Assembly (NCBI RefSeq): GCF_016950255.1
Contig: NZ_JACGFN010000002.1
Location: 1-64,000 of the forward strand
Source: Pectobacterium brasiliense
GTDB taxonomy: Bacteria > Pseudomonadota > Gammaproteobacteria > Enterobacterales > Enterobacteriaceae
Length of the DNA stretch: 64,000 bases
Direction: 5' to 3'
A program made the position numbers and the translations under genes. Below are positions 1 through 64,000 of the stretch, one piece after another (position 1 is the stretch's first letter; the number at the start of each line of letters is the position of its first letter). The notes beneath the pieces are model-generated. The model made no database searches. It was given only the letters and a program-made list of their open reading frames with translations, and was not told where the DNA came from.

Positions 1-1
1 C

Positions 2-520
2 GATTACAGTCTGGAACTGAACGTACTGGAGAATGACTCGCCTTCACAGGCCTTTATTATTCGTTTTCGCTATCCGGATGTCGAGCGCAGGCGATCAGAG
101 GCAGCCAGCGCAGCGCGTCTGAAACTCCTGCGTGAAACACAGGAAAAGCAGCAGATAGAAACGGCATTTGAGCAGTCAACCACGCCGCGTAACTGGCTCT
201 ATACCAAGCGAGTCGCAGCCGGTTCAACGTCCATTGCACCGGATTTCGCTTACGATGATGGCCGCTTTATCTATCTCGGTTTTTCTCCCGTCAAAATCCT
301 TCCATCGATCTTCCGGATCATTAACGGGCAGGAACAGACCGTAACACCCCGCATAGCCAAACATGGAAACTACACAGTCGTCGTCGTGCGTGCGCTGTCG
401 CCACAGTTGGTGTTGCGCTACGGCAGCGCGGTGGTCGGGATTGAGAATACATCATTTGGCAACGCCACCGTTGGCAGCGGTGACACCGTTTCACCTGTCG
501 TTACGCTGGAGGCTAAATGA
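2..520 (+). CDS. virB9: VirB9-like type IV secretion outer-membrane complex protein (5' truncated by window)
   Basis: Reading frame 2 is open from the window edge to a TGA at 518-520, giving about 172 C-terminal residues. VirB9 forms the outer-membrane core ring of the type IV secretion channel with VirB7 and VirB10. The segment carries the expected C-terminal features: a FAYDDGRFIYLGF stretch, then a hydrophobic strand-rich part around VVVVRALSPQLVLRYG and a terminal GIENTSFG element, typical of VirB9/TrbG/CagX proteins. The stop overlaps the virB10 start as ATGA, which indicates translational coupling. The N-terminus and signal peptide lie outside the window. The identity is well supported by the family pattern and by the virB10-virB11 neighbours. 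Confidence 0.85.
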   Translation, partial: DYSLELNVLENDSPSQAFIIRFRYPDVERRRSEAASAARLKLLRETQEKQQIETAFEQSTTPRNWLYTKRVAAGSTSIAPDFAYDDGRFIYLGFSPVKILPSIFRIINGQEQTVTPRIAKHGNYTVVVVRALSPQLVLRYGSAVVGIENTSFGNATVGSGDTVSPVVTLEAK

Positions 521-1740
521 CTGATAAATCCATCCCAGAAACAACGGAAAAAACTGTGGCAGAGCTGGAGGCTGAAGCCCGTGAACGCGCCCGTTCAGCG
601 ATGGCGAGTCAGGCACCAGAGCAAAACACACCTCCCGGCCAACCTGAAGTGACCCGCTTCAAAAAAGCCTCCAGCCGCCGGACGCTGCTGGTCAGCCTGC
701 TGAGTCTGGGCGCACTGATTGCACTGGCATTGGGTGGAGATCGCTTCCTTGTCGCATTAAAGCAACGCGATAATAAGGCGGTTGAAACCCCAGCACCGCC
801 ATCAGCCAGTACAGGGCAACATGAGCGTAAAAACCTCGGTATGGACAACAATCCGTTCGGCCTGTTCAGCCAGGACAAACAGGAAACCGCAACAGATAAT
901 CACCCAATACAGACGGCATCACCGTCAGAGCCACCTGCTTTAAATAAGGCGGCGGCACTGGTCGATAGCCCAAGTAGTGCCGCTGAGTCCACACAACGCG
1001 GTAATACTCAGGCTTCACAAACTGCACCTTCCGGCACACAGAGCAAAGACACACCTGCGACCATGTCTGGCACAGAGACTAACGACGTCAATCCCGGTGT
1101 CGCAAAAGTGACCAGTGTCAGGCGGCTTGGTCTCGACCCCAATCTCTACCTACCGGTTGATCGTTATATTCCGTGCTCAATGATGCAGCGTTTTGTCTCT
1201 GACGTGGGTGGTCGTATTTCCTGCCTCATCGGTGAAGATGTCTACAGCGCCAACCATTACGTGAAGTTGCTCCCTGCCGGAACCGTCGCCAGAGGCATCT
1301 ACCGTACCGGAGCGCTGCAACATGGTCGGAGCCGGATGTTTGTTATCTGGACGGAATTACGCACACCGGAACCCGGCAGCCTGCAAATCCCACTGGTTGA
1401 TACCGAAGCGACCGGCCCGTTGGGTGAGGCCGGGATTAGCGGCTGGATTGATACCCATTTCTGGGAACGGTTCGGCAATGCATTGATGTTGAGCACCGTA
1501 CAAGATGTGGCTGCCGCCGCATCAGATTCAGCACCGGGGAAAGACCGCAATACCGATTACACCGAAAACACCCGCGCTGCCGCGTCAGAAATGGCGAAAA
1601 CGGCCTTAGAAAACAGCATCAATATCCCGCCCACGATGTACCTCAATCAGGGCGATGTGATCGGCATCATGACCGGTACGGATATCGACTTCTCTTCCGT
1701 TTATCAACTGCGTCTAAAAAAGAGGTGGTATGAACGCTGA
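517..1740 (+). CDS. virB10: VirB10-like type IV secretion channel protein
   Basis: This 407-aa protein has the VirB10/TrbI layout: a short cytoplasmic N-terminus, one transmembrane helix at about residues 50-75 (LLVSLLSLGALIALALGG), a long Pro/Thr/Ser-rich periplasmic linker to about residue 190, and a folded C-terminal beta-barrel domain. That domain contains YIPCSMMQRFVSDVGGRISC, the LPAGT segment and a HFWERFGNALMLS stretch matching the outer-membrane antenna region. VirB10 spans both membranes and links the VirB11/VirB4 energy supply to the outer-membrane pore. The start overlaps the virB9 stop by 4 nt and its end overlaps virB11 by 11 nt, so this is one operon. No defects are visible. 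Confidence 0.93.
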   Translation: MTDKSIPETTEKTVAELEAEARERARSAMASQAPEQNTPPGQPEVTRFKKASSRRTLLVSLLSLGALIALALGGDRFLVALKQRDNKAVETPAPPSASTGQHERKNLGMDNNPFGLFSQDKQETATDNHPIQTASPSEPPALNKAAALVDSPSSAAESTQRGNTQASQTAPSGTQSKDTPATMSGTETNDVNPGVAKVTSVRRLGLDPNLYLPVDRYIPCSMMQRFVSDVGGRISCLIGEDVYSANHYVKLLPAGTVARGIYRTGALQHGRSRMFVIWTELRTPEPGSLQIPLVDTEATGPLGEAGISGWIDTHFWERFGNALMLSTVQDVAAAASDSAPGKDRNTDYTENTRAAASEMAKTALENSINIPPTMYLNQGDVIGIMTGTDIDFSSVYQLRLKKRWYER

Positions 1741-2746
1741 AAACCTGTCGCTGGATTTTATGAAAAACCAGTTGTTCGGCGATTATCTCAAACTGGATGG
1801 CCTGACGGAAATCGCCATTAACCGCCCCGGAGAGATCCACACCAAAATAAACGGTCGATGGCAGAAGCATGATTCTCCGGTTACGTTACGTCAGTGCCAT
1901 GCTTTTGCCAAAGCACTGGCCTCATGGAATGAGGACAATATCGATGATACCTCCCCTATCCTTTCCGCCACATTAGGATCAGGTGAACGTGTCCAGACTA
2001 TTATTCCCCCAGCCTGTGAGCGGGATACTGTATCGATTACGCTGCGAAACCCGTCATTTGAGCAGAAAACACATCAGTCCTGGATTGATGCCGGTTTTTA
2101 TAATCGGATAGCCGGTAAGGAGAGAAATGAAGGTAAAGATGATGAACTGACCCGATGCTACAACAATGGTGATATTCCAAGCTTTATCGAAAAGGCCGTC
2201 GAGTACGGTAAAACGATCTTTATTGTTGGTGAAACCGGCTCTGGTAAAACCACCTATATGAAGACGTTGCTGCACTATATTCCGTCACATCTCAGGCTAA
2301 CCACGATTGAAGATAATCCTGAAATCCGTTTTTACCACCACGCTAATTATGTGCATCTGTTTTACCCGGCAGATGCCGGAGATGATGCGATTATCACGCC
2401 CGGCAAACTTATTCGGGCAAATTATCGAATGAATCCGGATCGGATTCTGCTGGCGGAAATTCGTGGGCGGGAAGCGTGGGACGCGCTGAAAATTATCGGT
2501 TCAGGGCATGAAGGCCTTATCACCTCCCTGCACGCAGGCAGCCCGGAAGAATGTATTGAAGGGATCATTGACCGCTGCTATGAGAACCCTGACTGCAAAA
2601 ATATCCCGTTCGATGTGTTGTTACGCAAGGTGCTTAAATGCGTGGATATCATCGTCAGCGTAGATATTCACGGTGATATCCGTCGGATGGGGGATATTTA
2701 TTTCAAACCGATACACCTTCATCAAATGAAAGAAACCTTCAGATAA
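1730..2746 (+). CDS. virB11: VirB11-like hexameric secretion ATPase
   Basis: The 338-aa protein is a VirB11/GspE-superfamily traffic ATPase that drives pilus assembly and DNA translocation at the cytoplasmic face of the type IV channel. The Walker A motif GETGSGKT lies at residues 167-174, followed by the Asp box TTIEDNPEI, the Walker B-like LLAEIRGREAWDAL and the His box GHEGLITSLHAGS. All are intact and in the usual order. The N-terminal about 120 residues form the usual N-terminal domain. The start at 1730 lies inside the end of virB10. This is the last gene of the vir operon visible here; a TrbM-like gene follows after 43 nt. Confidence 0.95.
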   Translation: MNAENLSLDFMKNQLFGDYLKLDGLTEIAINRPGEIHTKINGRWQKHDSPVTLRQCHAFAKALASWNEDNIDDTSPILSATLGSGERVQTIIPPACERDTVSITLRNPSFEQKTHQSWIDAGFYNRIAGKERNEGKDDELTRCYNNGDIPSFIEKAVEYGKTIFIVGETGSGKTTYMKTLLHYIPSHLRLTTIEDNPEIRFYHHANYVHLFYPADAGDDAIITPGKLIRANYRMNPDRILLAEIRGREAWDALKIIGSGHEGLITSLHAGSPEECIEGIIDRCYENPDCKNIPFDVLLRKVLKCVDIIVSVDIHGDIRRMGDIYFKPIHLHQMKETFR

Positions 2747-2789
2747 AAAATAGCTAAATCACTTGTTATTTCCAATAAAGGTATTTGAT

Positions 2790-3092
2790 ATGAAAACGAT
2801 CCTATTCACCGCCTGCCTTTTCTGCATGAATTTACTACTGCCCTCTATCGTAATGGCCGCTGATGCCTGTGAGATTGTTTTATGTCTGTACGGTAAAGCA
2901 ACCGGTAACGGCGGAGGAAATGAATGTCAGTCCGCTGAACATTCCTTCTTTACTATTGTGAAAAAGAACAGACACGGATTTCACCCTAGCCGTACTGCCG
3001 ATGCCCGAAAAGCCTTATTACTCGAATGCAAATCAGTCGACCCCAAAATTATCGACCAGATAATTAATAAATTTGGCCGCGTGCGTAACTGA
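2790..3092 (+). CDS. TrbM/KikA-like exported conjugation protein
   Basis: I place the start at ATG 2790 (100 aa), because it follows an AAAGG ribosome site and begins a clear signal peptide (basic MKT, hydrophobic core to SIVMAADA). The TTG at 2763 would add nine residues in front of the signal. The mature part starts ACEIVLCLYGKATGNGGGNEC, the hallmark of the TrbM/KikA family: small exported Cys-containing proteins near conjugation operons, with poorly defined function in pilus or mating-pair formation. Four to five cysteines suggest disulfides in the periplasm. It is probably co-transcribed with virB9-virB11. It has an unusual position as the last gene before the putative oriT. Confidence 0.75.
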   Translation: MKTILFTACLFCMNLLLPSIVMAADACEIVLCLYGKATGNGGGNECQSAEHSFFTIVKKNRHGFHPSRTADARKALLLECKSVDPKIIDQIINKFGRVRN

Positions 3093-3445
3093 ATTCAAAG
3101 AAAAACGGTAATAGCAATATCGGGATTATTACCGTTCCTCCTGTCAGCTCTGGATGGAAAACTCGACACCGATCGTGACGGTTTTAGGCTTTTAAATTTA
3201 TGCGAATAGCAGAAATTTAAAAGTGGCGTAAGGCGAGTAAATTCTATTTCGCAGAAATAGCTAATTTGCGTCGCTGAACCCATCTGCAAACAGCCGCGCC
3301 CACGCGGATTTTGCAGGCCGGGGGGAGCCGAATAAATTTCGCCGCCCCAGCGAGCGAAAAGCTATCGCCCACGATAGCGGTTTATTTGGGGGGCTTGCCC
3401 CGCACACCGTCGCAGCTAAGTCTCCGGCCAAAAGCCGGTAGCGTG

Positions 3446-3549
3446 GCGCGACCACCCGCTTTGAAGGCGTTTTCCCATTTTTTCGCTTGGCCGGAACGGA
3501 CAAAAGAAAAAATAGGCGAAAAACGGCGTCTCAAAGGGGGTGGTCGCGC
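3446..3549. repeat. Large imperfect inverted repeat in the oriT region
   Basis: Arms at 3446-3464 and 3531-3549 are complementary at 18 of 19 positions, separated by 66 nt. The complementarity continues weakly inward (GGCGTTTTCCC on one side, AAAAACGGCG on the other), so the whole segment could extrude a long hairpin. Each arm includes GGGTGGTCGC read on opposite strands (3538-3547 on plus, 3448-3457 on minus). This arrangement fits a relaxase recognition and nick site. Confidence 0.7.
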
Positions 3550-3674
3550 GTAGCGGGCGACGGTGTGCCGCCTTTGACCTTGGGGGTTTTGGCGCGGCGT
3601 CCAGCCACGACATTACCCCCATGTGACAGGGAATAAGGGCGTCCAGCCCGCATGTACTGGCGCACGCCGTTTAG

Positions 3675-3698
3675 TGCAGGGAAGCATGCTTTCCTGCA
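3675..3698. repeat. 24-bp near-perfect palindrome upstream of mobB
   Basis: The half sites TGCAGGGAAGCA and TGCTTTCCTGCA are complementary except at one position, with no spacer. The palindrome lies about 120 bp upstream of the mobB start. It could bind a dimeric regulator of mobBC or an accessory oriT protein. The role is inferred from position only. Confidence 0.5.
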
Positions 3699-3817
3699 CA
3701 TGGCCGCACAGCGGCCACCTTCTTAGCCCCAGACGTTCGCCCCGCCTTTTCGCCCAACACCGTGGGGCGAATTGATGGGGCGATGCGTTGGGGCGAGTCG
3801 CGGACAAAGGAGGCACC

Positions 3818-5680
3818 ATGATGTTAAATAAGCTTTCCATTTCACTGTCGCCGATAGTAAATGGTGTGCTGTCCTTTATTGATGTTATGCAACAGCATCA
3901 ATTGATGCTGGCGCTATTATCGGGCCTGACTCTGCCGTTTTTCGCTTCAATGAAAATCGACGATCGGCAGAAAGCCCCGTTATGGAAAAAGTTGATCATT
4001 ACTTTTTCCCTGCTGTGTTTCCTGTTTGGCACAGTCGGCCCCTTACTTATTAGCGTTTTCAGGTGGCTTTATAACGTTCGGATACTTACCCGCATTCCCA
4101 TTCTGGACTGGTCAATATTAATTATATTTACCGTGGCAGGGCTTATTCTCCATATTAGTCTGCGTCGGGCATTAACGCCTGAACTGGATAAAATAAAAAA
4201 ACGACTCATCAAAAAGACCAGTCTTGAACGGGAATTACGCACAGATGTACGCACGGTAAAATCCCTGCTGCCGGAAACGCTGCATTATAATCCGCTGGAT
4301 TATATCAACCTAAATAAGGGTATTTTTATCGGGATAGACCGTGATGAAAAACCGATGTATCTCCCGTTAAAAGACTGGCAAAGACAACATGCAGATATTA
4401 TCGGCACCACCGGAGCCGGTAAAGGTGTAGCAACCGGTATATTGCTTTACCAAAGTATCCTGGCTGGTGAAGGTGTATTTATTATGGACCCAAAGGATGA
4501 TGAATGGGCGACGCATCTTTATCGCAAGGCCTGCGAGGATGCAGGCAAACCCTTTGCCTTAATTGACCTGCGAAAAACGCAATACCAATTAAATCTGATT
4601 GAAAATATTACGCCTGACGAACTGGAGGAATTGTTTGTTGCGGGATTCAGCTTGGCGGAAAAAGGTCAGGAATCCGATTTTTATCGTATCGACGACCGAA
4701 AAGCGGCACGTATGGCGGCACAATTTGTCAGCAGTCATCCCTCTTCGACTATCCGCGATATTTATAACGGCGAATATGTTCAAGGTATCGCGGAGGATAT
4801 CAAAGCCTTTTTCGGCAAAATTGAAGAGCTGGCGTTGCTCAATGCCATCAACGCGCCGACAGGATTTTCACTCCAATCGGTTTTTGGTGAAGGTGGCTGC
4901 TGCTATATCATCGGCTCAATGCGCAATAGCAAGATTATCACCGCCCAGCGAATGCTGCTGGTACGACTTTACCAATTAGCAGAAAGGCGCGACCGGGTAA
5001 AAGAAACGCCCCGCCCCATAGCCATCTTTCTTGACGAACTGAAATACCATCTGTCAAAACCAGCGCTGGAGGGGTTAGGCGCAGCACGGGATAAAGGCGT
5101 ACATATCATCATGGCCCATCAGTCCGTCGCCGATTTGAAAGACTGCCCGGCGGATTTAAAAGGCGATGCTGTTGTCGGTGCAGTCGTTGAAAACGCTAAA
5201 TTCAAGCTGGTATACCGCGTTATGGACCCGGATACAGCGGAATGGGTAGCGAGAATGTCTGGCACCATCTTAGTGGATGATGAAATCCGCAAAGCCAAAA
5301 CTGATGCCGTACTGACGGAAACCATCGACGGTGAACGAACTATCAGACAGGCAGAGCGTTTCTTTATCGACAGCAATATGATCCTGAACCTGCCCGACTT
5401 TGTCAGCTTTATCTTTACGACGAGAACGCTTCCCTCCGCCTCACTGATTTCCCCCATTAAGGTACAAAAACGCGAACTGGAGATCTATTCCGTGTCTCCG
5501 GATATTGCCGCGTCGGCAGTACCGGCAAAAATCGCGCTGGACTTCGACGAGGAAGGAGCGACATCCGCTTCAACGACCAATGTCGCGGCAACCCAGCCTG
5601 ACCTTTTATTTGAAGGGGAAAGTAAATCAGCAAAACCGAGATCTGATGATGACGAAACACCGTCCTTGCTCAATTTTTAG
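3818..5680 (+). CDS. mobB: MobB-like type IV coupling protein (VirD4/TraG superfamily)
   Basis: About 620 aa. The start is ATG 3818 or the adjacent ATG 3821, both after a perfect AAAGGAGG at 3806-3813; an upstream in-frame TTG is less likely. The first 130 residues contain three hydrophobic helices, which anchor the protein in the inner membrane. Next comes a VirD4/TraG-type ATPase domain with Walker A GTTGAGKG, a VFIMDPKDDEW strand and Walker B IAIFLDELKYH, followed by an Asp/Glu-rich tail. The protein couples the relaxase-DNA complex to the VirB channel. It is 8 nt upstream of mobC, the MOBC-family arrangement of plasmid CloDF13 and of HPI/ICEKp1 elements. The GKG form of the P-loop is normal for TraG/VirD4 proteins. 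Confidence 0.88.
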   Translation: MMLNKLSISLSPIVNGVLSFIDVMQQHQLMLALLSGLTLPFFASMKIDDRQKAPLWKKLIITFSLLCFLFGTVGPLLISVFRWLYNVRILTRIPILDWSILIIFTVAGLILHISLRRALTPELDKIKKRLIKKTSLERELRTDVRTVKSLLPETLHYNPLDYINLNKGIFIGIDRDEKPMYLPLKDWQRQHADIIGTTGAGKGVATGILLYQSILAGEGVFIMDPKDDEWATHLYRKACEDAGKPFALIDLRKTQYQLNLIENITPDELEELFVAGFSLAEKGQESDFYRIDDRKAARMAAQFVSSHPSSTIRDIYNGEYVQGIAEDIKAFFGKIEELALLNAINAPTGFSLQSVFGEGGCCYIIGSMRNSKIITAQRMLLVRLYQLAERRDRVKETPRPIAIFLDELKYHLSKPALEGLGAARDKGVHIIMAHQSVADLKDCPADLKGDAVVGAVVENAKFKLVYRVMDPDTAEWVARMSGTILVDDEIRKAKTDAVLTETIDGERTIRQAERFFIDSNMILNLPDFVSFIFTTRTLPSASLISPIKVQKRELEIYSVSPDIAASAVPAKIALDFDEEGATSASTTNVAATQPDLLFEGESKSAKPRSDDDETPSLLNF

Positions 5681-5688
5681 GAGGCATA

Positions 5689-6435
5689 ATGCTTATCGCA
5701 ACGCATAGCGAGCGCACCGCCCGCAACAGCGAGAAGATAAAAAGGCTGCTGAATTTCCTGAAGGAAGAAACCTACAGCGACTTTAAAACGCTGATGCTGT
5801 TGTTTGGTTTCAGGGATCACAAATCGCTGTATACGCTGCTGACAAAAATTGAACGAATGGGGTTAATACAAAAGCATGTGTTTGAATCACGGACGATGAA
5901 AATGTCGTTGTGGGGCATAACCAGCGACGGACTGGCTATCGTTTTAACGCCGGACGACGGCATTTTCCCGGCACGCTTTGAACCGTCAAAAATCACTGGC
6001 TGGACGCTGGAGCACCACCTTGATAATCAGGTTGCTAGGCTCATCCTGGAGAAAAAAGGCGCATCCAGATGGGTAAACGGCGATCGCTCAACGTTCCTCA
6101 GCCAGTATCAGGTCAAACACCGTCCAGATGGACTCATCACACTCCCTGACGGACAGGTCATCGCAGTAGAAACCGAGCGCCGCCTGAAAACCAAAGCTCG
6201 CTACCAGACGATTATCGCCAGCCATTTGCTGGCCCGGACACAAAAGAACTGGATTTACGTCTTTTATATCGTACCGGACCTACAGAAAAAACGGGCGCTT
6301 GAACTGCTGTTTGGCAGCATCAAACACGTCATCATTAATCATCAACCTATCCCTCTGGAAGCACGTCACCGCAATGTTTTTCGTATTTATACTCTCGACG
6401 AGCTGCGACAACTGGAGCCGAGGCAATATTCATAA
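5689..6435 (+). CDS. mobC: MobC-like relaxase (MOBC family, Replic_Relax domain)
   Basis: This 248-aa protein follows mobB after 8 nt, with an AGGAGG site 5 nt before the ATG. Its N-terminal about 80 residues resemble a winged helix (SDFKTLMLLFGFRDHKSLYTLLTKIERMGLI). Its core has a PD-(D/E)xK-like signature: H144-RPDG148 followed by VETER with E161 and E163 and then K167. MOBC relaxases such as CloDF13 MobC and pAD1 TraX are described as related to restriction endonucleases rather than to HUH relaxases. It would nick oriT and start DNA transfer. No tyrosine-based HUH motif is visible, as expected for this family. The pairing with mobB and the adjacent oriT-like region strongly support the call. 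Confidence 0.85.
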   Translation: MLIATHSERTARNSEKIKRLLNFLKEETYSDFKTLMLLFGFRDHKSLYTLLTKIERMGLIQKHVFESRTMKMSLWGITSDGLAIVLTPDDGIFPARFEPSKITGWTLEHHLDNQVARLILEKKGASRWVNGDRSTFLSQYQVKHRPDGLITLPDGQVIAVETERRLKTKARYQTIIASHLLARTQKNWIYVFYIVPDLQKKRALELLFGSIKHVIINHQPIPLEARHRNVFRIYTLDELRQLEPRQYS

Positions 6436-6569
6436 GCTGGATCTGGCGTTGCCAAATCTCATGGTCGGCTAAGAGCGAGGTGCGGACGGTGGCATATAAT
6501 GGTTTGTACTCGATAGTTACAGGATAAGAATACCGGTTATCATGAAAAATTGTAGCAATAGGAGCAGGG

Positions 6570-7337
6570 ATGAAAGTCGCGGACAATAAAGATATCCCTT
6601 TACCTGGCAGCGTTGAAATCCAGCCTGAGTTTTGGCTTGTAATCGAAGATGTTGTGTCGAGGCTTACTCTTAGCTTTCATGAGATTATACATAGTATTTA
6701 CGTGTATGGCAGCGTGGCTGAAGGCAGAGCGAAGACAGGCAAGTCTGATTTGGATATGACAATTATTTTCAGGCAAAAACTCGCTCAAACGACTACAGAA
6801 CAACTTGCCAAAATTCACGCCGAGCTTGAAAGAAACAATTCTACAGTCAGTAAAATTGATTTTGATTGTGGGTTTCTGGAAGAGGTACTCTCCCAGGATA
6901 ATATACTGAGCTGGGGATACTGGCTTAAACATCATTGTCGTTGCGTTTATGGCGAGGACCTGAGCCAATATTTTCAGCCTTTTAAACCTTCAAGAGCTAT
7001 TGCGGTAGCCGTGAATGGTGACTTCCAGCAGGTACTGAGCAGGCTAATTACGCAAATGAAAATGTCATCTGACGTAATCAAAAAGCAGCAACTTCTTTGT
7101 TCGGCTGCGAGAAAGCTCATCAGATCAACCAATATTCTGCGCAATGAACAGGACGATGAGTGGCCTGATTCGCTCAACGAGCACCGCAACTGGTTCATTG
7201 CCCGTTACCCTTCTTTAGAAAAGGATATAGACGATCTAATGGCAATAGGTACCGGGGGCAGAGGAAACCTGAATGATTACGAAAAACGACTTATAACTTT
7301 TGCAAGTTGGCTTAACGCTGAGTTTCTCCGTTATTAA
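6570..7337 (+). CDS. Nucleotidyltransferase-domain protein (pol-beta superfamily)
   Basis: The 255-aa protein starts at ATG 6570 after AGGAG. It has the nucleotidyltransferase signature GSVAEGRAKTGKSDLDM: Gly47-Ser48 and metal-binding Asp60 and Asp62, with a plausible third carboxylate at Asp97 or Asp99 (KIDFDC). Such proteins transfer nucleotides to small molecules, tRNA or proteins; members include antibiotic adenylyltransferases and MNT antitoxin-like enzymes. The C-terminal half is helical (ITQMKMSSDVIKKQQLLCSAARKLIRS). It lies alone between mobC and a degraded small gene. It could be a resistance-type or defence-type enzyme; the substrate cannot be told from sequence. No HEPN partner is visible next to it. 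Confidence 0.6.
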   Translation: MKVADNKDIPLPGSVEIQPEFWLVIEDVVSRLTLSFHEIIHSIYVYGSVAEGRAKTGKSDLDMTIIFRQKLAQTTTEQLAKIHAELERNNSTVSKIDFDCGFLEEVLSQDNILSWGYWLKHHCRCVYGEDLSQYFQPFKPSRAIAVAVNGDFQQVLSRLITQMKMSSDVIKKQQLLCSAARKLIRSTNILRNEQDDEWPDSLNEHRNWFIARYPSLEKDIDDLMAIGTGGRGNLNDYEKRLITFASWLNAEFLRY

Positions 7338-7346
7338 CGTGTGAGG

Positions 7347-7580
7347 ATGTTGATTGCAACTCATCATCACAACAACAATGTCCGCTCCTGGCACACAGGG
7401 GATATCCAGGCCTCTTCGGCCACCGCCTGACGGGCTGCCAATTTCGCCCAGCGCAGGAGGAATTCACTCCCAGATTTCAGCAGGTATGAATTCAATGATG
7501 CATGTCCAGGTTGTGGCTATACAGAAAAATGTACAGTACAGCAGAGCGTATGGCTCAGCGATGATAAGGACCGTCCATGA
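7347..7580 (+). pseudogene. Small CxxC protein gene interrupted by an in-frame TGA
   Basis: A frame starting at ATG 7347 after GTGAGG would encode 77 residues ending at TGA 7578-7580, but it is broken by a TGA at 7428-7430 (codon 28). The part after the stop includes EFNDACPGCGYTEKC, a plausible zinc-binding Cys cluster, and it ends in ATGA overlap with the next gene. That coupling and the amino-acid-like composition suggest a real small gene that lost its frame by one substitution (for example CGA to TGA). I do not recognise the family. A sequencing error or stop readthrough remains possible. Confidence 0.45.
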
Positions 7581-8116
7581 AAGGCGTTAAGTTTCACCCG
7601 TATGTTGGAGATAAATACTATGACAGCCATTACGGTGTGCGTGTAATGGTACTCGGGGAGTCACATTATGGTGACAGGCAGGATATGGCACCTGATTTCA
7701 CGCAATACGTGGTTAAAGAGCATGCCCTGAAGCCCGGTCTTCCTTTTTTCAGTAAGCTGACCAATGTTCTGAGGGGTTGTACTGAATGCCCTTCGGAAGA
7801 AGAACGAAATGAAACCTGGCGGCATGTTGCCTTTTACAACTACATCCAGGAGTTTGTTGGTGAAGGGGCCCGAATTGCACCCACTCCGGATATGTGGACG
7901 TCGGCACAACTGCCGTTCATTGAAGTGGTGAAACAGCTGGAGCCGAACGTCATTCTGGTGCTCGGCATCCGGCTCTGGAACACAATGCCGGACCTGCCCC
8001 TCGAGTACCCCGTAGAATGGTGTAGCATCCTGCACCCCAGCAGCGGGATGACTTATGAGTCGGCTATTGCGGCTCTTACAGCATCGGTTAAGAAATCAGG
8101 CGGGTTTTTCCTGTAG
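7577..8116 (+). CDS. Uracil-DNA-glycosylase-like protein
   Basis: This 179-aa protein starts at ATG 7577 with AAGGA 6 nt upstream. It has a pattern reminiscent of the uracil-DNA glycosylase fold: strand VMVLGESHYG at residues 23-32 (motif I-like loop), FYNYIQ at about 87-92, strand VILVLGIRLW at about 125-134, and ILHPSSG at 151-157, matching the HPS motif II region. A canonical catalytic Asp of motif I is not evident, so glycosylase activity is not assured; many genomic-island proteins with this fold are uncharacterised. It overlaps the upstream broken gene by 4 nt, which implies a two-gene unit. DNA repair or nucleic-acid sensing is a guess. Confidence 0.5.
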   Translation: MKGVKFHPYVGDKYYDSHYGVRVMVLGESHYGDRQDMAPDFTQYVVKEHALKPGLPFFSKLTNVLRGCTECPSEEERNETWRHVAFYNYIQEFVGEGARIAPTPDMWTSAQLPFIEVVKQLEPNVILVLGIRLWNTMPDLPLEYPVEWCSILHPSSGMTYESAIAALTASVKKSGGFFL

Positions 8117-8461
8117 TAAAAATAACGGTGGGCGGTATATCTGGAGTTGCCCCTGGATATCTGGACGGGCCGCCCATACTGCCCATCAGCCAGATACTCT
8201 CGCCTCACATACTGAATGCCCGATACTTGACCGACAGCTACGAGTGATGAGCGCAAGTTCGCTTTCAGGGTAACCTAATCCACATGCTAGAGGATCTCTA
8301 AAAGAGAATGGTTCGTTTAAGCGGAATAATTACAGTGCATATTCTTGAAAAAGAATACAACATGTGTTTATTGCTGCAATTACTGCACTTATGATAAACG
8401 AAACCTTAGTAAACTAGCCATTTTTCAACTAACCCAAATAGTTTTTTTAGGAAATTTAAAA
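8117..8461. other. Intergenic region without a recognised gene
   Basis: These 345 bp hold no convincing gene. The last 150 bp before the next gene are A/T-rich and probably contain its promoter. A TTG-initiated extension of the downstream frame (from 8345) is open, but it encodes a Cys/Asn-rich stretch unlike a real N-terminus. Confidence 0.5.
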
Positions 8462-9463
8462 ATGAGTGACTTAAGCCCAACTCTTGCCTTTCGGACGAAA
8501 AGGGGTACCTTTGCTGGTCCGTTTTTAAATGAAGCTCAACTTACTGGGTTGCTGCGCCTCTACAGAGACCAGGTCTCTCCTTCTGGTGCGACGTTTCCGG
8601 ATCTGGCGCCGGTAATCTACAGCCTGGATAGACTCATTTCTGACGGGGTCGCTGAGCAGTCCAGACGTGCACAAGCGTTTTTTAGCCAGCAACAGGTGTT
8701 AGAGCAGGAACGTCAGCTTGCTAAAAGTTATGAGCTTCTCTTTGGACAGTGGAACTATGCAAGCTCCATTGTTGATCCAAAAAAGAAAGCAGATCAGTGG
8801 GATAAGGTGGTTGATAATGCCTGCGGCGTTCTTTATGACTTGCGTGAAGCGATGCCCCTCGAAAAATCAATAAGCCACTGGGGCAAAGATTTATCATACA
8901 AGATTCAGCAAATTGGGCGTATGTACACTGAAGCTTTATTGTTCATCATCTATGGCAGGGCATCGTATGAGCCTCTCTCGCTTGTTAATGATCCCCGGCC
9001 ACGGCAATATATTTGTGAAATTAAAGAAATAATTAGCTCTTATTTTGATGGTGAAAATAAAGCAAATCTGCTGTTAAGCGCAGCTTTACATAAGACAACA
9101 CACTACGAGAAGGTAGGCGTTCTGACAGGTTTTAACACTCAAACTGAAGCAGATGCTTTCTTATTCAAAAACATCAAAGCGATCAAACCTGTTCGCATAT
9201 CCGACCCAAACTCAATGATGGATTTTTACATGCCGGATGTGCAGGATGCGTACAGCCGAACTATCAGATCTGAACGTTATCCAGATAGGCAGTGGATGGT
9301 AGTTTGTGCCTTGTGGGATCTTCACCGACGAGTCAGCCAGCTTGAATATCTTCTTGATGCACTGGAAGAACAAGAGGCAGAGCCGGATAGAAAAGCCGCC
9401 TGTGAAACACAGGAAATTATCACAGCGGTACTCGAGGAAAGGTTTACTTTGCTTGATCGCTAG
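8462..9463 (+). CDS. Uncharacterised 333-aa protein
   Basis: I set the start at ATG 8462, preceded by TAGGAAAT at good distance. The first residues MSDLSPTLAFRTKRGTFAGP look like a genuine N-terminus, whereas the in-frame TTG at 8345 does not. The protein is soluble and mostly helical, with a glutamine- and arginine-rich middle (QSRRAQAFFSQQQVLEQERQ), a Trp-containing helix (FGQWNYASSIVDPKKKADQWDKV) and an acidic C-terminus (LDALEEQEAEPDRK). There is no signal peptide, no membrane segment and no nucleotide-binding motif. I do not recognise the family. It stands alone in the accessory zone of the ICE, where defence or stability genes are common, but function is unknown. Confidence 0.6.
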   Translation: MSDLSPTLAFRTKRGTFAGPFLNEAQLTGLLRLYRDQVSPSGATFPDLAPVIYSLDRLISDGVAEQSRRAQAFFSQQQVLEQERQLAKSYELLFGQWNYASSIVDPKKKADQWDKVVDNACGVLYDLREAMPLEKSISHWGKDLSYKIQQIGRMYTEALLFIIYGRASYEPLSLVNDPRPRQYICEIKEIISSYFDGENKANLLLSAALHKTTHYEKVGVLTGFNTQTEADAFLFKNIKAIKPVRISDPNSMMDFYMPDVQDAYSRTIRSERYPDRQWMVVCALWDLHRRVSQLEYLLDALEEQEAEPDRKAACETQEIITAVLEERFTLLDR

Positions 9464-9819
9464 CCATCTTAAAAGTTGATAGTCTGGAATGAGAATCTTA
9501 TGCTACACCCTCTGACAGCCCTTCTAGAGTTAATAAACTAGCAGTAATAACTTCCGCTTCTGGCACAGAGCGGACAGAGAGTAAAATCACCAAGCACCTT
9601 GAACAGCGCCGTCTGATGCTGCAATGGTGGGCTAATTTTCCGGATGCTAACAGCAGCGGTCTGGTTAGGCTGTTTGACAGTATCAGAACGGTGGCAAGGA
9701 ACGGTATTCCGGTTCCGTTTGACGACAGATGTTTCTGTTCCGCACTATCGACGAACTGGAACAGGCTTCCGTCAGCCACGATTAAAGGCAATGCTTGTTT
9801 AACAGAATAGAAATAAACG
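9464..9819 (+). pseudogene. Possible gene remnant of unknown origin
   Basis: A plus-strand frame running from about 9530 to a TAG near 9810 reads like protein (for example ESKITKHLEQRRLMLQWWANF) but has no plausible start and no ribosome site; the first in-frame ATG is 9616. I could not assign a family. It ends at the convergent ccdB gene. It may be the 3' remnant of a gene lost by rearrangement inside the ICE, or chance coding-like sequence. Confidence 0.25.
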
Positions 9820-10134
9820 TCAGAACCCGTCGATGAGGAAGTCTATTGCAGCCTTTATCTGAGAACGGTACTGCGAAGCATCACAAAACACCGCACCCAG
9901 GGCCTGGACAGGGATACTTGCCAGCTCGTGGGTCATTACGGCGTATTCTTTGTCGTCCGTCAGCATGACGACGGGGACAAGGCGATCCGGTCGGCGGCCT
10001 GCCGGATACTTTTCAATAGGGAGCAATGGGATCACTATCCGACGATTCAATTGTCCAATAATATCGCTCGTGACATCGAGCAACAGCGGGTAAACGACGC
10101 TTTTCCCGGTATTACCGTATACACTGAATTGCAT
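9820..10134 (-). CDS. ccdB: CcdB-type toxin
   Basis: The 104-aa protein begins MQFSVYGNTGKSVVYPLLLDVTSDI and has the CcdB pattern throughout (RRIVIPLLP, LVPVVMLTDDKEYAVMTHELASIP, then a C-terminal helix IKAAIDFLIDGF). CcdB poisons DNA gyrase when not neutralised by CcdA. F-plasmid CcdB ends in FWGI. Here the end is DGF without Trp, closer to the Vibrio fischeri type (which, as I recall, ends FLITGI), so activity is not ruled out. The gene lies 2 nt after ccdA. Its likely role is to stabilise the ICE after integration. Confidence 0.9.
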   Translation of the reverse strand: MQFSVYGNTGKSVVYPLLLDVTSDIIGQLNRRIVIPLLPIEKYPAGRRPDRLVPVVMLTDDKEYAVMTHELASIPVQALGAVFCDASQYRSQIKAAIDFLIDGF

Positions 10135-10136
10135 GG

Positions 10137-10373
10137 CTAAAACGTCCTGTATTCATCACTGAAACAGCCGTTTTCATCATGAAAACGATTTAATGCGTCG
10201 ATAGCCTCCCTGTTTTCTTCCTGCCATATTTTCGCTTCATGACGGCGAAGCTCCGCATCCAGTGCGGTTGACAGAGTAGCACTTAGGTTAATACCCGCTT
10301 CACGCGCTCTTACCAGTAAGGCACGCTCCACCGTCATGGTCACGCTCTGCGTGTTGCGTTGTTTCGCGGTCAT
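10137..10373 (-). CDS. ccdA: CcdA-type antitoxin
   Basis: The 78-aa protein has an N-terminal ribbon-helix-helix DNA-binding part (QSVTMTVERALLVRAREAGINLSATLSTALDAEL) and a charged, flexible C-terminus (WQEENREAIDALNRFHDENGCFSDEYRTF) that binds the toxin, as in CcdA. It binds the operon promoter and represses it together with CcdB. The TAG stop is followed after 2 nt by the ccdB ATG, the usual tight coupling. The promoter and operator should lie just upstream, at about 10374-10450. Confidence 0.9.
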   Translation of the reverse strand: MTAKQRNTQSVTMTVERALLVRAREAGINLSATLSTALDAELRRHEAKIWQEENREAIDALNRFHDENGCFSDEYRTF

Positions 10374-10571
10374 GGTTTCTCTCCTGCATGAAACACGTGC
10401 ACATTACACGGCACAATACACTTATCATAACACCAAAAACAGGCCCGGCTACCGTTGCAGTCCTGCAAACTTCACAGTCAGTCGTCATACCTGAGCCGTC
10501 GTTTACAGCAATCACCGATGTACAAACGTCGTTTACGGGATGCGCGGACTCTTTGCCGCCCGCACCCGCAG

Positions 10572-10614
10572 CCTGCGAATTTTCCGGGCATATTATGTCC
10601 AGAAAATTCGCAGG
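10572..10614. repeat. 13-bp perfect inverted repeat between ccdA and ardC
   Basis: CCTGCGAATTTTC at 10572-10584 is perfectly complementary to GAAAATTCGCAGG at 10602-10614, with a 17-nt loop. It lies about 200 bp upstream of ccdA and about 80 bp past the ardC end, in a 320-bp gap without a gene. It could be a transcript-stabilising hairpin, a regulator site or a recombination site. It lacks a terminal T-run. Confidence 0.55.
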
Positions 10615-10657
10615 GAAATTTAAACATCTCTCACCTTCCCTGCCCCGCAATAAGCTT

Positions 10658-10681
10658 AAAGCCGCACTCCTTTGCGGCTTT
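10658..10681. terminator. Hairpin next to the end of ardC
   Basis: AAAGCCGCA at 10658-10666 pairs with TGCGGCTTT at 10673-10681 around a 6-nt loop, 13 bp past the ardC stop. The stem is GC-rich, and its symmetric A and T ends allow termination in either direction. It most likely ends the ardC transcript. Confidence 0.6.
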
Positions 10682-10693
10682 ATCATCTCCGAC

Positions 10694-11638
10694 TCAAATC
10701 TTATCCATCAGATAACGATGTGCTTTTGAGGCGGCGCTGGCCGCTTTGAAAACATAGCGCTTATCATTTTTCAGCGCCTGGAGCCATGAGGCAATATAGC
10801 TTTCATGCTGAACCTCTCCGATGATCCCCAGATCCGCCATCAGAAAAGCACTTCCCAGCTCCGCCACTAATTCCTCCTCCGCATAATCTGCACTGCCAAA
10901 CTTCCCTTTCATTTCACGGTTAAGTCGTTTTTTACCACCGCTCCAGTGAACCAGCTCATGTAGGCCAGTAGCATAGAAATTGGCTGCATCTGAAAACAGA
11001 TGGCGCTCCGGTAGCCAGACTTCATCGGTTGAGGGTCTGAAAAAGGCGTTTTGTCCTTTCTCAATGATGTTTGCGCCGCTCTTCTGGAACAGATTTTCAG
11101 CCTCCGGCAACGGGTCAAAGGTTGCTTCCGGGCTGACTGTTTCAGTTGTCAGAGGCAAGCCGTCAATTTGCTGAACGTTAAACACGTTGAAAGTTTTCAG
11201 CATCGGGATCTGGTCGATTTCACCGTCTTCGTTTTCTTTCTCTAAGGTTGTATAGAAAATTGCCGTCGTGCCGTGCTCGCCTTTGCGAACCTGCCCACCT
11301 ACTGCCTGCGCCTGTTTGTAGGTCATCCAGCGTGAATCACCGAAGCCCTGTTCTGATGCACTGCACCACAACAGCATGATATTCATTCCGCTATACGAGA
11401 TACCGGTTGCGAAGTTGGAAGGCAACCCAGACATGCCCGGCACTCGTTGCCACGGGCAAGACCACGGTTTTACACCAGCTTCAAGCGCGGTAATGATGCT
11501 GTCGGTGACGGTCTGGTAAATATCGGTTTTAGTTTTGGAAAATTTCGTTTTTGAGGAGCCTGACTGCTCCAGCGGGGATACGCTGGTCGCCGCTGCGGCG
11601 TTAGGGGCGCTAGTCTGGGTATGCAGGGAAATGGTCAT
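10694..11638 (-). CDS. ardC: ArdC-like antirestriction protein (ssDNA-binding domain plus zincin metallopeptidase)
   Basis: I choose ATG 11638 (314 aa), which has GGAG 8 nt upstream; a longer in-frame start at 11719 adds 27 unlikely residues. An N-terminal ssDNA-binding domain (about 35-160: DIYQTVTDSIITALEAG, CPWQR, MTYKQAQAVGGQVRKGEHG) is followed by a peptidase-like domain with HELVH, giving zinc ligands H227 and H231 and catalytic E228. ArdC proteins from conjugative plasmids protect incoming DNA from host restriction, as in pSA ArdC. Here it would help the ICE establish in a new host. It is monocistronic on the minus strand, with a hairpin just after its stop. Confidence 0.88.
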   Translation of the reverse strand: MTISLHTQTSAPNAAAATSVSPLEQSGSSKTKFSKTKTDIYQTVTDSIITALEAGVKPWSCPWQRVPGMSGLPSNFATGISYSGMNIMLLWCSASEQGFGDSRWMTYKQAQAVGGQVRKGEHGTTAIFYTTLEKENEDGEIDQIPMLKTFNVFNVQQIDGLPLTTETVSPEATFDPLPEAENLFQKSGANIIEKGQNAFFRPSTDEVWLPERHLFSDAANFYATGLHELVHWSGGKKRLNREMKGKFGSADYAEEELVAELGSAFLMADLGIIGEVQHESYIASWLQALKNDKRYVFKAASAASKAHRYLMDKI

Positions 11639-12269
11639 GGTTTTTTCTCCGTCAGTGGTGTGATTTTCGTCTTCGTATCGCCTGACGGTTCGCTTTTCCG
11701 GCATCGTTCCGGCACGCAAGGGCGCAGAATGCGTGCCATTTACCCTTGCGGGACGGGTTGTGTTGGGAAACGATTAACCGGAAGCTGATATGGGAACGGA
11801 AATCACGCCGGAGAAAAAACTGCCCCCTGCATAGACGGGCGTAGCGCCCATTGCTCTGTAGCGGTGAATGTCGATATAACGGAGAGCAGGTCACTAGTAC
11901 CTGCTAGTTGATTTGCTCAAAAGAGGCATTATTGTCCCTAGAGAGCATTCAGTCTAATATAGGCTTCATTAAATAAATCGAACTTTCAGTGGCAAAGCAG
12001 TGATTCAAAATGATCAATTGGGAAACATATAATCACGTGCTTCGTCAATGGAGCCTGTTGACAATCTGAGGCCTCAACGACGATACCTTTGCCCCACGTG
12101 AAGATGAAAGCAATGAGGAAAGTCTCTGGCGGGCTACAGCGAGAGGTAAAAAAACTGAGAGGGAAATCAGCGTATGCCCCACAGCCGACACCTAGTAGTA
12201 GACACGGATTGTACACGAACATATCACCAAATGGCATAATGGATACACATGCATTGCCGAGGCTGATGA
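11639..12269. other. Non-coding or degraded stretch upstream of the defence island
   Basis: About 630 bp without a gene I can support. Frames on both strands (for example minus 11652-11894 and 11986-12237) have atypical composition and no ribosome site. The ardC promoter should lie in the first 150 bp. Base composition becomes more A/T-rich from here on, which marks the transition to the lower-GC defence island. Confidence 0.4.
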
Positions 12270-12512
12270 ACTATACATGTGGACATAAGATCAGCATTGA
12301 GGGGCGACATCTACGATATGGGTTACTTCCATAACGGTCTGAAGGGTAAGAACAACTGTCTGTCATTCCGCAGCTCTATCGGAGGGTGATTAGTATCTAG
12401 AAAAGTGCTCGATGGCATGCGAGCGGTTGATAGAAACGCTGTGGAAACGCTAATCACAGGCATTCAACCAGCTGAAATAGAGAAGGTTAGGCTGCAAAAA
12501 TATATCGGTTAA
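12270..12512 (+). pseudogene. Decayed reading-frame remnant upstream of the kinase gene
   Basis: One frame stays coding-like across an internal TGA at 12387-12389: a first part containing GDIYDMGYFHNGLKGKN, then a second containing NAVETLITGIQPAEIEK that ends at TAA 12510-12512. There is no good start codon. I do not recognise the family. It is probably what remains of a gene displaced when the neighbouring island was acquired. Confidence 0.25.
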
Positions 12513-12600
12513 ACGCTGTTGCTGCAATGTTGCTCAAGAACATCCACTTTGCAGCAGCATTCTGATCAGAAAATTAAAACAACTGATAAAGGAGTAATTT

Positions 12601-14961
12601 TTGTTTAGGATCACTGCACGCACTGTCTTAGAGTTGGGTTCAGAGCTGATTAGCTCTGATATCATTGCTTTCTACGAACTCATAAAAAACGGCTTTGATG
12701 CCCAGACCAAATCTGGTGTCGAGATAAGATTCGATATTCCATTGTCGCAAAAGTCATATCAGCGATTGTACCAACTGATAACTGAAGACTGTGATATTAC
12801 CAACGTTAAATCACATATTATTTCATCATTAGACACCAGCGCCAGTGAAAAATCTCGCAATGGCTTTAGCAGCCTAATTGAGAGAGCAATTAATTTTGTG
12901 GAACTCAGAAAATTATTGATTGAAGCCCAAGGTCGTTATAACACAATTACTGTCTCTGACACTGGTAGTGGAATGTCGTTAGATGACCTCAACCATAATT
13001 TTCTCGTCATAGGCACACCATCACGAAAACATGAAGTTGAAGCGGCCATGCAGCGGGGAGATAAGGAAGCACCTTATTTAGGAGAAAAAGGAATCGGCCG
13101 GTTGTCGGCTATGCGTCTTGGAGAAGGCTTGCGAGTTGAAACTGCTCGAGAATCTGACCCAAAACTAAACATACTTGAGATAGATTGGCGCGCTTTTGCA
13201 GATGTCGATGCAATGCTTGATCAAATACTAGTTAATCCGATAGCTGGCCCTGACAAACCAAGCGAAAACTGGTCTGGTACATCAGTAATTATTAGCAATC
13301 TAAGCGAGAATTGGACAAAAAAACGTGTCGAAGATATGGCGGAATATGAGTTCGCTCGACTTACTGATCCATTTTCAGATGCTGGACTCAGGCCTCGAAT
13401 AGCTATTTTTTGGAATTCAGAAAGAAAGTCCATCCCCATAATGCCTTCAGCCCTGCTTTCTTCCGCGCATGCTCGTGTTGAAGCTAAATATGAAGTCATT
13501 GATGGTTCTCCTTCACTTACTTGTACAGTAGAAGCTCTAGATCTTGGTTTCGACCATCCAAAAGAACGCGAGAAGACAACTCTTACAGTTGAAGACTTGC
13601 AAAGTGCAATTATTGGCCGAGAAGCACATATTGATGATAGTGCCCTCAGCACCGTGGGCTCATTTTCGTTCGAGGCGTACTGGTACAACCGTAGGAGGTT
13701 AACTCGCGTCGATGCTATAGGCGAGCAACGTGCAGTACGTGAATTACAGGAAAAATGGTCGGGAATTATGCTATTCAGAGACCGCTTTCGTGTTTTCCCG
13801 TATGGTGAAGATGAAGACGACTGGCTTGAGTTAGATCGAAGAGCGTTACGGCGTTCCGGATACACTCTCAATAAAACTCAATTTATTGGTAGAGTGATGA
13901 TCTCACGTACTGGAAACCCAACATTGGTAGATCAGACTAACCGTGAAGGTCTCCGCATCACTCCAGAACAAAGAGTTTTCCTCGAAGTAATTCGCTATGT
14001 CGTACAAGATCGACTTGGCACTTTTATGCAGGATGTGGAACGTCAATATAAGAATAAAAAAGTCGATCTTTCTGATGCCCAAACGCAGGTTTCGAAATTA
14101 GAAAGTAGGGCTAAGAATGCTATTCGTCAGTTAAAACGGTTAACCCCATCAGAAGGAAACGAAGCTATTGAAGATCTTCAGCAAACTTTATTTGAGTTCT
14201 CTGAGTTTGCTGCGAATGCCCGCCAACGCATTACTGAAGTTGAACAAGAAAGCAGACAGATGGTAGAAATGGCTGGAGTTGGGCTCATGGTGGAAGTAGT
14301 AGCACACGAACTTGCACGTGCATCCGAGAATGCATTAAAAGAACTCGACCTCCTTCATGCTAAAGATATGCCAGAAGATTTGCGTGCCCATTTTAAAAAC
14401 CTTCAAGCTGAACTAAAAAGTGTAAGTAAAAGAGTTAGAGTACTAGATCCAATGAGTGTCTCAGGTCGGCAACGAATGGAGGCATTCAAACTTGACGAAC
14501 TTATTAGTGATATAATTGAAGGACATCGAGCGCAGTTCTCACGGCATAATATTCATATAATAGCCGATCTTCCTAAAAATTCCATTCGTATAAGAGCAGT
14601 AAAAGGAATGATTGTACAGATTTTAGAGAACTTGATCTCAAACTCAGTATATTGGCTAGATATGAAAGCAGAGCGTGAAAGAAGCTTCCGTGCTGAGATA
14701 AAAATCACATTAGAAAGTAGTCCTCCCACTATTACCTTTGAAGATAACGGTCGTGGAATTTCCCCGGATAACCGAGAACAAGTGTTTAAGGCTTTCTTTT
14801 CTCTCAAAGACACACGTCGCCGTCGTGGTCTTGGCCTTTTTATCGCCCGCGAGGCAGCTCAATATAATGGCGGAACACTTACTCTGGCTGAAGCAACTAA
14901 CTCTGAAACTGGACGGCTTCACCGTTTTATTCTTGAACTTCCTGAAGGAGCACAACTTTGA
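12601..14961 (+). CDS. Dual-GHKL ATPase: MORC/Hsp90-like module fused to a histidine-kinase-like module
   Basis: 786 aa. The start is TTG 12601 with GGAG 6 nt upstream. Residues 1-180 form a GHKL ATPase of MutL/Hsp90/MORC type: N box E26LIKN30, G1 motif D120TGSG, G2 motif LGEKGIGRLSAMRLG from residue 160. A middle region (about 200-480) resembles the transducer part of such ATPases. A coiled coil follows at about 480-560 (VERQYKNKKVDLSDAQTQVSKLE). The C-terminal part looks like a histidine kinase: H-box VVAHELARASENALKEL with H569, N box ILENLISNS, G1 DNGRGIS, G2 RRGLGLFIAREAAQ. There is no membrane segment. It overlaps the receiver gene by 4 nt (TTGA). It is probably a cytoplasmic sensor/kinase of a defence module; the stimulus is unknown. 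Confidence 0.7.
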   Translation: MFRITARTVLELGSELISSDIIAFYELIKNGFDAQTKSGVEIRFDIPLSQKSYQRLYQLITEDCDITNVKSHIISSLDTSASEKSRNGFSSLIERAINFVELRKLLIEAQGRYNTITVSDTGSGMSLDDLNHNFLVIGTPSRKHEVEAAMQRGDKEAPYLGEKGIGRLSAMRLGEGLRVETARESDPKLNILEIDWRAFADVDAMLDQILVNPIAGPDKPSENWSGTSVIISNLSENWTKKRVEDMAEYEFARLTDPFSDAGLRPRIAIFWNSERKSIPIMPSALLSSAHARVEAKYEVIDGSPSLTCTVEALDLGFDHPKEREKTTLTVEDLQSAIIGREAHIDDSALSTVGSFSFEAYWYNRRRLTRVDAIGEQRAVRELQEKWSGIMLFRDRFRVFPYGEDEDDWLELDRRALRRSGYTLNKTQFIGRVMISRTGNPTLVDQTNREGLRITPEQRVFLEVIRYVVQDRLGTFMQDVERQYKNKKVDLSDAQTQVSKLESRAKNAIRQLKRLTPSEGNEAIEDLQQTLFEFSEFAANARQRITEVEQESRQMVEMAGVGLMVEVVAHELARASENALKELDLLHAKDMPEDLRAHFKNLQAELKSVSKRVRVLDPMSVSGRQRMEAFKLDELISDIIEGHRAQFSRHNIHIIADLPKNSIRIRAVKGMIVQILENLISNSVYWLDMKAERERSFRAEIKITLESSPPTITFEDNGRGISPDNREQVFKAFFSLKDTRRRRGLGLFIAREAAQYNGGTLTLAEATNSETGRLHRFILELPEGAQL

Positions 14962-16958
14962 ATCTTGTAGATTTACTTGCTGAGCGTGGTATACGAACGG
15001 CGTTAGTTGTTGATGATGTATATGATGAAGTACCTACAGCCTCTGACATTGACCCTGCTAATGATGCTTGGCCAAATTTTAATGATGATCTGACTCCAGA
15101 ACAGAGACAACTAATCATTGATAAATACCCCATGGCAGCTCAATTACACTTTGATCAATGTATTATAGATGATAAATACGTTGCAACAATCTGGCAAATA
15201 CATGATGAATTGGGTGACGCAGCAGCGTCACTTTTTGAGAGATATATAGCTGATCAAAAAGCAGATAGAAATTATGTTAACATAATTGAGAAACGGCTAA
15301 AATCTCTTGGCTTGACTGTAAATACAGCTGGTCGTAATTTTACAGCAGCAGCGCAAGAGGTTGACCTAATTATTATTGATTTGTTTTTTGACAAAGCGCA
15401 AGATCCCTCCCTGCTCGACAGCTCAAAAAAAAGCCTTCGTGATGCGTTACAATTACGAATTGATAGACCTCCATTAGTAATCCTTATGTCAAGAAGCCCA
15501 CGTCTGGAAGCCAAACGAGATGAGTTTCGTGATGATGTTCTTCTTCTTGACTCGGGATTCCGCATTTTAAAAAAAGAAGATCTTGAGAATACAAATCGTC
15601 TCGAGCTTCAGCTTGAACGCTTGGCAGAGAATTGTTCAGATTCAAGGGTTTTAGCAAAATTATTATATTCACTTGAAGAAGGAGTAAAACAAGGGGCAGA
15701 CAGAACCCTACAGTTACTCCGACGGCTACGCCTTTCAGATATTGGGCAGATACAGCAATTATTACTTAATGCAGAAGGACAGCCTGTAGGAAGCTATCTT
15801 GTTGACGTGTTTGATCATGTATTAAAACATGAAATCGAGCGCGAGATTGGCATTATTGATGCAGCACAAGCCCTAAATAATTTTTCAGCAGCTAAATATC
15901 CGACACCTTATGTCTCAGGATCTGTGGACCTACAAGAGTTAGTACAACGCTTACTAACACAAAATGAGCACAGATTAAAGTTACCAGGTTCAGTTGCTGC
16001 ATCTGTAGCCTTTGGAGACATTCTGAGAATTAAACCAGATGCTAATGCTGAGCGTCTTAAAAATGAAATTCTTGTAGATCTCACTCCCGAAAATGTTGCT
16101 CTTGTATTGACACCTGCATGTGATATACAGCGCGGCGCAGCGCCAAGAATACTCTTACTCATTGGTTCGATTAAACAGCTGGGTGTTAAAGATTGGACTT
16201 ATGGGGATGATGCTAAAACATCAGCGATACGAATTGACAACCAACTATGTTGGATAAAATGGAATTTAAAACATATTGATACAGTATCTCTTCAACAGCT
16301 AGACAAGGCTATCAATTCTCAAGATTTTTATTTAGCAGGCCGTTTGCGAGAAGGCCATGCTTTAGAGTTACAACAGCGTTTACTTTCAGGGTTGGGAAGA
16401 GTTGGGCAAATGGCTATATTGCCTGCTACATTTCCAGTAGAACTAGATCTATTTTACGCTGATCTCGATGGAAAGCTTTTGAGTTTAAATATTGAAGGAT
16501 TAACTGATGGGGCCGTATGCTTCGTTGGCAGGGAACCTAAAGGTGGTCAAAGCTTACGTCTTGTAATGACTGAAATGATTGTTGATGGCATTCTCTCAGA
16601 GTTAGAAAAAATAGATGAAAATCAAGTTTCAGAACGTGCTCGTCAAGCCTTTAAGCATGTAAAATCCTCCTCAGACTTACAGAGAATGATGACCCAAGGT
16701 ATTGATTTAAAAGGGGTAAGCGATAAATCATGGAAAGAGATCGACTCTGAAACAGGGGCAAACAATAGCATACCTAAAATGGGTTTAATAGCTTGGAATT
16801 TTGCTCCCACAGAAGAGGCCTTACCTAACAAAATATTAAGTAAAGCAGGTATAGTTTTCTTGATTCGCGATATCGAAAATCAAGAAGCTCCAGGTCTTGG
16901 TGATGCAATCCGCGCCGGTTTAATTACTCCTTCTCCCATATCAGATACATCAAATTAA
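14958..16958 (+). CDS. Large receiver-domain protein, partner of the dual-GHKL kinase
   Basis: 666 aa. The start is TTG 14958, with AAGGAG 7 nt upstream, overlapping the kinase stop. The N-terminal about 210 residues look like a response-regulator receiver with all key residues: acidic pair D19-D20 (ALVVDDVYDE), phosphoacceptor D141 (LIIIDLFF), S179 (VILMSRS) and K205/K206 (FRILKKEDL). About 110 extra residues sit between the first and third strands, far more than in a CheY-like receiver. The remaining about 450 residues match no output domain I recognise; there is no HTH, nuclease or NTPase motif. Phosphorylation from H569 of the neighbour is a natural hypothesis. It ends convergently to sspD. 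Confidence 0.65.
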   Translation: MNLVDLLAERGIRTALVVDDVYDEVPTASDIDPANDAWPNFNDDLTPEQRQLIIDKYPMAAQLHFDQCIIDDKYVATIWQIHDELGDAAASLFERYIADQKADRNYVNIIEKRLKSLGLTVNTAGRNFTAAAQEVDLIIIDLFFDKAQDPSLLDSSKKSLRDALQLRIDRPPLVILMSRSPRLEAKRDEFRDDVLLLDSGFRILKKEDLENTNRLELQLERLAENCSDSRVLAKLLYSLEEGVKQGADRTLQLLRRLRLSDIGQIQQLLLNAEGQPVGSYLVDVFDHVLKHEIEREIGIIDAAQALNNFSAAKYPTPYVSGSVDLQELVQRLLTQNEHRLKLPGSVAASVAFGDILRIKPDANAERLKNEILVDLTPENVALVLTPACDIQRGAAPRILLLIGSIKQLGVKDWTYGDDAKTSAIRIDNQLCWIKWNLKHIDTVSLQQLDKAINSQDFYLAGRLREGHALELQQRLLSGLGRVGQMAILPATFPVELDLFYADLDGKLLSLNIEGLTDGAVCFVGREPKGGQSLRLVMTEMIVDGILSELEKIDENQVSERARQAFKHVKSSSDLQRMMTQGIDLKGVSDKSWKEIDSETGANNSIPKMGLIAWNFAPTEEALPNKILSKAGIVFLIRDIENQEAPGLGDAIRAGLITPSPISDTSN

Positions 16959-16960
16959 AA

Positions 16961-16990
16961 ATCATGCGGTGTCTAAAGACACCGCATGAT
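16961..16990. terminator. Terminator between the kinase/receiver operon and sspBCD
   Basis: ATCATGCGGTGTCT at 16961-16974 pairs perfectly with AGACACCGCATGAT at 16977-16990. Read on the minus strand the hairpin is followed by TTTTTAATTTG, so it should end the sspBCD transcript. It lies 3 nt after the receiver gene stop and may also slow the opposing transcript. Confidence 0.8.
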
Positions 16991-17011
16991 AAAAGTTAAT
17001 ATTTTCGAATG

Positions 17012-17854
17012 TTATTTGTGACAAATGTTACATGAACCATTTCCCTCATCAATCCCATACACGTCATCAATATCTTCAGGATTGTCTTTTGTCGGCCTCA
17101 ATACATTGATAGGGATACTTCTTCTCATCCTATCTTTTCTAATTTGATAATCCTTTTTAATCTGCTCTATTCGTTCAGGTTGTTCTAGCTGTACTAAAGA
17201 CTCGCCCTTAGACCATGTAAAAGGCGAACCATGATCAAGAGAGTCTTTTTCAAGAGCCTTAGCAGCTTCAAATGCTTCAGGGTGCCTTTCTTTCAACCTC
17301 ACCCATTCTATTTTTTGCTGAAAAAAGCAAAAAGTACATCCACTGCGCGAACGCCATTCATAATATTTTGGATAACCGAGTCCTGATGATTCCAGAATAT
17401 CAATAACCCCAGGTTTATCTATACCAACCTCACGGAAAGGTAATTTTACATGCAGGTTAGAAGATTTAGAGGTATAGCCTTCTCGATAATCTTCATCCGC
17501 TCGTATTGCAACATATGATGTCACGTCATCCCCGGCTGCGAGCCAAGGCCTAATCCATTCTTCAAATGGCAATAGCTTTAGCTGTCTGGTACACCATCGA
17601 GTCTGAGGGCTGGGTAGAAAATGGTTGTATTGCTTCAGCCAGAATCTAAAATCTCGACGCGGATTTAGACGAACAATTGGCTTTCCTAAGTAGCCCTCAA
17701 GTCGCCCGAGGAATTCATACACCTCAGGTAGTTCCTCACCTGTATCAGTGAAAAAATAATCTATATCGAGATGGGGACAGGCATCACGCATATACACTGC
17801 CAGCGCAGCGCTATCCTTACCTCCTGACAATCCTAAAACATGTCGTTCAGCCAT
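17012..17854 (-). CDS. sspD: SspD-like phosphorothioation sulfurtransferase (PAPS-reductase family)
   Basis: The 280-aa protein starts HVLGLSGGKDSAALAVYM. The PP-loop SGGKDS at residues 10-15 is diagnostic of PAPS-reductase/ATP-pyrophosphatase enzymes such as DndC and SspD, which activate DNA and deliver sulfur to its backbone. Cysteines are clustered: CTRQLK, SGCTFCF and a C-terminal GSCNICHK, suitable for persulfide handling or metal binding. The ATG directly abuts the sspC stop, with a GGGGGAG ribosome site inside sspC. It is the last gene of sspB-sspC-sspD. DndC-type is the alternative, but DUF4007 as partner and the absence of dndB/D/E genes favour the Ssp system. Confidence 0.8.
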   Translation of the reverse strand: MAERHVLGLSGGKDSAALAVYMRDACPHLDIDYFFTDTGEELPEVYEFLGRLEGYLGKPIVRLNPRRDFRFWLKQYNHFLPSPQTRWCTRQLKLLPFEEWIRPWLAAGDDVTSYVAIRADEDYREGYTSKSSNLHVKLPFREVGIDKPGVIDILESSGLGYPKYYEWRSRSGCTFCFFQQKIEWVRLKERHPEAFEAAKALEKDSLDHGSPFTWSKGESLVQLEQPERIEQIKKDYQIRKDRMRRSIPINVLRPTKDNPEDIDDVYGIDEGNGSCNICHK

Positions 17855-20800
17855 CTACTCCCCCTTTTCACTGACAACAAGCTCCATACCTACCTTGGCA
17901 ATAATAGCCAGGGCTACTTCAGTGTTTAGATTCTGGTTTTGCAATATTGAAACAATCTCTTTAAATTTTGATTGTATAGTGTCCTGATGGTGTTCCGAAA
18001 TTGCGAAGGAACGAGAAACAGTTACAGTTTCAGAGCCGGTTCCCAGAACCAATGCAATTGCTTCACTATGTGATTCTCTTCCTTGGACAGATGCAAATGC
18101 TTCTGCCTCTCGAAAACGTCGGGCTAATTTACTTAGCTCTAATATCGCAGCATCAATATGACGGTCAACCCATCCTTTTGGTGGAGTCTCAACAGCAAAA
18201 CTCACCAAACCTTCGATAGATGCTATATCATTCTCAAAATTGGCTAAACGTCCAGCAAAGGCATCTAGTCTTATATCCCCTAAAATACCAGATACAGCAC
18301 TAGCCCTAACCTTCAGAGACTGGATATCATTAGAGTTAACATCTAATGCCAAGAAAAGTTTCTCTTTTACTTTTGATAATTCTTTTTCATAGGCATAGAA
18401 TAATTCTTTAATTATTGGCCTTAAAACTTCTATATAACTTTTTCCATCCGAAACCTCGAGTAAGGTTACCAAATCAACAAAAAGTACCTTGTGTGGATCA
18501 TTAGCTTTCAAAAGCATATCGCGAACAGATCTTGCAACAGAGCTAATTTTATGCGTTTTTCTAGTCCAATCAGGTAAGTCATAAACCATGCCGACCAGAC
18601 CTCTTGCAGCATCAAGAGGGTCGATGCTAGTCCTATTGTTACACACCTCGCTCAATAGATTTGATATACCTTCTAAAATCTCGTTCTTGTTCTTATCGAG
18701 AGCAACCCATCGCAATGAGAACCGAGATGGTGCTTGTAAACACTCGTCAATATCTACATCTTCAAGATATGGCATAAACATGTCATCTTTATATATTGCA
18801 ACCGTAGATTTATGAGCTAATACAAATGCAATTAAAATGACTGGTAATAATCCTTGCTTAATACCGAAAGGAGGTAATGACCAAAACTCATAGATTTTAT
18901 CTATAGAAATTTTGCTATCAACATCGGTGAATAATGCTTGTGTTGCATTCCACAAACCATTCAAATTACTAGCCGAGCCTTTTTCCGGAGAAAGAAACGA
19001 TAACTCTCCATCTTTATTTTTACGGTGTAAGCCAGTTTGGCTTATGAGAGTATCATAAAGCCCTCTCTCTGCAGGGTATCCAGTGAATCCAACGAAATCT
19101 TCTTTTTCATGCTGAATCATTGCATGTAATAATAAACGTCGAGCCTTAACACTGCTGCTAGACAGATTATCTCTATTCACCAGTTCGCTATAAATACGAG
19201 GCGAATAGTGATACAGCTTGTCTGCGAAATCAGAGGCTAGTATAGCAACTTTTTTACCTTCAATTGGTTTATCATTTAATCCATCATACCAATAGGTTTG
19301 CAACAAAGCAGACTGAAGTTGATGTTCAAGATCTGCACTTGTTGCCGACAATAAAGCATGAACTTCTCGGCGAGCAATGCGGTCACCTTCTAATGAAGTG
19401 TAATTCTTAATATTTTCAAGAACTACAAGTTTTTCTGCTAACGAATTAATACTGTTAAAGTTTTCTGGTATGCCAATAATGACAGGGAAAGGAGAAAATC
19501 GAGAAAACTCTTTTGCTTTTTCTCTTGCCTTATCTTCGCCAACACCACGATTTGGTATAGCAAGAATAAAACAACCGAGCTCACCTCTTAACGGATTATA
19601 GTTATTAGCGTACTTCTCAATTTGTTCAAAATCGCAAAGAATAACTTCCATCCACCTCATAGTGCCTGTTTTATGATAGTGCCTTTTAGCAACAACAGGG
19701 TGTAATCCCATGAGTTTTGATAATTTCTGGTAGTTGATACCAGGGAATTTTGCCATTTCTTGTGAAATAGCATTATCAATATCAAAGTCACTGCCTTCAA
19801 ATACAGACCATGTATCCAAATAACTTTTGAATAAAATAACCTTATACGAAGCTAACTCATTTAATGCTTTAATTAATTCATCGCTTTTTTTCTCAGGAAA
19901 CAAGGTCCCAAGAACTTTAGCATTTGCTACTAAGCCGGAACCATTTCTGAACAGATCTATAATAGCAATCGATTTAATCAAATCTACCAATAATATATTG
20001 GAGGTCTTGGATTCAGTTCTCTCAACCGCATCAACAGCTTGCGCCCAGCGATGTCCATCAGAAGATGCTAAAATACTAGGTTCAAGATTAGCTCGCAAGT
20101 AGTCCCAATAATTACTCGCCCCATAATTTGAAAACTTTTCTGAATTGGTAGTTTTTAGATAATAAGAAAAACCAGATGGTTCTACTGAAGAAATAAAACC
20201 AAATATACTACGTTCATTCTGTCCAAATTGTCTTTTCGAAATTGGACCAAGTAACATTGCCATAACAGGGTGCAATGGCCAACACTTTTCTAATGAAGCG
20301 GAAAATTGTTCTCTAATATTCGTTCTTTTATATCTTACAATATCTGTCACGGTATTTGAGGCATCAGATATCCATGTCGGATACTCTTCCGCTTGTATTG
20401 CTTTACTAAGTAACTCAACAATTTCATCACTAGCAGTGATAAATGGAAGATCAATATATCGACCTTGAACTTTAGACCAATCATCTCTCGTATTTACGCC
20501 TAGTCTCATAGCATACTGAGAAAACGACTGATGCAGTATTCCAATAATTACTAATTTTCCCTCTGAGCGTGCGGCAGCTTCTGCAAGCTCCTGGAAGAAG
20601 AATACATCATCTCCAATATCTAGTGCTGCGGCTTCAAGGTACTTACCCATTTCATCGATTAAGATGATTACTCCATCATCGACTTGCTTCGAGGCAAGGT
20701 TAAGTAATTCATCTATTAATTCAGAAGGCGATATTTTTTTACTATTTTTCCTGCCTAGAGATTTATTTAGCGCAGCAGAAAGGTCTAAAACCACACTCCC

Positions 20801-21178
20801 ACGTTTCCCGACAATAGGAAGAATATCCCAACCATTTTTTACTGAAAATGCTTCTTCAAAACCATTAATTGACTCTGCATTTAAAACGCTACGAGCCTGA
20901 TTTCTTACTTTCTTATTTGAATGCAAAGCACTTCCTAGGACAACAGCAAGAGAAGATTTCCCCCCGCCAAATGGCCCAGTTATAGTAAAACTACGCTGAT
21001 TTGTACTTAATATTTGATTACATATATTCTCTATAACAGATGATGCTGTATTATGACAAAAATAACCGTTTAAGGCATCAGATTGCCCCATATCTAAATC
21101 GACCCGAATCGACCTTTGATATTGTGGAGATATGCTTACCACATCAGATAGCAGTTTTTGTGATATATTATTCGCCAT
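17855..21178 (-). CDS. sspC: SspC-like ATPase of the DNA phosphorothioation system
   Basis: This 1107-aa protein has a P-loop near its N-terminus: TITGPFGGGKSSLAVVLG with Walker A G68-PFGGG-K74-S75, and Walker B GVIILIDEMGKYLE with IILIDE at 171-176. The long remainder is helical with no other motif I recognise; a DndD-like SMC coiled coil is not obvious. SspC proteins are ATPases needed with SspB and SspD for single-strand phosphorothioation. The gene overlaps sspB by 11 nt and abuts sspD, so the three form one translation-coupled operon. Base composition is clearly more A/T-rich than in the vir and chromosomal genes, which points to separate acquisition. Confidence 0.75.
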   Translation of the reverse strand: MANNISQKLLSDVVSISPQYQRSIRVDLDMGQSDALNGYFCHNTASSVIENICNQILSTNQRSFTITGPFGGGKSSLAVVLGSALHSNKKVRNQARSVLNAESINGFEEAFSVKNGWDILPIVGKRGSVVLDLSAALNKSLGRKNSKKISPSELIDELLNLASKQVDDGVIILIDEMGKYLEAAALDIGDDVFFFQELAEAAARSEGKLVIIGILHQSFSQYAMRLGVNTRDDWSKVQGRYIDLPFITASDEIVELLSKAIQAEEYPTWISDASNTVTDIVRYKRTNIREQFSASLEKCWPLHPVMAMLLGPISKRQFGQNERSIFGFISSVEPSGFSYYLKTTNSEKFSNYGASNYWDYLRANLEPSILASSDGHRWAQAVDAVERTESKTSNILLVDLIKSIAIIDLFRNGSGLVANAKVLGTLFPEKKSDELIKALNELASYKVILFKSYLDTWSVFEGSDFDIDNAISQEMAKFPGINYQKLSKLMGLHPVVAKRHYHKTGTMRWMEVILCDFEQIEKYANNYNPLRGELGCFILAIPNRGVGEDKAREKAKEFSRFSPFPVIIGIPENFNSINSLAEKLVVLENIKNYTSLEGDRIARREVHALLSATSADLEHQLQSALLQTYWYDGLNDKPIEGKKVAILASDFADKLYHYSPRIYSELVNRDNLSSSSVKARRLLLHAMIQHEKEDFVGFTGYPAERGLYDTLISQTGLHRKNKDGELSFLSPEKGSASNLNGLWNATQALFTDVDSKISIDKIYEFWSLPPFGIKQGLLPVILIAFVLAHKSTVAIYKDDMFMPYLEDVDIDECLQAPSRFSLRWVALDKNKNEILEGISNLLSEVCNNRTSIDPLDAARGLVGMVYDLPDWTRKTHKISSVARSVRDMLLKANDPHKVLFVDLVTLLEVSDGKSYIEVLRPIIKELFYAYEKELSKVKEKLFLALDVNSNDIQSLKVRASAVSGILGDIRLDAFAGRLANFENDIASIEGLVSFAVETPPKGWVDRHIDAAILELSKLARRFREAEAFASVQGRESHSEAIALVLGTGSETVTVSRSFAISEHHQDTIQSKFKEIVSILQNQNLNTEVALAIIAKVGMELVVSEKGE

Positions 21179-22112
21179 ATGCCCACCTAATCATTTTGTC
21201 TTTAAAATTTTCTTGCTCTGTTTCTGTCAATACTTTTTTGTGTATTTGTCTCAATCCTGCCGAGTCAGTCCAGACCAATACTCCCTCTGTAAGATCAGAC
21301 AACTCGATTAAGTATTGGGCAACTGACTCTTCATCGAGTTTAAAAACTCTTCCTGGAGAACCTTCTGTATAAATTATGTTTTCAAAAGCTAAGGCACTCA
21401 AACCACCATCACTCTGTTCCCAAAAGTCCATCAATGCGAACGCGAATATTCCTTTGTGTAACGATGCTTTTGGTCCACGACGAAACGCATACTGCCCTTT
21501 ATGTATTTCCTGTAAAAGACCTATTTCACCGAGTAAGGGCTCAGCATAATCTTCAGGGGTCCCCCCCGAAGAGCGTGGCGCATAGCTACGCAAGCATACT
21601 TCCAAATCCCGCTCTAATGTTGCAGGTGAAAGACGATGCTGAGGAACAATCTCTTGAGCATAGTTAGCCAATACACCTTCTAAATCCTTACGCGTAAAAG
21701 CAGGCATCGTCACATGGTTGAAGAGCCAATACCAAGTTGTTGAACGCAAACACTTACCGGCAAGATGCCAGTGAATTAACCATGCAGTTGATGAATGTTC
21801 CGCATAAGGGTCTAATCCGTTATCGCTCAGGACCGATGAAGCTAGCTTTGTTAAAATAAATTCTTTTGTTGTTGCATCTTCAATGATCCCACAAGCCAGA
21901 GCCCAATGGCGGATTGAGCTCACCATGTTTTTACCTACGCCAAAAGTTGCGATAGCATCTTTGTCAGTAAATACCGATTTAGGTACTAATCCATCTTTAG
22001 TTGATTGATCTACAACCTTTTTTAACCACATTTGACGTAGGGGGAATGTCTCATGCCCGGAAAAATGAGCTGGAACTCTACGATTACTCTCTGAAGTACT
22101 TTGCATTATCAT
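21168..22112 (-). CDS. sspB: SspB-like DUF4007 protein (phosphorothioation nickase)
   Basis: The 314-aa protein has the DUF4007 signature near its start: PAHFSGHETFPLRQMWLKK at residues 14-32. It continues with FGVGKNMVSSIRHWALACGI and a winged-helix-like central part. In characterised Ssp systems the DUF4007 protein SspB is a DNA nicking enzyme that opens one strand for sulfur insertion. ATG 22112 and ATG 22106 are both possible; an AGG lies 8 nt before the second, so 22106 may be the true start. It is the first gene of the operon, with a palindrome 18 nt upstream and the ICE right end about 500 bp away. No cysteine desulfurase gene (sspA) accompanies it. Confidence 0.78.
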   Translation of the reverse strand: MIMQSTSESNRRVPAHFSGHETFPLRQMWLKKVVDQSTKDGLVPKSVFTDKDAIATFGVGKNMVSSIRHWALACGIIEDATTKEFILTKLASSVLSDNGLDPYAEHSSTAWLIHWHLAGKCLRSTTWYWLFNHVTMPAFTRKDLEGVLANYAQEIVPQHRLSPATLERDLEVCLRSYAPRSSGGTPEDYAEPLLGEIGLLQEIHKGQYAFRRGPKASLHKGIFAFALMDFWEQSDGGLSALAFENIIYTEGSPGRVFKLDEESVAQYLIELSDLTEGVLVWTDSAGLRQIHKKVLTETEQENFKDKMIRWAYGE

Positions 22113-22129
22113 TGCCTAACAATCTGTGG

Positions 22130-22148
22130 ACTGGTGAATACTACCAGT
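22130..22148. promoter_or_regulatory. Possible operator upstream of sspB
   Basis: ACTGGT (22130-22135) and ACCAGT (22143-22148) form a 19-bp inverted repeat 18 bp upstream of the sspB start, where a promoter or 5' UTR is expected. No regulator gene adjoins it. The call rests on symmetry and position only. Confidence 0.4.
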
Positions 22149-22525
22149 TAGATCACTTAGGCACCATAACTCAGCCGGCCTCGCCTATAAATGCTTTGTT
22201 AGTTTTTCTGTTCATGCCCTTTCATTCAACACATACAACTTCAAAGAAAAAACCCAACACATTGAAAAATAAAAATTAATCACATTTTTCGACTGATTAA
22301 TTTGTTCTGATCTGTTGCCCATTTGATTGAAGCACCATGATGTTAGAAATGAACACCGCTGTTTTCAGGAAAGTGTCCGTTTGTTAAATCAGGTTACCAG
22401 ATCGCTTCGAAGACATTTCCACCACGGAACAAACATTTTTGATGTTCACTCTGCAACGCTTACCCTTGAAGGGAGAACAGTAGTAACGATATTCACATAA
22501 ATAAGGGAATTCCATCGCAGCCTAT

Positions 22526-22545
22526 TGGTGGTCATTCTGGTGGTC
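22526..22545. repeat. Direct repeats near the ICE right end
   Basis: TGGTGGTC occurs at 22526-22533 and again at 22538-22545, 12 nt apart, 60-80 bp inside the att site. A third copy lies just outside the att site at 22746-22753, ahead of the integrase remnant. Short direct repeats at this distance from a tRNA att core are consistent with integrase or excisionase arm-binding sites. This is an inference. Confidence 0.4.
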
Positions 22546-22605
22546 TTGACAGAGCGGCAATTCAGGTTTAGCTTACTTATTAGCCAGTTAATGGCAAAGG
22601 CGATC

Positions 22606-22622
22606 CCAGTCAGAGGAGCCAA
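22606..22622. other. attR: 17-bp copy of the tRNA-Asn 3' end
   Basis: CCAGTCAGAGGAGCCAA is identical to the 3' end of enterobacterial tRNA-Asn (T-arm remainder, acceptor stem and CCA plus one base) and to the core att site I know from the Yersinia/E. coli high-pathogenicity island. No tRNA body precedes it, so this is the distal duplicate made by integration. The intact tRNA-Asn, attL and the integrase gene should lie to the left of the window. It fixes the right boundary of the ICE. Confidence 0.88.
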
Positions 22623-22630
22623 ATTTAGAA

Positions 22631-22670
22631 AATCCCGCTTAAGGAAACTTAAGCGGGATTTTTGTTTTTA
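22631..22670 (+). terminator. Rho-independent terminator just beyond attR
   Basis: AATCCCGCTTAAG (22631-22643) pairs perfectly with CTTAAGCGGGATT (22648-22660) around a GAAA tetraloop and is followed by TTTGTTTTTA. Its position 8 nt after the tRNA 3' end suggests it was the original terminator of the tRNA-Asn gene before ICE insertion. It now insulates the chromosome from ICE transcription. Confidence 0.88.
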
Positions 22671-22794
22671 TCATTTTATTCAATGCGCTCACATGCAAAA
22701 GTCTTTCCGGTGCACATTCTGTTTTCCCCCTGCATAGGGAGAATATGGTGGTCAGATTTGGGGTCAAGTTGGTTCGATGATGGAGTGCCCCCAA

Positions 22795-22884
22795 ATGTCT
22801 CTTAACGACTCAAAAACCCGCAACTTAAAACCATCCGCAAAACCCTTCAAAATTTCCGATTCACACGGTCTGCCCCTTCTTTAA
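22795..22884 (+). pseudogene. N-terminal remnant of a P4-type integrase
   Basis: ATG 22795 opens a 29-codon frame that starts MSLNDSKTRNLKPSAKP and ends SDSHGLPLL before TAA. This matches the characteristic N-terminus of P4/HPI-type tyrosine integrases (MSLTDxKxRNAKPxxKPYKLxDxxGLYLLV). The catalytic part is missing. It lies about 170 bp after the tRNA-Asn att core in the same orientation, the usual place for a tRNA-associated integrase. It is the scar of another island at the same site. The other sequence between 22671 and 22996 holds no gene I can identify. Confidence 0.7.
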
Positions 22885-22996
22885 ACCGCAGCTCAATAGA
22901 CCTTCTGTTGCCGTTGAGGCCGTAATGAATACCTGATATTCATCGAGACGCGTTGAACGAAAAAACCTCACCAAACACCTGCTAAGGTTAACAAAA

Positions 22997-24169
22997 ATGC
23001 GACATCACTCTATAGCCAGCTTAATCAGAGTAACCGTCATTACTGCATTGTTTTGTCTCTCCTTTTCTTCCATCGCCACCCCAATAAACGCTTCACTAAA
23101 AAACCAGCAATTCGAAGGCCTAATCAGGGAACCACTTTCGTTGCAGGTCACACTGGATAATGGTAAGCCCGCCGTACTCGATGCCTTCGTCACCCGACCA
23201 GTCAGCCAGACAAAACTCCCTGTGGTGGTGATCACGAATGGCACCGTAGGTACGGCCGAATTTGATCGCTGGGACATGAATCCAAACCGCGAATCGTCAA
23301 CAGCGCTTGCCTTTGCGCGCCACGGCTATGCCACGGTGACGGTTCTGCGTGAAGGTTATGGCTATTCAAGCGGTGGGGCTGAATATTCAGGCGGTTCCTG
23401 TCAGCAACCGCTGCATAAGCTGGCTGGTGAAAAAGACACCCGAGATATGCTGGCCGCGCTTGAGGCTATAAGGCGCCAGCCCTGGGCCTCACCGGATAAA
23501 GCAATACTGGCAGGAATGTCAGCGGGCGGTTTTGCCGTGCTGGCAACCAGTGCAGCCAACCCTCCCGGCGTTAAGGCTATCATCAATTTTGACGGAGGCA
23601 GAGGTTCTATAGACGGTAAATCACTTTGTGACAAAGCAGGTCTGATTAACGCGTTCGCCGCGTATGGCCTCACCGCACGCATCCCTTCCCTGTGGCTCTA
23701 TTCCAGCAACGATCAATCTTTCACCCCGGAAATGGGCAAAGCCTTTTATGACGCCTATCGCAACGGTGGTGGTAAAGCGGAATTTATCGAAATGCCCGCT
23801 TTTGAAAAAAATGGACACGTCTTTATGGATACCGCACCAGAAAGTTTCTGGTGGAAAACCGTGGCGGGATTCCTTGCGCAGCAATACTTGCCAGTCGAGG
23901 AAGTCGTGACCTTACCGGTAACACATCTTACGCCTCCCGCGGATCTTAATAACAGCACAGGCAAAAAGGCGTTCAAAAAATACGAAGCAGCACGACTTTA
24001 CGAGAAAGCATTTGCGACAAACAAAAACGGGGCCTGGGGTACGGCATACTGGGCGAGAACCGGCCATGAGGCGGCTGACATCGCCGTTAAGAACTGTGAA
24101 AAATTCCAGCACAAAAAGGCGGTGAGTTGCACGGTATATGCCATCAATGATGAGGTGGTAACAAAATAG
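22997..24169 (+). CDS. Secreted alpha/beta hydrolase (dienelactone-hydrolase/prolyl-oligopeptidase-like)
   Basis: The 390-aa protein begins with a signal peptide (basic N-terminus, hydrophobic VTVITALFCLSFSSIA). The alpha/beta hydrolase core shows the strand LPVVVITNG, the nucleophile elbow GMSAGG (Ser of GxSxG), an acidic residue near WLYSSNDQSF and a late His in KNGHVFMD. The C-terminal about 90 residues (VTHLTPPADLNNSTGKKAFKKYE) form an extra domain ending in a Cys-containing region (KNCEKFQHKKAVSC). Expected location is the periplasm or outside the cell. The substrate is unknown; an esterase or peptidase activity is likely. It is monocistronic with its own terminator, and is the first complete gene after the ICE boundary. 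Confidence 0.75.
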   Translation: MRHHSIASLIRVTVITALFCLSFSSIATPINASLKNQQFEGLIREPLSLQVTLDNGKPAVLDAFVTRPVSQTKLPVVVITNGTVGTAEFDRWDMNPNRESSTALAFARHGYATVTVLREGYGYSSGGAEYSGGSCQQPLHKLAGEKDTRDMLAALEAIRRQPWASPDKAILAGMSAGGFAVLATSAANPPGVKAIINFDGGRGSIDGKSLCDKAGLINAFAAYGLTARIPSLWLYSSNDQSFTPEMGKAFYDAYRNGGGKAEFIEMPAFEKNGHVFMDTAPESFWWKTVAGFLAQQYLPVEEVVTLPVTHLTPPADLNNSTGKKAFKKYEAARLYEKAFATNKNGAWGTAYWARTGHEAADIAVKNCEKFQHKKAVSCTVYAINDEVVTK

Positions 24170-24176
24170 ATCTGCC

Positions 24177-24206
24177 GCCAGTCCTTAATACCGCTTAAGG
24201 ACTGGC
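24177..24206 (+). terminator. Terminator after the hydrolase gene
   Basis: GCCAGTCCTTAA (24177-24188) and TTAAGGACTGGC (24195-24206) form a perfect 12-bp stem with a 6-nt loop, followed by ATATTTT, 7 nt after the hydrolase stop. Confidence 0.85.
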
Positions 24207-24318
24207 ATATTTTCCGTGGCGTTTTCTTTTACATTTAACTAGCGAAACGCATTCTCACTACTACCGCTAAAACCTCGACGTGTCTGCCGTCTTTCTACAG
24301 AATCACGCTTCGGAGCGT

Positions 24319-25533
24319 CTATTCAACCGCGCGTGCGTGACTGCAAAACAATATCAGTGCTATCAGACAGGCCGTCACCTGTATACCGCCCAGCGTGGTG
24401 ACAGCGGGAAACGTCAGTACCGAGCCCAGCCAGGTTGTTATCGCCGCCATTCCCATCGTCAAAAACCCAAGCAGCGCAGATGCCAAGCCCGCTTCTTTCC
24501 CGAAAGGCCCCATCGTAATGGCCGTTCCCAGTGGATTGGCTAAGCCCATTCCCCAGAGGAAGACGATCATCGACAAGGTATACCCACTGAGACTTGGTGC
24601 TTCCGGCCCAAGCAGTAGCAAACTCCCACCGGCTAACGCGGTAGCGAGCCCCACCGACGCCACGCTTCTCGGACCATAGCGACGCGCCAGTCGCGGCGCA
24701 GCCATTCCCGCCCCGAAGACAACAAACACGGTAGAGGCGAAATAGAGTCCGGCCTGGAATGACGATAGGCCGATCCCCTCCATCAGAATCGCCGGTGCGG
24801 CACCGAAAGAGGCAAACAGGCCGCTCATCAGCAGACTCATCGACAGTGCCGGAAGGATAAATTTCCCATCCACAACCAGCTTGCCGTATGCCACGATGAC
24901 GCTCGGGATGGAGTACGGTGCGCGACGCTCAGCGGGATGCGTTTCCCCCAGCCCATGCGCATAGAAGACGGCAATGACAAAGGCGGCCAGTCCCACCAGG
25001 ATAAAGATCGCGCGCCAGCCCAATGTCGTCGTCAGTACGCTTCCCACCAGCGGTGAAAATCCGGGAGCCGCCGCTGTCGCGATCATCGTCAGAGATAGCG
25101 CCCGTGCCAGCGTTTCACCGTCAAACAGATCGCGTGCAATTGCCCGTGCTAACACTGCCGCAGCGCAGATGCCCAGCGCCTGAATGACTCTTCCGACGAT
25201 CAGCGTTTCAAGTGAGCCAGCAAGGCCGCCGACGACCGTGCCAACGATGAAGATGGAAAGTCCTCCCAAAACGAGTGTCTTGCGTCCATAACGATCCGAT
25301 AACGGGCCGACAACTAATTGGGCCAGCGCGAACGTGATGAAAAAACTGGATAGCGTCAGACCAAGTTCACGGGGGGATGCCCCAAGCTGCTCTCCGATAT
25401 CGGGGAAAGCCGGAAGAATAATGTTTGTAGACAAGATGCTAATCGCCGAAAGCCCCGCTAATAACGCGACAATTTTTCCGGTCAATCGCGGGCTTTCGAA
25501 GGAATGCGTTTTCGCCATAATGACAGTGCTCAT
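24319..25533 (-). CDS. MFS multidrug exporter, Bcr/CflA-like
   Basis: The 404-aa protein has about 12 hydrophobic helices and the MFS motif GPLSDRYGRKTLVLGG between helices 2 and 3 (about residues 76-91), plus the drug:H+ antiporter-type motif C segment PGFSPLVGSVLTTTLGWRAIF. This is the pattern of Bcr/CflA and related proton-driven exporters of chloramphenicol- or bicyclomycin-like drugs. No ribosome site is obvious before ATG 25533; the in-frame ATG 25518 is an alternative. It lies downstream of the RND operon on the same strand, about 100 bp away with a hairpin between (25588-25616). It may be expressed separately; substrate unknown. Confidence 0.82.
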   Translation of the reverse strand: MSTVIMAKTHSFESPRLTGKIVALLAGLSAISILSTNIILPAFPDIGEQLGASPRELGLTLSSFFITFALAQLVVGPLSDRYGRKTLVLGGLSIFIVGTVVGGLAGSLETLIVGRVIQALGICAAAVLARAIARDLFDGETLARALSLTMIATAAAPGFSPLVGSVLTTTLGWRAIFILVGLAAFVIAVFYAHGLGETHPAERRAPYSIPSVIVAYGKLVVDGKFILPALSMSLLMSGLFASFGAAPAILMEGIGLSSFQAGLYFASTVFVVFGAGMAAPRLARRYGPRSVASVGLATALAGGSLLLLGPEAPSLSGYTLSMIVFLWGMGLANPLGTAITMGPFGKEAGLASALLGFLTMGMAAITTWLGSVLTFPAVTTLGGIQVTACLIALILFCSHARAVE

Positions 25534-25633
25534 GGTGATTTAATGACAATGACGACGTGGAAAACTGTGTCACGTAACAGACTGGATAACGCTCGCCACC
25601 CTGTGTGACGAGCGTTTTTATTTGGATGACGGC

Positions 25634-28600
25634 TTACACCGCGGCGGGTTTATCAACATGTTTCTCATTCTCTGGACGTATCTTGAACCAGATAGCGTAC
25701 ATCGCAGGCAGAAACACCAGCGTGATGATGGTGCCGCCAAACGTCCCGCCAATCAGCGTGTATGCCAGCGTGCCCCAGAAAATAGAATGAGTGAGCGGGA
25801 TGAACGCCAAAATAGCGGCAAGCGCGGTCAGCAACACAGGTCGGGCTCGCTGCACCGTCGCCTCCACCACCGCATCGAATGGCGAGAGTCCTTCCTGCTC
25901 GTTATGATGGATCTGCCCGATAAGAATCAAAGTATTACGCATCAGGATACCGGATAGCGCAATCAACCCCACAAGCGCATTGATACCAAACGGCTGGTTG
26001 AAGAGCAGCAGCGTTGGCACCACGCCAATCAGCCCCAGCGGTGAAGTAAGAAACACCATCACCATTGCCGACATTGACCGCACCTGTAGGATGATGATCA
26101 GTAGCGTAATAGCAATCATGATAGGAAACAGCGGAGCCATCGCCTGAGTGGCTTTTCCTGATTCTTCAATCGGGCCTGCCTGTTCAATACGGTATCCGGC
26201 CGGAAGTGTATCGATGATAGGCTGTAGCTGTTTCAGGATCGCCATAGAAACATCCGGCGGTTGCAGGTTTTCGGCGATATCACCCCGTACAGTCATGATC
26301 GGTGTGCGATCGCGGCGGCGCAGGATAGGATCTTCCATCTTCACGTCGACCTCCCCTATCTGTGACAGAGGGATACGCTGACCAGCAGCCCCCACGAGCG
26401 TGAAGCCCGCTATTTTTGCCGGATCAAGCCGGATATCCCCAGCAGCACGTCCCATGACCTGCACCGAACGAATGTCTTCACGCACCGACGTGATCGGAAC
26501 ACCCGAGAGCAGGAACTGAAGTTGCTGGGCGACCGCATTCGATGTCAATCCCACCGCCTGTAAGCGATCCTGATCGAGCGTGAAATGCAGCGTCGGCACC
26601 TGCGGCCCCCAATCAGCATTGACGGTCCTCATCATCGGATTTGCCAGCATCACCGTTTTCACCTTGTCTGCAATCTCACGCAGCGTGGTCGGATCCGGTC
26701 CCATAACACGGTAGGCCACCGGATAAGGTGAATTGGGGCCAAACACCAGTTGAGTCACCCGAACAAGCGCTTCCGGTGCCAGGCCATTGGCCGCCGCTTC
26801 ACGCAATCGAAACTTGAGCGCCTCACGCGCTTCCTGGCTGTCTGTCAGCACGACAATTTTTGCAAACGACGGATCGGGCAGCTCTGGCGACATAGCCAGA
26901 AAAAAGCGCGGTGAACCTTGCCCGATATAAGACGTAACAATTTTTGCCTCTTCTTGCTTCTTCAGCCAGTCCTCTACCTTCGCCGTTGCCGCGCTGGTCT
27001 GCTCAATGGAAGTCCCATAGGGCATCTGCACTTCTACCAGCACTTCAGGACGATCGGAGGTCGGGAAGAATTGTTTTTTAACCAGCGCCATACCTAAGAT
27101 CGCTACGATAAAGGCAGCCACCACGGTACCTGCCACGATCCATTTCCGCGAGATAACACGCGTCAGTAAACGGCGAAATTGGTTGTAATGGCGAGTGTTG
27201 TAGATGGCGGCGTGTCCCCCCTCTACGGCTTTGATTTCCGGTAGCATTTTTACGCCCAAGTAAGGCGTGAAAACCACTGCAACGACCCAGGAGGCAATCA
27301 GGGCAATACCGACGATCCAGAACATGTTGCTGGTGTACTCACCGGCGGTGGATTGCGCGAAACCGTTAGGCATAAACCCCACAGCGGTGACCAGCGTACC
27401 TGCCAGCATCGGGGCAGCCGTATGGCTCCAGGCATAGGCGGAGGCTTTAACACGGCTATAGCCCTCCTCCATTTTCACCACCATCATCTCGATGGCGATA
27501 ATGGCATCATCGACCAGCAAACCCAGCGCCAGAATGAGAGAACCCAACGTAATTCGGTCGAAGTTTTTACCGGACGCTTCCATCACCACAAAAACGATAG
27601 CCAGCGTCAACGGCACCGCGGCGGCAACGACAACCCCTACGCGCCAACCCATGCTGATAAAGCAAACAACCAGCACGACAAGCAACGCGACGAAGAATTT
27701 GATCATGAATTCGTCAACAGACGAGCTGATATTCACCGACTGATCGGTGACTTTCGTCAACGTCATGCCAAGCGGCATGCCTTCATTGATTTTGGTCGTC
27801 TCAGCATCCAGTGCCTTCCCCAAATCCAGGCCATTCCATCCTTCACGCATCACAATGCCCAGCAACAGCGCCGGTTCTCCCTGATTGCGAACCAGAAAGG
27901 TCGCAGGGTCTTCATAGCCACGCTCAACGGTTGCTACGTCTGAAAGCTGTAACGTCCTACCCTGTACAACAATCGGCGTTTTACGAATCTTGTCCAACTT
28001 ATCAAAAGCGCCATCCAGACGAATAAAGACCTGTGGCCCGCTCGTATTAATCGAGCCGGCAGGCGTCAGTTCGTTCTGGCTATTCAGCGCGGAGAAAATG
28101 TCCTGAGGAGCAATACCCAGCGTCGCCAGCCGGTCGTGCGAGAACGACACAAAAATACGTTCAGCCTGTTCCCCGATGATATTGACCTTCTTCACGCCCG
28201 GCACATGCAAGAGACGCTGACGCAGCGATTCGGCATCACGAACCAGTAAACGCTGCGGCTCGCCTTTCGCCTTTAGCGCAAAGAGCGCAAAGGTCACATC
28301 GGAGAATTCGTCGTTAACCATCGGCCCAATCACGCCTGTCGGCAGGTTCCTGGCTTCATCACCGAGCTTTTTACGCGCCTGATAGAACTCCTCCTGTACC
28401 TGTGAAGGCGGCGTACTATCGAGCAGTGACAGCATGGTAAAAGCGAGTCCAGGACGCGTGTAAGTCTCACTGCGGTCATACCACTTGAGCTCCTGCATGC
28501 GCTTTTCCAGCGGCTCAGCCACCTGATCCTGCATTTCCTGAGCGGTCGCCCCCGGCCAGACAGAAACAATGGTCATCTGCTTGACCGTAAACGGTGGATC

Positions 28601-28723
28601 TTCTGCCCGCCCCAGTTCAAAGAACGAGAGAATGCCCGCGACGGTAATCAGGATGATGAGAAACAGCGTGATGGAGCGCTCACGGACAGCAAGCGCCGAA
28701 AGATTGAATCTTCCCTCGCTCAT
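25634..28723 (-). CDS. RND-family efflux pump inner-membrane transporter
   Basis: The 1029-aa protein has the full RND layout: 12 helices, two large periplasmic loops and the TM4 proton-relay segment LGLLVDDAIIAIEMMVVKMEE with its Asp pair. The N-terminus (FNLSALAVRERSITLFLIILITVAGILSF) and EDPPFTVKQMTI are typical of the TriC/MexK-like subgroup of HAE-type pumps rather than of AcrB itself. It uses proton influx to export drugs or solvents from the periplasm via the adaptor and an outer-membrane channel. Its ATG overlaps the adaptor stop by 4 nt (ATGA). The operator at 29877-29900 lies upstream of the two-gene operon. Confidence 0.92.
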   Translation of the reverse strand: MSEGRFNLSALAVRERSITLFLIILITVAGILSFFELGRAEDPPFTVKQMTIVSVWPGATAQEMQDQVAEPLEKRMQELKWYDRSETYTRPGLAFTMLSLLDSTPPSQVQEEFYQARKKLGDEARNLPTGVIGPMVNDEFSDVTFALFALKAKGEPQRLLVRDAESLRQRLLHVPGVKKVNIIGEQAERIFVSFSHDRLATLGIAPQDIFSALNSQNELTPAGSINTSGPQVFIRLDGAFDKLDKIRKTPIVVQGRTLQLSDVATVERGYEDPATFLVRNQGEPALLLGIVMREGWNGLDLGKALDAETTKINEGMPLGMTLTKVTDQSVNISSSVDEFMIKFFVALLVVLVVCFISMGWRVGVVVAAAVPLTLAIVFVVMEASGKNFDRITLGSLILALGLLVDDAIIAIEMMVVKMEEGYSRVKASAYAWSHTAAPMLAGTLVTAVGFMPNGFAQSTAGEYTSNMFWIVGIALIASWVVAVVFTPYLGVKMLPEIKAVEGGHAAIYNTRHYNQFRRLLTRVISRKWIVAGTVVAAFIVAILGMALVKKQFFPTSDRPEVLVEVQMPYGTSIEQTSAATAKVEDWLKKQEEAKIVTSYIGQGSPRFFLAMSPELPDPSFAKIVVLTDSQEAREALKFRLREAAANGLAPEALVRVTQLVFGPNSPYPVAYRVMGPDPTTLREIADKVKTVMLANPMMRTVNADWGPQVPTLHFTLDQDRLQAVGLTSNAVAQQLQFLLSGVPITSVREDIRSVQVMGRAAGDIRLDPAKIAGFTLVGAAGQRIPLSQIGEVDVKMEDPILRRRDRTPIMTVRGDIAENLQPPDVSMAILKQLQPIIDTLPAGYRIEQAGPIEESGKATQAMAPLFPIMIAITLLIIILQVRSMSAMVMVFLTSPLGLIGVVPTLLLFNQPFGINALVGLIALSGILMRNTLILIGQIHHNEQEGLSPFDAVVEATVQRARPVLLTALAAILAFIPLTHSIFWGTLAYTLIGGTFGGTIITLVFLPAMYAIWFKIRPENEKHVDKPAAV

Positions 28724-29829
28724 GGCTGGCTCCCGGCGACGCTGGCATCGCGCTGTTCAATCACTCGGACCGCTTCACCGTCATGCAGCAAATGCGTCCC
28801 CAAGGCCACAACCTGCTCTCCCGGTTTGAGATTCCCGGTCACCTTTGCCCTATCGTCGCTAAGGCCAGACATCTGAACGGGTTGCCATGATACTTTGGCG
28901 GGTTCGCCTGAAATACGCCAGACACCCGGCCCTTTCCCCGCGTCATAGATTGCCGCTAAAGGCACCTGTAGCATCTGGCGGGATACGTCATCTTTCGCGA
29001 TATGGAGCGTAACGGTGGATCCGAGCGGTGCACTCGACAGCTCACCTTCAAGCACATACCTCGCTTCGAAGGTACGCGTCAACGGATCGGCCGCATCGGA
29101 GAGCAACCGCAGTTTCGCTGGAACACGCTGTTCTCCGGCGCCATAGCGCATTGCCTGCGCTTCGCTTCCAACCGAGGGACGTAGCGTTTCGGGCAGTTGT
29201 AAGATGGCTTCCCGTTGCCCCGCGCGCGCCAGCCGAACAACAGCTTGCCCTGCACTCACCACTTGACCGGGTTCAGCCAGTGTATTCATTACCACGCCGT
29301 CGGCATCGGCCAGCAACACGGCATACTCCGTCGCATTGCGTGCTACATCAGCCTGAGCCTGTGCAGCGCTCAGTTCCGCTTTCGCCGTCTCGGCAGCCGC
29401 CTTTATTTGATCGTAAGCCGAAGCGGATACCGCACCTGCGGCAACCAGACCACGATAGCGAGCTTCGTCATCGGTCGCCTGTCTGGCACGGGCACGGGCC
29501 GCGGTTACGGCCTGCTGCTGGGCTTGTGCCTGTAAGTTGAGATCGATAGGGTCCAGACGCATCAAAGGCTGGCCGCGTTTCACGGTCTGGCCGGTATCGA
29601 CCAGACGTTCAAGGATTTTGCCTTGCACCCGAAAACCCAAGTCGCTTTGAACTCGTGCGACAACCACACCGGTGAAGGCGCGAGAAGCGTCAACAGCACT
29701 CACCACGGTAGCCGCTCTCACCAGAGGAGGCTGATTGCGTGGATCGTCGACATCGGAAGCGTCGCCACACGCCACCAGGGCGAGAGGCAACAGGCAAACA
29801 GCAAGAGTGGTGGATTTTAGCCGAAGCAT
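28720..29829 (-). CDS. RND efflux periplasmic adaptor lipoprotein
   Basis: The 369-aa protein has a lipoprotein signal, LLPLALVACGD, with Cys21 as the lipidation site. It shows the adaptor (HlyD/AcrA) fold: a lipoyl-like segment (GFRVQGKILERLVDTGQTVKRGQPLMRLD), a helical hairpin rich in Ala/Gln (about 90-165: AQAQQQAVTAARARARQATDD), and beta-barrel and membrane-proximal domains. It bridges the RND pump to the outer-membrane factor encoded at 30608. It is the first gene of the operon. A matched inverted repeat 48 bp upstream of its start indicates repression by the adjacent TetR protein. Confidence 0.92.
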   Translation of the reverse strand: MLRLKSTTLAVCLLPLALVACGDASDVDDPRNQPPLVRAATVVSAVDASRAFTGVVVARVQSDLGFRVQGKILERLVDTGQTVKRGQPLMRLDPIDLNLQAQAQQQAVTAARARARQATDDEARYRGLVAAGAVSASAYDQIKAAAETAKAELSAAQAQADVARNATEYAVLLADADGVVMNTLAEPGQVVSAGQAVVRLARAGQREAILQLPETLRPSVGSEAQAMRYGAGEQRVPAKLRLLSDAADPLTRTFEARYVLEGELSSAPLGSTVTLHIAKDDVSRQMLQVPLAAIYDAGKGPGVWRISGEPAKVSWQPVQMSGLSDDRAKVTGNLKPGEQVVALGTHLLHDGEAVRVIEQRDASVAGSQP

Positions 29830-29876
29830 GGGTTCCCTTCTTAAATGAGCAGGACAGAAACCGCATTCTCCAACCA

Positions 29877-29900
29877 GTGACCAATATTGTCAATGGTCAC
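29877..29900. promoter_or_regulatory. TetR-type operator upstream of the adaptor-pump operon
   Basis: GTGACCA at 29877-29883 and TGGTCAC at 29894-29900 form an inverted repeat in a 24-nt site. The same half sites with the same spacing recur at 30559-30582 in front of the outer-membrane factor gene. Two identical-format sites flanking one tetR gene strongly suggest that this regulator binds them. Confidence 0.78.
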
Positions 29901-29905
29901 TATTT

Positions 29906-30520
29906 TTAAGGTGCCAGGCTACGCAATATTAACGACGGCAGTAACACCGCAGCGGACGCTGACGAATCCAGGTTGTATTGCAGTTGAATAGGGCAAGCAT
30001 AAGGACGCATGACCAGATAGATGGCCTCTGCCGCCTCATCCAGCGGCGTCTTGCGCTCAAATTCCCCGGACTGTCGCCCCTCAAGAAGAATTTGCTGAAC
30101 AAGCTGACGTAGTTTTTCTTCATAAGCAACGGCTGAAGGCCAGCGTTCGCGCGAGGATACCGCAGCGATCTCATAAAGCTTGCGATCGTGAAAAAATAAA
30201 TCGCTGCCCGCTTCTATCAAGGCTTTATACAGGCGCCTCAGCTTTTCTGAAGCCGTTGGCGCATCCACCAGTTCCGCGTTGACAATATCCATAATCATTG
30301 CCAGTCGGTTAGTACAAATCATCTCACCGATGGCCTGTTTGGAATCAAAAAACTTGTAGATGTAGGCCTTAGAAAAACCAATCGCTTTGGCCAGATCGGA
30401 CACGGTGGTCTTCTCATAGCCAAAGTGTCCGAAGTGCTCAGTCGCCGCTTCAACAACCTGATCTCGAACGCTGTGATCCGACGGCCCGCGTGGGGACTGT
30501 GTATTCATGTGTTTAGTCAT
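29906..30520 (-). CDS. TetR-family repressor of the efflux system
   Basis: The 204-aa protein has an N-terminal TetR helix-turn-helix at about residues 20-66 (RDQVVEAATEHFGHFGYEKTTVSDLAKAIGFSKAYIYKFFDSK). The helical ligand-binding C-terminal domain has low conservation, as usual. Start ATG 30520 or 30508. It lies between the adaptor-pump operon (same strand) and the divergent outer-membrane factor gene. The matched operators on both sides imply that it represses both transcripts and itself, with release by a pump substrate. Confidence 0.9.
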   Translation of the reverse strand: MTKHMNTQSPRGPSDHSVRDQVVEAATEHFGHFGYEKTTVSDLAKAIGFSKAYIYKFFDSKQAIGEMICTNRLAMIMDIVNAELVDAPTASEKLRRLYKALIEAGSDLFFHDRKLYEIAAVSSRERWPSAVAYEEKLRQLVQQILLEGRQSGEFERKTPLDEAAEAIYLVMRPYACPIQLQYNLDSSASAAVLLPSLILRSLAP

Positions 30521-30558
30521 TACTCAAGCTTAGCTCACCGAGCGCTGATTGACAACGA

Positions 30559-30582
30559 GTGACCAATACGTAATATGGTCAC
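30559..30582. promoter_or_regulatory. TetR-type operator between tetR and the outer-membrane factor gene
   Basis: GTGACCA at 30559-30565 and TGGTCAC at 30576-30582, 24 nt overall, copy the site at 29877-29900. The site lies between divergent genes, 38 nt from the tetR start and 26 nt from the ATG at 30608. It overlaps the alternative ATG at 30575, which argues against that start. Confidence 0.78.
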
Positions 30583-30607
30583 AACCTTTTTGACTCAAGG
30601 AATTCCT

Positions 30608-32125
30608 ATGTTATCCCTCCGTACCCTTACCTTGGTGGTGACCACGAGCTTAATGGCAGGTTGCGCCGTTGGGCCGGATTATCATCGTCCGGACGCGCCA
30701 CTCGCTGATCGTTATCAGGTGCAATCCGCCGCACAACGATCCTCCGCGCAGCCATCTGTCGCAAAATCGCCTTTAGCAGAACCGTCTTTAGTAGAACAAG
30801 AAAGCGCAGCTCAGGTAGCCAACCTTGCGGTCTGGTGGGAAAGCTTTAATGATCCCTTACTGAGCCAGTTAGTTTCAAGGGCACTCGCACAGAATCTTGA
30901 TTTAGCCCAGGCATCCGCACGGATGAGTCAGGCGCGTGCCGGGCTTGGCGCAGCAACGGCGGCGCTGCTGCCCTCGGGCAACATCAGCGGACAAGGCACT
31001 CGCGCCTACCAGTCAATTGAAACGCCACAAGGTCAGCTACTCAACTCGGTTCCTGGCTATAGTCGCTACGGCAATGCTTATGAAGCCGATCTCAACGCCA
31101 GTTGGGAGCTTGATGTATTCGGTGGACTGAGACGCGGTCGTCAGGCGGCACTGGCTGACTATCAGGCTTCCGAGGCAGGCGTCGCGGCCACTCATCTGGC
31201 CGTCGCCGCTCAGACTGCCGATATTTATATCACTCTGCGCGGGTTACAAACGCGCCTGGCGATCGCCAACAGTCAGGTCAAGACACAGCAAGAGCTGCTG
31301 GATAAGGTACAACTGCTCCACAGTAAAGGGCTCGCCGCAGAATATCAGGTTCGTCAGACGGAGGGCGCGCTTTCGCAGGTTCAGGCAACCGTGCCCGCTC
31401 TCCAGACCGGAATCGACGCCGCGATGAACGCATTGGACGTTATGCTCGGCACGCCTCCCGGCACGCATCGGGCCCAGTTGTCCACCTCACAGGCCATTCC
31501 ACAGCCTCCAGCGCTCATAGCAACAGGGACACCCGCCGATCTGCTGCGCCGCAGACCCGATATTATCGTGGCCGAACGCCACCTCGCGGCGTCCAACGCA
31601 CGCATCGGGGTAGCCATCAGCGAGTACTATCCTAAATTCTCCCTCAGCGCCTTACTCGGTAGTGCAACATCGGTGTCGAGCGGCAATCTGTTCTCTAACG
31701 GTGCCAGCCAATCGGCGGGCGTATTGGGGCTGCGCTGGCGACTCTTCGACTTCGGCCGCATTAACGCCCAGATCGATCAGGCGAAGGGACAGGAAGCCGA
31801 AGCGCTGGCGGCTTACCGCCTGTCGGTACTCCGTGCGACCGAAGACGTTGAGAACGCCTTCTCGGCCTTGGTCAATCGCGAAACGCAGTCTGCAACGTTA
31901 GCCGCCGGTGAAACCGCGTTAGCCAGCGCGCGGCAGTCGTCTTTCATCGCCTACCAGAAGGGAACAAGCAGCCTGATTGAGGTTCTTCACGCCGATGAAA
32001 CCCTGCTACAAACCTCCGATGCCCGGGCTCAGGCTCAAACCGAATCGGCACGAGCAGCCGTCGCCACATTCAAGGCGCTCGGCGGTGGCTGGCAGCCGCC
32101 AGAAACCACAGCGAAAGCGCAATAA
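30608..32125 (+). CDS. Outer-membrane factor lipoprotein of the RND system (NodT/OprM family)
   Basis: I choose ATG 30608 (505 aa): it follows AAGGA and starts a lipoprotein signal with lipobox LMAGC and GCAVGPDYHRP, the standard beginning of NodT/OprM-type channels. The upstream ATG 30575 lies inside an operator. The protein has two repeated TolC-like helical segments (LVSRALAQNLDLAQASARMSQARAG and its second half) and an SWELDVFGGLRRGRQAALADY strand. It forms the outer-membrane exit duct for the RND pump. The gene is divergent from the adaptor-pump operon and shares its regulator through a copy of the same operator. Confidence 0.92.
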   Translation: MLSLRTLTLVVTTSLMAGCAVGPDYHRPDAPLADRYQVQSAAQRSSAQPSVAKSPLAEPSLVEQESAAQVANLAVWWESFNDPLLSQLVSRALAQNLDLAQASARMSQARAGLGAATAALLPSGNISGQGTRAYQSIETPQGQLLNSVPGYSRYGNAYEADLNASWELDVFGGLRRGRQAALADYQASEAGVAATHLAVAAQTADIYITLRGLQTRLAIANSQVKTQQELLDKVQLLHSKGLAAEYQVRQTEGALSQVQATVPALQTGIDAAMNALDVMLGTPPGTHRAQLSTSQAIPQPPALIATGTPADLLRRRPDIIVAERHLAASNARIGVAISEYYPKFSLSALLGSATSVSSGNLFSNGASQSAGVLGLRWRLFDFGRINAQIDQAKGQEAEALAAYRLSVLRATEDVENAFSALVNRETQSATLAAGETALASARQSSFIAYQKGTSSLIEVLHADETLLQTSDARAQAQTESARAAVATFKALGGGWQPPETTAKAQ

Positions 32126-32193
32126 GATGCGCACCCAACACAGCCACAAACTGGCACCTGTCCAATTGAAAATAAACAACTGGAGTTATTAAC

Positions 32194-32979
32194 ATGACAG
32201 TAAAAAACAATGCATGGGTGCTTATCACGGGCGCTTCAAGCGGGTTTGGCGAGGAATTCGCAAGGCAATATGCGGCACAAGGAAAGTCGCTCATCCTGGC
32301 GGCGCGTCGGCTCAATAAGCTTGAAATACTCGCGGAGGCATTACGCAAAGATTTCAACGTTGATGTCATAGTTGAACAAGTGGATCTTTCCGTGATTACC
32401 GCAATCAGCGATCTGCACAGCCGACTAAAAGAACAAAATATTGTGGTTGATATATTAATTAATAACGCTGGCCACGGTTTGCAGGGCAGTTTTTTAGATC
32501 AATCACTGGGTGAGTCGCTGGATATGATCGATCTGGATATCGCAAGTTTGACAGCGATAACCCGGCTCTTTGCAGAAGATATGCGCGTCAGGCGTAAAGG
32601 ACATATTTTGATGGTCGCCAGCCTGCTGTCTTATCAGGGCGTAAAGAATTTTGCCGTTTACTCAGCAGCTAAAGCGTATGTGCTCCGGTTTTCCGATGCT
32701 CTGCATCGTGAGCTTAAAAGCGATGGTATCACTGTCACTGCACTGTGCCCGGGCATGTCTGACACCGGTTTTGCTACGGCAGCCAAACAAAAACTCACTC
32801 CTGCGCTAAAAGGTGTGATGATGCAGCCTAAACCTGTTGTTCAGGCTGGTATCCGGGCTCTTGAGGCTGGGCGAATGAGCGTTGTTCCAGGTATGGGAAA
32901 TAAAGCGATTACATTTCTGACTTGGGCCACTCCACGCTGGTTACATCAAGCCATCATGGCTCGCGTGATGGGTGTTTAA
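32194..32979 (+). CDS. Short-chain dehydrogenase/reductase
   Basis: The 261-aa protein has the SDR N-terminal cofactor motif TGASSGFGEEFA (TGxxxGxG), the NNAG motif as INNAGHGLQG, and the catalytic triad region with S(LLSYQGVKNFAV)YSAAK, giving Ser-Tyr-Lys. It uses NAD(P)H to reduce or oxidise a carbonyl or alcohol of unknown identity; it resembles the DltE/YqjQ type rather than a fatty-acid enzyme. GGAG precedes ATG 32194. The gene follows the efflux factor gene by 68 nt on the same strand and may be read through from it. Confidence 0.85.
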   Translation: MTVKNNAWVLITGASSGFGEEFARQYAAQGKSLILAARRLNKLEILAEALRKDFNVDVIVEQVDLSVITAISDLHSRLKEQNIVVDILINNAGHGLQGSFLDQSLGESLDMIDLDIASLTAITRLFAEDMRVRRKGHILMVASLLSYQGVKNFAVYSAAKAYVLRFSDALHRELKSDGITVTALCPGMSDTGFATAAKQKLTPALKGVMMQPKPVVQAGIRALEAGRMSVVPGMGNKAITFLTWATPRWLHQAIMARVMGV

Positions 32980-33249
32980 AGAGAATTCCGGAAAGCCACA
33001 GGAGCGAACAGCCCTCGTAATGGAATGCACCTCTCAATCGTTGTGTATTAAATTTTCGGGGGGAACAATCCACATCAAACATCAAGACTTGCCGCCGCAA
33101 AATAAAACGCGCTATCATCGCGGCGGCTATTCACTTTTACATCTTTTGATTTTCATCTTCGCTGAATTTTTTCAGCGCGAATTTCTCTGTCTGTTCTCAA
33201 CGTCGCACGCGATACCGAGCCAGACATCATGATGTGAAAGGCCTTTTCT
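32980..33249. other. Leader region of the lepA paralogue
   Basis: About 270 bp without a supported gene. GCCGCCGC (33091-33098) and GCGGCGGC (33120-33127) form an 8-bp GC-rich inverted repeat with a 21-nt loop, 120 nt before the lepA-like start. It may be a terminator of the SDR gene or a leader structure. Confidence 0.4.
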
Positions 33250-35049
33250 ATGTGTACACCTCAAATTCGTAATTTCTGCATTATTGCCCATGTCGATCAT
33301 GGCAAATCCACCCTCGCCGACCGCTTTATCGAACTGACTGCAACCGTCGCCCAACGTGACATGCGTGAACTGCTGCTGGATTCGATGGAGATAGAACGGG
33401 AACGCGGCATCACCATCAAATTGCAAACCGTTCGCATGAGTTATCGGGATGAGAATGGTCAGCGGTATCAGTTCAATCTGGTGGATACGCCGGGGCACGT
33501 CGATTTTTCCGCAGAAGTCTCCCGCAGTCTCGCCGCCTGTGACGGTGCGATTCTTCTTATCGATGCCACGCAGGGCGTTCAGGCACAGACGATCGCCAAC
33601 CTCAATCTCGCCCGACAGCAAGGGCTGACTATTCTGCCCGTCCTGAACAAAATCGACAGCCCACAGGCTAACGTACCGCAGGTGATGCAGCAGTTGGCGG
33701 CGATTCCCTCGCTGGATATCAGCACCGTGCTGACGGTCTCTGCCAAAACCGGTGAGGGCGTGGCCGAGGTGCTGGACGCAATTGCCCACCATTTCCCCGC
33801 ACCAACAGGGCTCGCCGATGCCCCGCTGCGTGCGCTGGTGTTTGATTCACATTACGATCCCTATCAGGGTGCCATCATGCATGTACGCGTGGTGGATGGC
33901 AGTATTCAGGCTGGTGCAACGCTGCGTTTTATGTCATCAGGAACACGTTTTGAGGTCACCGAAACCGGCGCTTTTTTCCCCCATCGTCAACCTTGTACCG
34001 CGTTGGAAAACGGTGAGGTCGGTTATCTCGCGGCTGGACTGAAAGACGCCGCCGCCATCCGAGTGGGCGATACGCTGACGTCAGCCGAACGCCCCGCAAC
34101 AGAGCCGGTTGCTCGCTATCAGGACATGAAGCCGATGGTGTTTTCTGGGCTCTATCCCGATGCGGACGACGATCTGAAAGGCTTGCGTAACGCCATGAAT
34201 AAGCTGTCACTTAACGATGCGGCGTTGCACTGGATTCCCGATGTTTCCGCCTCATTGGGTGCCGGTTTTCGCTGTGGTTTTCTTGGGATGTTACATATGG
34301 ATATTGTTCGTGAACGGCTCAGGCGTGAATACGGCATTTCCGTGATTGCCACCGCGCCCAGCGTGGAATACCGCGTCACGTTACATAACGGCCAATGCCT
34401 GACGATCGATAATCCGGCACATTTCCCCGGAGAGGACGTGTTGCACTTCGTCGAAGAACCCTATGTTATCTGCACCATCAACACACCGGACGCCTACGTC
34501 GGCACGTTGATGGAGTACTGTGCCTCGCGCCGTGGGGAGTTTATCGACATGCAATATCTCAATAACGGTAGCGTGACCTTACACTGGGATCTGCCGCTCA
34601 ACGAGATGATCTTCGGCTTTTTTGATGCCCTGAAATCGCTCACGCAAGGCTATGCCACGCTGGATTATGAGCCCGGTCGCTACCGGCGTTCCGATTTGGT
34701 GCGCTGCGACATCTACCTCGATAGCCAGTTGATCGATGCTTTTTCCTTCATTATCGCCCGTCATAAGGCATGGGCGCGGGCAACCGAGATCGTGAAAGCG
34801 TTGAAGTACGTGATTCCGCGCAAGCTGTACCCCGTTCCTGCTCAGGCCAAAATCGGTAATCGCGTTATCGCGCGCGAAGATATTCCTCCGCTGCGCAAAA
34901 GCGCATTGGCACAGGGTTTTCAGGGCAGCCTGTCGCAGAAACAGCGACTGATCCGTAAACAGCGAGAAAATAAAAAGCACAACGTGGGGTTCTCGAAACG
35001 AGACATTCCACGCGAAGCGTTTATGGCTATTCTGGCGATTGATGCCTAA
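33250..35049 (+). CDS. Divergent LepA/EF4-family translational GTPase (second copy type)
   Basis: The 599-aa protein has the length and domain order of LepA: G1 AHVDHGKS (13-20), switch I RERGITIK, G3 DTPGHVDF (79-86), G4 NKID, G5 SAKTG, then domains II, III, V and the LepA-specific C-terminal domain (KLYPVPAQAKIGNRVIAREDI, ending REAFMAILAIDA). LepA acts on stalled or mis-assembled ribosomes. By memory of the E. coli protein many positions differ, and lepB, which normally follows lepA, is absent. This looks like a horizontally acquired or duplicated paralogue. It is monocistronic, with a hairpin terminator after it. GTPase residues are intact, so it should be active. Confidence 0.85.
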   Translation: MCTPQIRNFCIIAHVDHGKSTLADRFIELTATVAQRDMRELLLDSMEIERERGITIKLQTVRMSYRDENGQRYQFNLVDTPGHVDFSAEVSRSLAACDGAILLIDATQGVQAQTIANLNLARQQGLTILPVLNKIDSPQANVPQVMQQLAAIPSLDISTVLTVSAKTGEGVAEVLDAIAHHFPAPTGLADAPLRALVFDSHYDPYQGAIMHVRVVDGSIQAGATLRFMSSGTRFEVTETGAFFPHRQPCTALENGEVGYLAAGLKDAAAIRVGDTLTSAERPATEPVARYQDMKPMVFSGLYPDADDDLKGLRNAMNKLSLNDAALHWIPDVSASLGAGFRCGFLGMLHMDIVRERLRREYGISVIATAPSVEYRVTLHNGQCLTIDNPAHFPGEDVLHFVEEPYVICTINTPDAYVGTLMEYCASRRGEFIDMQYLNNGSVTLHWDLPLNEMIFGFFDALKSLTQGYATLDYEPGRYRRSDLVRCDIYLDSQLIDAFSFIIARHKAWARATEIVKALKYVIPRKLYPVPAQAKIGNRVIAREDIPPLRKSALAQGFQGSLSQKQRLIRKQRENKKHNVGFSKRDIPREAFMAILAIDA

Positions 35050-35075
35050 TTACTGACGGAGAGAACACAACGAGC

Positions 35076-35104
35076 GGGCGGATAACGCGACGCGTTAGCC
35101 GCCC
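35076..35104 (+). terminator. Hairpin terminator after the lepA paralogue
   Basis: GGGCGG, a 1-nt mismatch and TAACGCG pair with CGCGTTA and CCGCCC around a single A, giving a nearly perfect stem at 35076-35104, 27 nt after the stop. It is followed by CTTCGTTTTCC. Confidence 0.7.
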
Positions 35105-35231
35105 CTTCGTTTTCCTACTGACTTTTCCTTGCCTGCCGATGACGGACAGTATCTTTTATACTGCCGATAATTTATCCTCTCCCGCCTTTCGTCATCGACC
35201 GATAAATAAGAAAAAGTAAGAGCCTGCACCT

Positions 35232-36731
35232 ATGATCTCATCACCCGACGCAACGCCGACGTCAGCGCCCTCAGCCACGTCAACGCTTGCTGTATTACGT
35301 TCGCCCTCGCTGCTGATGCGCGAGGTTTTGGCGGGCACCATCACCGCACTGGCACTTATCCCAGAGGTGATTTCCTTTTCCATCATTGCGGGGGTTGATC
35401 CCAAAGTCAGCCTATTCGCGTCCATCGTGTTGTGTTTCACCATGTCTTTTCTCGGTGGCAGACCGGCGATGGTTACTGCGGCGGCGGGTGCCGTAGCGCT
35501 GGTTATTGGCCCGATGGTACACGCACACGGCGTGGCCTATATTCTGCCTGCGGTGATCATGGCAGGGATCGTGCAGATTCTGTTTGGATTGGCCGGACTG
35601 GCGAGGATGATGCGCTATATCCCCCGTTCGGTGATGATCGGTTTCGTCAATGCGCTGGGCATCCTGATTTTTGCCGCGCAGGTGCCGCATATTTACGGAC
35701 AATCCTCGCTCGTCTGGCTGCTGTTTGCGTTGACGCTCGCGATTGTTCTGCTGCTGCCTTATGTGGTGAAAAGCATTCCCGCGCCGCTGGTTGCCATTGT
35801 GACGGTGACCGCGATTGCGATGTTTACCGGCATCACGGTGCCTAACGTCGGCGATGCTGGCCCCATGCAGCCCGGATTGCCGGGTTTCACCCAATGGCTA
35901 GTGCCGTTCAATCTTGAAACGCTGCACATCATCTGGCCGACCGCACTGAGTATTGCCTTTGTCGGGCTGATGGAATCGCTGTTAACCGCCAAACTGGTCG
36001 ACGACATCACGGATACCCCGTCCAGCAAGCGTCGCGAATGCTGGGGGCTGGGCATTTCCAATCTCTTCGCTGGCTTCTACGGCGGCATTGCCGGGTGTGC
36101 GATGATCGGGCAGACCGTGGTCAACGTGGAGCTAGGCAAAGCGCGCACGCGCATTTCCACCCTCGCCGCCGCGCTGGTGCTGTTGTTGCTGGTGACCGGG
36201 CTGAGCGAAATCATGACGAAGATTCCGATGGTGGTGCTGGCGGGCATTATGATGATCGTCGCGCTGAAAACCATGAACTGGCACAGCCTGCACCCGACGA
36301 CGCTAAAGCGTATGCCGCTGTCGGAAACGCTGGTGGTCATCGTGACGGTTGTCGCAACCGTCTCGACGGGCAACCTCGCTATCGGCGTGGCAGGCGGCGT
36401 GATCTTTGCCATCCTGCTGTTTGCCCGCCGTGTAGCGCACGTCATTCACGCGGAGCGTCAGGTGAGCGAAGACGGACAGTCGGTGCATTACACCGTACGC
36501 GGGCCGCTGTTCTTCGGCAGCAGTAACGATCTCTTCGAGCACTTTCTCTATGCGCAGGATCCGCAGAACGTCACCATCGATCTGACACACGCCCAAATCT
36601 GGGATGCCTCGAGCGTGGCGGCACTCGACGCGATCGAAACCCGCTATCATCGCTACGATGCCAAGGTCACGATTATCGGGCTGGATAACCACAGCAGCAA
36701 AATTCACCAGCGTCTGTCAGGGCATCTCTAA
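35232..36731 (+). CDS. SulP-family anion permease with STAS domain
   Basis: The 499-aa protein has 10-12 hydrophobic helices. SulP features include LAGTITALALIPEVISFSIIAGVDP near the start and YIPRSVMIGFVNALGILIF. A C-terminal STAS domain runs from about residue 405 (VHYTVRGPLFFGSSNDLFEHF, IDLTHAQIWDASSVAALD). SulP proteins import sulfate, bicarbonate or carboxylates by proton or sodium coupling; the substrate cannot be assigned. The signature resembles the YchM/DauA or bicarbonate-type branch. Its end overlaps the convergent ABC ATPase gene by 15 nt, so both transcripts are antisense over their 3' ends. Confidence 0.88.
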   Translation: MISSPDATPTSAPSATSTLAVLRSPSLLMREVLAGTITALALIPEVISFSIIAGVDPKVSLFASIVLCFTMSFLGGRPAMVTAAAGAVALVIGPMVHAHGVAYILPAVIMAGIVQILFGLAGLARMMRYIPRSVMIGFVNALGILIFAAQVPHIYGQSSLVWLLFALTLAIVLLLPYVVKSIPAPLVAIVTVTAIAMFTGITVPNVGDAGPMQPGLPGFTQWLVPFNLETLHIIWPTALSIAFVGLMESLLTAKLVDDITDTPSSKRRECWGLGISNLFAGFYGGIAGCAMIGQTVVNVELGKARTRISTLAAALVLLLLVTGLSEIMTKIPMVVLAGIMMIVALKTMNWHSLHPTTLKRMPLSETLVVIVTVVATVSTGNLAIGVAGGVIFAILLFARRVAHVIHAERQVSEDGQSVHYTVRGPLFFGSSNDLFEHFLYAQDPQNVTIDLTHAQIWDASSVAALDAIETRYHRYDAKVTIIGLDNHSSKIHQRLSGHL

Positions 36732-37667
36732 TCGCGTGCAGGCGACGCGGTGTTCCGCATCGATCCAATATTCTTGCGTTGGGTGTATGCGGCATCGCGC
36801 CAGTGTGCCGGGTGTGGGTTCGTCAAACTGACACTCGCCATCTTGCCTTGGCTGCACATCGACCTGAACAGTCCGCTTTAACCGTGGATGCGCCGGCGGA
36901 ATCGATGCCAATAGAAAGCGTGTATACGGATGACGCGCCTGTGAAAAAAGCGTCGCCACAGGCGCTTCCTCGACAATACGCCCGCGATACATCACACCAA
37001 TGCGGTCGGCGATATGATGTACCACGCTCAGGTCGTGCGCGATAAACAAATACGCCAGCCCTTGCTCTCGCTGCAATGCCAAAAGCAGGTTCAGAATTTG
37101 CGACTGGATAGAGACATCTAGTGCCGACACCGGTTCATCACACACAATCAATTTGGGCTCCAGTACCAGTGCGCGGGCAATCCCGATACGCTGTCGCTGC
37201 CCACCGGAAAACTCGTGTGGAAACCGTCTTGCATCCGCAGCGGTAAAACCGACTCGCGTCAGCATTTTGACCACCTGCGCCTTGCGCCATTGGCTATCAT
37301 GTATGCCGTGGATAATCAGCGGTTCTTCAATGCTATACCCCACGCTACGCTTGGGATCGAGCGAGGAGAGCGGGTCCTGAAAGATCATCTGCATGTCACG
37401 CCGCAGCTGCCGCAGCGATTCAGCATTCTGCTGTCGGAGATCGTGACCAGCAAAATGCAGTTCACCCGTATCAGCAGGCGTCAGCCCTAAGATACTCCGC
37501 CCCGTGGTGCTTTTGCCGCTGCCTGATTCGCCAACCAGTGCGTACGTTTCACCGGGGAAAATCTGGAAGCTGACATCATCCAGCGCCACCCGCATTTTTT
37601 TTCGCCATCCCTGCCCAACCCGAAAGGTCTTACGCAGGTTTTTCACCCGCAATAACGGCTCATTCAT
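36717..37667 (-). CDS. Dipeptide/oligopeptide ABC transporter ATPase (DppF/OppF type)
   Basis: 316 aa, started at ATG 37667, which overlaps the upstream ATPase stop by 4 nt (ATGA). A longer start at 37700 would sit inside that gene. It has Walker A GESGSGKST, signature LSGGQRQR in the form FSGGQRQRIGIARAL, Walker B LIVCDEPVSALD and the C-terminal oligopeptide-ABC extension (RHPYTRFLLASIPPAHPRLKR). It pairs with the next ATPase to power import. It is the last gene of the M20-SBP-B-C-D-F operon and overlaps the convergent sulP gene. Confidence 0.92.
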   Translation of the reverse strand: MNEPLLRVKNLRKTFRVGQGWRKKMRVALDDVSFQIFPGETYALVGESGSGKSTTGRSILGLTPADTGELHFAGHDLRQQNAESLRQLRRDMQMIFQDPLSSLDPKRSVGYSIEEPLIIHGIHDSQWRKAQVVKMLTRVGFTAADARRFPHEFSGGQRQRIGIARALVLEPKLIVCDEPVSALDVSIQSQILNLLLALQREQGLAYLFIAHDLSVVHHIADRIGVMYRGRIVEEAPVATLFSQARHPYTRFLLASIPPAHPRLKRTVQVDVQPRQDGECQFDEPTPGTLARCRIHPTQEYWIDAEHRVACTRLEMP

Positions 37668-38665
37668 ATCCCACTCCCGAGGCTTTCCGCTTTCCAGCAA
37701 CGCACACGATGCCCCGATTCGTCAGCGGTAGAAAGCACTGGCGGAGAACGGTGACAACGCTCATCCGCCAGCGGGCATCGTGGAGCAAAACCACAGCCGG
37801 CAGGCGGATGGGACAACGGCGGAACACTGCCGGTTATCTCCGGCAGCTCGCTTTTACGCGGCGCATCAAGGTTAGGCACCGCACGCAACAGCGCCTGCGT
37901 ATAGGGGTGACGAGCGTGATCAAACAGCGTGAGCACATCCGCCTGCTCCACCACTTCCCCAAGATACATAACCAGCACGCGCTGACACATCTGTGCCACC
38001 ACCGACAGATCGTGAGTAATCAGCACGATGCCCATGTCGGTTTCGGCTTTTAACTTATCCAACAGCGAGAGAATCTGCGCCTGAATGGTGACGTCGAGCG
38101 CCGTTGTCGGTTCATCAGCAATCAGCAACCCTGGCCCGCAGGCAATGGCGATAGCAATCATCACGCGTTGACGCATTCCGCCGGATAGCCGATGTGGGTA
38201 GCTGACAGCACAGGCAGCAGGGTCGGGCATCCCCACCTGTGTAAGCAGTTCATATACCCGCGCTTTCCGCGCCTGACGCGATAGCGCAGTGTGCTGTCGT
38301 AGGCTTTCCTCTATCTGTTCACCCACGGTATAAACCGGATTAAGACTGGAGAGCGGATCCTGAAAAATCATTGCTAACGCATTACCACGCAGGCGTCGTC
38401 GCGCCTCATCCGAGAGCGACAGCAGCGGCTGACCGTTCAGACTGACCTCGCCGCCAACGCGGCTAGTACGTGCAGGCAGCAGCCCCATTAGGGCATCGGC
38501 GGTGACGCTTTTACCACAGCCAGATTCACCGATGATGCCCAGCGTCTCACGTGATTTCACCTCAAAAGAGATCCCTCGAACGGGATGCAAGAGGCCAGAC
38601 GGCGCGGCAAACGTGACGCTCAGGTCTTTTACCGACAGTAGCGGTGTTTCACTCATCATATTCAC
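37664..38665 (-). CDS. Dipeptide/oligopeptide ABC transporter ATPase (DppD/OppD type)
   Basis: 333 aa with GTG 38665 overlapping the dppC-like stop (GTGA); in-frame ATGs at 38659 and 38656 are alternatives. Walker A GESGCGKSVTADALMG, signature LSGGMRQRVMIAIAI, Walker B LLIADEPTTALDVT, and a C-terminal part with three cysteines (GCGFAPRCPLADERC) that is typical of OppD/DppD Fe-S-type ends. It partners the F-type ATPase next to it. All motifs are intact. Confidence 0.92.
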   Translation of the reverse strand: MNMMSETPLLSVKDLSVTFAAPSGLLHPVRGISFEVKSRETLGIIGESGCGKSVTADALMGLLPARTSRVGGEVSLNGQPLLSLSDEARRRLRGNALAMIFQDPLSSLNPVYTVGEQIEESLRQHTALSRQARKARVYELLTQVGMPDPAACAVSYPHRLSGGMRQRVMIAIAIACGPGLLIADEPTTALDVTIQAQILSLLDKLKAETDMGIVLITHDLSVVAQMCQRVLVMYLGEVVEQADVLTLFDHARHPYTQALLRAVPNLDAPRKSELPEITGSVPPLSHPPAGCGFAPRCPLADERCHRSPPVLSTADESGHRVRCWKAESLGSGI

Positions 38666-39525
38666 TTTGATGTCGTTGCCGCTTTCAGCAGACGGGAAAC
38701 TCGGCGTGAAAGTGGCTTAAGCGTGGGGTCAGAGATATCGCGCAGGCCGTCTCCAATCATATTCAGAGACAGGATCAAAAGCACAATGGCAATACCGGGA
38801 AAAAAGGTCATCCACCAGGAGGTAAAAATCACTTTTTTCCCTTCTAACAATAAATTACCCAGACTGGGCGTTGGTGCAGGGATCCCCGAACCTAAAAAAC
38901 TCAGCGCCGCCTCAGTGAGGATCGCGACCGAGAAGATCCACGACACTTGAACGATTAGCGGCGAGACCACGTTGGGCAGGATGTGCAACCAGATAATCCG
39001 GCGACTCGTTGCACCCTGAGCACGCAGCGCCTCGATGTAATTTTTTTCCTTGATCACCAGCGCCGCTGCTCGCATCACGCGTGCCACCGACGGCACATAC
39101 ACCAGCGATAGCGCCAGCACAACATTGGCGGGGTTGGGGCCAAGAATACCGACGATAGAAATCGCCAGCAGCAGAGAGGGGAAAGCAAACAGACCGTCAC
39201 AAATCCGCATAACGATCGCATCAAGCAGACGATACCAGGTGCACAGCAGTCCAATCAGCGTACCAATCGCCCCGGAAATCAGCGCCACTGCCCCCCCAAC
39301 GGACAGCGAGATCTGTACCGCAATCGCCACCCGTACGAACACATCACGGCCAAAATTATCGGTGCCAAACCAGTGCTGAAGCGAAGGTGAAGACAGACGA
39401 GCCAGAGGATTCAGCGCATAGGGATCGTAAGGGCTAAGAAGCACGCCTCCTATCGCGACAATGAGGATAAGCAGTAGGATAGCGACACCGGTGGTCAGGA
39501 GTGAATTGGAAAACAGCGCTTTCAT
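38662..39525 (-). CDS. Dipeptide-type ABC transporter permease (DppC type)
   Basis: 287 aa from ATG 39525, one nt after the upstream permease stop, with GGAG in front; the 39570 start would extend into that gene. The N-terminus has one helix and the DPYALNPLARLSSPSLQHWFGTDNFGRDVF segment characteristic of DppC/OppC. The EAA coupling loop appears as EALRAQGATSRRIIWLHILPNV. It forms the channel with the B-type permease. Confidence 0.92.
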   Translation of the reverse strand: MKALFSNSLLTTGVAILLLILIVAIGGVLLSPYDPYALNPLARLSSPSLQHWFGTDNFGRDVFVRVAIAVQISLSVGGAVALISGAIGTLIGLLCTWYRLLDAIVMRICDGLFAFPSLLLAISIVGILGPNPANVVLALSLVYVPSVARVMRAAALVIKEKNYIEALRAQGATSRRIIWLHILPNVVSPLIVQVSWIFSVAILTEAALSFLGSGIPAPTPSLGNLLLEGKKVIFTSWWMTFFPGIAIVLLILSLNMIGDGLRDISDPTLKPLSRRVSRLLKAATTSK

Positions 39526-39526
39526 G

Positions 39527-40483
39527 TCACTCTTTCTCCCCTGATAGCGAGATACGCGGATCAACGGCATGCCCCAGAATATCCACCGCCAGATTAATCA
39601 GAACGTAACTGATGGTAATCAGCAGTACCGCCCCCTGAATCACAGAGAAATCGCGCCGCTCGATAGAATCCACCACCAGCGACCCTACGCCGGGAATGCC
39701 GAACACGCTTTCAATCACAATTGTTCCCGTCACAAGTGAACCGAAAGATTCACCGCAGATGGTTAAAATAGGCAAGAGTGCATTTTTCAAGCCGTGGCGT
39801 AGTAGAACGCGGTATTCCGATACACCTTTGGCACGGGCCGTTTTAATGTAGTTTTCGCTCAACACGTCTAGCATAACCGCACGCGTCATGCGGGCGATCA
39901 GCGCGGCAATGCGCAGCCCTAACGCCAGCGCAGGGAGCGTCATATACCAGAGATTTACCAGCACATCGCCGCGCGTCGAGCTATATCCAACAACCGGAAA
40001 CCAGCGCAACTGCACGGCAAAAAAGAAAATCAGAAACAGCCCAAGTAGAAAGCCGGGAATCGACATCCCCACCGCCGCTAGCCCCATAATCACACGATCC
40101 AGCAGCCGTCCCTGCTGCGACGCGCTGAGCACGCCGGCAGCCAGACCAAGCAGTAGCGCTAACCCTTGCGCATAGAGTGCCAGTGCCAGCGTAGGTTGCA
40201 GATGCTGCAAGAAAAGCGACATCACGCTGGCATTCATGAACAGCGAACGACCGAGATCGCCACGCAACACGGCACTAAACCACACGACGAACTGCGTCAG
40301 CAGGGGTTGATCCAGCCCCATTTGCTGACGCAACGCGGCGACATCTCCCGGACTGGCATCATTGCCCAGGATAACCAGCACCGGATCGCCCGGTGCCAGA
40401 TGAACCAGACAAAACACCACGATAGAGACCACCAGCAGCACCGGTATCAACGCCAGCAGTCGATGGAAAATAAACCATCCCAT
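39527..40483 (-). CDS. Dipeptide-type ABC transporter permease (DppB type)
   Basis: 318 aa with six predicted helices. The start MGWFIFHRLLALIPVLLVVSIVVFCLVHLAPGDP is the standard DppB/OppB N-terminus, and the EAA loop is KTARAKGVSEYRVLLRHGLKNAL. It lies 12 nt downstream of the binding-protein gene, in the same operon. Confidence 0.93.
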   Translation of the reverse strand: MGWFIFHRLLALIPVLLVVSIVVFCLVHLAPGDPVLVILGNDASPGDVAALRQQMGLDQPLLTQFVVWFSAVLRGDLGRSLFMNASVMSLFLQHLQPTLALALYAQGLALLLGLAAGVLSASQQGRLLDRVIMGLAAVGMSIPGFLLGLFLIFFFAVQLRWFPVVGYSSTRGDVLVNLWYMTLPALALGLRIAALIARMTRAVMLDVLSENYIKTARAKGVSEYRVLLRHGLKNALLPILTICGESFGSLVTGTIVIESVFGIPGVGSLVVDSIERRDFSVIQGAVLLITISYVLINLAVDILGHAVDPRISLSGEKE

Positions 40484-40495
40484 TCACTTCTCCGC

Positions 40496-42061
40496 TTACG
40501 GTTTTGTGATGCTGACGTTCCACAGCACGGGACCGATTAAATCCCGGTAGCCGTGAACATGGTGCTTGATGGCGGCCGCATCAGGTGTGGTGCGTCCTAG
40601 CACAATGACCGGCAGGTAGGTCCAGGTTTGAACGTGGAGTTTATCCACCAATCCTCTTGCTGCCTGTAGCGACGGCGCCTGCTTGATATCATCCAGCAAC
40701 GCATCGATTTCCGGGCTGTTGCTCAGGCCGGGAAATTTGGCGCGAGAATCAAGGAAAGGATACTGATGCAACACCTGACGCATGGAGAATTCCAGCGCAC
40801 ACAGGTCGAAGTTTTTAGGATCCTGACGCCGTTGTAATACCGTGGCCCAATCGTAGACATCAAGACGAGATTTCACCCCAATCTGTTTGAGTACCTGCTG
40901 TGCGACAATCGCCAGATTGTACAATTCGGCGTATTCCTTGGTGGCGATGATCACCACTTCTTCACCGTTATAGCCGGATTCTTTCACCAGCTTTCTGGCC
41001 TCGTCCAATTTGTGCTGATTCCAGTAAGGCTTACCGGCTTCACTGTGCCAGTCTACCTGCTCAGGAAAACCTAACGACGAATCTTCCCTGAAAAAGCGTG
41101 GATCGCTGTAGCCCGCCAACAGTACCTGATGGACATCAAGCGCCAAATTGAACGCCTGACGCAGTTTCACATCGGCAAACGGTCCACGATTCTTGTTGAA
41201 CAGGTAGGTAATGAGCGACCCGCCGGCTTCGGGGCGGTACAGCTTCACATCGCGGGCGCTATTGAGCGTGTCAATGTTGTCTTTCGGCAAATCAAAAATG
41301 ACGTCATATTCACCAGTCAGTGCGCCTGCCAGTCGGGTAGACTCATCCGTAATATAGCGAAACCAGATGTCTTTCACTTCTGCCTGCTTCTGACCCGACA
41401 GGCCGTTCGCCGGCTCGCTACGCGAGACATAGCCGTCATAACGCGTCAGGTGCAGATAATCTCCCTGTTTGAATTCCGCCAGTTTGTAAGGCCCGGTGCC
41501 AATCAGTTCACTGACTGGCTTCTTGCTGGCATTGGCTTCATCAATAAGGCGCTTGGGCATAATGGAAGGCAGGTTTTTCAAATCGGCCAGGACATTCAGC
41601 GTAATGAGGGACGGTGTCTGTACCGCTAGTTGCACCGTACGATCGTCAATTCGGCTAAACTGTGCGCCCGGCAGATTGGCTTTTCCCTGCGTAGAAACCG
41701 CCAGCCAGCGATTCATCGAAGCCACCACATCATCGGCTGTCAGCGGCTGACCATCATGAAAGCGAATGCCGTCGCGCAGCACAAAGGTGTAAACCTTGCG
41801 ATCGTCACTCAGCGAATAGCGTTCAACCAGTTCCGGCACCGGTTCAAACCGATCGTTAATCGTAAAAAGCTGTTCAAAAATGTGGCGCACCACGTCGGTG
41901 GTCGCACTGTTGGTTGTCAGGTAAGGATCGAGCGTACCCGGTCGTTTACCATAAGCGATATTCAGCGTTGCATCGCGATTGACGGTTTCCGCCAGCGCGA
42001 TTCCCCAGGGTAAACTGGCCACCAGCAAAAGTGCGGCAGCAGGAAAATGAAACCATTTCAT
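40496..42061 (-). CDS. Family 5 extracellular solute-binding protein (peptide/opine type)
   Basis: 521 aa with a signal peptide (MKWFHFPAAALLLVASLPWGIALA). It has the SBP_bac_5 pattern: LNIAYGKRPGTLDPYLTTNSATT, RDGIRFHDGQPLTADDVVASMNRW and GTGPYKLAEFKQGDYLHLTRYDGY. It is a periplasmic receptor that delivers a peptide-like or opine-like ligand to the DppBCDF-type importer encoded downstream. An M20 amidohydrolase gene precedes it by 51 nt, which suggests an N-acyl or amide substrate that is hydrolysed after uptake. Confidence 0.92.
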   Translation of the reverse strand: MKWFHFPAAALLLVASLPWGIALAETVNRDATLNIAYGKRPGTLDPYLTTNSATTDVVRHIFEQLFTINDRFEPVPELVERYSLSDDRKVYTFVLRDGIRFHDGQPLTADDVVASMNRWLAVSTQGKANLPGAQFSRIDDRTVQLAVQTPSLITLNVLADLKNLPSIMPKRLIDEANASKKPVSELIGTGPYKLAEFKQGDYLHLTRYDGYVSRSEPANGLSGQKQAEVKDIWFRYITDESTRLAGALTGEYDVIFDLPKDNIDTLNSARDVKLYRPEAGGSLITYLFNKNRGPFADVKLRQAFNLALDVHQVLLAGYSDPRFFREDSSLGFPEQVDWHSEAGKPYWNQHKLDEARKLVKESGYNGEEVVIIATKEYAELYNLAIVAQQVLKQIGVKSRLDVYDWATVLQRRQDPKNFDLCALEFSMRQVLHQYPFLDSRAKFPGLSNSPEIDALLDDIKQAPSLQAARGLVDKLHVQTWTYLPVIVLGRTTPDAAAIKHHVHGYRDLIGPVLWNVSITKP

Positions 42062-42112
42062 TGATGGGAAACTCCACTATTTTTATGCTATTCAGTCAAT
42101 TAATACGCACGT

Positions 42113-43330
42113 TCAGGCAGCGTCAGTTACCGCATGACGGCCCGCGAACTCGTCCTTGGCATCCTGCAACGCACGAGCATCCGTCAACAGTCGTAAACCG
42201 GTTCGAGCCAGAACCTGCGCGCCCGTCAGCAGCGCGGCGTAACCGAGTGGAGAATTTGCCGCTTCACGGAATGGCACGGTGTGGCCGATCAGATCGTCAG
42301 GGCCGATTTTAATGGTGGGGTGTGCCGTCGGCACCGCGTGACTGATATCTCCCGCGTCCGTCGAACCAATGCCCTCTTTCGCGTTTTGATCGACCACTTC
42401 CCCTGCGGCGGTGAACTCTTCCAGCAAGACAGCATTCAGCGTGTGATTGATCAGGAAATCGCGCGGGCCAACCTGATGTTCAATCTTTACCGTCGTTCCC
42501 GTCGCCAGCGCGACGCCATCCGCAATCGCGCGAATACGTGGCTCCAACGCCAGCACTTCTTCACGCGTTTTGGCACGGATGTAATAGTGAGCGGAGGCGT
42601 ATTCTGGAATCACATTCGGTGCCTGCCCGCCGTTAGTGATAATGCCGTGAACCCGAACGCCGTCCGGCAGTTGCTGGCGTAGCACGCTAATCCCGTTGTA
42701 AAGCAGCACGAGCGCATCCAGTGCGTTCACACCTTTATGTGGCGAGCTTCCGGCATGGGAAGGTTTACCGTAAAAATGAAAATAGAGATGGTTATTCGCC
42801 AGTGACGGCCCGGTGAGACGCGTTTTTCCGGCTGGATGCACCATCAGCGCGACATCAACCTTATCGAGGAAGCCATGTTCGACAAAACGCGCTTTCACGT
42901 TGCCATTAATTCCGCCTTTGCCACGCAGTCCCCCTTCTTCAGCTGGCGTTCCTAATACCACCACTTTGCCACCGGTCTGATCGATTACCTCAGCCAACGC
43001 AATCGCCGCCGCAATACTGGTTACTCCGATGATGTTGTGACCGCAGGCGTGGCCAATATCAATTAACGCATCGTATTCAGCGAGGTAAGCAATGGTTGGC
43101 CCCGGTTTACCACTATCCTTTTCGGCATAAAAAGCCGTTTCGTGTCCGGCAACGTTCAGCGTTACCGTGAAGTGATGTTTCTTTAATAAATCCGTTAATA
43201 GCCCGCTGGCGTAATATTCATTATTTCCTGTCTCAGGATGCGCATGAATATCCTGGGAAATCGCAATATATTCTTCGCGATGCTGCTCAATACTGCTAGT
43301 AATACGCTGCTGTAATGCGGTAGTTCCCAT
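42113..43330 (-). CDS. M20-family amidohydrolase (AbgB/PM20D2-like)
   Basis: 405 aa from ATG 43330, which has AAAGGTGAG upstream; a 56-residue longer frame has no ribosome site. Metal-binding motifs include LAEYDALIDIGHACGHN (H94, C96, H98) and GTPAEEGG (E131-E132). The dimerisation part contains GKPSHAGSSPHKGVNALDA. AbgB-type enzymes cleave N-acyl or p-aminobenzoyl-glutamate-like amides and some dipeptides. It is the first gene of the operon with the dipeptide-type importer, so it likely acts in the cytoplasm on the imported compound. Confidence 0.85.
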   Translation of the reverse strand: MGTTALQQRITSSIEQHREEYIAISQDIHAHPETGNNEYYASGLLTDLLKKHHFTVTLNVAGHETAFYAEKDSGKPGPTIAYLAEYDALIDIGHACGHNIIGVTSIAAAIALAEVIDQTGGKVVVLGTPAEEGGLRGKGGINGNVKARFVEHGFLDKVDVALMVHPAGKTRLTGPSLANNHLYFHFYGKPSHAGSSPHKGVNALDALVLLYNGISVLRQQLPDGVRVHGIITNGGQAPNVIPEYASAHYYIRAKTREEVLALEPRIRAIADGVALATGTTVKIEHQVGPRDFLINHTLNAVLLEEFTAAGEVVDQNAKEGIGSTDAGDISHAVPTAHPTIKIGPDDLIGHTVPFREAANSPLGYAALLTGAQVLARTGLRLLTDARALQDAKDEFAGRHAVTDAA

Positions 43331-43806
43331 CTTGCTCACCTTTCTATTTGTTATGGATATATGTGTTATGGATATATCACGCAATAATCCTGCCTTTATT
43401 CCACACGTTTTAGGGATAAAGACGCCCGCCCGCCGATAGCGGCAGGAAATAACAATCAATTCAGTGTTGTTTACGATGAATACCCACGATGCGGGCATTT
43501 ATCAAACGACGTTCAAAATAATAAGCGTGCTTCTAATGACTTATTTCACCATCACTATAACGGTAACCGATCATTTCCTTTATAGAGATTCAGGATAAGG
43601 ATATCTGATAAACGGTATTGTATTTTCCAGGCAGCTACTCCTGATCATCCCACCTTTATCCGAGCCGCACCGTGGCAGCGCCCAAAGGGTTACCGTAGCT
43701 ATTTACCGTTATTTATACCCGTCATACTTCAAGTCGCATGTGCGTTTTTCTAAACGCTAACGTGTTGTCCTGAAACTCGAATTATTTAGGGTATATCACA
43801 CATGAG
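43331..43806. other. Intergenic region between two transport operons
   Basis: 476 bp without a gene. The first 150 bp before ATG 43330 are the probable promoter of the M20-dipeptide operon; AT-rich stretches lie at 43500-43630. The right part contains the dispersed repeat at 43714-43796 just past the end of the polyamine-type operon. Confidence 0.55.
43714..43796. repeat. Short dispersed enterobacterial repeat (MITE-like)
   Basis: About 82 bp bounded by TATACCC (43714-43720) and GGGTATA (43789-43795). It begins TATACCCGTCATACTTCAAG and ends CTCGAATTATTTAGGGTATA. I recognise these ends from a repeat found in many copies in Pectobacterium, Yersinia, Serratia and relatives. The interior is shorter than in other copies I recall. 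It sits between the convergent ends of transcription units, a usual location. The identification is from memory. Confidence 0.6.
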
Positions 43807-44613
43807 TTAAAGGATTTTGGTCAAACCGATACGCTTCTCAATGACAATAAGCAGCAGCACCGCAATGGCGATAAATATCACCGAAATGGCGTTCACCGTC
43901 GGATCGAAAGTTTGATCGACATAATTGAAGATACGGACGGGTACGGTGATGGTATCCGGCGCACTGAGGAACAGGCTCACTGAAACCTCGCCGAACGACG
44001 TGACTGCCGCAAAGACAGCCCCCGCCAGCATACCGGGTTTAATCAGCGGCAGCGTTACATGCCGAAAGGTATAGGCACGCCCGGCACCGAGGCTCATCGA
44101 CACGGCCTCCAGACGTCTGTCCATCGCCGCCAGACTGACGCTGACCGTACGCACCACATACGGCAGCGCCACCACCATATGGCCGATCACCAGCCCAGTA
44201 ATACTTCCCGCCAGCCCTGCGGCCATAAGTACATAGAGCAGCGCGATCCCCAATACAACCTGTGGGATCATCAACGGAGATAAAATAAAAGCCTGAAGGC
44301 TTTCACGATAACGAAACTCCAGACGTGCCAGTGCCCAAGCGGCAAACGTGCCGACCATCACCGTCAACGGCGTGACAATCACCAGTAGCAGCAGACTAAC
44401 GCCAAGTGATGAACGCCAGTTTTCATCCTCCAGCAGGGCACGAAACCAGCGTAGCGAGATATCACGTGGTGGGAACTGCGGATAGGTTTCCGGGCTGAAT
44501 GCGGATAGCACAATCACGAGTACCGGTAGCGCGAGAAAAGCATAAACCAGTATACCCGCCAGCGTGACGGCATACTGACGTAAACGGACGCCAGGCGAAC
44601 GATCAGTGACCAT
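43807..44613 (-). CDS. Polyamine/compatible-type ABC transporter permease (PotC type)
   Basis: 268 aa with six hydrophobic helices. The EAA-type coupling loop is EAVSMSLGAGRAYTFRHVTLPLIKPGM, a typical PotC-family pattern. Its start overlaps the upstream permease by 11 nt. It is the last gene of the hyuA-hyuB-SBP-ATPase-permease-permease operon. It forms half of the membrane channel. Confidence 0.9.
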   Translation of the reverse strand: MVTDRSPGVRLRQYAVTLAGILVYAFLALPVLVIVLSAFSPETYPQFPPRDISLRWFRALLEDENWRSSLGVSLLLLVIVTPLTVMVGTFAAWALARLEFRYRESLQAFILSPLMIPQVVLGIALLYVLMAAGLAGSITGLVIGHMVVALPYVVRTVSVSLAAMDRRLEAVSMSLGAGRAYTFRHVTLPLIKPGMLAGAVFAAVTSFGEVSVSLFLSAPDTITVPVRIFNYVDQTFDPTVNAISVIFIAIAVLLLIVIEKRIGLTKIL

Positions 44614-45484
44614 GGTTCTTCCTCTCCCAACGTTTCAATACCTGCCCCGCCGCCCCCGCCACTAACAGCGTCATGACTAGCAGCGTGAGCGAAAGCGCCG
44701 CCGCCATTGGCAGATTAGCGATCTGCATCGCCTGCTGATAAATCGAGATAGGTAACAGCGGTTGCAACCGTCCGCCAATCAGCAGCGGCGTAATATAACT
44801 GCCCGCAGCCAGCGAAAACACGATCACAAACCCCGTGACCATGCCCGGAAGCGTCAGTGGCAGCACCACCCACCTAAACGTCTGTGACGGTGTCGCCCCA
44901 AGACTCATTGAAGCCAGCCGTAACGACGGTGCCATCTCGTTGAGCGACGTGATCAACGGCAGCACGGCAAACGGCAACATCACCTGCACGTAGGCGATAA
45001 TCACCGCATTCATATTCCACAACAGGCTGAGCGGCTGTGGGATCAGACTCGTTGCCATCAGCACGCTGTTAACCAGCCCATTTTGCGCCAACAGCACAAT
45101 CCAGGCGAACGTCCGAATCACCACGCTGGTCAGCAGCGGGGAAATTAAAATGATGTAGAGCAGCGTGCGCCACGTTCGGCGTCGCGTCGTCACCAACAGC
45201 CAGGCGGCAGGCCAGGCCAATAGGACGGTCAGCAGTGCCGTAAGTACAGAAACCCACAGCGTGGTCCACAGGGCGTACAGGTAGTCGTACTGCGTAAATA
45301 CCGCAATATATTGCGTCAGGCTGAATCCCGGCAGCGGTTCCAATAGTCCGTCCACCTCCGTGAGGCTCTGATCGACCAGTAGCAGAATCGGTACCAGCAA
45401 AAATAGCAGCAGAAACACCAGGCAAGGGGTCAACATCAGCCAGGGAAACGCGTTCTTATTCTCTTTCAGGCGCGAGAGACTCAT
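44603..45484 (-). CDS. Polyamine-type ABC transporter permease (PotB type)
   Basis: 293 aa with six hydrophobic helices, an N-terminal cytoplasmic segment and the EAA-type loop LASMSLGATPSQTFRWVVLPLTLPGM. It resembles PotB/PotH-family permeases. Overlap with the ATPase gene is 4 nt (ATGA). It pairs with the downstream permease. Confidence 0.9.
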   Translation of the reverse strand: MSLSRLKENKNAFPWLMLTPCLVFLLLFLLVPILLLVDQSLTEVDGLLEPLPGFSLTQYIAVFTQYDYLYALWTTLWVSVLTALLTVLLAWPAAWLLVTTRRRTWRTLLYIILISPLLTSVVIRTFAWIVLLAQNGLVNSVLMATSLIPQPLSLLWNMNAVIIAYVQVMLPFAVLPLITSLNEMAPSLRLASMSLGATPSQTFRWVVLPLTLPGMVTGFVIVFSLAAGSYITPLLIGGRLQPLLPISIYQQAMQIANLPMAAALSLTLLVMTLLVAGAAGQVLKRWERKNHGH

Positions 45485-46578
45485 GCGGCATCACCTTCGG
45501 CGGGTAAAATCACCACATCGTCCACCTGCCAGTGCAGAAAGCAGGTTTCGCCGACGGCAGGCAGGCGAGAAAACGTCCGCTCATCGGCCTGCACCAGTAG
45601 CGTCCCACCGCCCGGTAACTGGCAGATCAGACGTACCGACGCCCCGGCGTAGCTAGCCTGTTTCACCGTTGCGGCAGTGTGGTTGACGCCCGCTCGACCC
45701 TCATTCGGAACTGACGCGAGCGCGATACGCTCTGGTCGAATCATCAGCCGCTGAGCCTGAGGGGTGAAGACAGGCGTGGCGACCACCAGCGGCTGTGCCG
45801 CGGCAACGAAATGGTCGTGCGCCACATAGTGACCGCCAGCGGCGTTCGCGCTCACCGTCAACAAATTTGCCTGTCCGATAAACTCGGCGACAAACCGGTT
45901 TTCCGGCGCATGGTAAAGCTGCCACGGCGTCCCTAGCTGCTGAAGGCGACCATTACCTAGGATGCCGATACGATCGGACAATGTTAAGGCTTCCTCCTGA
46001 TCGTGCGTCACCAGAACGGTCGTAATTCCTACACGCTGCTGCAATGCACGTAGCTCATCCTGCATCACTTTACGTAACCGCGCATCGAGGTTAGACAGGG
46101 GTTCATCCAATAACAGAACCTGCGGTTCAATCGCCAGCGCACGGGCAATGGCTACGCGCTGCTGCTGCCCGCCGGATAACTGATGTGGCCTGCGCGTCGC
46201 TAAGCCCTCCAGCCGTACCTGATGCAGCACCTCCTTTACCCGACGCTGACGATCCTGACGGCTGACCCGCCGGACGTTAAGGCCATAGGCGACATTTTCC
46301 TCAACGCTTAAATGCGGGAATAGCGCATAGTTTTGGAACACCATCCCGATGTTGCGACGGTACGGCGGACAATCGGTAATATCCTGCCCGTTGAGACGCA
46401 CACGTCCGGCGGTGGGTGCCAGAAAGCCTGCGATAATATTGAGCAGCGTGGTTTTACCACAGCCGCTCGGCCCCAGCAGGGAGAAAAACTCGCCCTGCGC
46501 AATCTCAAGACTGACGCCATCCAGAGCACGGTGTGCGTCAAACTCCCGCACAACGCCATCAATGGACACCGCACTCAT
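45481..46578 (-). CDS. Polyamine-type ABC transporter ATPase (PotA type)
   Basis: 365 aa. Walker A GPSGCGKTT, signature LSGGQQQRVAIARAL, Walker B VLLLDEPLSNLD, H-loop VTHDQEEA. The about 120-residue C-terminal extension is the regulatory TOBE domain of PotA/UgpC-type ATPases. It overlaps the binding-protein gene by 4 nt and the permease gene by 4 nt. It drives import through the two permeases encoded downstream. Confidence 0.93.
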   Translation of the reverse strand: MSAVSIDGVVREFDAHRALDGVSLEIAQGEFFSLLGPSGCGKTTLLNIIAGFLAPTAGRVRLNGQDITDCPPYRRNIGMVFQNYALFPHLSVEENVAYGLNVRRVSRQDRQRRVKEVLHQVRLEGLATRRPHQLSGGQQQRVAIARALAIEPQVLLLDEPLSNLDARLRKVMQDELRALQQRVGITTVLVTHDQEEALTLSDRIGILGNGRLQQLGTPWQLYHAPENRFVAEFIGQANLLTVSANAAGGHYVAHDHFVAAAQPLVVATPVFTPQAQRLMIRPERIALASVPNEGRAGVNHTAATVKQASYAGASVRLICQLPGGGTLLVQADERTFSRLPAVGETCFLHWQVDDVVILPAEGDAA

Positions 46579-47660
46579 TTGCCGCCCCCCAGCGCTTTAC
46601 TCCAACGGCTGGTCCAGTCAGCCAACTGTGGTGTCGCAGTAGCGTAGTCGATCCAGATGAGCTTGCTGTAAGCCTCTTCCCCAACCTGAACCTGCTGTTT
46701 TAACGTCGCACTGTACTGCACGTCCTTGTTAGTCATGCCGTACAAAGATTTATCGGAGAACGCTTTTTGCGTCTTATCACCAGAAAGCGCATTCACCAGT
46801 TTGTAGGCATTCGCCAGATTCGGTGCTCCTTTCGGGATCACCCAGTTAGCCGCACCGACCACCGGGCCATCAGAGGGATAAACGAAATCGACCTTCACGC
46901 CCTGCTGCTTGAGCGCAAACACGCGCCCATCCCAATAAGGCACAATCCAGGCATCGCCTCGTTCCAGCAGCGTCTGAATCGCACCAGGGCTGTCAGGGAA
47001 AGCGACGGCGTTACCGCGCAGTTCCGTCAGTTTGGCGAATGCCTTGTCAACATCCGCGGGATTATCCAGCTTCCCGCCCAGCGCATTGACCAGTCCGGCA
47101 AAAAACTGCAATCCAGCGGCATAGGTTGGCGAGGAAATCGCCACATGCCCCTTGTATTCCGGTTTCCACAAATCCAGCCAGCTCGTCGGCGGCGTTTTCA
47201 CCAAATCGCTGCGGTACGCCAGCCCCAACTGCCCGAGACTAAATGCGGCAGCATAGGTTTTGTTATCGCTGACAAAACGCGACTGCACGCTCGGGTAGAG
47301 CTTGTCGAGGTTGGGAATATGCTGTGCATCAAGCGGTTGTAGCAGATCGGCGGCAATCGCCCGCTGTACCGTGTCTGGCTGGAACACCACAATATCGTAA
47401 GGCGCTCGTCGCCCTTTACTGGCGCGCAGCTTGGCAAACCACTCGGCGTCAGCGCCTGGCACCACGGTCAGCTTGATATTGTTGTCTTTGGCAAACTGCT
47501 CTAGCCCGGCAGCACGAATATTTTTCTCCCAATCGCCGCCATAGACGCCGATCACCACGGAATCGGTGGCTTTCAGCGTCGTCGACTCGGCAAACACCGC
47601 GGTGGCAAACGTGGCAGACAACGCACTAAGCACTAACGTTCTGATAAGGGTGACACGCAT
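46575..47660 (-). CDS. Extracellular binding protein for polyamine-type ABC importer (PotD-like)
   Basis: 361 aa with a signal peptide (TLVLSALSATFATAVFA) and AGGAG before the ATG. The mature part has the SBP_bac_8 / PotD-like pattern (VVIGVYGGDWEKNIRAAGLEQF; ISSPTYAAGLQFFAGLV; NWVIPKGAPNLANAYKLVNAL). The ligand is unknown; such proteins bind polyamines, opines, iron-hydroxide or small organic acids. Co-transcription with hyuB and hyuA points to a hydantoin- or oxoproline-like cyclic compound. It lies 28 nt after hyuB. Confidence 0.9.
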   Translation of the reverse strand: MRVTLIRTLVLSALSATFATAVFAESTTLKATDSVVIGVYGGDWEKNIRAAGLEQFAKDNNIKLTVVPGADAEWFAKLRASKGRRAPYDIVVFQPDTVQRAIAADLLQPLDAQHIPNLDKLYPSVQSRFVSDNKTYAAAFSLGQLGLAYRSDLVKTPPTSWLDLWKPEYKGHVAISSPTYAAGLQFFAGLVNALGGKLDNPADVDKAFAKLTELRGNAVAFPDSPGAIQTLLERGDAWIVPYWDGRVFALKQQGVKVDFVYPSDGPVVGAANWVIPKGAPNLANAYKLVNALSGDKTQKAFSDKSLYGMTNKDVQYSATLKQQVQVGEEAYSKLIWIDYATATPQLADWTSRWSKALGGGK

Positions 47661-47688
47661 AATTTCTCCTGGTGATTACAGTGCGCAT

Positions 47689-49683
47689 TTACGGCGCAGA
47701 AAATGGGGATGCCTGCCGTTCTAATACAGCCAGCGCATCGGCAAAGCCCTGTCGGGCAAGCGTGATAGAAGACGAGGTTTGCTGTGGAAAACCCGCAGGC
47801 AGGTGCGCCAGCGCCGCGGCAAAGACTTGCTGACGAAAACGCTGCCGTTCAGCGGGCAACAGCGGATATAACAAGACATTAAGGCGCGTTAGTAGCGCGG
47901 GCTCAAAGACTGCCAACCAATGATCCCGCGCGGGGCCGAATGACGAGTGATGAGGCGCGAGCGCCCGATGTCTGGCGGTTTCATCACGATCGACCACACC
48001 CTTTACGATAACCACGCCATAGCGCTCGCGGGCAGACGTTTCGCTAATCAACTGGTTCTCGACATCGTCCAGCACCGCGGCAACATCACGCGCAAAGGGA
48101 TCGCCCCACCCGCCACCGCCCGGTGTTTGCAATAAAATTTCATCGCCCTGTTTCACACTGAGCAGATCGATCTTGCCTAATTCAATATCCCCTCGGCCGG
48201 GATTCAGCGTCATCGTGGCGCACTCTCCCGGTAGCCCACCGTGCGCGCCCCACGGCTGAAACACCCTACGTTCCATGCCGCGCGCCAGAATGGTGCTGTC
48301 GTCCTGAAGCAGGCGAATGTGGATCTGCTGTCCCATTCCACCGCGCCACTGTCCGGCCCCCGCAGAGTCCTCACGCAGGCCGTACCGCACAATTTCAACG
48401 TGTGTTTCTGCCTCGACCATCTCGACTGGGTTATTCGCCAGATTGGAAATACTGTTGTCGCGGCCATCAATACCATCGTGTCCCCAACGCGCGCCGCCAC
48501 CGCCCACCATCGGTTCGATCACCTGAACATTCTGTTCACGCCCTTGCGAACGCCGTTCAGCGACAACCAAAGGAATAATGGTGCCGCCGCTAGCAGCGGG
48601 CATCACCTTGGCGAGCGCCTGACCGAGCAGGCCATTTAACACGTCATTGACCCGTACCGCCGTCGCGTGGCGCACGCCCACCGCGGCGGGAAACTGCGGG
48701 TTGACTACCGAACCGGACGGCGCAAACAGGGTTATCGGAGCCAGTAGGCCAGCATTGATTGGTACCGTTTTATCCAGCGTGCAAACCAGCGCCAGAATAC
48801 GCAACGTAAGCCAGGCATGGGGTTCGCCGTGGCTGGGAATATTAATGGCAGCCGTCACCTGCGCGTCGCTGCCGGTAAAATCGAGATGGATAGCGCCATC
48901 GTCTACCCGTGCGCTGACCACAAGGCGCACCGGCAGCCCGCAGCCTGCCGCATCGTCCAGATAATCTTCAAACGCATAAGTTCCGTTCGGAATACGGCGT
49001 AATACTTGTCGGGCACGCGCCGTCGCATAGTCCTGTAAATCCTGCTGCGCCTGCACCACATCCGCCACACCGTGCAGACGCACAATCTGCGCCAGCCGCT
49101 GCTGCCCGGCATTTAATGCCGCCAGCATCGCCTGAATGTCCCCCGCGTTGGCCTCAGGGGTTCGGCTATTGGCTGCCAACAATTGCATCAACTCACGGTT
49201 AATCTCACCGCCACGGACCAGCCTGATCGGTGGAATTTGCAGCCCTTCCTGAAAAATATCGCTGTTCGTTGGCGAAATACTACTTGGCACCCGCCCGCCG
49301 ACGTCGGAAGCATGCAGAAATGCCCAGCCCCACGCGACAATCTCTCCGTCGATAAACCACGGTGCCAACAGTTGCAGGTCGGGAAGATGGGTGGCTAACC
49401 CGCGCGAGCGATAGGGATCGTTAGTCAGGATCACATCGCCCGGTTGCAGATCGTCGAATGCCTGCATGGTAGGCAAGCTGTCTAGCCCGACAAAACCGGA
49501 CACCCCGATCCCACGCGGATAAGCAAAAAAACGCCCATGACGGTCGGCGACGGCACAGCAGAAATCCGCGGTTTCCTTTACATAGAGCGTACGTCCCGTG
49601 CGTTGCAGGATATAGCACATCTCTTCTGTCAACGCGGTCAGCTTGTTATTCAGGATCTCTAACGTAATCGCATCCAGTTTCAT
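47689..49683 (-). CDS. hyuB: Hydantoinase B/oxoprolinase-family subunit
   Basis: The 664-aa protein belongs to the HyuB family: DFCCAVADRHGRFFAYPRGI, GDVILTNDPYRSRGLATHLPDL, DFTGSDAQVTAAIN and GSGGGWGDP-like GGGGWGDPFARD toward the C-terminus. With HyuA it makes an ATP-dependent enzyme that opens cyclic imides or amides (N-methylhydantoin, 5-oxoproline, caprolactam) or carboxylates ketones (acetophenone carboxylase). The start overlaps hyuA by 4 nt. The C-terminal about 120 residues extend past the core. Substrate cannot be assigned. Confidence 0.9.
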   Translation of the reverse strand: MKLDAITLEILNNKLTALTEEMCYILQRTGRTLYVKETADFCCAVADRHGRFFAYPRGIGVSGFVGLDSLPTMQAFDDLQPGDVILTNDPYRSRGLATHLPDLQLLAPWFIDGEIVAWGWAFLHASDVGGRVPSSISPTNSDIFQEGLQIPPIRLVRGGEINRELMQLLAANSRTPEANAGDIQAMLAALNAGQQRLAQIVRLHGVADVVQAQQDLQDYATARARQVLRRIPNGTYAFEDYLDDAAGCGLPVRLVVSARVDDGAIHLDFTGSDAQVTAAINIPSHGEPHAWLTLRILALVCTLDKTVPINAGLLAPITLFAPSGSVVNPQFPAAVGVRHATAVRVNDVLNGLLGQALAKVMPAASGGTIIPLVVAERRSQGREQNVQVIEPMVGGGGARWGHDGIDGRDNSISNLANNPVEMVEAETHVEIVRYGLREDSAGAGQWRGGMGQQIHIRLLQDDSTILARGMERRVFQPWGAHGGLPGECATMTLNPGRGDIELGKIDLLSVKQGDEILLQTPGGGGWGDPFARDVAAVLDDVENQLISETSARERYGVVIVKGVVDRDETARHRALAPHHSSFGPARDHWLAVFEPALLTRLNVLLYPLLPAERQRFRQQVFAAALAHLPAGFPQQTSSSITLARQGFADALAVLERQASPFSAP

Positions 49684-51761
49684 GCCTTACCTCCCGTCGT
49701 TTTTTTGACGATAAGGAGATTCCCCTGCACGTCTACCGAACCCTGCCAGTCGGGTAAAATCAGCGTGGTGGTGTCATCCTGCTCAACGATAGCCGGACCA
49801 TTCAGCACGTCACCTTCACACAGCGTTTGGCGTTGCCACACCGTGGCATCATGCCAGCGCTGACGAAAATAGAAGCGGCGTGTGATGGGCGCAACGCCTG
49901 TGCTAGCAAACGCCGTGCGCTCATCAGGTAACGCTGGTAGGCGGGCGGTGAGCGATAACCGCAGCGTCGTTAGCACGACTTCCCCATCGGGGTTGACGAA
50001 ACCGTAGCGTTGCCGATGTTGTTGCGTAAATGCTGCGAGGAGTGCAGCAACACCGATCCCATCAGGCTCGCCTAAAGGCACCGTCAGTTCGTAGGCCTGA
50101 CCGGAATAACGCATATCGGCTTCCACATCGAAAGTGACATGCGTGCTGAAGGCCGCCCCTTGTTGCGCAAACCATGACAAGGCCAGATCGCGCAGTGTAC
50201 GCAGCACGGCGAGAATAGGCGCTTGCGCTTCATCATTCACCGTCACACGCAGGCTACGGATGAAATCACGTCGAATATCCGCCGTTACCGCCCCTTGAGC
50301 ACAGAACGTCCCAGGACGTAACGGCACCAGAATTCGAGTAATACCCGCTTCATCGGCCAGCAGATTGGCATGGGTGGGTCCCGCACCGCCAAACGGCACC
50401 AGCGTCAGCGCATCCGGTGACGCCCCCTGCTGTGCCAGCACTTTATTCAATTCAGTCGCCATCTGGGTCGTCGCGACGGCTAATGCGCCACTAGCCGCCT
50501 GCTGAGCTGCTTCATCACCGGAGAACCCGAGTCGTGCCGCAAGATCTGCCAATGCAGTTTGAGCTCGCGCAGCATCCAGCGGCATCGCGCCGCCCAGAAA
50601 AGTCTCCGCCGACACAATACCGCTCACCAGATAGCAGTCAGTCACAGTGGGTCGATCGCCACCCCGCGCATAGGCCACCGGACCAGGGTCAGCACCCGCA
50701 CTTTCTGGGCCAACCTTTAAAATTCCGTACTCATCCACATGCACCACAGAGCCTCCGCCAGCGCCAATTGCCGAGACCCCCACCACCGGTAAGATCAGCG
50801 GCAATCCACCAATATCTGTGCGCGTCACGCGGGCGACTTCACCGTCCAATGAAAGCGACATATCGCTGCTGGTACCCCCCATATCAAAGGAGAGGAATCC
50901 ACCGCCACCAGAGTGTTTTACCAGCCGCGCTGCGGCACTGACGCCCGAAGCCGGACCAGAAAGCAAAGTATCGACAGGACGTTGCAGCGCCCCCTCCAAC
51001 GGCAGCACGCCACCGTTTGAAGCCGTGATCAGCAGTTTGGCGCTAATGTCCTCCTGCTGTAGCAACGCCGCCAGTCGGGAAAAATAGCGCTGCATCAGCG
51101 GTTGAATATAGGCATTAAGCCCGGCGACCAGCGTACGTTCATACTCGCGAATTTCCGGCCATAGCTGTGCGGCAGACAGCACCGGAATATCCAATAGCGG
51201 CTCGGCGATTTGCTGCGCCAGCTCGGCTTCCGCCTGCGGGTTGGCGTACCCGTTAATCGTCATTAGCGCTACCGCACTGACCTCCAGTGCCTGTATCTGT
51301 GTCACCAGCGTGGCGATATCCTCCGCTGTGGGACGCGACGACCATTCCCCCTGCGGGGTAAAGCGTGCGAGAATCTCCAGCACACGCTGGCGTGGCAGAA
51401 AGGGGGGCTCACGATCGGCATGAAAATCAAAGGAAGAAGGTAAACGAGCGCGGCCGATTTCCAGCACATCGCGAAAACCTCGGCTAACAACCAGCGCAAT
51501 ACGTGCACCGCGCCGCTGAATAATGGCATTAAGCCCAAGCGTTGTACCGTGCAGCAGGAACGCTATCGCAGAGGCAGGCAGCTCGCTCTTATGCAGAAGC
51601 GCCAATAACCCGTCACGCACGGCATGTGCCGGATCGTCCGGTGTACTCGGCTGTTTATGAAAGAAATACTGCTGACGAATAGGTTCGAATAAGACAAAGT
51701 CGGTAAAGGTACCGCCCACATCCACCCCTACCCGCGCGCCAGTAGTCGCAAGTGTGTTCAC
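49680..51761 (-). CDS. hyuA: Hydantoinase A/oxoprolinase-family ATPase subunit
   Basis: 693 aa with the ASKHA-type ATPase start GVDVGGTFTDFVLFEP, the loop HGTTLGLNAIIQRRGARIALV, the metal/phosphate region SFDMGGTSSDMSL and GPESAGADPGPVAYARGG. HyuA hydrolyses ATP to activate the ring amide. It is the first gene of a six-gene operon with hyuB and the polyamine-type importer, and is divergent from the M20 dipeptidase gene (about 245 bp shared upstream region). Together with hyuB it probably acts on the compound brought in by the co-encoded transporter. Confidence 0.92.
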   Translation of the reverse strand: MNTLATTGARVGVDVGGTFTDFVLFEPIRQQYFFHKQPSTPDDPAHAVRDGLLALLHKSELPASAIAFLLHGTTLGLNAIIQRRGARIALVVSRGFRDVLEIGRARLPSSFDFHADREPPFLPRQRVLEILARFTPQGEWSSRPTAEDIATLVTQIQALEVSAVALMTINGYANPQAEAELAQQIAEPLLDIPVLSAAQLWPEIREYERTLVAGLNAYIQPLMQRYFSRLAALLQQEDISAKLLITASNGGVLPLEGALQRPVDTLLSGPASGVSAAARLVKHSGGGGFLSFDMGGTSSDMSLSLDGEVARVTRTDIGGLPLILPVVGVSAIGAGGGSVVHVDEYGILKVGPESAGADPGPVAYARGGDRPTVTDCYLVSGIVSAETFLGGAMPLDAARAQTALADLAARLGFSGDEAAQQAASGALAVATTQMATELNKVLAQQGASPDALTLVPFGGAGPTHANLLADEAGITRILVPLRPGTFCAQGAVTADIRRDFIRSLRVTVNDEAQAPILAVLRTLRDLALSWFAQQGAAFSTHVTFDVEADMRYSGQAYELTVPLGEPDGIGVAALLAAFTQQHRQRYGFVNPDGEVVLTTLRLSLTARLPALPDERTAFASTGVAPITRRFYFRQRWHDATVWQRQTLCEGDVLNGPAIVEQDDTTTLILPDWQGSVDVQGNLLIVKKTTGGKA

Positions 51762-52007
51762 CCTATTCTCCTGATGAAAAGGCGCGATGCGCCAAAAAAT
51801 ACCAAGTGTTATGAATAATAAGCAGTCGTTAATAACTCGTAATTACCATGTCAGCGAGAAGCGGGACGAATAACAAATTTTGCTATCGTTTGCCGAAATT
51901 AGGGATTAGCCAGTGATATATGTCGCTCACAGATATCCATAGCCAGAATCAAGCTAAAACGTGGCGGGCAGATGTTTTATGTTATCTGTCACTTAATGGA
52001 GGAAAGT

Positions 52008-53501
52008 ATGTCTACAACCCTTACCCCTCAAGAAAGCGCCCTGTTACCGCACATTGAGAACTGGATTGCCGAGCAGAGTGATTCACTGATTAATGAACTG
52101 GCGACATGGATTGCCATTCCCAGCGTGAGCCGTGCCGATCTTGCGCAGCCGGGTGCACCATTCGGCTCCGTATGCGCTCACATGTTGGATACCGCGCTAA
52201 CGCTGGCAGATCAGGCCGGGTTTCGAACCGAACGGCATGAAGGCTACGCGGGTTCGGTAATTTACGGTGAGCACGACGAGGATATCGGCCTGATAAGCCA
52301 CCTTGATGTCGTCCCCGCCGGTGAACATTGGACGTATCCGCCGTTTGCGCTAACGCGCCATGGTGATTTTCTGATTGGTCGCGGCGTGGCTGACAATAAA
52401 GGCCCTGCGATCCTCAATTTGTATTTGCTCAAGCTGGTGCGCGCGCTGAATCTGCCCCTGCACCACAACCTGCGTATCGTGTATGGGCTGGCGGAAGAGA
52501 CCGATATGGCCGATCTCGTCTGGTTTGCCCAACATGGGCCCGTGCCACGTCTTTCTCTGGTCACCGACGGGAAGTTTCCAGTGAACTATGCGCAGAAAGG
52601 ACAAATCACATTCCGGCTACACATTGCCGACGCAGGCGTACTGGCGAACCTGACAGCGGGCAATGCGGCCAACAGTATTCCAGCCACCGCATATCTCACC
52701 CTCCCCGATGCACCTCGCGATCTCACAGTGGATGGGCTGCGCGGTTTGGGCGCGGGACGCATTACGCTAAGACCCACCGAACTTGGGCTAACGATACACG
52801 CGCAGGGTATTGCGGGTCACGCTGCGTTCCCCGATGGCACACTCAGCGCCGCCATCGTGCTACTCGACGCGCTACGCGAACTGGATTTGCTGCCAGAACG
52901 GGAACGTACGCTGGCCACGCAGTTACAGCAGATTTTCACCTCTCCCCATGGTGAGGGCATTGGTCTGGCCCAGGAGGATGAGCCGTCAGGTAAACTGACG
53001 TTGAACGCCGGTCTGTGGCAATCCACTACGTCCGGCTCACTCACCCTCCTTGCCGATATGCGTTATCCGGTGACGCTGGAAGGAAACACCATCATAACGA
53101 CCTTGCGCGATGGGCTTGCCACGTTGACAAACGACATCACGCTGGTAGACGGTTGGCGCGATGTGCCCCCATTTTATCTGCCTGAAGAGGACAGTACACG
53201 ACAGCTCTTGCAGCAAAGCTGGCACGATGTCACAGGGCGCACAGAGCCGGCCTATTCCATGGGGGGCGTCACCCATTCCAAAGTGCTGCCGCGGGCGACT
53301 ACGTTTGGCCCAGGCTATCTACGTACTGAGGATAACAGCCCAGATTTCCTGCCTATCGGCCACGGCTTACCGCATGGCGCTGACGAAGTGATTCATCTGC
53401 CGTCGCTGCTGGCAGCGCTGCCAGTCTATGTGATTGCACTCATACGACTGGACGCGGCACTGCATGCGCAAAATCAGGAGAAGCCTTCCCATGCTCGTTG
53501 A
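52008..53501 (+). CDS. M20-family dipeptidase (PepV/Sapep-like)
   Basis: 497 aa from ATG 52008, with GGAGG at 51998-52002; an upstream ATG at 51972 lacks a ribosome site. The metal and catalytic residues of M20 are visible: LISHLDVVPAG (H98, D100), GRGVADNKGP (D129), GLAEETDMADL (E163-E164), VTDGKFPVNY and the late His in MGGVTHSKVLPRA. The length and YPPFALTRHGDFLIGRGVADNKGP are typical of PepV/Sapep dipeptidases, which cleave N-terminal dipeptides or N-acyl amino acids. It heads a plus-strand operon with an esterase and an enolase-superfamily gene. Confidence 0.88.
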   Translation: MSTTLTPQESALLPHIENWIAEQSDSLINELATWIAIPSVSRADLAQPGAPFGSVCAHMLDTALTLADQAGFRTERHEGYAGSVIYGEHDEDIGLISHLDVVPAGEHWTYPPFALTRHGDFLIGRGVADNKGPAILNLYLLKLVRALNLPLHHNLRIVYGLAEETDMADLVWFAQHGPVPRLSLVTDGKFPVNYAQKGQITFRLHIADAGVLANLTAGNAANSIPATAYLTLPDAPRDLTVDGLRGLGAGRITLRPTELGLTIHAQGIAGHAAFPDGTLSAAIVLLDALRELDLLPERERTLATQLQQIFTSPHGEGIGLAQEDEPSGKLTLNAGLWQSTTSGSLTLLADMRYPVTLEGNTIITTLRDGLATLTNDITLVDGWRDVPPFYLPEEDSTRQLLQQSWHDVTGRTEPAYSMGGVTHSKVLPRATTFGPGYLRTEDNSPDFLPIGHGLPHGADEVIHLPSLLAALPVYVIALIRLDAALHAQNQEKPSHAR

Positions 53502-54225
53502 TGACAACACAACAGCCTTTGTGTTGATACATGGCGCCTGGCACGGTGGCTGGTGCTGGTCACGCATCACTGAGCGGCTTACCGCCGCAGGTTTCGCCGC
53601 CGCCGCGCCGACGCTCGCCGGGTTGGCCGAACGCCGTGGCGAGCTATCGCGTGGCATAAACCTGTCTACGCACATTCACGACATTATCGATACAATCCAG
53701 CAACAGGGTTGGCAAAACATCACGTTGGTCGGACACAGCTACGGCGGATTTCCCGCCACGGCTGCCGCATATCAGTTGCCTGACGTCGTCAGCCATCTGA
53801 TTCTGCTGGATGCTTTTTTACCCGCACCGGGTGAGAAGTTACTGGATCACGCGCCCGACCTTATCGCCGCCTACCAGACGCAGGCAGCACGCGACCCCGC
53901 GTGGCACATTCCCCCGCTTCCATCGCTGCTGTTTGGCGTGAATGAAGCCGACCGCGAGTGGGTCGATGCTCACCTGACACCGCAGCCGGTAAACACCTAT
54001 TTTGAATCAGTAGCCTTACCTCCCGCGCCACCGACACTGAAAAAGACCTATATCCGCTGCACGCGCGCGGCGGGCAACTACCTCACCACCTCGATACAAC
54101 GTGCTCAGACCGATCCAAGCTGGCATTTTCTGACGCTCAATAGCGACCACGATGCCATGATCGATGCGCCTGACGCGCTAACAACACTACTGACATCAGC
54201 GTTGACAACCCGCACGCCTCTGTGA
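53491..54225 (+). CDS. Alpha/beta hydrolase, EstC/methylesterase-like
   Basis: 244 aa from ATG 53491, overlapping the dipeptidase end by 11 nt; the 53434 start would lie inside the dipeptidase. It begins AFVLIHGAWHGGWCWSRI, the signature of the plant methylesterase/hydroxynitrile-lyase and bacterial EstC branch. The nucleophile is in GHSYGG, and a late GDHD-like NSDHDAMIDAP carries the His of the triad. It probably hydrolyses a small ester or amide in the cytoplasm. It is coupled to the dipeptidase and to the enolase-superfamily gene. Confidence 0.82.
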   Translation: MLVDDNTTAFVLIHGAWHGGWCWSRITERLTAAGFAAAAPTLAGLAERRGELSRGINLSTHIHDIIDTIQQQGWQNITLVGHSYGGFPATAAAYQLPDVVSHLILLDAFLPAPGEKLLDHAPDLIAAYQTQAARDPAWHIPPLPSLLFGVNEADREWVDAHLTPQPVNTYFESVALPPAPPTLKKTYIRCTRAAGNYLTTSIQRAQTDPSWHFLTLNSDHDAMIDAPDALTTLLTSALTTRTPL

Positions 54226-54266
54226 TTAGACTCAATCCTAAGCAGGCTAACTTAAGGAAAGGGTTG

Positions 54267-55448
54267 ATGAAAATTACCGACGTGCGCGTGATTCTCGCGA
54301 ATCGATATATGTTTGTTGAGGTCACCACCGACGAGGGGCTGACGGGCATTGGCGAATCCGGTGCCTGGGGATTTCTCGATGCCTCCAAAGGTGCCGTCGA
54401 GGCATTGCGCACGTACCTGATTGGGCAGGATCCGTTGCGGATCGAACACCACTGGCAATATATGTACCGCTGCTGGCATTTCCGCGGTGCCGCCATCATG
54501 GGTGCTATCAGCGCCATTGATATCGCTCTGTGGGACATCGCGGGCAAGTATTACGATACGCCGGTTTATAACCTGCTGGGCGGCCGCTGCCGCGACAAGG
54601 CGCGTGTTTATGCCCACGCGGGCGGGCGCACTACCGAAGAAACCATCGCCAATCTGAAAAAAGCCAAGGCCGACGGTTTTACCGCGATTGGTCACCTCAC
54701 GCCTTTTCTGGATGAATCGCGCGATACCCCCTACTTCACTACTCACGCCAAAGAGATCGGCGAAGCCATCGAGCGCATCGGCCTCTATCGGGAAGCCGTC
54801 GGTAACGATGTCGATCTGTGTATCGAAGTCCACCGTCGCCTAAAGCCCGCCGATGCCGTGGTGTTCGCACGCGGCATTGAACCGTTTTATCCCTATTTTA
54901 TTGAAGACCCTATCGGCGCGGATAACTTCGATTCGATGGCGGAAGTGGCCGACAAAATTAATATTCCTATCGCCACCGGTGAGCGCCTGAATAACCCACA
55001 AGAGTTCGCGATGCTGATTCGCCGCAACGCCGTCGCCTATGTGCGCCCTGACGTCTGCATGTGCGGTGGGATTACCGGAGCGAAAAAAGTGGCCGCTCTG
55101 GCAGAAGCCAACGATTTGATGGTGGTGCCACACAACCCGCTCAGCCCAGTGTCTACCGCCGCCTGTTTGCAGATCGCCGTCAGCATTCCGAACTTTGCGC
55201 TGCTGGAATATCCGGGGGATGACCAGCCGGCACTGTCGGAAAAATTTGGTGCGACCGGTGTAGAGAACGGCGTGCGGAAAAAAGACGTGGTGAAGAACAC
55301 CTTCAAATGCGTGGATGGATTCATGGAGATCCCGACGCAATCCGGCATCGGTATCGAGCTGGCGGACGATCTGGAGAACCGCTTCCCTTACCGCCGTCGC
55401 GGCCTGAAAACCCGACTGCACGTCGACGGTTCCGTCGTCGATCAATAA
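54267..55448 (+). CDS. Enolase-superfamily dehydratase, galactonate-dehydratase-like
   Basis: 393 aa from ATG 54267, with AAGGAAAGG upstream. An N-terminal capping domain (1-115) and a TIM barrel follow the mandelate-racemase/enolase pattern. Metal ligands look like E187, E213 and E239; acid/base candidates are H189 (EVH) and H289 with D262, as in D-galactonate dehydratase, which uses a His pair. The KxK motif of racemases is replaced by GHL near residue 143. E187 stands where Asp is usual. It probably dehydrates a sugar acid or related acid; the substrate is uncertain. It closes the dipeptidase-esterase operon. Confidence 0.85.
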   Translation: MKITDVRVILANRYMFVEVTTDEGLTGIGESGAWGFLDASKGAVEALRTYLIGQDPLRIEHHWQYMYRCWHFRGAAIMGAISAIDIALWDIAGKYYDTPVYNLLGGRCRDKARVYAHAGGRTTEETIANLKKAKADGFTAIGHLTPFLDESRDTPYFTTHAKEIGEAIERIGLYREAVGNDVDLCIEVHRRLKPADAVVFARGIEPFYPYFIEDPIGADNFDSMAEVADKINIPIATGERLNNPQEFAMLIRRNAVAYVRPDVCMCGGITGAKKVAALAEANDLMVVPHNPLSPVSTAACLQIAVSIPNFALLEYPGDDQPALSEKFGATGVENGVRKKDVVKNTFKCVDGFMEIPTQSGIGIELADDLENRFPYRRRGLKTRLHVDGSVVDQ

Positions 55449-55812
55449 AGCACACCAATAGGTCGTGGCGCGTCACTGATAGCGCCACGACCTGTCAAAT
55501 CAGTATGCCGTTGGTCAATAACCAAGAATGAGAAAGCATAGCGAAATTATTGCTATGCCCTTTCGCTGGTAAAAAAACCGGGAAATACTGCAATACTCAT
55601 CCGCTTAATGATGAGACAAATGCCATCACCCCAGATTCCACGCCCTACGGCGAGGTACGCCACTGCCCAACACGGTTTTTTTCTTGCCTAACACTTATAT
55701 TTATCTGGAATGAGATAAGGCGAAAAGAACTAATTTCGCTATAAGTATTTCGCTACTCTGCATGAGCGAAATATATCGCCTCGATTAAAACTCAATCACC
55801 AAGGTAATTATA
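55449..55812. other. Intergenic region before the amino-acid binding protein gene
   Basis: 364 bp without a supported gene; the short frame at 55550-55744 has no ribosome site or coding character. The last 100 bp are A/T-rich and should hold the promoter of the binding-protein gene. I saw no clear terminator or operator. Confidence 0.5.
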
Positions 55813-56646
55813 ATGAAACGTTCACTTCACCAGGTATTCATGGCGATCTCGCTGATTAGCGCCTCCTTTTTCAGCCAGGCCGCCGACACACAAACCTCGA
55901 CATGGCAACACATCAAACAGACCGGTGAGTTACGCATCGGTGTGGCACAGGGCGAGCCCTGGTATTTTAAAAATCCATCAACCGGAGAATGGGATGGCAT
56001 CGGCTATAACATCGGTAAAGAGCTGGCAAACGATCTGGGGGTCAAGCTGGTGACGGTGGAAACCACCTGGGGTAATGCCATCGCCGCCTTACAAACCGGT
56101 CAGATCGATACCATGCTGGTGCTCGACCCGACGGAAGAGCGGAAAAAAGCGGTCGATTTTCCTGAGCAGCCCTTCTTTTGGTATGCGCAAGGTGTGTTGA
56201 TTCGTGATGGCATTACGGTGACCAACTGGGACGACCTCAATCGGGAAGATGTTAAAATCGGCGTCACGCTGGGCTCCAGCCCGGACCTGATTCTGACCAA
56301 ACGTCTGCCAAAAGCGCAGTTGGTGCGTTTCCCGAATATGGATGAAGGCGTGGCCGCGTTCTATGCGGGCCGGGTCGATGCGCTGTCCTATTTCCACCCT
56401 GCTCTGGCGCTGCAACAGGCTAAAGTCGGCAAGGGCAATTTGATTCTGCCGAAGCCGATTATTGAGGTCAGCACCAGCGGAGCAACCCGTAAAGAAGCCG
56501 ATCAGACCTTCCATAACTTCCTGAATGACGAGTTTGCCAAGCTGTATCAATCCGGCAAGACGCAGCACTACTATGAACAGGCTCTCAAACTGCGCGGCGT
56601 GGACGTCAGCAAAGTGCCGTCGGTCATTAAAGAAGACTGGAAATAA
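55813..56646 (+). CDS. Polar amino-acid ABC transporter binding protein (family 3)
   Basis: 277 aa with a signal peptide (basic start, hydrophobic VFMAISLISASFFSQA). The mature protein has the SBP_bac_3 pattern: GELRIGVAQGEPWYFKNPSTGEWDGIGYNIGKELANDLG, and LQTGQIDTMLVLDPTEERKKAVDF. It should feed the two permeases and ATPase encoded at 58242-60463, although a minus-strand MmgE/PrpD gene separates them. The ligand is probably a polar or modified amino acid. Confidence 0.9.
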   Translation: MKRSLHQVFMAISLISASFFSQAADTQTSTWQHIKQTGELRIGVAQGEPWYFKNPSTGEWDGIGYNIGKELANDLGVKLVTVETTWGNAIAALQTGQIDTMLVLDPTEERKKAVDFPEQPFFWYAQGVLIRDGITVTNWDDLNREDVKIGVTLGSSPDLILTKRLPKAQLVRFPNMDEGVAAFYAGRVDALSYFHPALALQQAKVGKGNLILPKPIIEVSTSGATRKEADQTFHNFLNDEFAKLYQSGKTQHYYEQALKLRGVDVSKVPSVIKEDWK

Positions 56647-56681
56647 GTCGGAAACGGTTAAAGCGACAGCCCTGAACGGAG

Positions 56682-58091
56682 TCAGGGCATCTGCATTAGC
56701 GGGGTCAGCAGCGCGGCGACATCCTGACAGTGTTCCAGTTCGGATAACGCCGCCGTTGCCTCCGCAACCGTTGTTGGGGCAAGCCGAGGCGAGAGATTCT
56801 CCGCAAACTTCGCCATGATGCGGCTTTCCGCCAGCGGGTGTTCTGCACAGCCGAGGGGAAACGCAATGCGCTCACCACTCACAACACTTCCCCGCGTGAC
56901 GACATCAACCTGCAGCACCGGCCGACGCGCCTGCGCCATCAACTGGTCAAGTTCGGGAGAAACCTCAACGTGAACCTTATCGGCCAACGCCAGAAGTTCC
57001 GGGCTGGTTAAGGTGTCGTCCGCACTCCAGCGGTGGCGCGGAATGCGGTAGGCCAGACACGCCAGCGCAAACGGCAGGCTGAATTGCGCATCTGTCGCAT
57101 TTTTCGGCCGCCTATCCATGAAATCAGCGGCCAGCCTCTGGCTGCCTTTGACCCGAATCCGATCAATAGCCTGCGGCGACAGCGCCAGATCGTGCTGGAC
57201 GCGTTCGAAGGATTCCAGTGCGGTATGTATCCAGCGGCAGGCCGGATACGCCTTAAAACTGGCGTGCTGGATCGCCCACTCCTCTCCCAAGCCAGCAATC
57301 AATGCCGCTTCATCAAAGCGATCAGACCCCATCATGCGCCAGAATCCCTGCTCGCCGGACAGCACATCTCTTGGGCCGATAATTCCGCTGCGATGTAGCT
57401 CTACCCCACGGACGCCCGCTTCTGCGGCTGGCGCGTTGTAATCCTTAAAGGAAACCAGCGGTCGCTGCTGCCAGTTGTATTTGTGCAAACTGGGCAACGG
57501 CGTCAGCGACGCCGCCAGACCGATGGCGTTCTCTAACCCTGTGGCGTCACACCCTGTGAGCAATCCGTAGGCCACTGCCGCCCCGATAGATTCATGCTGG
57601 CACACGCCATAAACCTGCTGAAAACGGGCAGGACTCGGCTGCTGAGACTGAATGATCCGGCCATTGATTTCATACGCCGCAGCCAGCGCGCAGATCAGCG
57701 TTTCGCCGTCGATCGGGCGCGTACCGACTGCCGCCAGCGCGGCGGCAACCAGCGAAGCGCCGGGGTGCCCCATGCCGCGTCCGGCAACCTCATAACCATC
57801 ATCGTAATCCAGCGCATTAATCGCCGCCGCATTCAAAAATGCCGCGCCGATGGCCGCCAACGGCGCGCCACCGTCCAATACCGGGCAATTGCCCGCCGCA
57901 TAGTGCAGGCAGGTGACACGCGCGCAATCCCGCACCACCTGACTACTCGCACCGGCAATGCCACAGCCCAGACTGTCGATAAAATGCAGCACGATTTTTC
58001 GTCTTAACGCGGCGGGAATGTCCTGAATCGTCAGTCGATGGGCAAAGGTCGCGAGGCGCAACGTCAGAGGGAGTTCAATAGCGTAAGACAT
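56682..58091 (-). CDS. MmgE/PrpD-family protein
   Basis: 469 aa with the family-wide MmgE/PrpD pattern: HFIDSLGCGIAGASS, NAAAINALDYDDGYE, GHPGASLVAAALA and FKAYPACRWIHTALE. Members include 2-methylcitrate dehydratase PrpD, cis-aconitate decarboxylase and iminodisuccinate-related lyases, so a dehydratase or epimerase acting on a carboxylic acid is possible. No prpB/prpC genes are near, so it is not a propionate-operon copy. It lies on the opposite strand inside the amino-acid transport cluster and shares a 150-bp divergent upstream region with the permease gene. Confidence 0.85.
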   Translation of the reverse strand: MSYAIELPLTLRLATFAHRLTIQDIPAALRRKIVLHFIDSLGCGIAGASSQVVRDCARVTCLHYAAGNCPVLDGGAPLAAIGAAFLNAAAINALDYDDGYEVAGRGMGHPGASLVAAALAAVGTRPIDGETLICALAAAYEINGRIIQSQQPSPARFQQVYGVCQHESIGAAVAYGLLTGCDATGLENAIGLAASLTPLPSLHKYNWQQRPLVSFKDYNAPAAEAGVRGVELHRSGIIGPRDVLSGEQGFWRMMGSDRFDEAALIAGLGEEWAIQHASFKAYPACRWIHTALESFERVQHDLALSPQAIDRIRVKGSQRLAADFMDRRPKNATDAQFSLPFALACLAYRIPRHRWSADDTLTSPELLALADKVHVEVSPELDQLMAQARRPVLQVDVVTRGSVVSGERIAFPLGCAEHPLAESRIMAKFAENLSPRLAPTTVAEATAALSELEHCQDVAALLTPLMQMP

Positions 58092-58241
58092 CGGTAACCG
58101 TCATTCTTTTATAAATAAAAGGAATATTAGCACCACGTTTTATTATTTATTTATCATTTTTTCGACCTGCTAAGATGCATCGGTTCTAACAAAATAAGAA
58201 ACCTATTTCCTAATTACGTTGTTTCCAGGGGCTCTGCATCT

Positions 58242-58919
58242 ATGTCTTATCAGTGGGATTTTTCCGCCATCTGGCCCTATCACCAACTGCTGCTGGAGGG
58301 GCTATGGGGAACGATAAAGATCGGTGCCACCAGCATCCTGATCGGGATGGTGGCAGGCATGGTGCTCGCCGCCATGAAAATGTCGCCCCAGCGGCTCTTG
58401 CGCCTGCCCGCCGCGATGTTGATTGGCTTTTATCGTAATACGCCCGCGCTGGTGCATTTTTTCTGGATTTACTACGCCCTGCCCGTCATTACGCCCTTAA
58501 CGTTTTCGCCTTTCACCGCCGCCGTGATCGCGCTGTCCGCACAGTCCAGTGCCTTTTATGCCGAAGTTTACCGTGGCGCGATCTCTTCTATTCACACGGG
58601 ACAATGGGAAGGGGCAAAAGCGCTGGGCATGTCGAAATCAACGGCACTGCGTCGGGTCATTCTTCCTCAGGCGTTACGCCGCATGATCCCACCCTTTATT
58701 GAGCGCTCGTTTGAACTCATTAAATCCACCTCTCTGGCGTCATCACTAGCTTATAGCGAGTTGCTTTATCAGGCGATGCAGATCAACAGCCAAACCTACC
58801 GACCGCTAGAAGTCTACAGTCTGGTGGCGGTGATGTATTTCACCCTGCTGCTGCTGATTAGCCTGTTCAGTCAACATATTGAGAAACGGCTGTCGCTGAC
58901 CGATCGTCGGCTCGCGTAA
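58242..58919 (+). CDS. Polar amino-acid ABC transporter permease 1 (HisM/GltK type)
   Basis: 225 aa with five hydrophobic helices. N-terminal LLLEGLWGTIKIGATSILIGMVAGM and EAA loop EGAKALGMSKSTALRRVILPQALRRMIPP define the polar amino-acid (HEQRo) permease family. It is followed after 8 nt by a second permease, probably forming a heterodimer with it. Confidence 0.92.
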   Translation: MSYQWDFSAIWPYHQLLLEGLWGTIKIGATSILIGMVAGMVLAAMKMSPQRLLRLPAAMLIGFYRNTPALVHFFWIYYALPVITPLTFSPFTAAVIALSAQSSAFYAEVYRGAISSIHTGQWEGAKALGMSKSTALRRVILPQALRRMIPPFIERSFELIKSTSLASSLAYSELLYQAMQINSQTYRPLEVYSLVAVMYFTLLLLISLFSQHIEKRLSLTDRRLA

Positions 58920-58927
58920 GGAACATC

Positions 58928-59593
58928 ATGCACTATCAATGGGATTTCTCGCTGGTCTGGCACAACCTTCCCGTGCTGCTGAAAGGCCTAGGCGTTACGC
59001 TCGAACTCTGGCTGTTAGCCGGTGTGTTGGGCACCGCTCTGGGGCTGGTTCTCGGTCTTTTTCGCGTATTTGGCAAACGCTGGCTGTCGCTGCCCGCCAG
59101 ATGCTTTGTCGAAATCTTCCGTAATACGCCCGTCCTGATCCAACTGATCTGGTTTTATTACGCTTTTCCTGTTCTGGTCGGTATACAGTTCAGTACCTTT
59201 GCCGCCGCCGCGCTGGCTTTAACGCTGTATAGCGCCGCGTACTGTACGGAAATTTTCCGCGCGGGGCTGCAATCCATCGACCACGGACAGTGGGAAGGCG
59301 CAAAAGCGTTGGGCATGCGGCAGGCGGTGATCCTGCGGCGTGTGGTTCTGCCACAGGTGTTACGCAATATGCTGCCCGCCCTCACCAACCGGATGATCGA
59401 GCTAGCCAAGGTGACCTCACTGGCCTCCATTCTGGCCGTCAACGAACTGATGTATCAGGGGCGGCTGCTGAGCAGTACCTATTATCGCCCGCTGGAAATC
59501 CTGACGGTGGTGGCGCTGCTCTATTTCGTTTTGATCTGGCCGGGGAGCTACCTTGCCGCACGACTTGAACGTCGTTTCCGTTCAACCCCCTAG
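58928..59593 (+). CDS. Polar amino-acid ABC transporter permease 2
   Basis: 221 aa with five helices and the EAA loop EGAKALGMRQAVILRRVVLPQVLRNMLPA. It is a paralogue of the preceding permease, sharing the start pattern (both begin M-x-YQWDFS). It is 21 nt upstream of the ATPase gene. Confidence 0.92.
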   Translation: MHYQWDFSLVWHNLPVLLKGLGVTLELWLLAGVLGTALGLVLGLFRVFGKRWLSLPARCFVEIFRNTPVLIQLIWFYYAFPVLVGIQFSTFAAAALALTLYSAAYCTEIFRAGLQSIDHGQWEGAKALGMRQAVILRRVVLPQVLRNMLPALTNRMIELAKVTSLASILAVNELMYQGRLLSSTYYRPLEILTVVALLYFVLIWPGSYLAARLERRFRSTP

Positions 59594-59614
59594 CCCCAGC
59601 GCCACAGGATTGCT

Positions 59615-60463
59615 ATGAGTGAAACTATGACTTTGAATGAAAACAGTACTTTGAATGAAAACAGTACGTTGAGTGGAAATGAAGCGCTGAATGACGATAT
59701 CGTCCTGCGCATTCGCGGGCTCCAGAAACGCTTCGGTGCCGTTGAGGTCTTGAAGGGGATCGATCTCGATGTACGCCGCGGCGAAAAAATTGCCATCATC
59801 GGCGGTAGTGGGTCGGGAAAAAGCACCCTGTTGCGCTGCCTGAATTTTATGGAGATCCCCAGCGCCGGCACCATCGAACTCGATGGCGTGGTACTGGGAA
59901 AAACCAATGCACAAGGCCAGCGTGATTATCCCGAAAAGCAGCTGTGCGCCGTGCGGGAACGCGTAGGCATGGTGTTTCAGCAATTCAACCTGTTTCCCCA
60001 TCTGACCGTGCTGGAAAACGTGCGTGAAGCGCTGGTGTCAGTGAAGAGGATGCCGCGACAGGACGCCGATGTCATCGCCAAAGCCCAGTTGGAAAAGGTC
60101 GGGCTGAGCAACAAGCAAGAAGCCCGTCCCGGCAGCCTGTCCGGCGGTCAGCAGCAGCGGGTGGCAATTGCGCGTGCGCTGGCGATGTCACCGGAAGTCA
60201 TGCTGTTCGATGAACCGACATCGTCACTGGATCCAGAACTGGTGGGCGAAGTGCTGCACACCATCCACGCGCTCGCGGAGGAAGGCCGTACCCTGCTGTT
60301 AGTCACCCATGAACTGGGATTCGCCTATCACTTCGCCGACCGCGTTATCTTTATCGAAAATGGCGTGATCCATGAAATGGGCAGCGCCGAGCAGGTGCTC
60401 AAAAATCCGCAGCAACCCCGTACCCAAGCCTTCCTTGCTCGTTTTGCTGAGCGAGCATTTTAA
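59615..60463 (+). CDS. Polar amino-acid ABC transporter ATPase (GlnQ/HisP type)
   Basis: 282 aa. Walker A GGSGSGKST, signature LSGGQQQRVAIARAL, Walker B VMLFDEPTSSLDPELVGEV, H-loop VTHELGFAYHFADR. About 30 extra N-terminal residues precede the domain and come from a tandem DNA repeat (59630-59647 and 59648-59665, 18 bp each, then a degenerate third), encoding a TLNENS-type repeat. It powers the two permeases upstream. The aminotransferase-like gene follows after 22 nt. Confidence 0.93.
   Translation: MSETMTLNENSTLNENSTLSGNEALNDDIVLRIRGLQKRFGAVEVLKGIDLDVRRGEKIAIIGGSGSGKSTLLRCLNFMEIPSAGTIELDGVVLGKTNAQGQRDYPEKQLCAVRERVGMVFQQFNLFPHLTVLENVREALVSVKRMPRQDADVIAKAQLEKVGLSNKQEARPGSLSGGQQQRVAIARALAMSPEVMLFDEPTSSLDPELVGEVLHTIHALAEEGRTLLLVTHELGFAYHFADRVIFIENGVIHEMGSAEQVLKNPQQPRTQAFLARFAERAF
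59630..59665 (+). repeat. 18-bp tandem repeat within the ATPase gene start
   Basis: Two exact copies of ACTTTGAATGAAAACAGT lie head to tail, followed by a diverged third copy. The unit is in frame (6 codons) and encodes a Thr/Asn/Glu/Ser-rich N-terminal extension. Copy number could vary by slippage without shifting the frame. Confidence 0.85.
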
Positions 60464-60485
60464 CTCATCATTCAGGAACAGCACG

Positions 60486-61403
60486 ATGCAACCCACCTTA
60501 TCCAGCCAGAGCAGTCAGGCCTATTTGCAGGATCCGCGTAACAACGACGTACAAGTGTATGTGAATGGGGAGTTTGTACATCGCGACAATGCGGTGGTGT
60601 CGATCTTTGATTCCGGCTACGTGTGCGGCGACGGCGTATGGGAAGGCTTGCGTCTGGTTAACGGCCGCCTGATTGCGCTGGATGCACATCTGGATCGTCT
60701 GTTTGACGGTGCCGCCGCGATTCAGTTGGATATCGGCCATAGCCGGGAAGCGCTGACCGATATCCTCTATAACACGCTCGCCATCAACGGCATGACCGAT
60801 GGCGCGCATATTCGCCTGATGATTACCCGGGGGAAAAAGCATACGCCGAATCAGGATCCCCGCTTTATTATCGGCGGTGCCACCATCGTGTGCGTGGCGG
60901 AGTATAAAGTCGTCGATACGGCGGCGAAAAAGCGCGGGCTGACGCTGTTTACCTCCACCTACCGCACCAGTACGCCAGACGTCTTCGATCTGCGGCTGAA
61001 TTCGCACAGTCGACTTAATCTTATTCAGGCGCTGCTACAGGCGTTGCAGGCCGGTGCCGATGAAGCGCTGATGCTGGATCCGCACGGTTTTGTCGCCAGC
61101 TGTAACTCCACCAACTTTTTTATCGTCCGTCGCGGTGAACTGTGGACATCATCAGGCCGCTACTGCTTCAACGGTATTACCCGTCAGACCATTATCGATC
61201 TCGCGCAGGCCAACGGACTCACGGTCAAGACGCAGGATTTTACGCTGGCAGAAGCCCTTACCGCTGATGAAGCCTTTGTCACCGGCACGTTGGCGGGCAT
61301 CACCCCGGTAAAAGCGCTGGATGGCCGGCCGTTTAGCGCTGAACACCGCCCGGTTACCGAGCAGCTCAGCCGCTGGTATGAGGCGTATCTGCATGCGCAG
61401 TGA
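60486..61403 (+). CDS. Class IV aminotransferase-like protein lacking the usual PLP lysine
   Basis: 305 aa from ATG 60486, preceded by AGGAA; a 38-residue longer frame overlaps the ATPase end. It has the aminotransferase IV fold: VYVNGEFVHRDNAVVSIFDSGYVCGDGVWEGLR, DAHLDRLFDGA, then DEALMLDPHGFVASCNSTNFFIVRRGELW and ITRQTIIDLA. Where PabC, BCAT and D-amino-acid aminotransferase have the PLP lysine (LKxxNRL-type), this protein reads DLRLNSHSRLNLIQ, so Asn172 stands at that place. It may act through another residue, be inactive, or belong to a distinct subfamily. It ends the amino-acid transport operon. Confidence 0.8.
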   Translation: MQPTLSSQSSQAYLQDPRNNDVQVYVNGEFVHRDNAVVSIFDSGYVCGDGVWEGLRLVNGRLIALDAHLDRLFDGAAAIQLDIGHSREALTDILYNTLAINGMTDGAHIRLMITRGKKHTPNQDPRFIIGGATIVCVAEYKVVDTAAKKRGLTLFTSTYRTSTPDVFDLRLNSHSRLNLIQALLQALQAGADEALMLDPHGFVASCNSTNFFIVRRGELWTSSGRYCFNGITRQTIIDLAQANGLTVKTQDFTLAEALTADEAFVTGTLAGITPVKALDGRPFSAEHRPVTEQLSRWYEAYLHAQ

Positions 61404-61505
61404 TTGAGGCGCTACGTTCAACAACGAATTGATTCAACGAATATTAACCGTTAGAAACATTTCATGTAACCTAAGCGCCATTTTTTCAAAAGAGCAGGTC
61501 AGGGA

Positions 61506-63560
61506 ATGAAAGCCGTAAAGTTACTGTTTGGCATCCTACTACTGAATATGGTCATAGGGGTCAGCACGGCTATCGCCGCCCCAGACGACACCTTACCCCC
61601 TTTTGACGCGGGTAAAACGCTGGCGCATCCGATTATTTCGGGCGCACGCGACAGCAGCGCCCTTCTGGTTTTCATTCAGGAAAACCAGGTGGTCAACGGC
61701 TATTACTGCTTCTGTAGCGAAGAGGATAAGAGTGCCGATCACCTTCCTCACCTGCTCGGTACCTTCCCCGATTCCACCATTGAATCCGTGTTTTATGTCG
61801 ACGTAGACCAGACTGGTCAAATCACGTTGGTATTGAGTAAAAGCCACGGCAAGTTCGCCCTGCGCGGTTGGCGTTACATTGAAGACGGCAGCTATATTCC
61901 GGTACGGAGTTTACAGCCGGTTCTGGACAAGCTGGTTCGCGAGAATAAGGATCTCAATGCAACGTCGATAAAACGCGCCCTCACCAAGCTTCCGCCTTAT
62001 GACTACAGCGCGCAGTACCCTAAGTTCGATAATCATGATTTCGATAACATCGACTTTACTCAGGGCGACGTTGTCGGCTGGTATCTTGACGATGGCACAC
62101 CTTCTCATGCTGCGAAGCAGCCAGCAGACAACGTCTACGCCTATAAAAAAACCTTCGCGGAAAAAGACGGTTTATTTCTTACCGTAACCTTCCGTCGCGT
62201 GGAAGACAGCGCAACACCTGGATTTCGCGCGACAGCCATCAGTTGGCAAGCTGACCCGGCTAAATTCAGCGGCAGCGAGAATGGGCCTTATGTCTATTAC
62301 TCGCCGCAATATGGCTTAGTAAAAGGTTTTTTCCTGCATGGCGTTCCTGACGGAAAATGGACCACCGTCGGCGAGAACTTCGGCAGTTCAGGTAGCTATG
62401 TCGCGGGACAACAGCAAGGCCAGTGGACCATCAGCGATGGGCAAGAAACGGCAACGGGATTGATGAAAAACGATGAGCGTGAAGGCCGCTGGGAGATCGC
62501 CGACGACATGGATGGCAATACACCAGAGCTAAGTGGCTTCGATACTTATCTCAATGGCCAGCGTCATGGCCCCAGCGAGCGCCGTCTGGCCGGCGTGCTG
62601 CGCTCGAAGGGCGATTATGTTGATGACCAGCCTGAAGGCATATGGATCACCGAAAACGGCGAAGGCCCGTTTGTGAAAGGCGTGGCTAACGGGATGTGGA
62701 AACTCAAGACGGCTGACGGCGAAATCCAACAGGTCGAACTGATCGCTGGCGTAAAGCAGGGGGAACTGCGCTGGAGTGATAAGCAAGGCCGGCTGACACA
62801 AATCATTCATTATAAAGATAATCTTCCTCACGGTGTGTACCAGAAGTTCAACGCTGCCGGAAAAATGGTTTATCAGGCTGATTATGTCATGGGCAAACTG
62901 GAGGGTCGTGAAATCGAATATTATGACGATGGCACCACTGTGCGCGCCGATCGAGGCTACCGCAATGGCGAACTCGACGGCCCGAATATCTATAATTTCC
63001 CCGACGGAAAACCGAAGTCCATATCAACCCTTGACCGCGGTTACGAAGTCGGACTGATGCAGGAATTTACCGCCACTGGCGTCAAAATTATCGAACGCAA
63101 TTACTGCCCTCTGTCGATGAGCGGTCGTGGCTACTGCGGTAAACAGCAAACCTTCAACCCGGACGGCACGCCCCTCACCGAAGCCGATTATCTGTTCAAC
63201 CGCCAGCAAACCAATAACACCTGGTATGCGAACGGTCAGCGTCAGGATGAAACGCGTATCGGTACCGATGACAGCTACACCCAAATCAGCTATTACCCTA
63301 ACGGTCAGATGCAATGCATTAGTCGCGCGCAGGGTTTCAAACCGTTGGTGGTCGATGGCAAAGAGTACAAAGATTATCAGGGCGCGCTGCGTCAGGGCGA
63401 AAGCGCCTGTTATTACCCCGATGGCAAAGTCAAAAGCAGCGGAGTCTGGAAAGACGGCAGGCTGACCACCGGCTGTGAAACCCGTTTCGATGAGAACGGA
63501 AAACAGACCGCCCCCGGCCCTAAAGGCTGCGTGCCCCCGAAATGGGAGTATGAACGCTGA
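61506..63560 (+). CDS. Exported MORN-repeat protein
   Basis: 684 aa with a signal peptide (LLFGILLLNMVIGVSTAIAA). An N-terminal about 230 residues of unknown fold are followed by many MORN-like units of the form GxxxGxWxxxDxxGxxxxxxxYxNG (YWKG-type: GDYVDDQPEGIW, KDNLPHGVYQKFNAAGKMVYQADYVMGKLEG, YPNGQMQC). The repeat region resembles the YwqK toxin-antitoxin-associated proteins. MORN repeats bind membranes or proteins; the function here is unknown. It is located in the periplasm or at the cell surface. There is no partner gene in the same operon; the next gene is a convergent LysR regulator. Confidence 0.8.
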   Translation: MKAVKLLFGILLLNMVIGVSTAIAAPDDTLPPFDAGKTLAHPIISGARDSSALLVFIQENQVVNGYYCFCSEEDKSADHLPHLLGTFPDSTIESVFYVDVDQTGQITLVLSKSHGKFALRGWRYIEDGSYIPVRSLQPVLDKLVRENKDLNATSIKRALTKLPPYDYSAQYPKFDNHDFDNIDFTQGDVVGWYLDDGTPSHAAKQPADNVYAYKKTFAEKDGLFLTVTFRRVEDSATPGFRATAISWQADPAKFSGSENGPYVYYSPQYGLVKGFFLHGVPDGKWTTVGENFGSSGSYVAGQQQGQWTISDGQETATGLMKNDEREGRWEIADDMDGNTPELSGFDTYLNGQRHGPSERRLAGVLRSKGDYVDDQPEGIWITENGEGPFVKGVANGMWKLKTADGEIQQVELIAGVKQGELRWSDKQGRLTQIIHYKDNLPHGVYQKFNAAGKMVYQADYVMGKLEGREIEYYDDGTTVRADRGYRNGELDGPNIYNFPDGKPKSISTLDRGYEVGLMQEFTATGVKIIERNYCPLSMSGRGYCGKQQTFNPDGTPLTEADYLFNRQQTNNTWYANGQRQDETRIGTDDSYTQISYYPNGQMQCISRAQGFKPLVVDGKEYKDYQGALRQGESACYYPDGKVKSSGVWKDGRLTTGCETRFDENGKQTAPGPKGCVPPKWEYER

Positions 63561-63885
63561 GATCCCACACAGGAGAAACGCTCAGTCATCGATGATTCTG
63601 CACGGGTGTACGAGCGATTCATATCCTTTCGAAAGTGGTACCGCATTGAGTGAGGTTATATGGAGGCAGGTGCTTTCCATTACTCACTCACCGAGGTGAC
63701 GATAAGCCCCGACGTTTGCTTAGGAAATTGAGTCGCCGGGGTTTATAGGCCGCTCAGCGGTATTATTCAGCGATGCCTCAGGTTTAAGATCTCGTTTGGG
63801 GTTGTCTGCTATGAGCGAGGAGCAGACATTCTACATTTAGAGATCATTGTAACACTGGAACTCTCTGTGGCTGTTTAATATATTC
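63561..63885. other. Intergenic region between convergent genes
   Basis: 325 bp without a gene. An imperfect hairpin at about 63703-63743 (AAGCCCCGAC against GTCGCCGGGGTTT) may end the MORN-gene or LysR transcript. Nothing else was recognised. Confidence 0.45.
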
Positions 63886-64000
63886 TTAGGTTGCTAAGGA
63901 TGTATTGCTCAAATTCTGCTGTATGTATTCAATAAGCGCTCGTGTTTTAGCGGGCAAATAACGCCTGTTTGAATAAAGTGCGAACAATTGAAGTGGGGCT
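63886..64000 (-). CDS. LysR-type transcriptional regulator, C-terminal end (cut by window)
   Basis: Minus-strand frame open from the window edge to TAA at 63886-63888. The 37 residues read APLQLFALYSNRRYLPAKTR, then ALIEYIQQ. This matches the end of LysR-type regulators (LYPSxRYLPAKVRAFIDFL). The DNA-binding part lies outside the window, so its target is unknown; it may regulate the transport and catabolic cluster to its left or genes further right. Confidence 0.75.
   Translation of the reverse strand, partial: APLQLFALYSNRRYLPAKTRALIEYIQQNLSNTSLAT

Follow-up and report, generated by a model that had tools for sequence, protein, structure and literature searches.

The locus described here raises the question of what accompanies an Ssp phosphorothioation (PT) system when neither of its known partners, SspE and SspFGH, can be found. 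According to the available text of one survey, 2,211 of 2,678 sspBCD loci have neither, and its authors ask about additional restriction partners (PMC8092258). The window, by which we mean the whole analyzed stretch of 64,000 nucleotides, is the start of contig C2 in a 4.88-Mb genome. Within it, sspB, sspC and sspD face a two-gene operon encoding a double-GHKL protein (the kinase) and a receiver protein, with a hairpin between the operons. This layout had been put forward in the original prediction and is confirmed by open frames, PADLOC and Pfam. It is strongly supported that the locus is a real and intact phosphorelay module dedicated to Ssp, and it may act as an output.

An Ssp operon facing a kinase and receiver gene pair

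All five frames are open, and the ssp block is convergent with the operon of the pair. On the minus strand, a single operon encodes SspB, a DUF4007 protein (21168..22112; Pfam and PADLOC), SspC, a BrxC-like AAA+ ATPase (17855..21178; PADLOC PDLC02780, E = 0), and SspD, a PAPS-reductase-like protein with an SGGKDS motif (17012..17854; PADLOC PDLC02782, 9e-139), the gene set of an Ssp system. The locus shares sspB, sspC and sspD with the SspABCD-SspE and SspABCD-SspFGH systems as presented in the available text of PMC8092258; sspA is absent from the operon, and IscS, which is able to act as the cysteine desulfurase, is encoded in the genome above the curated cut-off. It differs from both systems in that SspE, SspG and SspH were not found here, and in the kinase/receiver pair, which neither system includes in the available text. 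The 53-base gap between the convergent operons holds a 13-pair hairpin (16961..16990, minus strand) at the end of the ssp operon, which looks like its terminator. The terminator scan did not call this hairpin on the plus strand, and the region shows no excess of terminator-like sites (6, versus 8.2 in shuffled sequences). Conjugation genes (TrbI, a VirB11-like ATPase, a coupling protein and MobC) and ArdC lie on the left and genes of higher GC on the right, thus the module looks imported. No restriction-modification (R-M) genes were found among the profile-scanned subset of window ORFs up to 25.5 kb, the contig beginning at the window start.

The kinase gene (12601..14961, plus strand) starts with a TTG codon and has AGGAG upstream. 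Its product is composed of an N-terminal MORC/Hsp90-like GHKL-S5 ATPase, a coiled coil, a HEF_HK-like DHp with H569 and a C-terminal HATPase_c domain. HATPase_c_3, the H-box histidine and HATPase_c all lie within this one protein, as in HEF_HK kinases, and it scores 16.2 bits with the Pfam HEF_HK profile (PF19191), below the 24.1 bits needed. The nearest named source of a relative is Citrobacter koseri (99% identical). The next gene (14958..16958, plus strand) encodes the receiver protein, with an expanded REC domain (residues 1-230), a helical linker, a barrel that is tentatively MazF/PemK-like (residues 348-485) and an alpha/beta region (residues 490-640). The canonical receiver residues D-D, D, T/S and K are present.

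This architecture recalls the HEF_HK (PF19191)/Response_reg_2 (PF19192) pair, described in 2021 with a link to type I and type II R-M (PMC8011034, available text). The two share the order HATPase_c_3-DHp-HATPase_c, solubility, a neighboring gene for a receiver-like protein that has the canonical residues, and a DNA-modification neighborhood. Unlike that R-M-linked set, the Ssp branch falls on a separate side of the kinase tree and the window receiver is not matched by PF19192. The main text of PMC8011034 has zero matches for phosphorothio, Ssp, Dnd, PAPS, DUF4007 or BREX.

Distribution and inheritance of the pair

Scanned once with a receiver profile, the species-genome collection yielded 21 loci; the genome scan relied on two short exact peptide patterns, which favors close relatives. 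The ssp genes at the loci were recognized with profiles built on the window proteins and on annotated loci of plasmids. Genes or remnants of ssp are present on the fetched stretch at 20 of the 21 loci: at least one of sspB, sspC and sspD at 16, sspFGH genes at L020 and L025 (the latter also with sspA), and an SspE fragment and ssp remnants at L019 and L027, respectively, which are broken copies. L026, a 5.5-kb contig, contains no ssp gene. L009-L011 are near-copies across three species.

In the plasmid collection, 29 records have a kinase match. SspC occurs in all 16 records in which kinase identity is 28% or more and the match spans at least 69% of the query, at a distance of up to about 12.2 kb, and in none of the other 13 (about 27% identity or less, or a short piece) among the matches listed, which are 60 of 64 SspC records. 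The 16 include four from A. baumannii and two copies of one Agrobacterium plasmid. Inspection revealed ssp genes in 12 of 12 of these close records, and no sspB, sspC or sspD in the seven weaker records inspected (L035, L036, L050-L053 and L056). In L036 and L053 the pair family lies beside methylation-based R-M, and L052 encodes a DUF262 protein that is weakly SspE-like (3e-12). The 27 pattern matches in viral contigs included zero relatives of the pair, tblastn found no receiver in phages, and no near DNA was found in E. coli genomes. At E ≤ 1e-40 the kinase is present in at least 1 of 398 Pseudomonadota genomes (its own), a lower bound, with up to two candidates scored per genome. Among the SspD-positive gammaproteobacterial genomes, ten including this one, the kinase is found in two: this genome and another, whose kinase frame is interrupted by a stop.

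The order in a Chloroflexota locus is sspA-B-C-kinase-receiver-sspD-F-G-H; PADLOC names SspF and SspH of this locus, and SspF, SspG and SspH of L003. In L007 the pair sits within the modification operon. In the A. baumannii locus L031, the kinase (28.8% identical) and a 637-aa protein face sspD-C-B, the same layout as in the window; the latter protein was missed by the receiver profile and was assigned as the receiver by its position, its receiver residues (T for S178) and a TQPCDL motif. Clustering of neighbors at 32 loci returned no family at more than five loci apart from ssp. The most frequent outside the ssp core, at five loci each, were an integrase-like protein, SspE and an NB-ARC/TPR STAND protein (one member Pfam-checked). 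A further constant effector gene adjoining the pair was rejected on these counts.

We calculated a maximum-likelihood tree of 38 kinases, with L019, L026, L027 and the G-handle loci left out. The 31 Ssp-linked kinases split from the seven others with a branch support of 99/98; the branches among the seven outgroup kinases are long, leaving their internal order unsure. H569 is kept in 38 of 38 aligned kinases. The 15 ATP-site residues checked are kept in 31 of 31 Ssp-linked kinases, and one of the seven others has A for G717. Receivers of the Ssp branch measure 633-714 aa (29 loci), versus 209-439 aa at five of the seven non-Ssp loci; the remaining two are nearly as long as those of the Ssp branch (L052, 598 aa; L056, a 586-aa frame). 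In the alignment, the L033 receiver has S at the position of D19.

Co-variation was assessed on 21 loci with all five proteins, the near-copies L010 and L011 of L009 having been dropped (P0193 was left out of A7). Distances agree closely between kinase and receiver (rho 0.90) and among SspB, SspC and SspD (0.84-0.87), and less between the two blocks (0.38-0.51; permutation p of 0.002 or less). Compared with the window, Polaromonas L032 has an SspC that is 51% identical and a kinase that is 30% identical; for Sphingomonas L008 the values are 33% and 72%. Co-variation is thus higher within than between blocks, which indicates that the pair is a unit swapped among Ssp systems: to judge from these distances, kinase and receiver are inherited together and can be exchanged between sspBCD-type systems.

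An independent defense module that happens to lie on the same islands as Ssp could produce some of this pattern, as defense genes cluster and the pair and the SspBCD blocks recombine against each other. We consider this highly improbable, because the association holds in 16 of 16 plasmid records and 20 of 21 species-genome loci although just 10 of the 369 gammaproteobacterial genomes encode SspD, and because neither the position within the L007 operon nor the separation of the Ssp-linked kinases from the rest would be easy to explain. The tie to Ssp drawn in the original prediction from this one locus therefore stands, and homologs do not lie mostly away from ssp or dnd genes. Taken together, gene content and phylogeny make a strong case for an Ssp-dedicated pair.

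The pair beside SspE and SspFGH

The lack of an SspE-like gene noted in the original prediction extends to the whole genome, in which SspE was found neither by PF03235 (DUF262/GmrSD_N), which matches 8 of 14 control genomes, nor by PDLC02792, which matches the L010 and L015 genomes. SspG was not found with a model that detects the L012, L016 and L022 genomes. For SspH there is no candidate in this genome beyond two FtsK_SpoIIIE matches: one exceeds the cut-off and lies in an open frame of 1192 aa on a different contig, which we take to be housekeeping FtsK, and the other is weak and falls below the cut-off. In genomes like this one, the pair is the only candidate PT output found. SspG and SspE were likewise not found in the L018, L021 and L028 genomes, which have the pair and sspBCD (one SspE model was used), and the L017 genome has no SspG and a sole SspE-like match of 91 residues. 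In L016, SspG lies elsewhere in the genome. The plasmid records L006, L031, L033, L034 and L054 contain the pair, with SspG and SspE not found in the record, and this layout recurs across A. baumannii (L031), Ensifer (L006), Methylorubrum (L034) and Rhizobium (L054).

Such genomes would be expected if the pair were the primary restriction arm, that is, if it turned PT marking into phage restriction by itself where SspE and SspFGH are absent. The high share of sspBCD loci with neither partner in PMC8092258 points the same way. In A. baumannii, the available text of PMC12421847 (2025) reports Ssp in 61.91% of genomes analyzed, with no adjacent sspE in 5,518 of 5,530 cases, and L031, the sole A. 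baumannii locus that we inspected, has the pair. However, the pair is no commoner where SspG and SspE are missing: among the SspC plasmid records listed (60 of 64), the pair accompanies SspC in 8 of the 32 that also have SspG or SspE, compared with 8 of the 28 that have neither (Fisher p 0.78). It also coexists with intact SspE in the near-copies L009, L010 and L011 and in L015 (SspE by PADLOC, 1e-278), and with SspFGH genes, as in L003, L004, L007, L012, L022, L023, L032 and L055. Since its frequency is independent of SspG and SspE, the pair does not take the place of an absent nuclease, and the earlier proposal that it stands in for SspE is not supported in that form; the same holds for SspFGH. 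A primary restriction arm is thus quite unlikely. The constant partners of the pair are the modification genes.

Alternatively, the module in this genome could be the relic of a system whose SspFGH genes were lost and that no longer functions in defense. Relatives often have FGH adjoining the pair, and here the conjugation and ArdC region borders it. Five open frames with conserved residues kept argue against decay, as does the recurrence of the layout, with neither SspG nor SspE in the record, on the plasmids L006, L031, L034 and L054, and we regard this explanation as very unlikely.

A candidate output and its relation to described systems

The reading that we prefer, with a probability of roughly 0.4, is that the pair forms a cytosolic Ssp phosphorelay module that combines sensing by a MORC-type clamp, transfer from H569 to D141 and a second-line, growth-arresting output. 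The MORC-like N-terminal ATPase would clamp DNA or a DNA-bound SspBC complex and respond to infection or to a state of PT failure. In response, the C-terminal kinase core would autophosphorylate at H569, and the phosphoryl group would pass to D141 of the receiver. Once D141 is phosphorylated, the C-terminal output region, the MazF/PemK-like barrel with its invariant Cys-Asp, may be released and arrest growth as a second-line effector. In the alignments, the phosphotransfer and ATP-site residues are intact and the output region is long and conserved; the second-line, phospho-gated response is inferred.

The barrel region carries a TPxCD motif, and by sequence its hhalign match to MazF is weak. 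The MazF/PemK profile PF02452 is not among the matched families listed for the receivers (25 of 26; 71 members, E ≤ 1), and the window receiver itself is without any Pfam match. Foldseek of the receiver model against the PDB returned nothing under an E of 0.001, and comparison with viral models gave no match.

The pair might instead regulate PT modification. The kinase would sense the PT or DNA state, and the phosphorylated receiver would bind SspB/SspC or nucleic acid to adjust modification, or else the expression of ssp, and would not itself be toxic. This would suit the modification genes, and no single nuclease set, as constant neighbors, the occurrence independent of SspE and SspG, the position inside the L007 modification operon, and the wider family beside methylation-based R-M (L036 and L053; PMC8011034, available text). 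The RNA-binding regulators AmiR and EutV are also among the structural matches for residues 1-291, but with an rmsd near 10 Å. On the other hand, Pfam recognizes no DNA-binding output domain in the receiver, which is weak negative evidence, a conserved output region 400 residues long and bearing a Cys-Asp motif would be excessive for a mere anti-SspBC factor, and a rho of 0.38-0.51 between the pair and SspBCD does not favor a tight and specific interface. We therefore hold a purely regulatory role to be unlikely, and keep the growth-arresting phosphorelay as the working model.

Detocs is a cytosolic phosphorelay that gates an immune effector, its third gene encoding a receiver fused to a nucleosidase effector. 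The working mode suggested here is alike. The present pair differs in having two genes, a MORC-like sensor and a tie to DNA modification, and in that no nucleosidase family is among the Pfam matches listed; by gene count and domain content it is not Detocs, nor is it SspFGH. An N-terminal MORC-like GHKL ATPase in a defense setting is shared with the paraMORC ATPases of R-M systems (PMC2292703) and with VcSduA (PMC12137116). In the available text on these proteins the ATPase is fused to a nuclease, whereas here it is joined to a histidine-kinase core with a separate receiver protein.

The claim that such a system had not been described holds in part. The wider family was already in print (PMC8011034, 2021), and the available text of PMC12421847 remarks on a histidine-kinase two-component system near the A. 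baumannii Ssp as a possible new variant. That variant resembles the present locus in its Ssp without adjacent sspE and its nearby histidine kinase; the kinase family, the receiver protein and the wider occurrence are not identified in the available text. The available portions of Dnd/Ssp and BREX surveys (PMC10853773, PMC12839542) mention no such pair, the latter containing one histidine kinase, as a Schlafen fusion, and a figure legend in PMC13092281 includes HATPase and REC in a list of domains from predicted systems. We did not find the PT-dedicated branch or its output region described in open-licence literature.

As the lineage is almost confined to PT systems, the pair is a good candidate partner for Ssp systems without a known effector. 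It offers a concrete and testable candidate for some of the 2,211 partnerless loci counted in the available text of PMC8092258. The L031 layout matters here, with Ssp so common among the A. baumannii genomes of PMC12421847 (available text) and almost none of it with adjacent sspE. The pair would join two-component signaling to DNA-backbone modification, a link that we did not find worked out in open-licence literature. A bolder reading, possible though on balance doubtful, is a third class of Ssp output, in which a MORC-type clamp reads the PT or invasion state of the DNA and His-Asp transfer switches on a PemK-fold effector with an invariant Cys-Asp. If it is true, a sizeable fraction of the so-called orphan SspBCD systems would have the pair as their partner, among them the dominant A. 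baumannii Ssp, and the pair would represent one branch of a general family that monitors both methyl and sulfur DNA-modification systems.

Borders and left flank of the island

The left flank of the kinase/receiver-ssp module (517-6435 and 10694-11719 in the window) encodes conjugation proteins, namely TrbI, a VirB11-like ATPase, a coupling protein and MobC, together with an ArdC-like anti-restriction protein. On the right, the island appears to end somewhere between 22.1 and 23.0 kb. Also to the left of the module, at 6570-9463, a gene for a Pol-beta type nucleotidyltransferase, characterized by weak MntA/ANT-like matches, is followed by genes for a 179-residue and then a 372-residue protein, neither of which matched a profile in Pfam, PADLOC or NCBIfam.

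Possible recent transfer, an interrupted sspF and recurrent neighbors in related ssp loci

The islands of L009, L010 and L011, each comprising ssp genes, SspE, kinase and receiver, are nearly identical, and they come from three species of different genera. At the sequence level, we read this near-identity across genera as a sign of recent transfer. In Rhizorhabdus wittichii pUPO218 (L002, 6585-9380), an IS5-type transposase gene interrupts sspF and the adjoining kinase/receiver pair is intact. A family of proteins of ~975-996 residues is encoded directly 3' of the receiver gene in five loci (L009, L010, L011, L012 and L017); the L009 member is cut by the contig end, and that of L011 (12098-15088) is STAND-like, with NB-ARC/AAA_16 and TPR regions. 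A small XRE-type regulator adjoins sspA in two loci (L005, 13973-14254; L006, 19899-20207), and three ssp loci have a member of one class I SAM methyltransferase family at their border (20344-21021 in L006; the related proteins are in L008 and L023).

Receiver-side proteins outside Ssp loci

Among the loci of weaker kinase relatives that lack sspB, sspC and sspD, the kinases of L050 and L051 are adjoined by short receiver-only partners (226 and 209 residues, respectively) without the output region, the long C-terminal part of the receiver protein; neighbors in L051 include HNH and N-6 DNA methylase genes. The output region's Cys-Asp signature is also present in receiver-side proteins of L035, L036, L053 and L052 (the last of these bears a cytochrome P450 annotation); these non-Ssp loci include R-M loci. 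Judged from its sequence distribution, the Cys-Asp signature may therefore mark the output domain across the wider HEF_HK/Response_reg_2 family.
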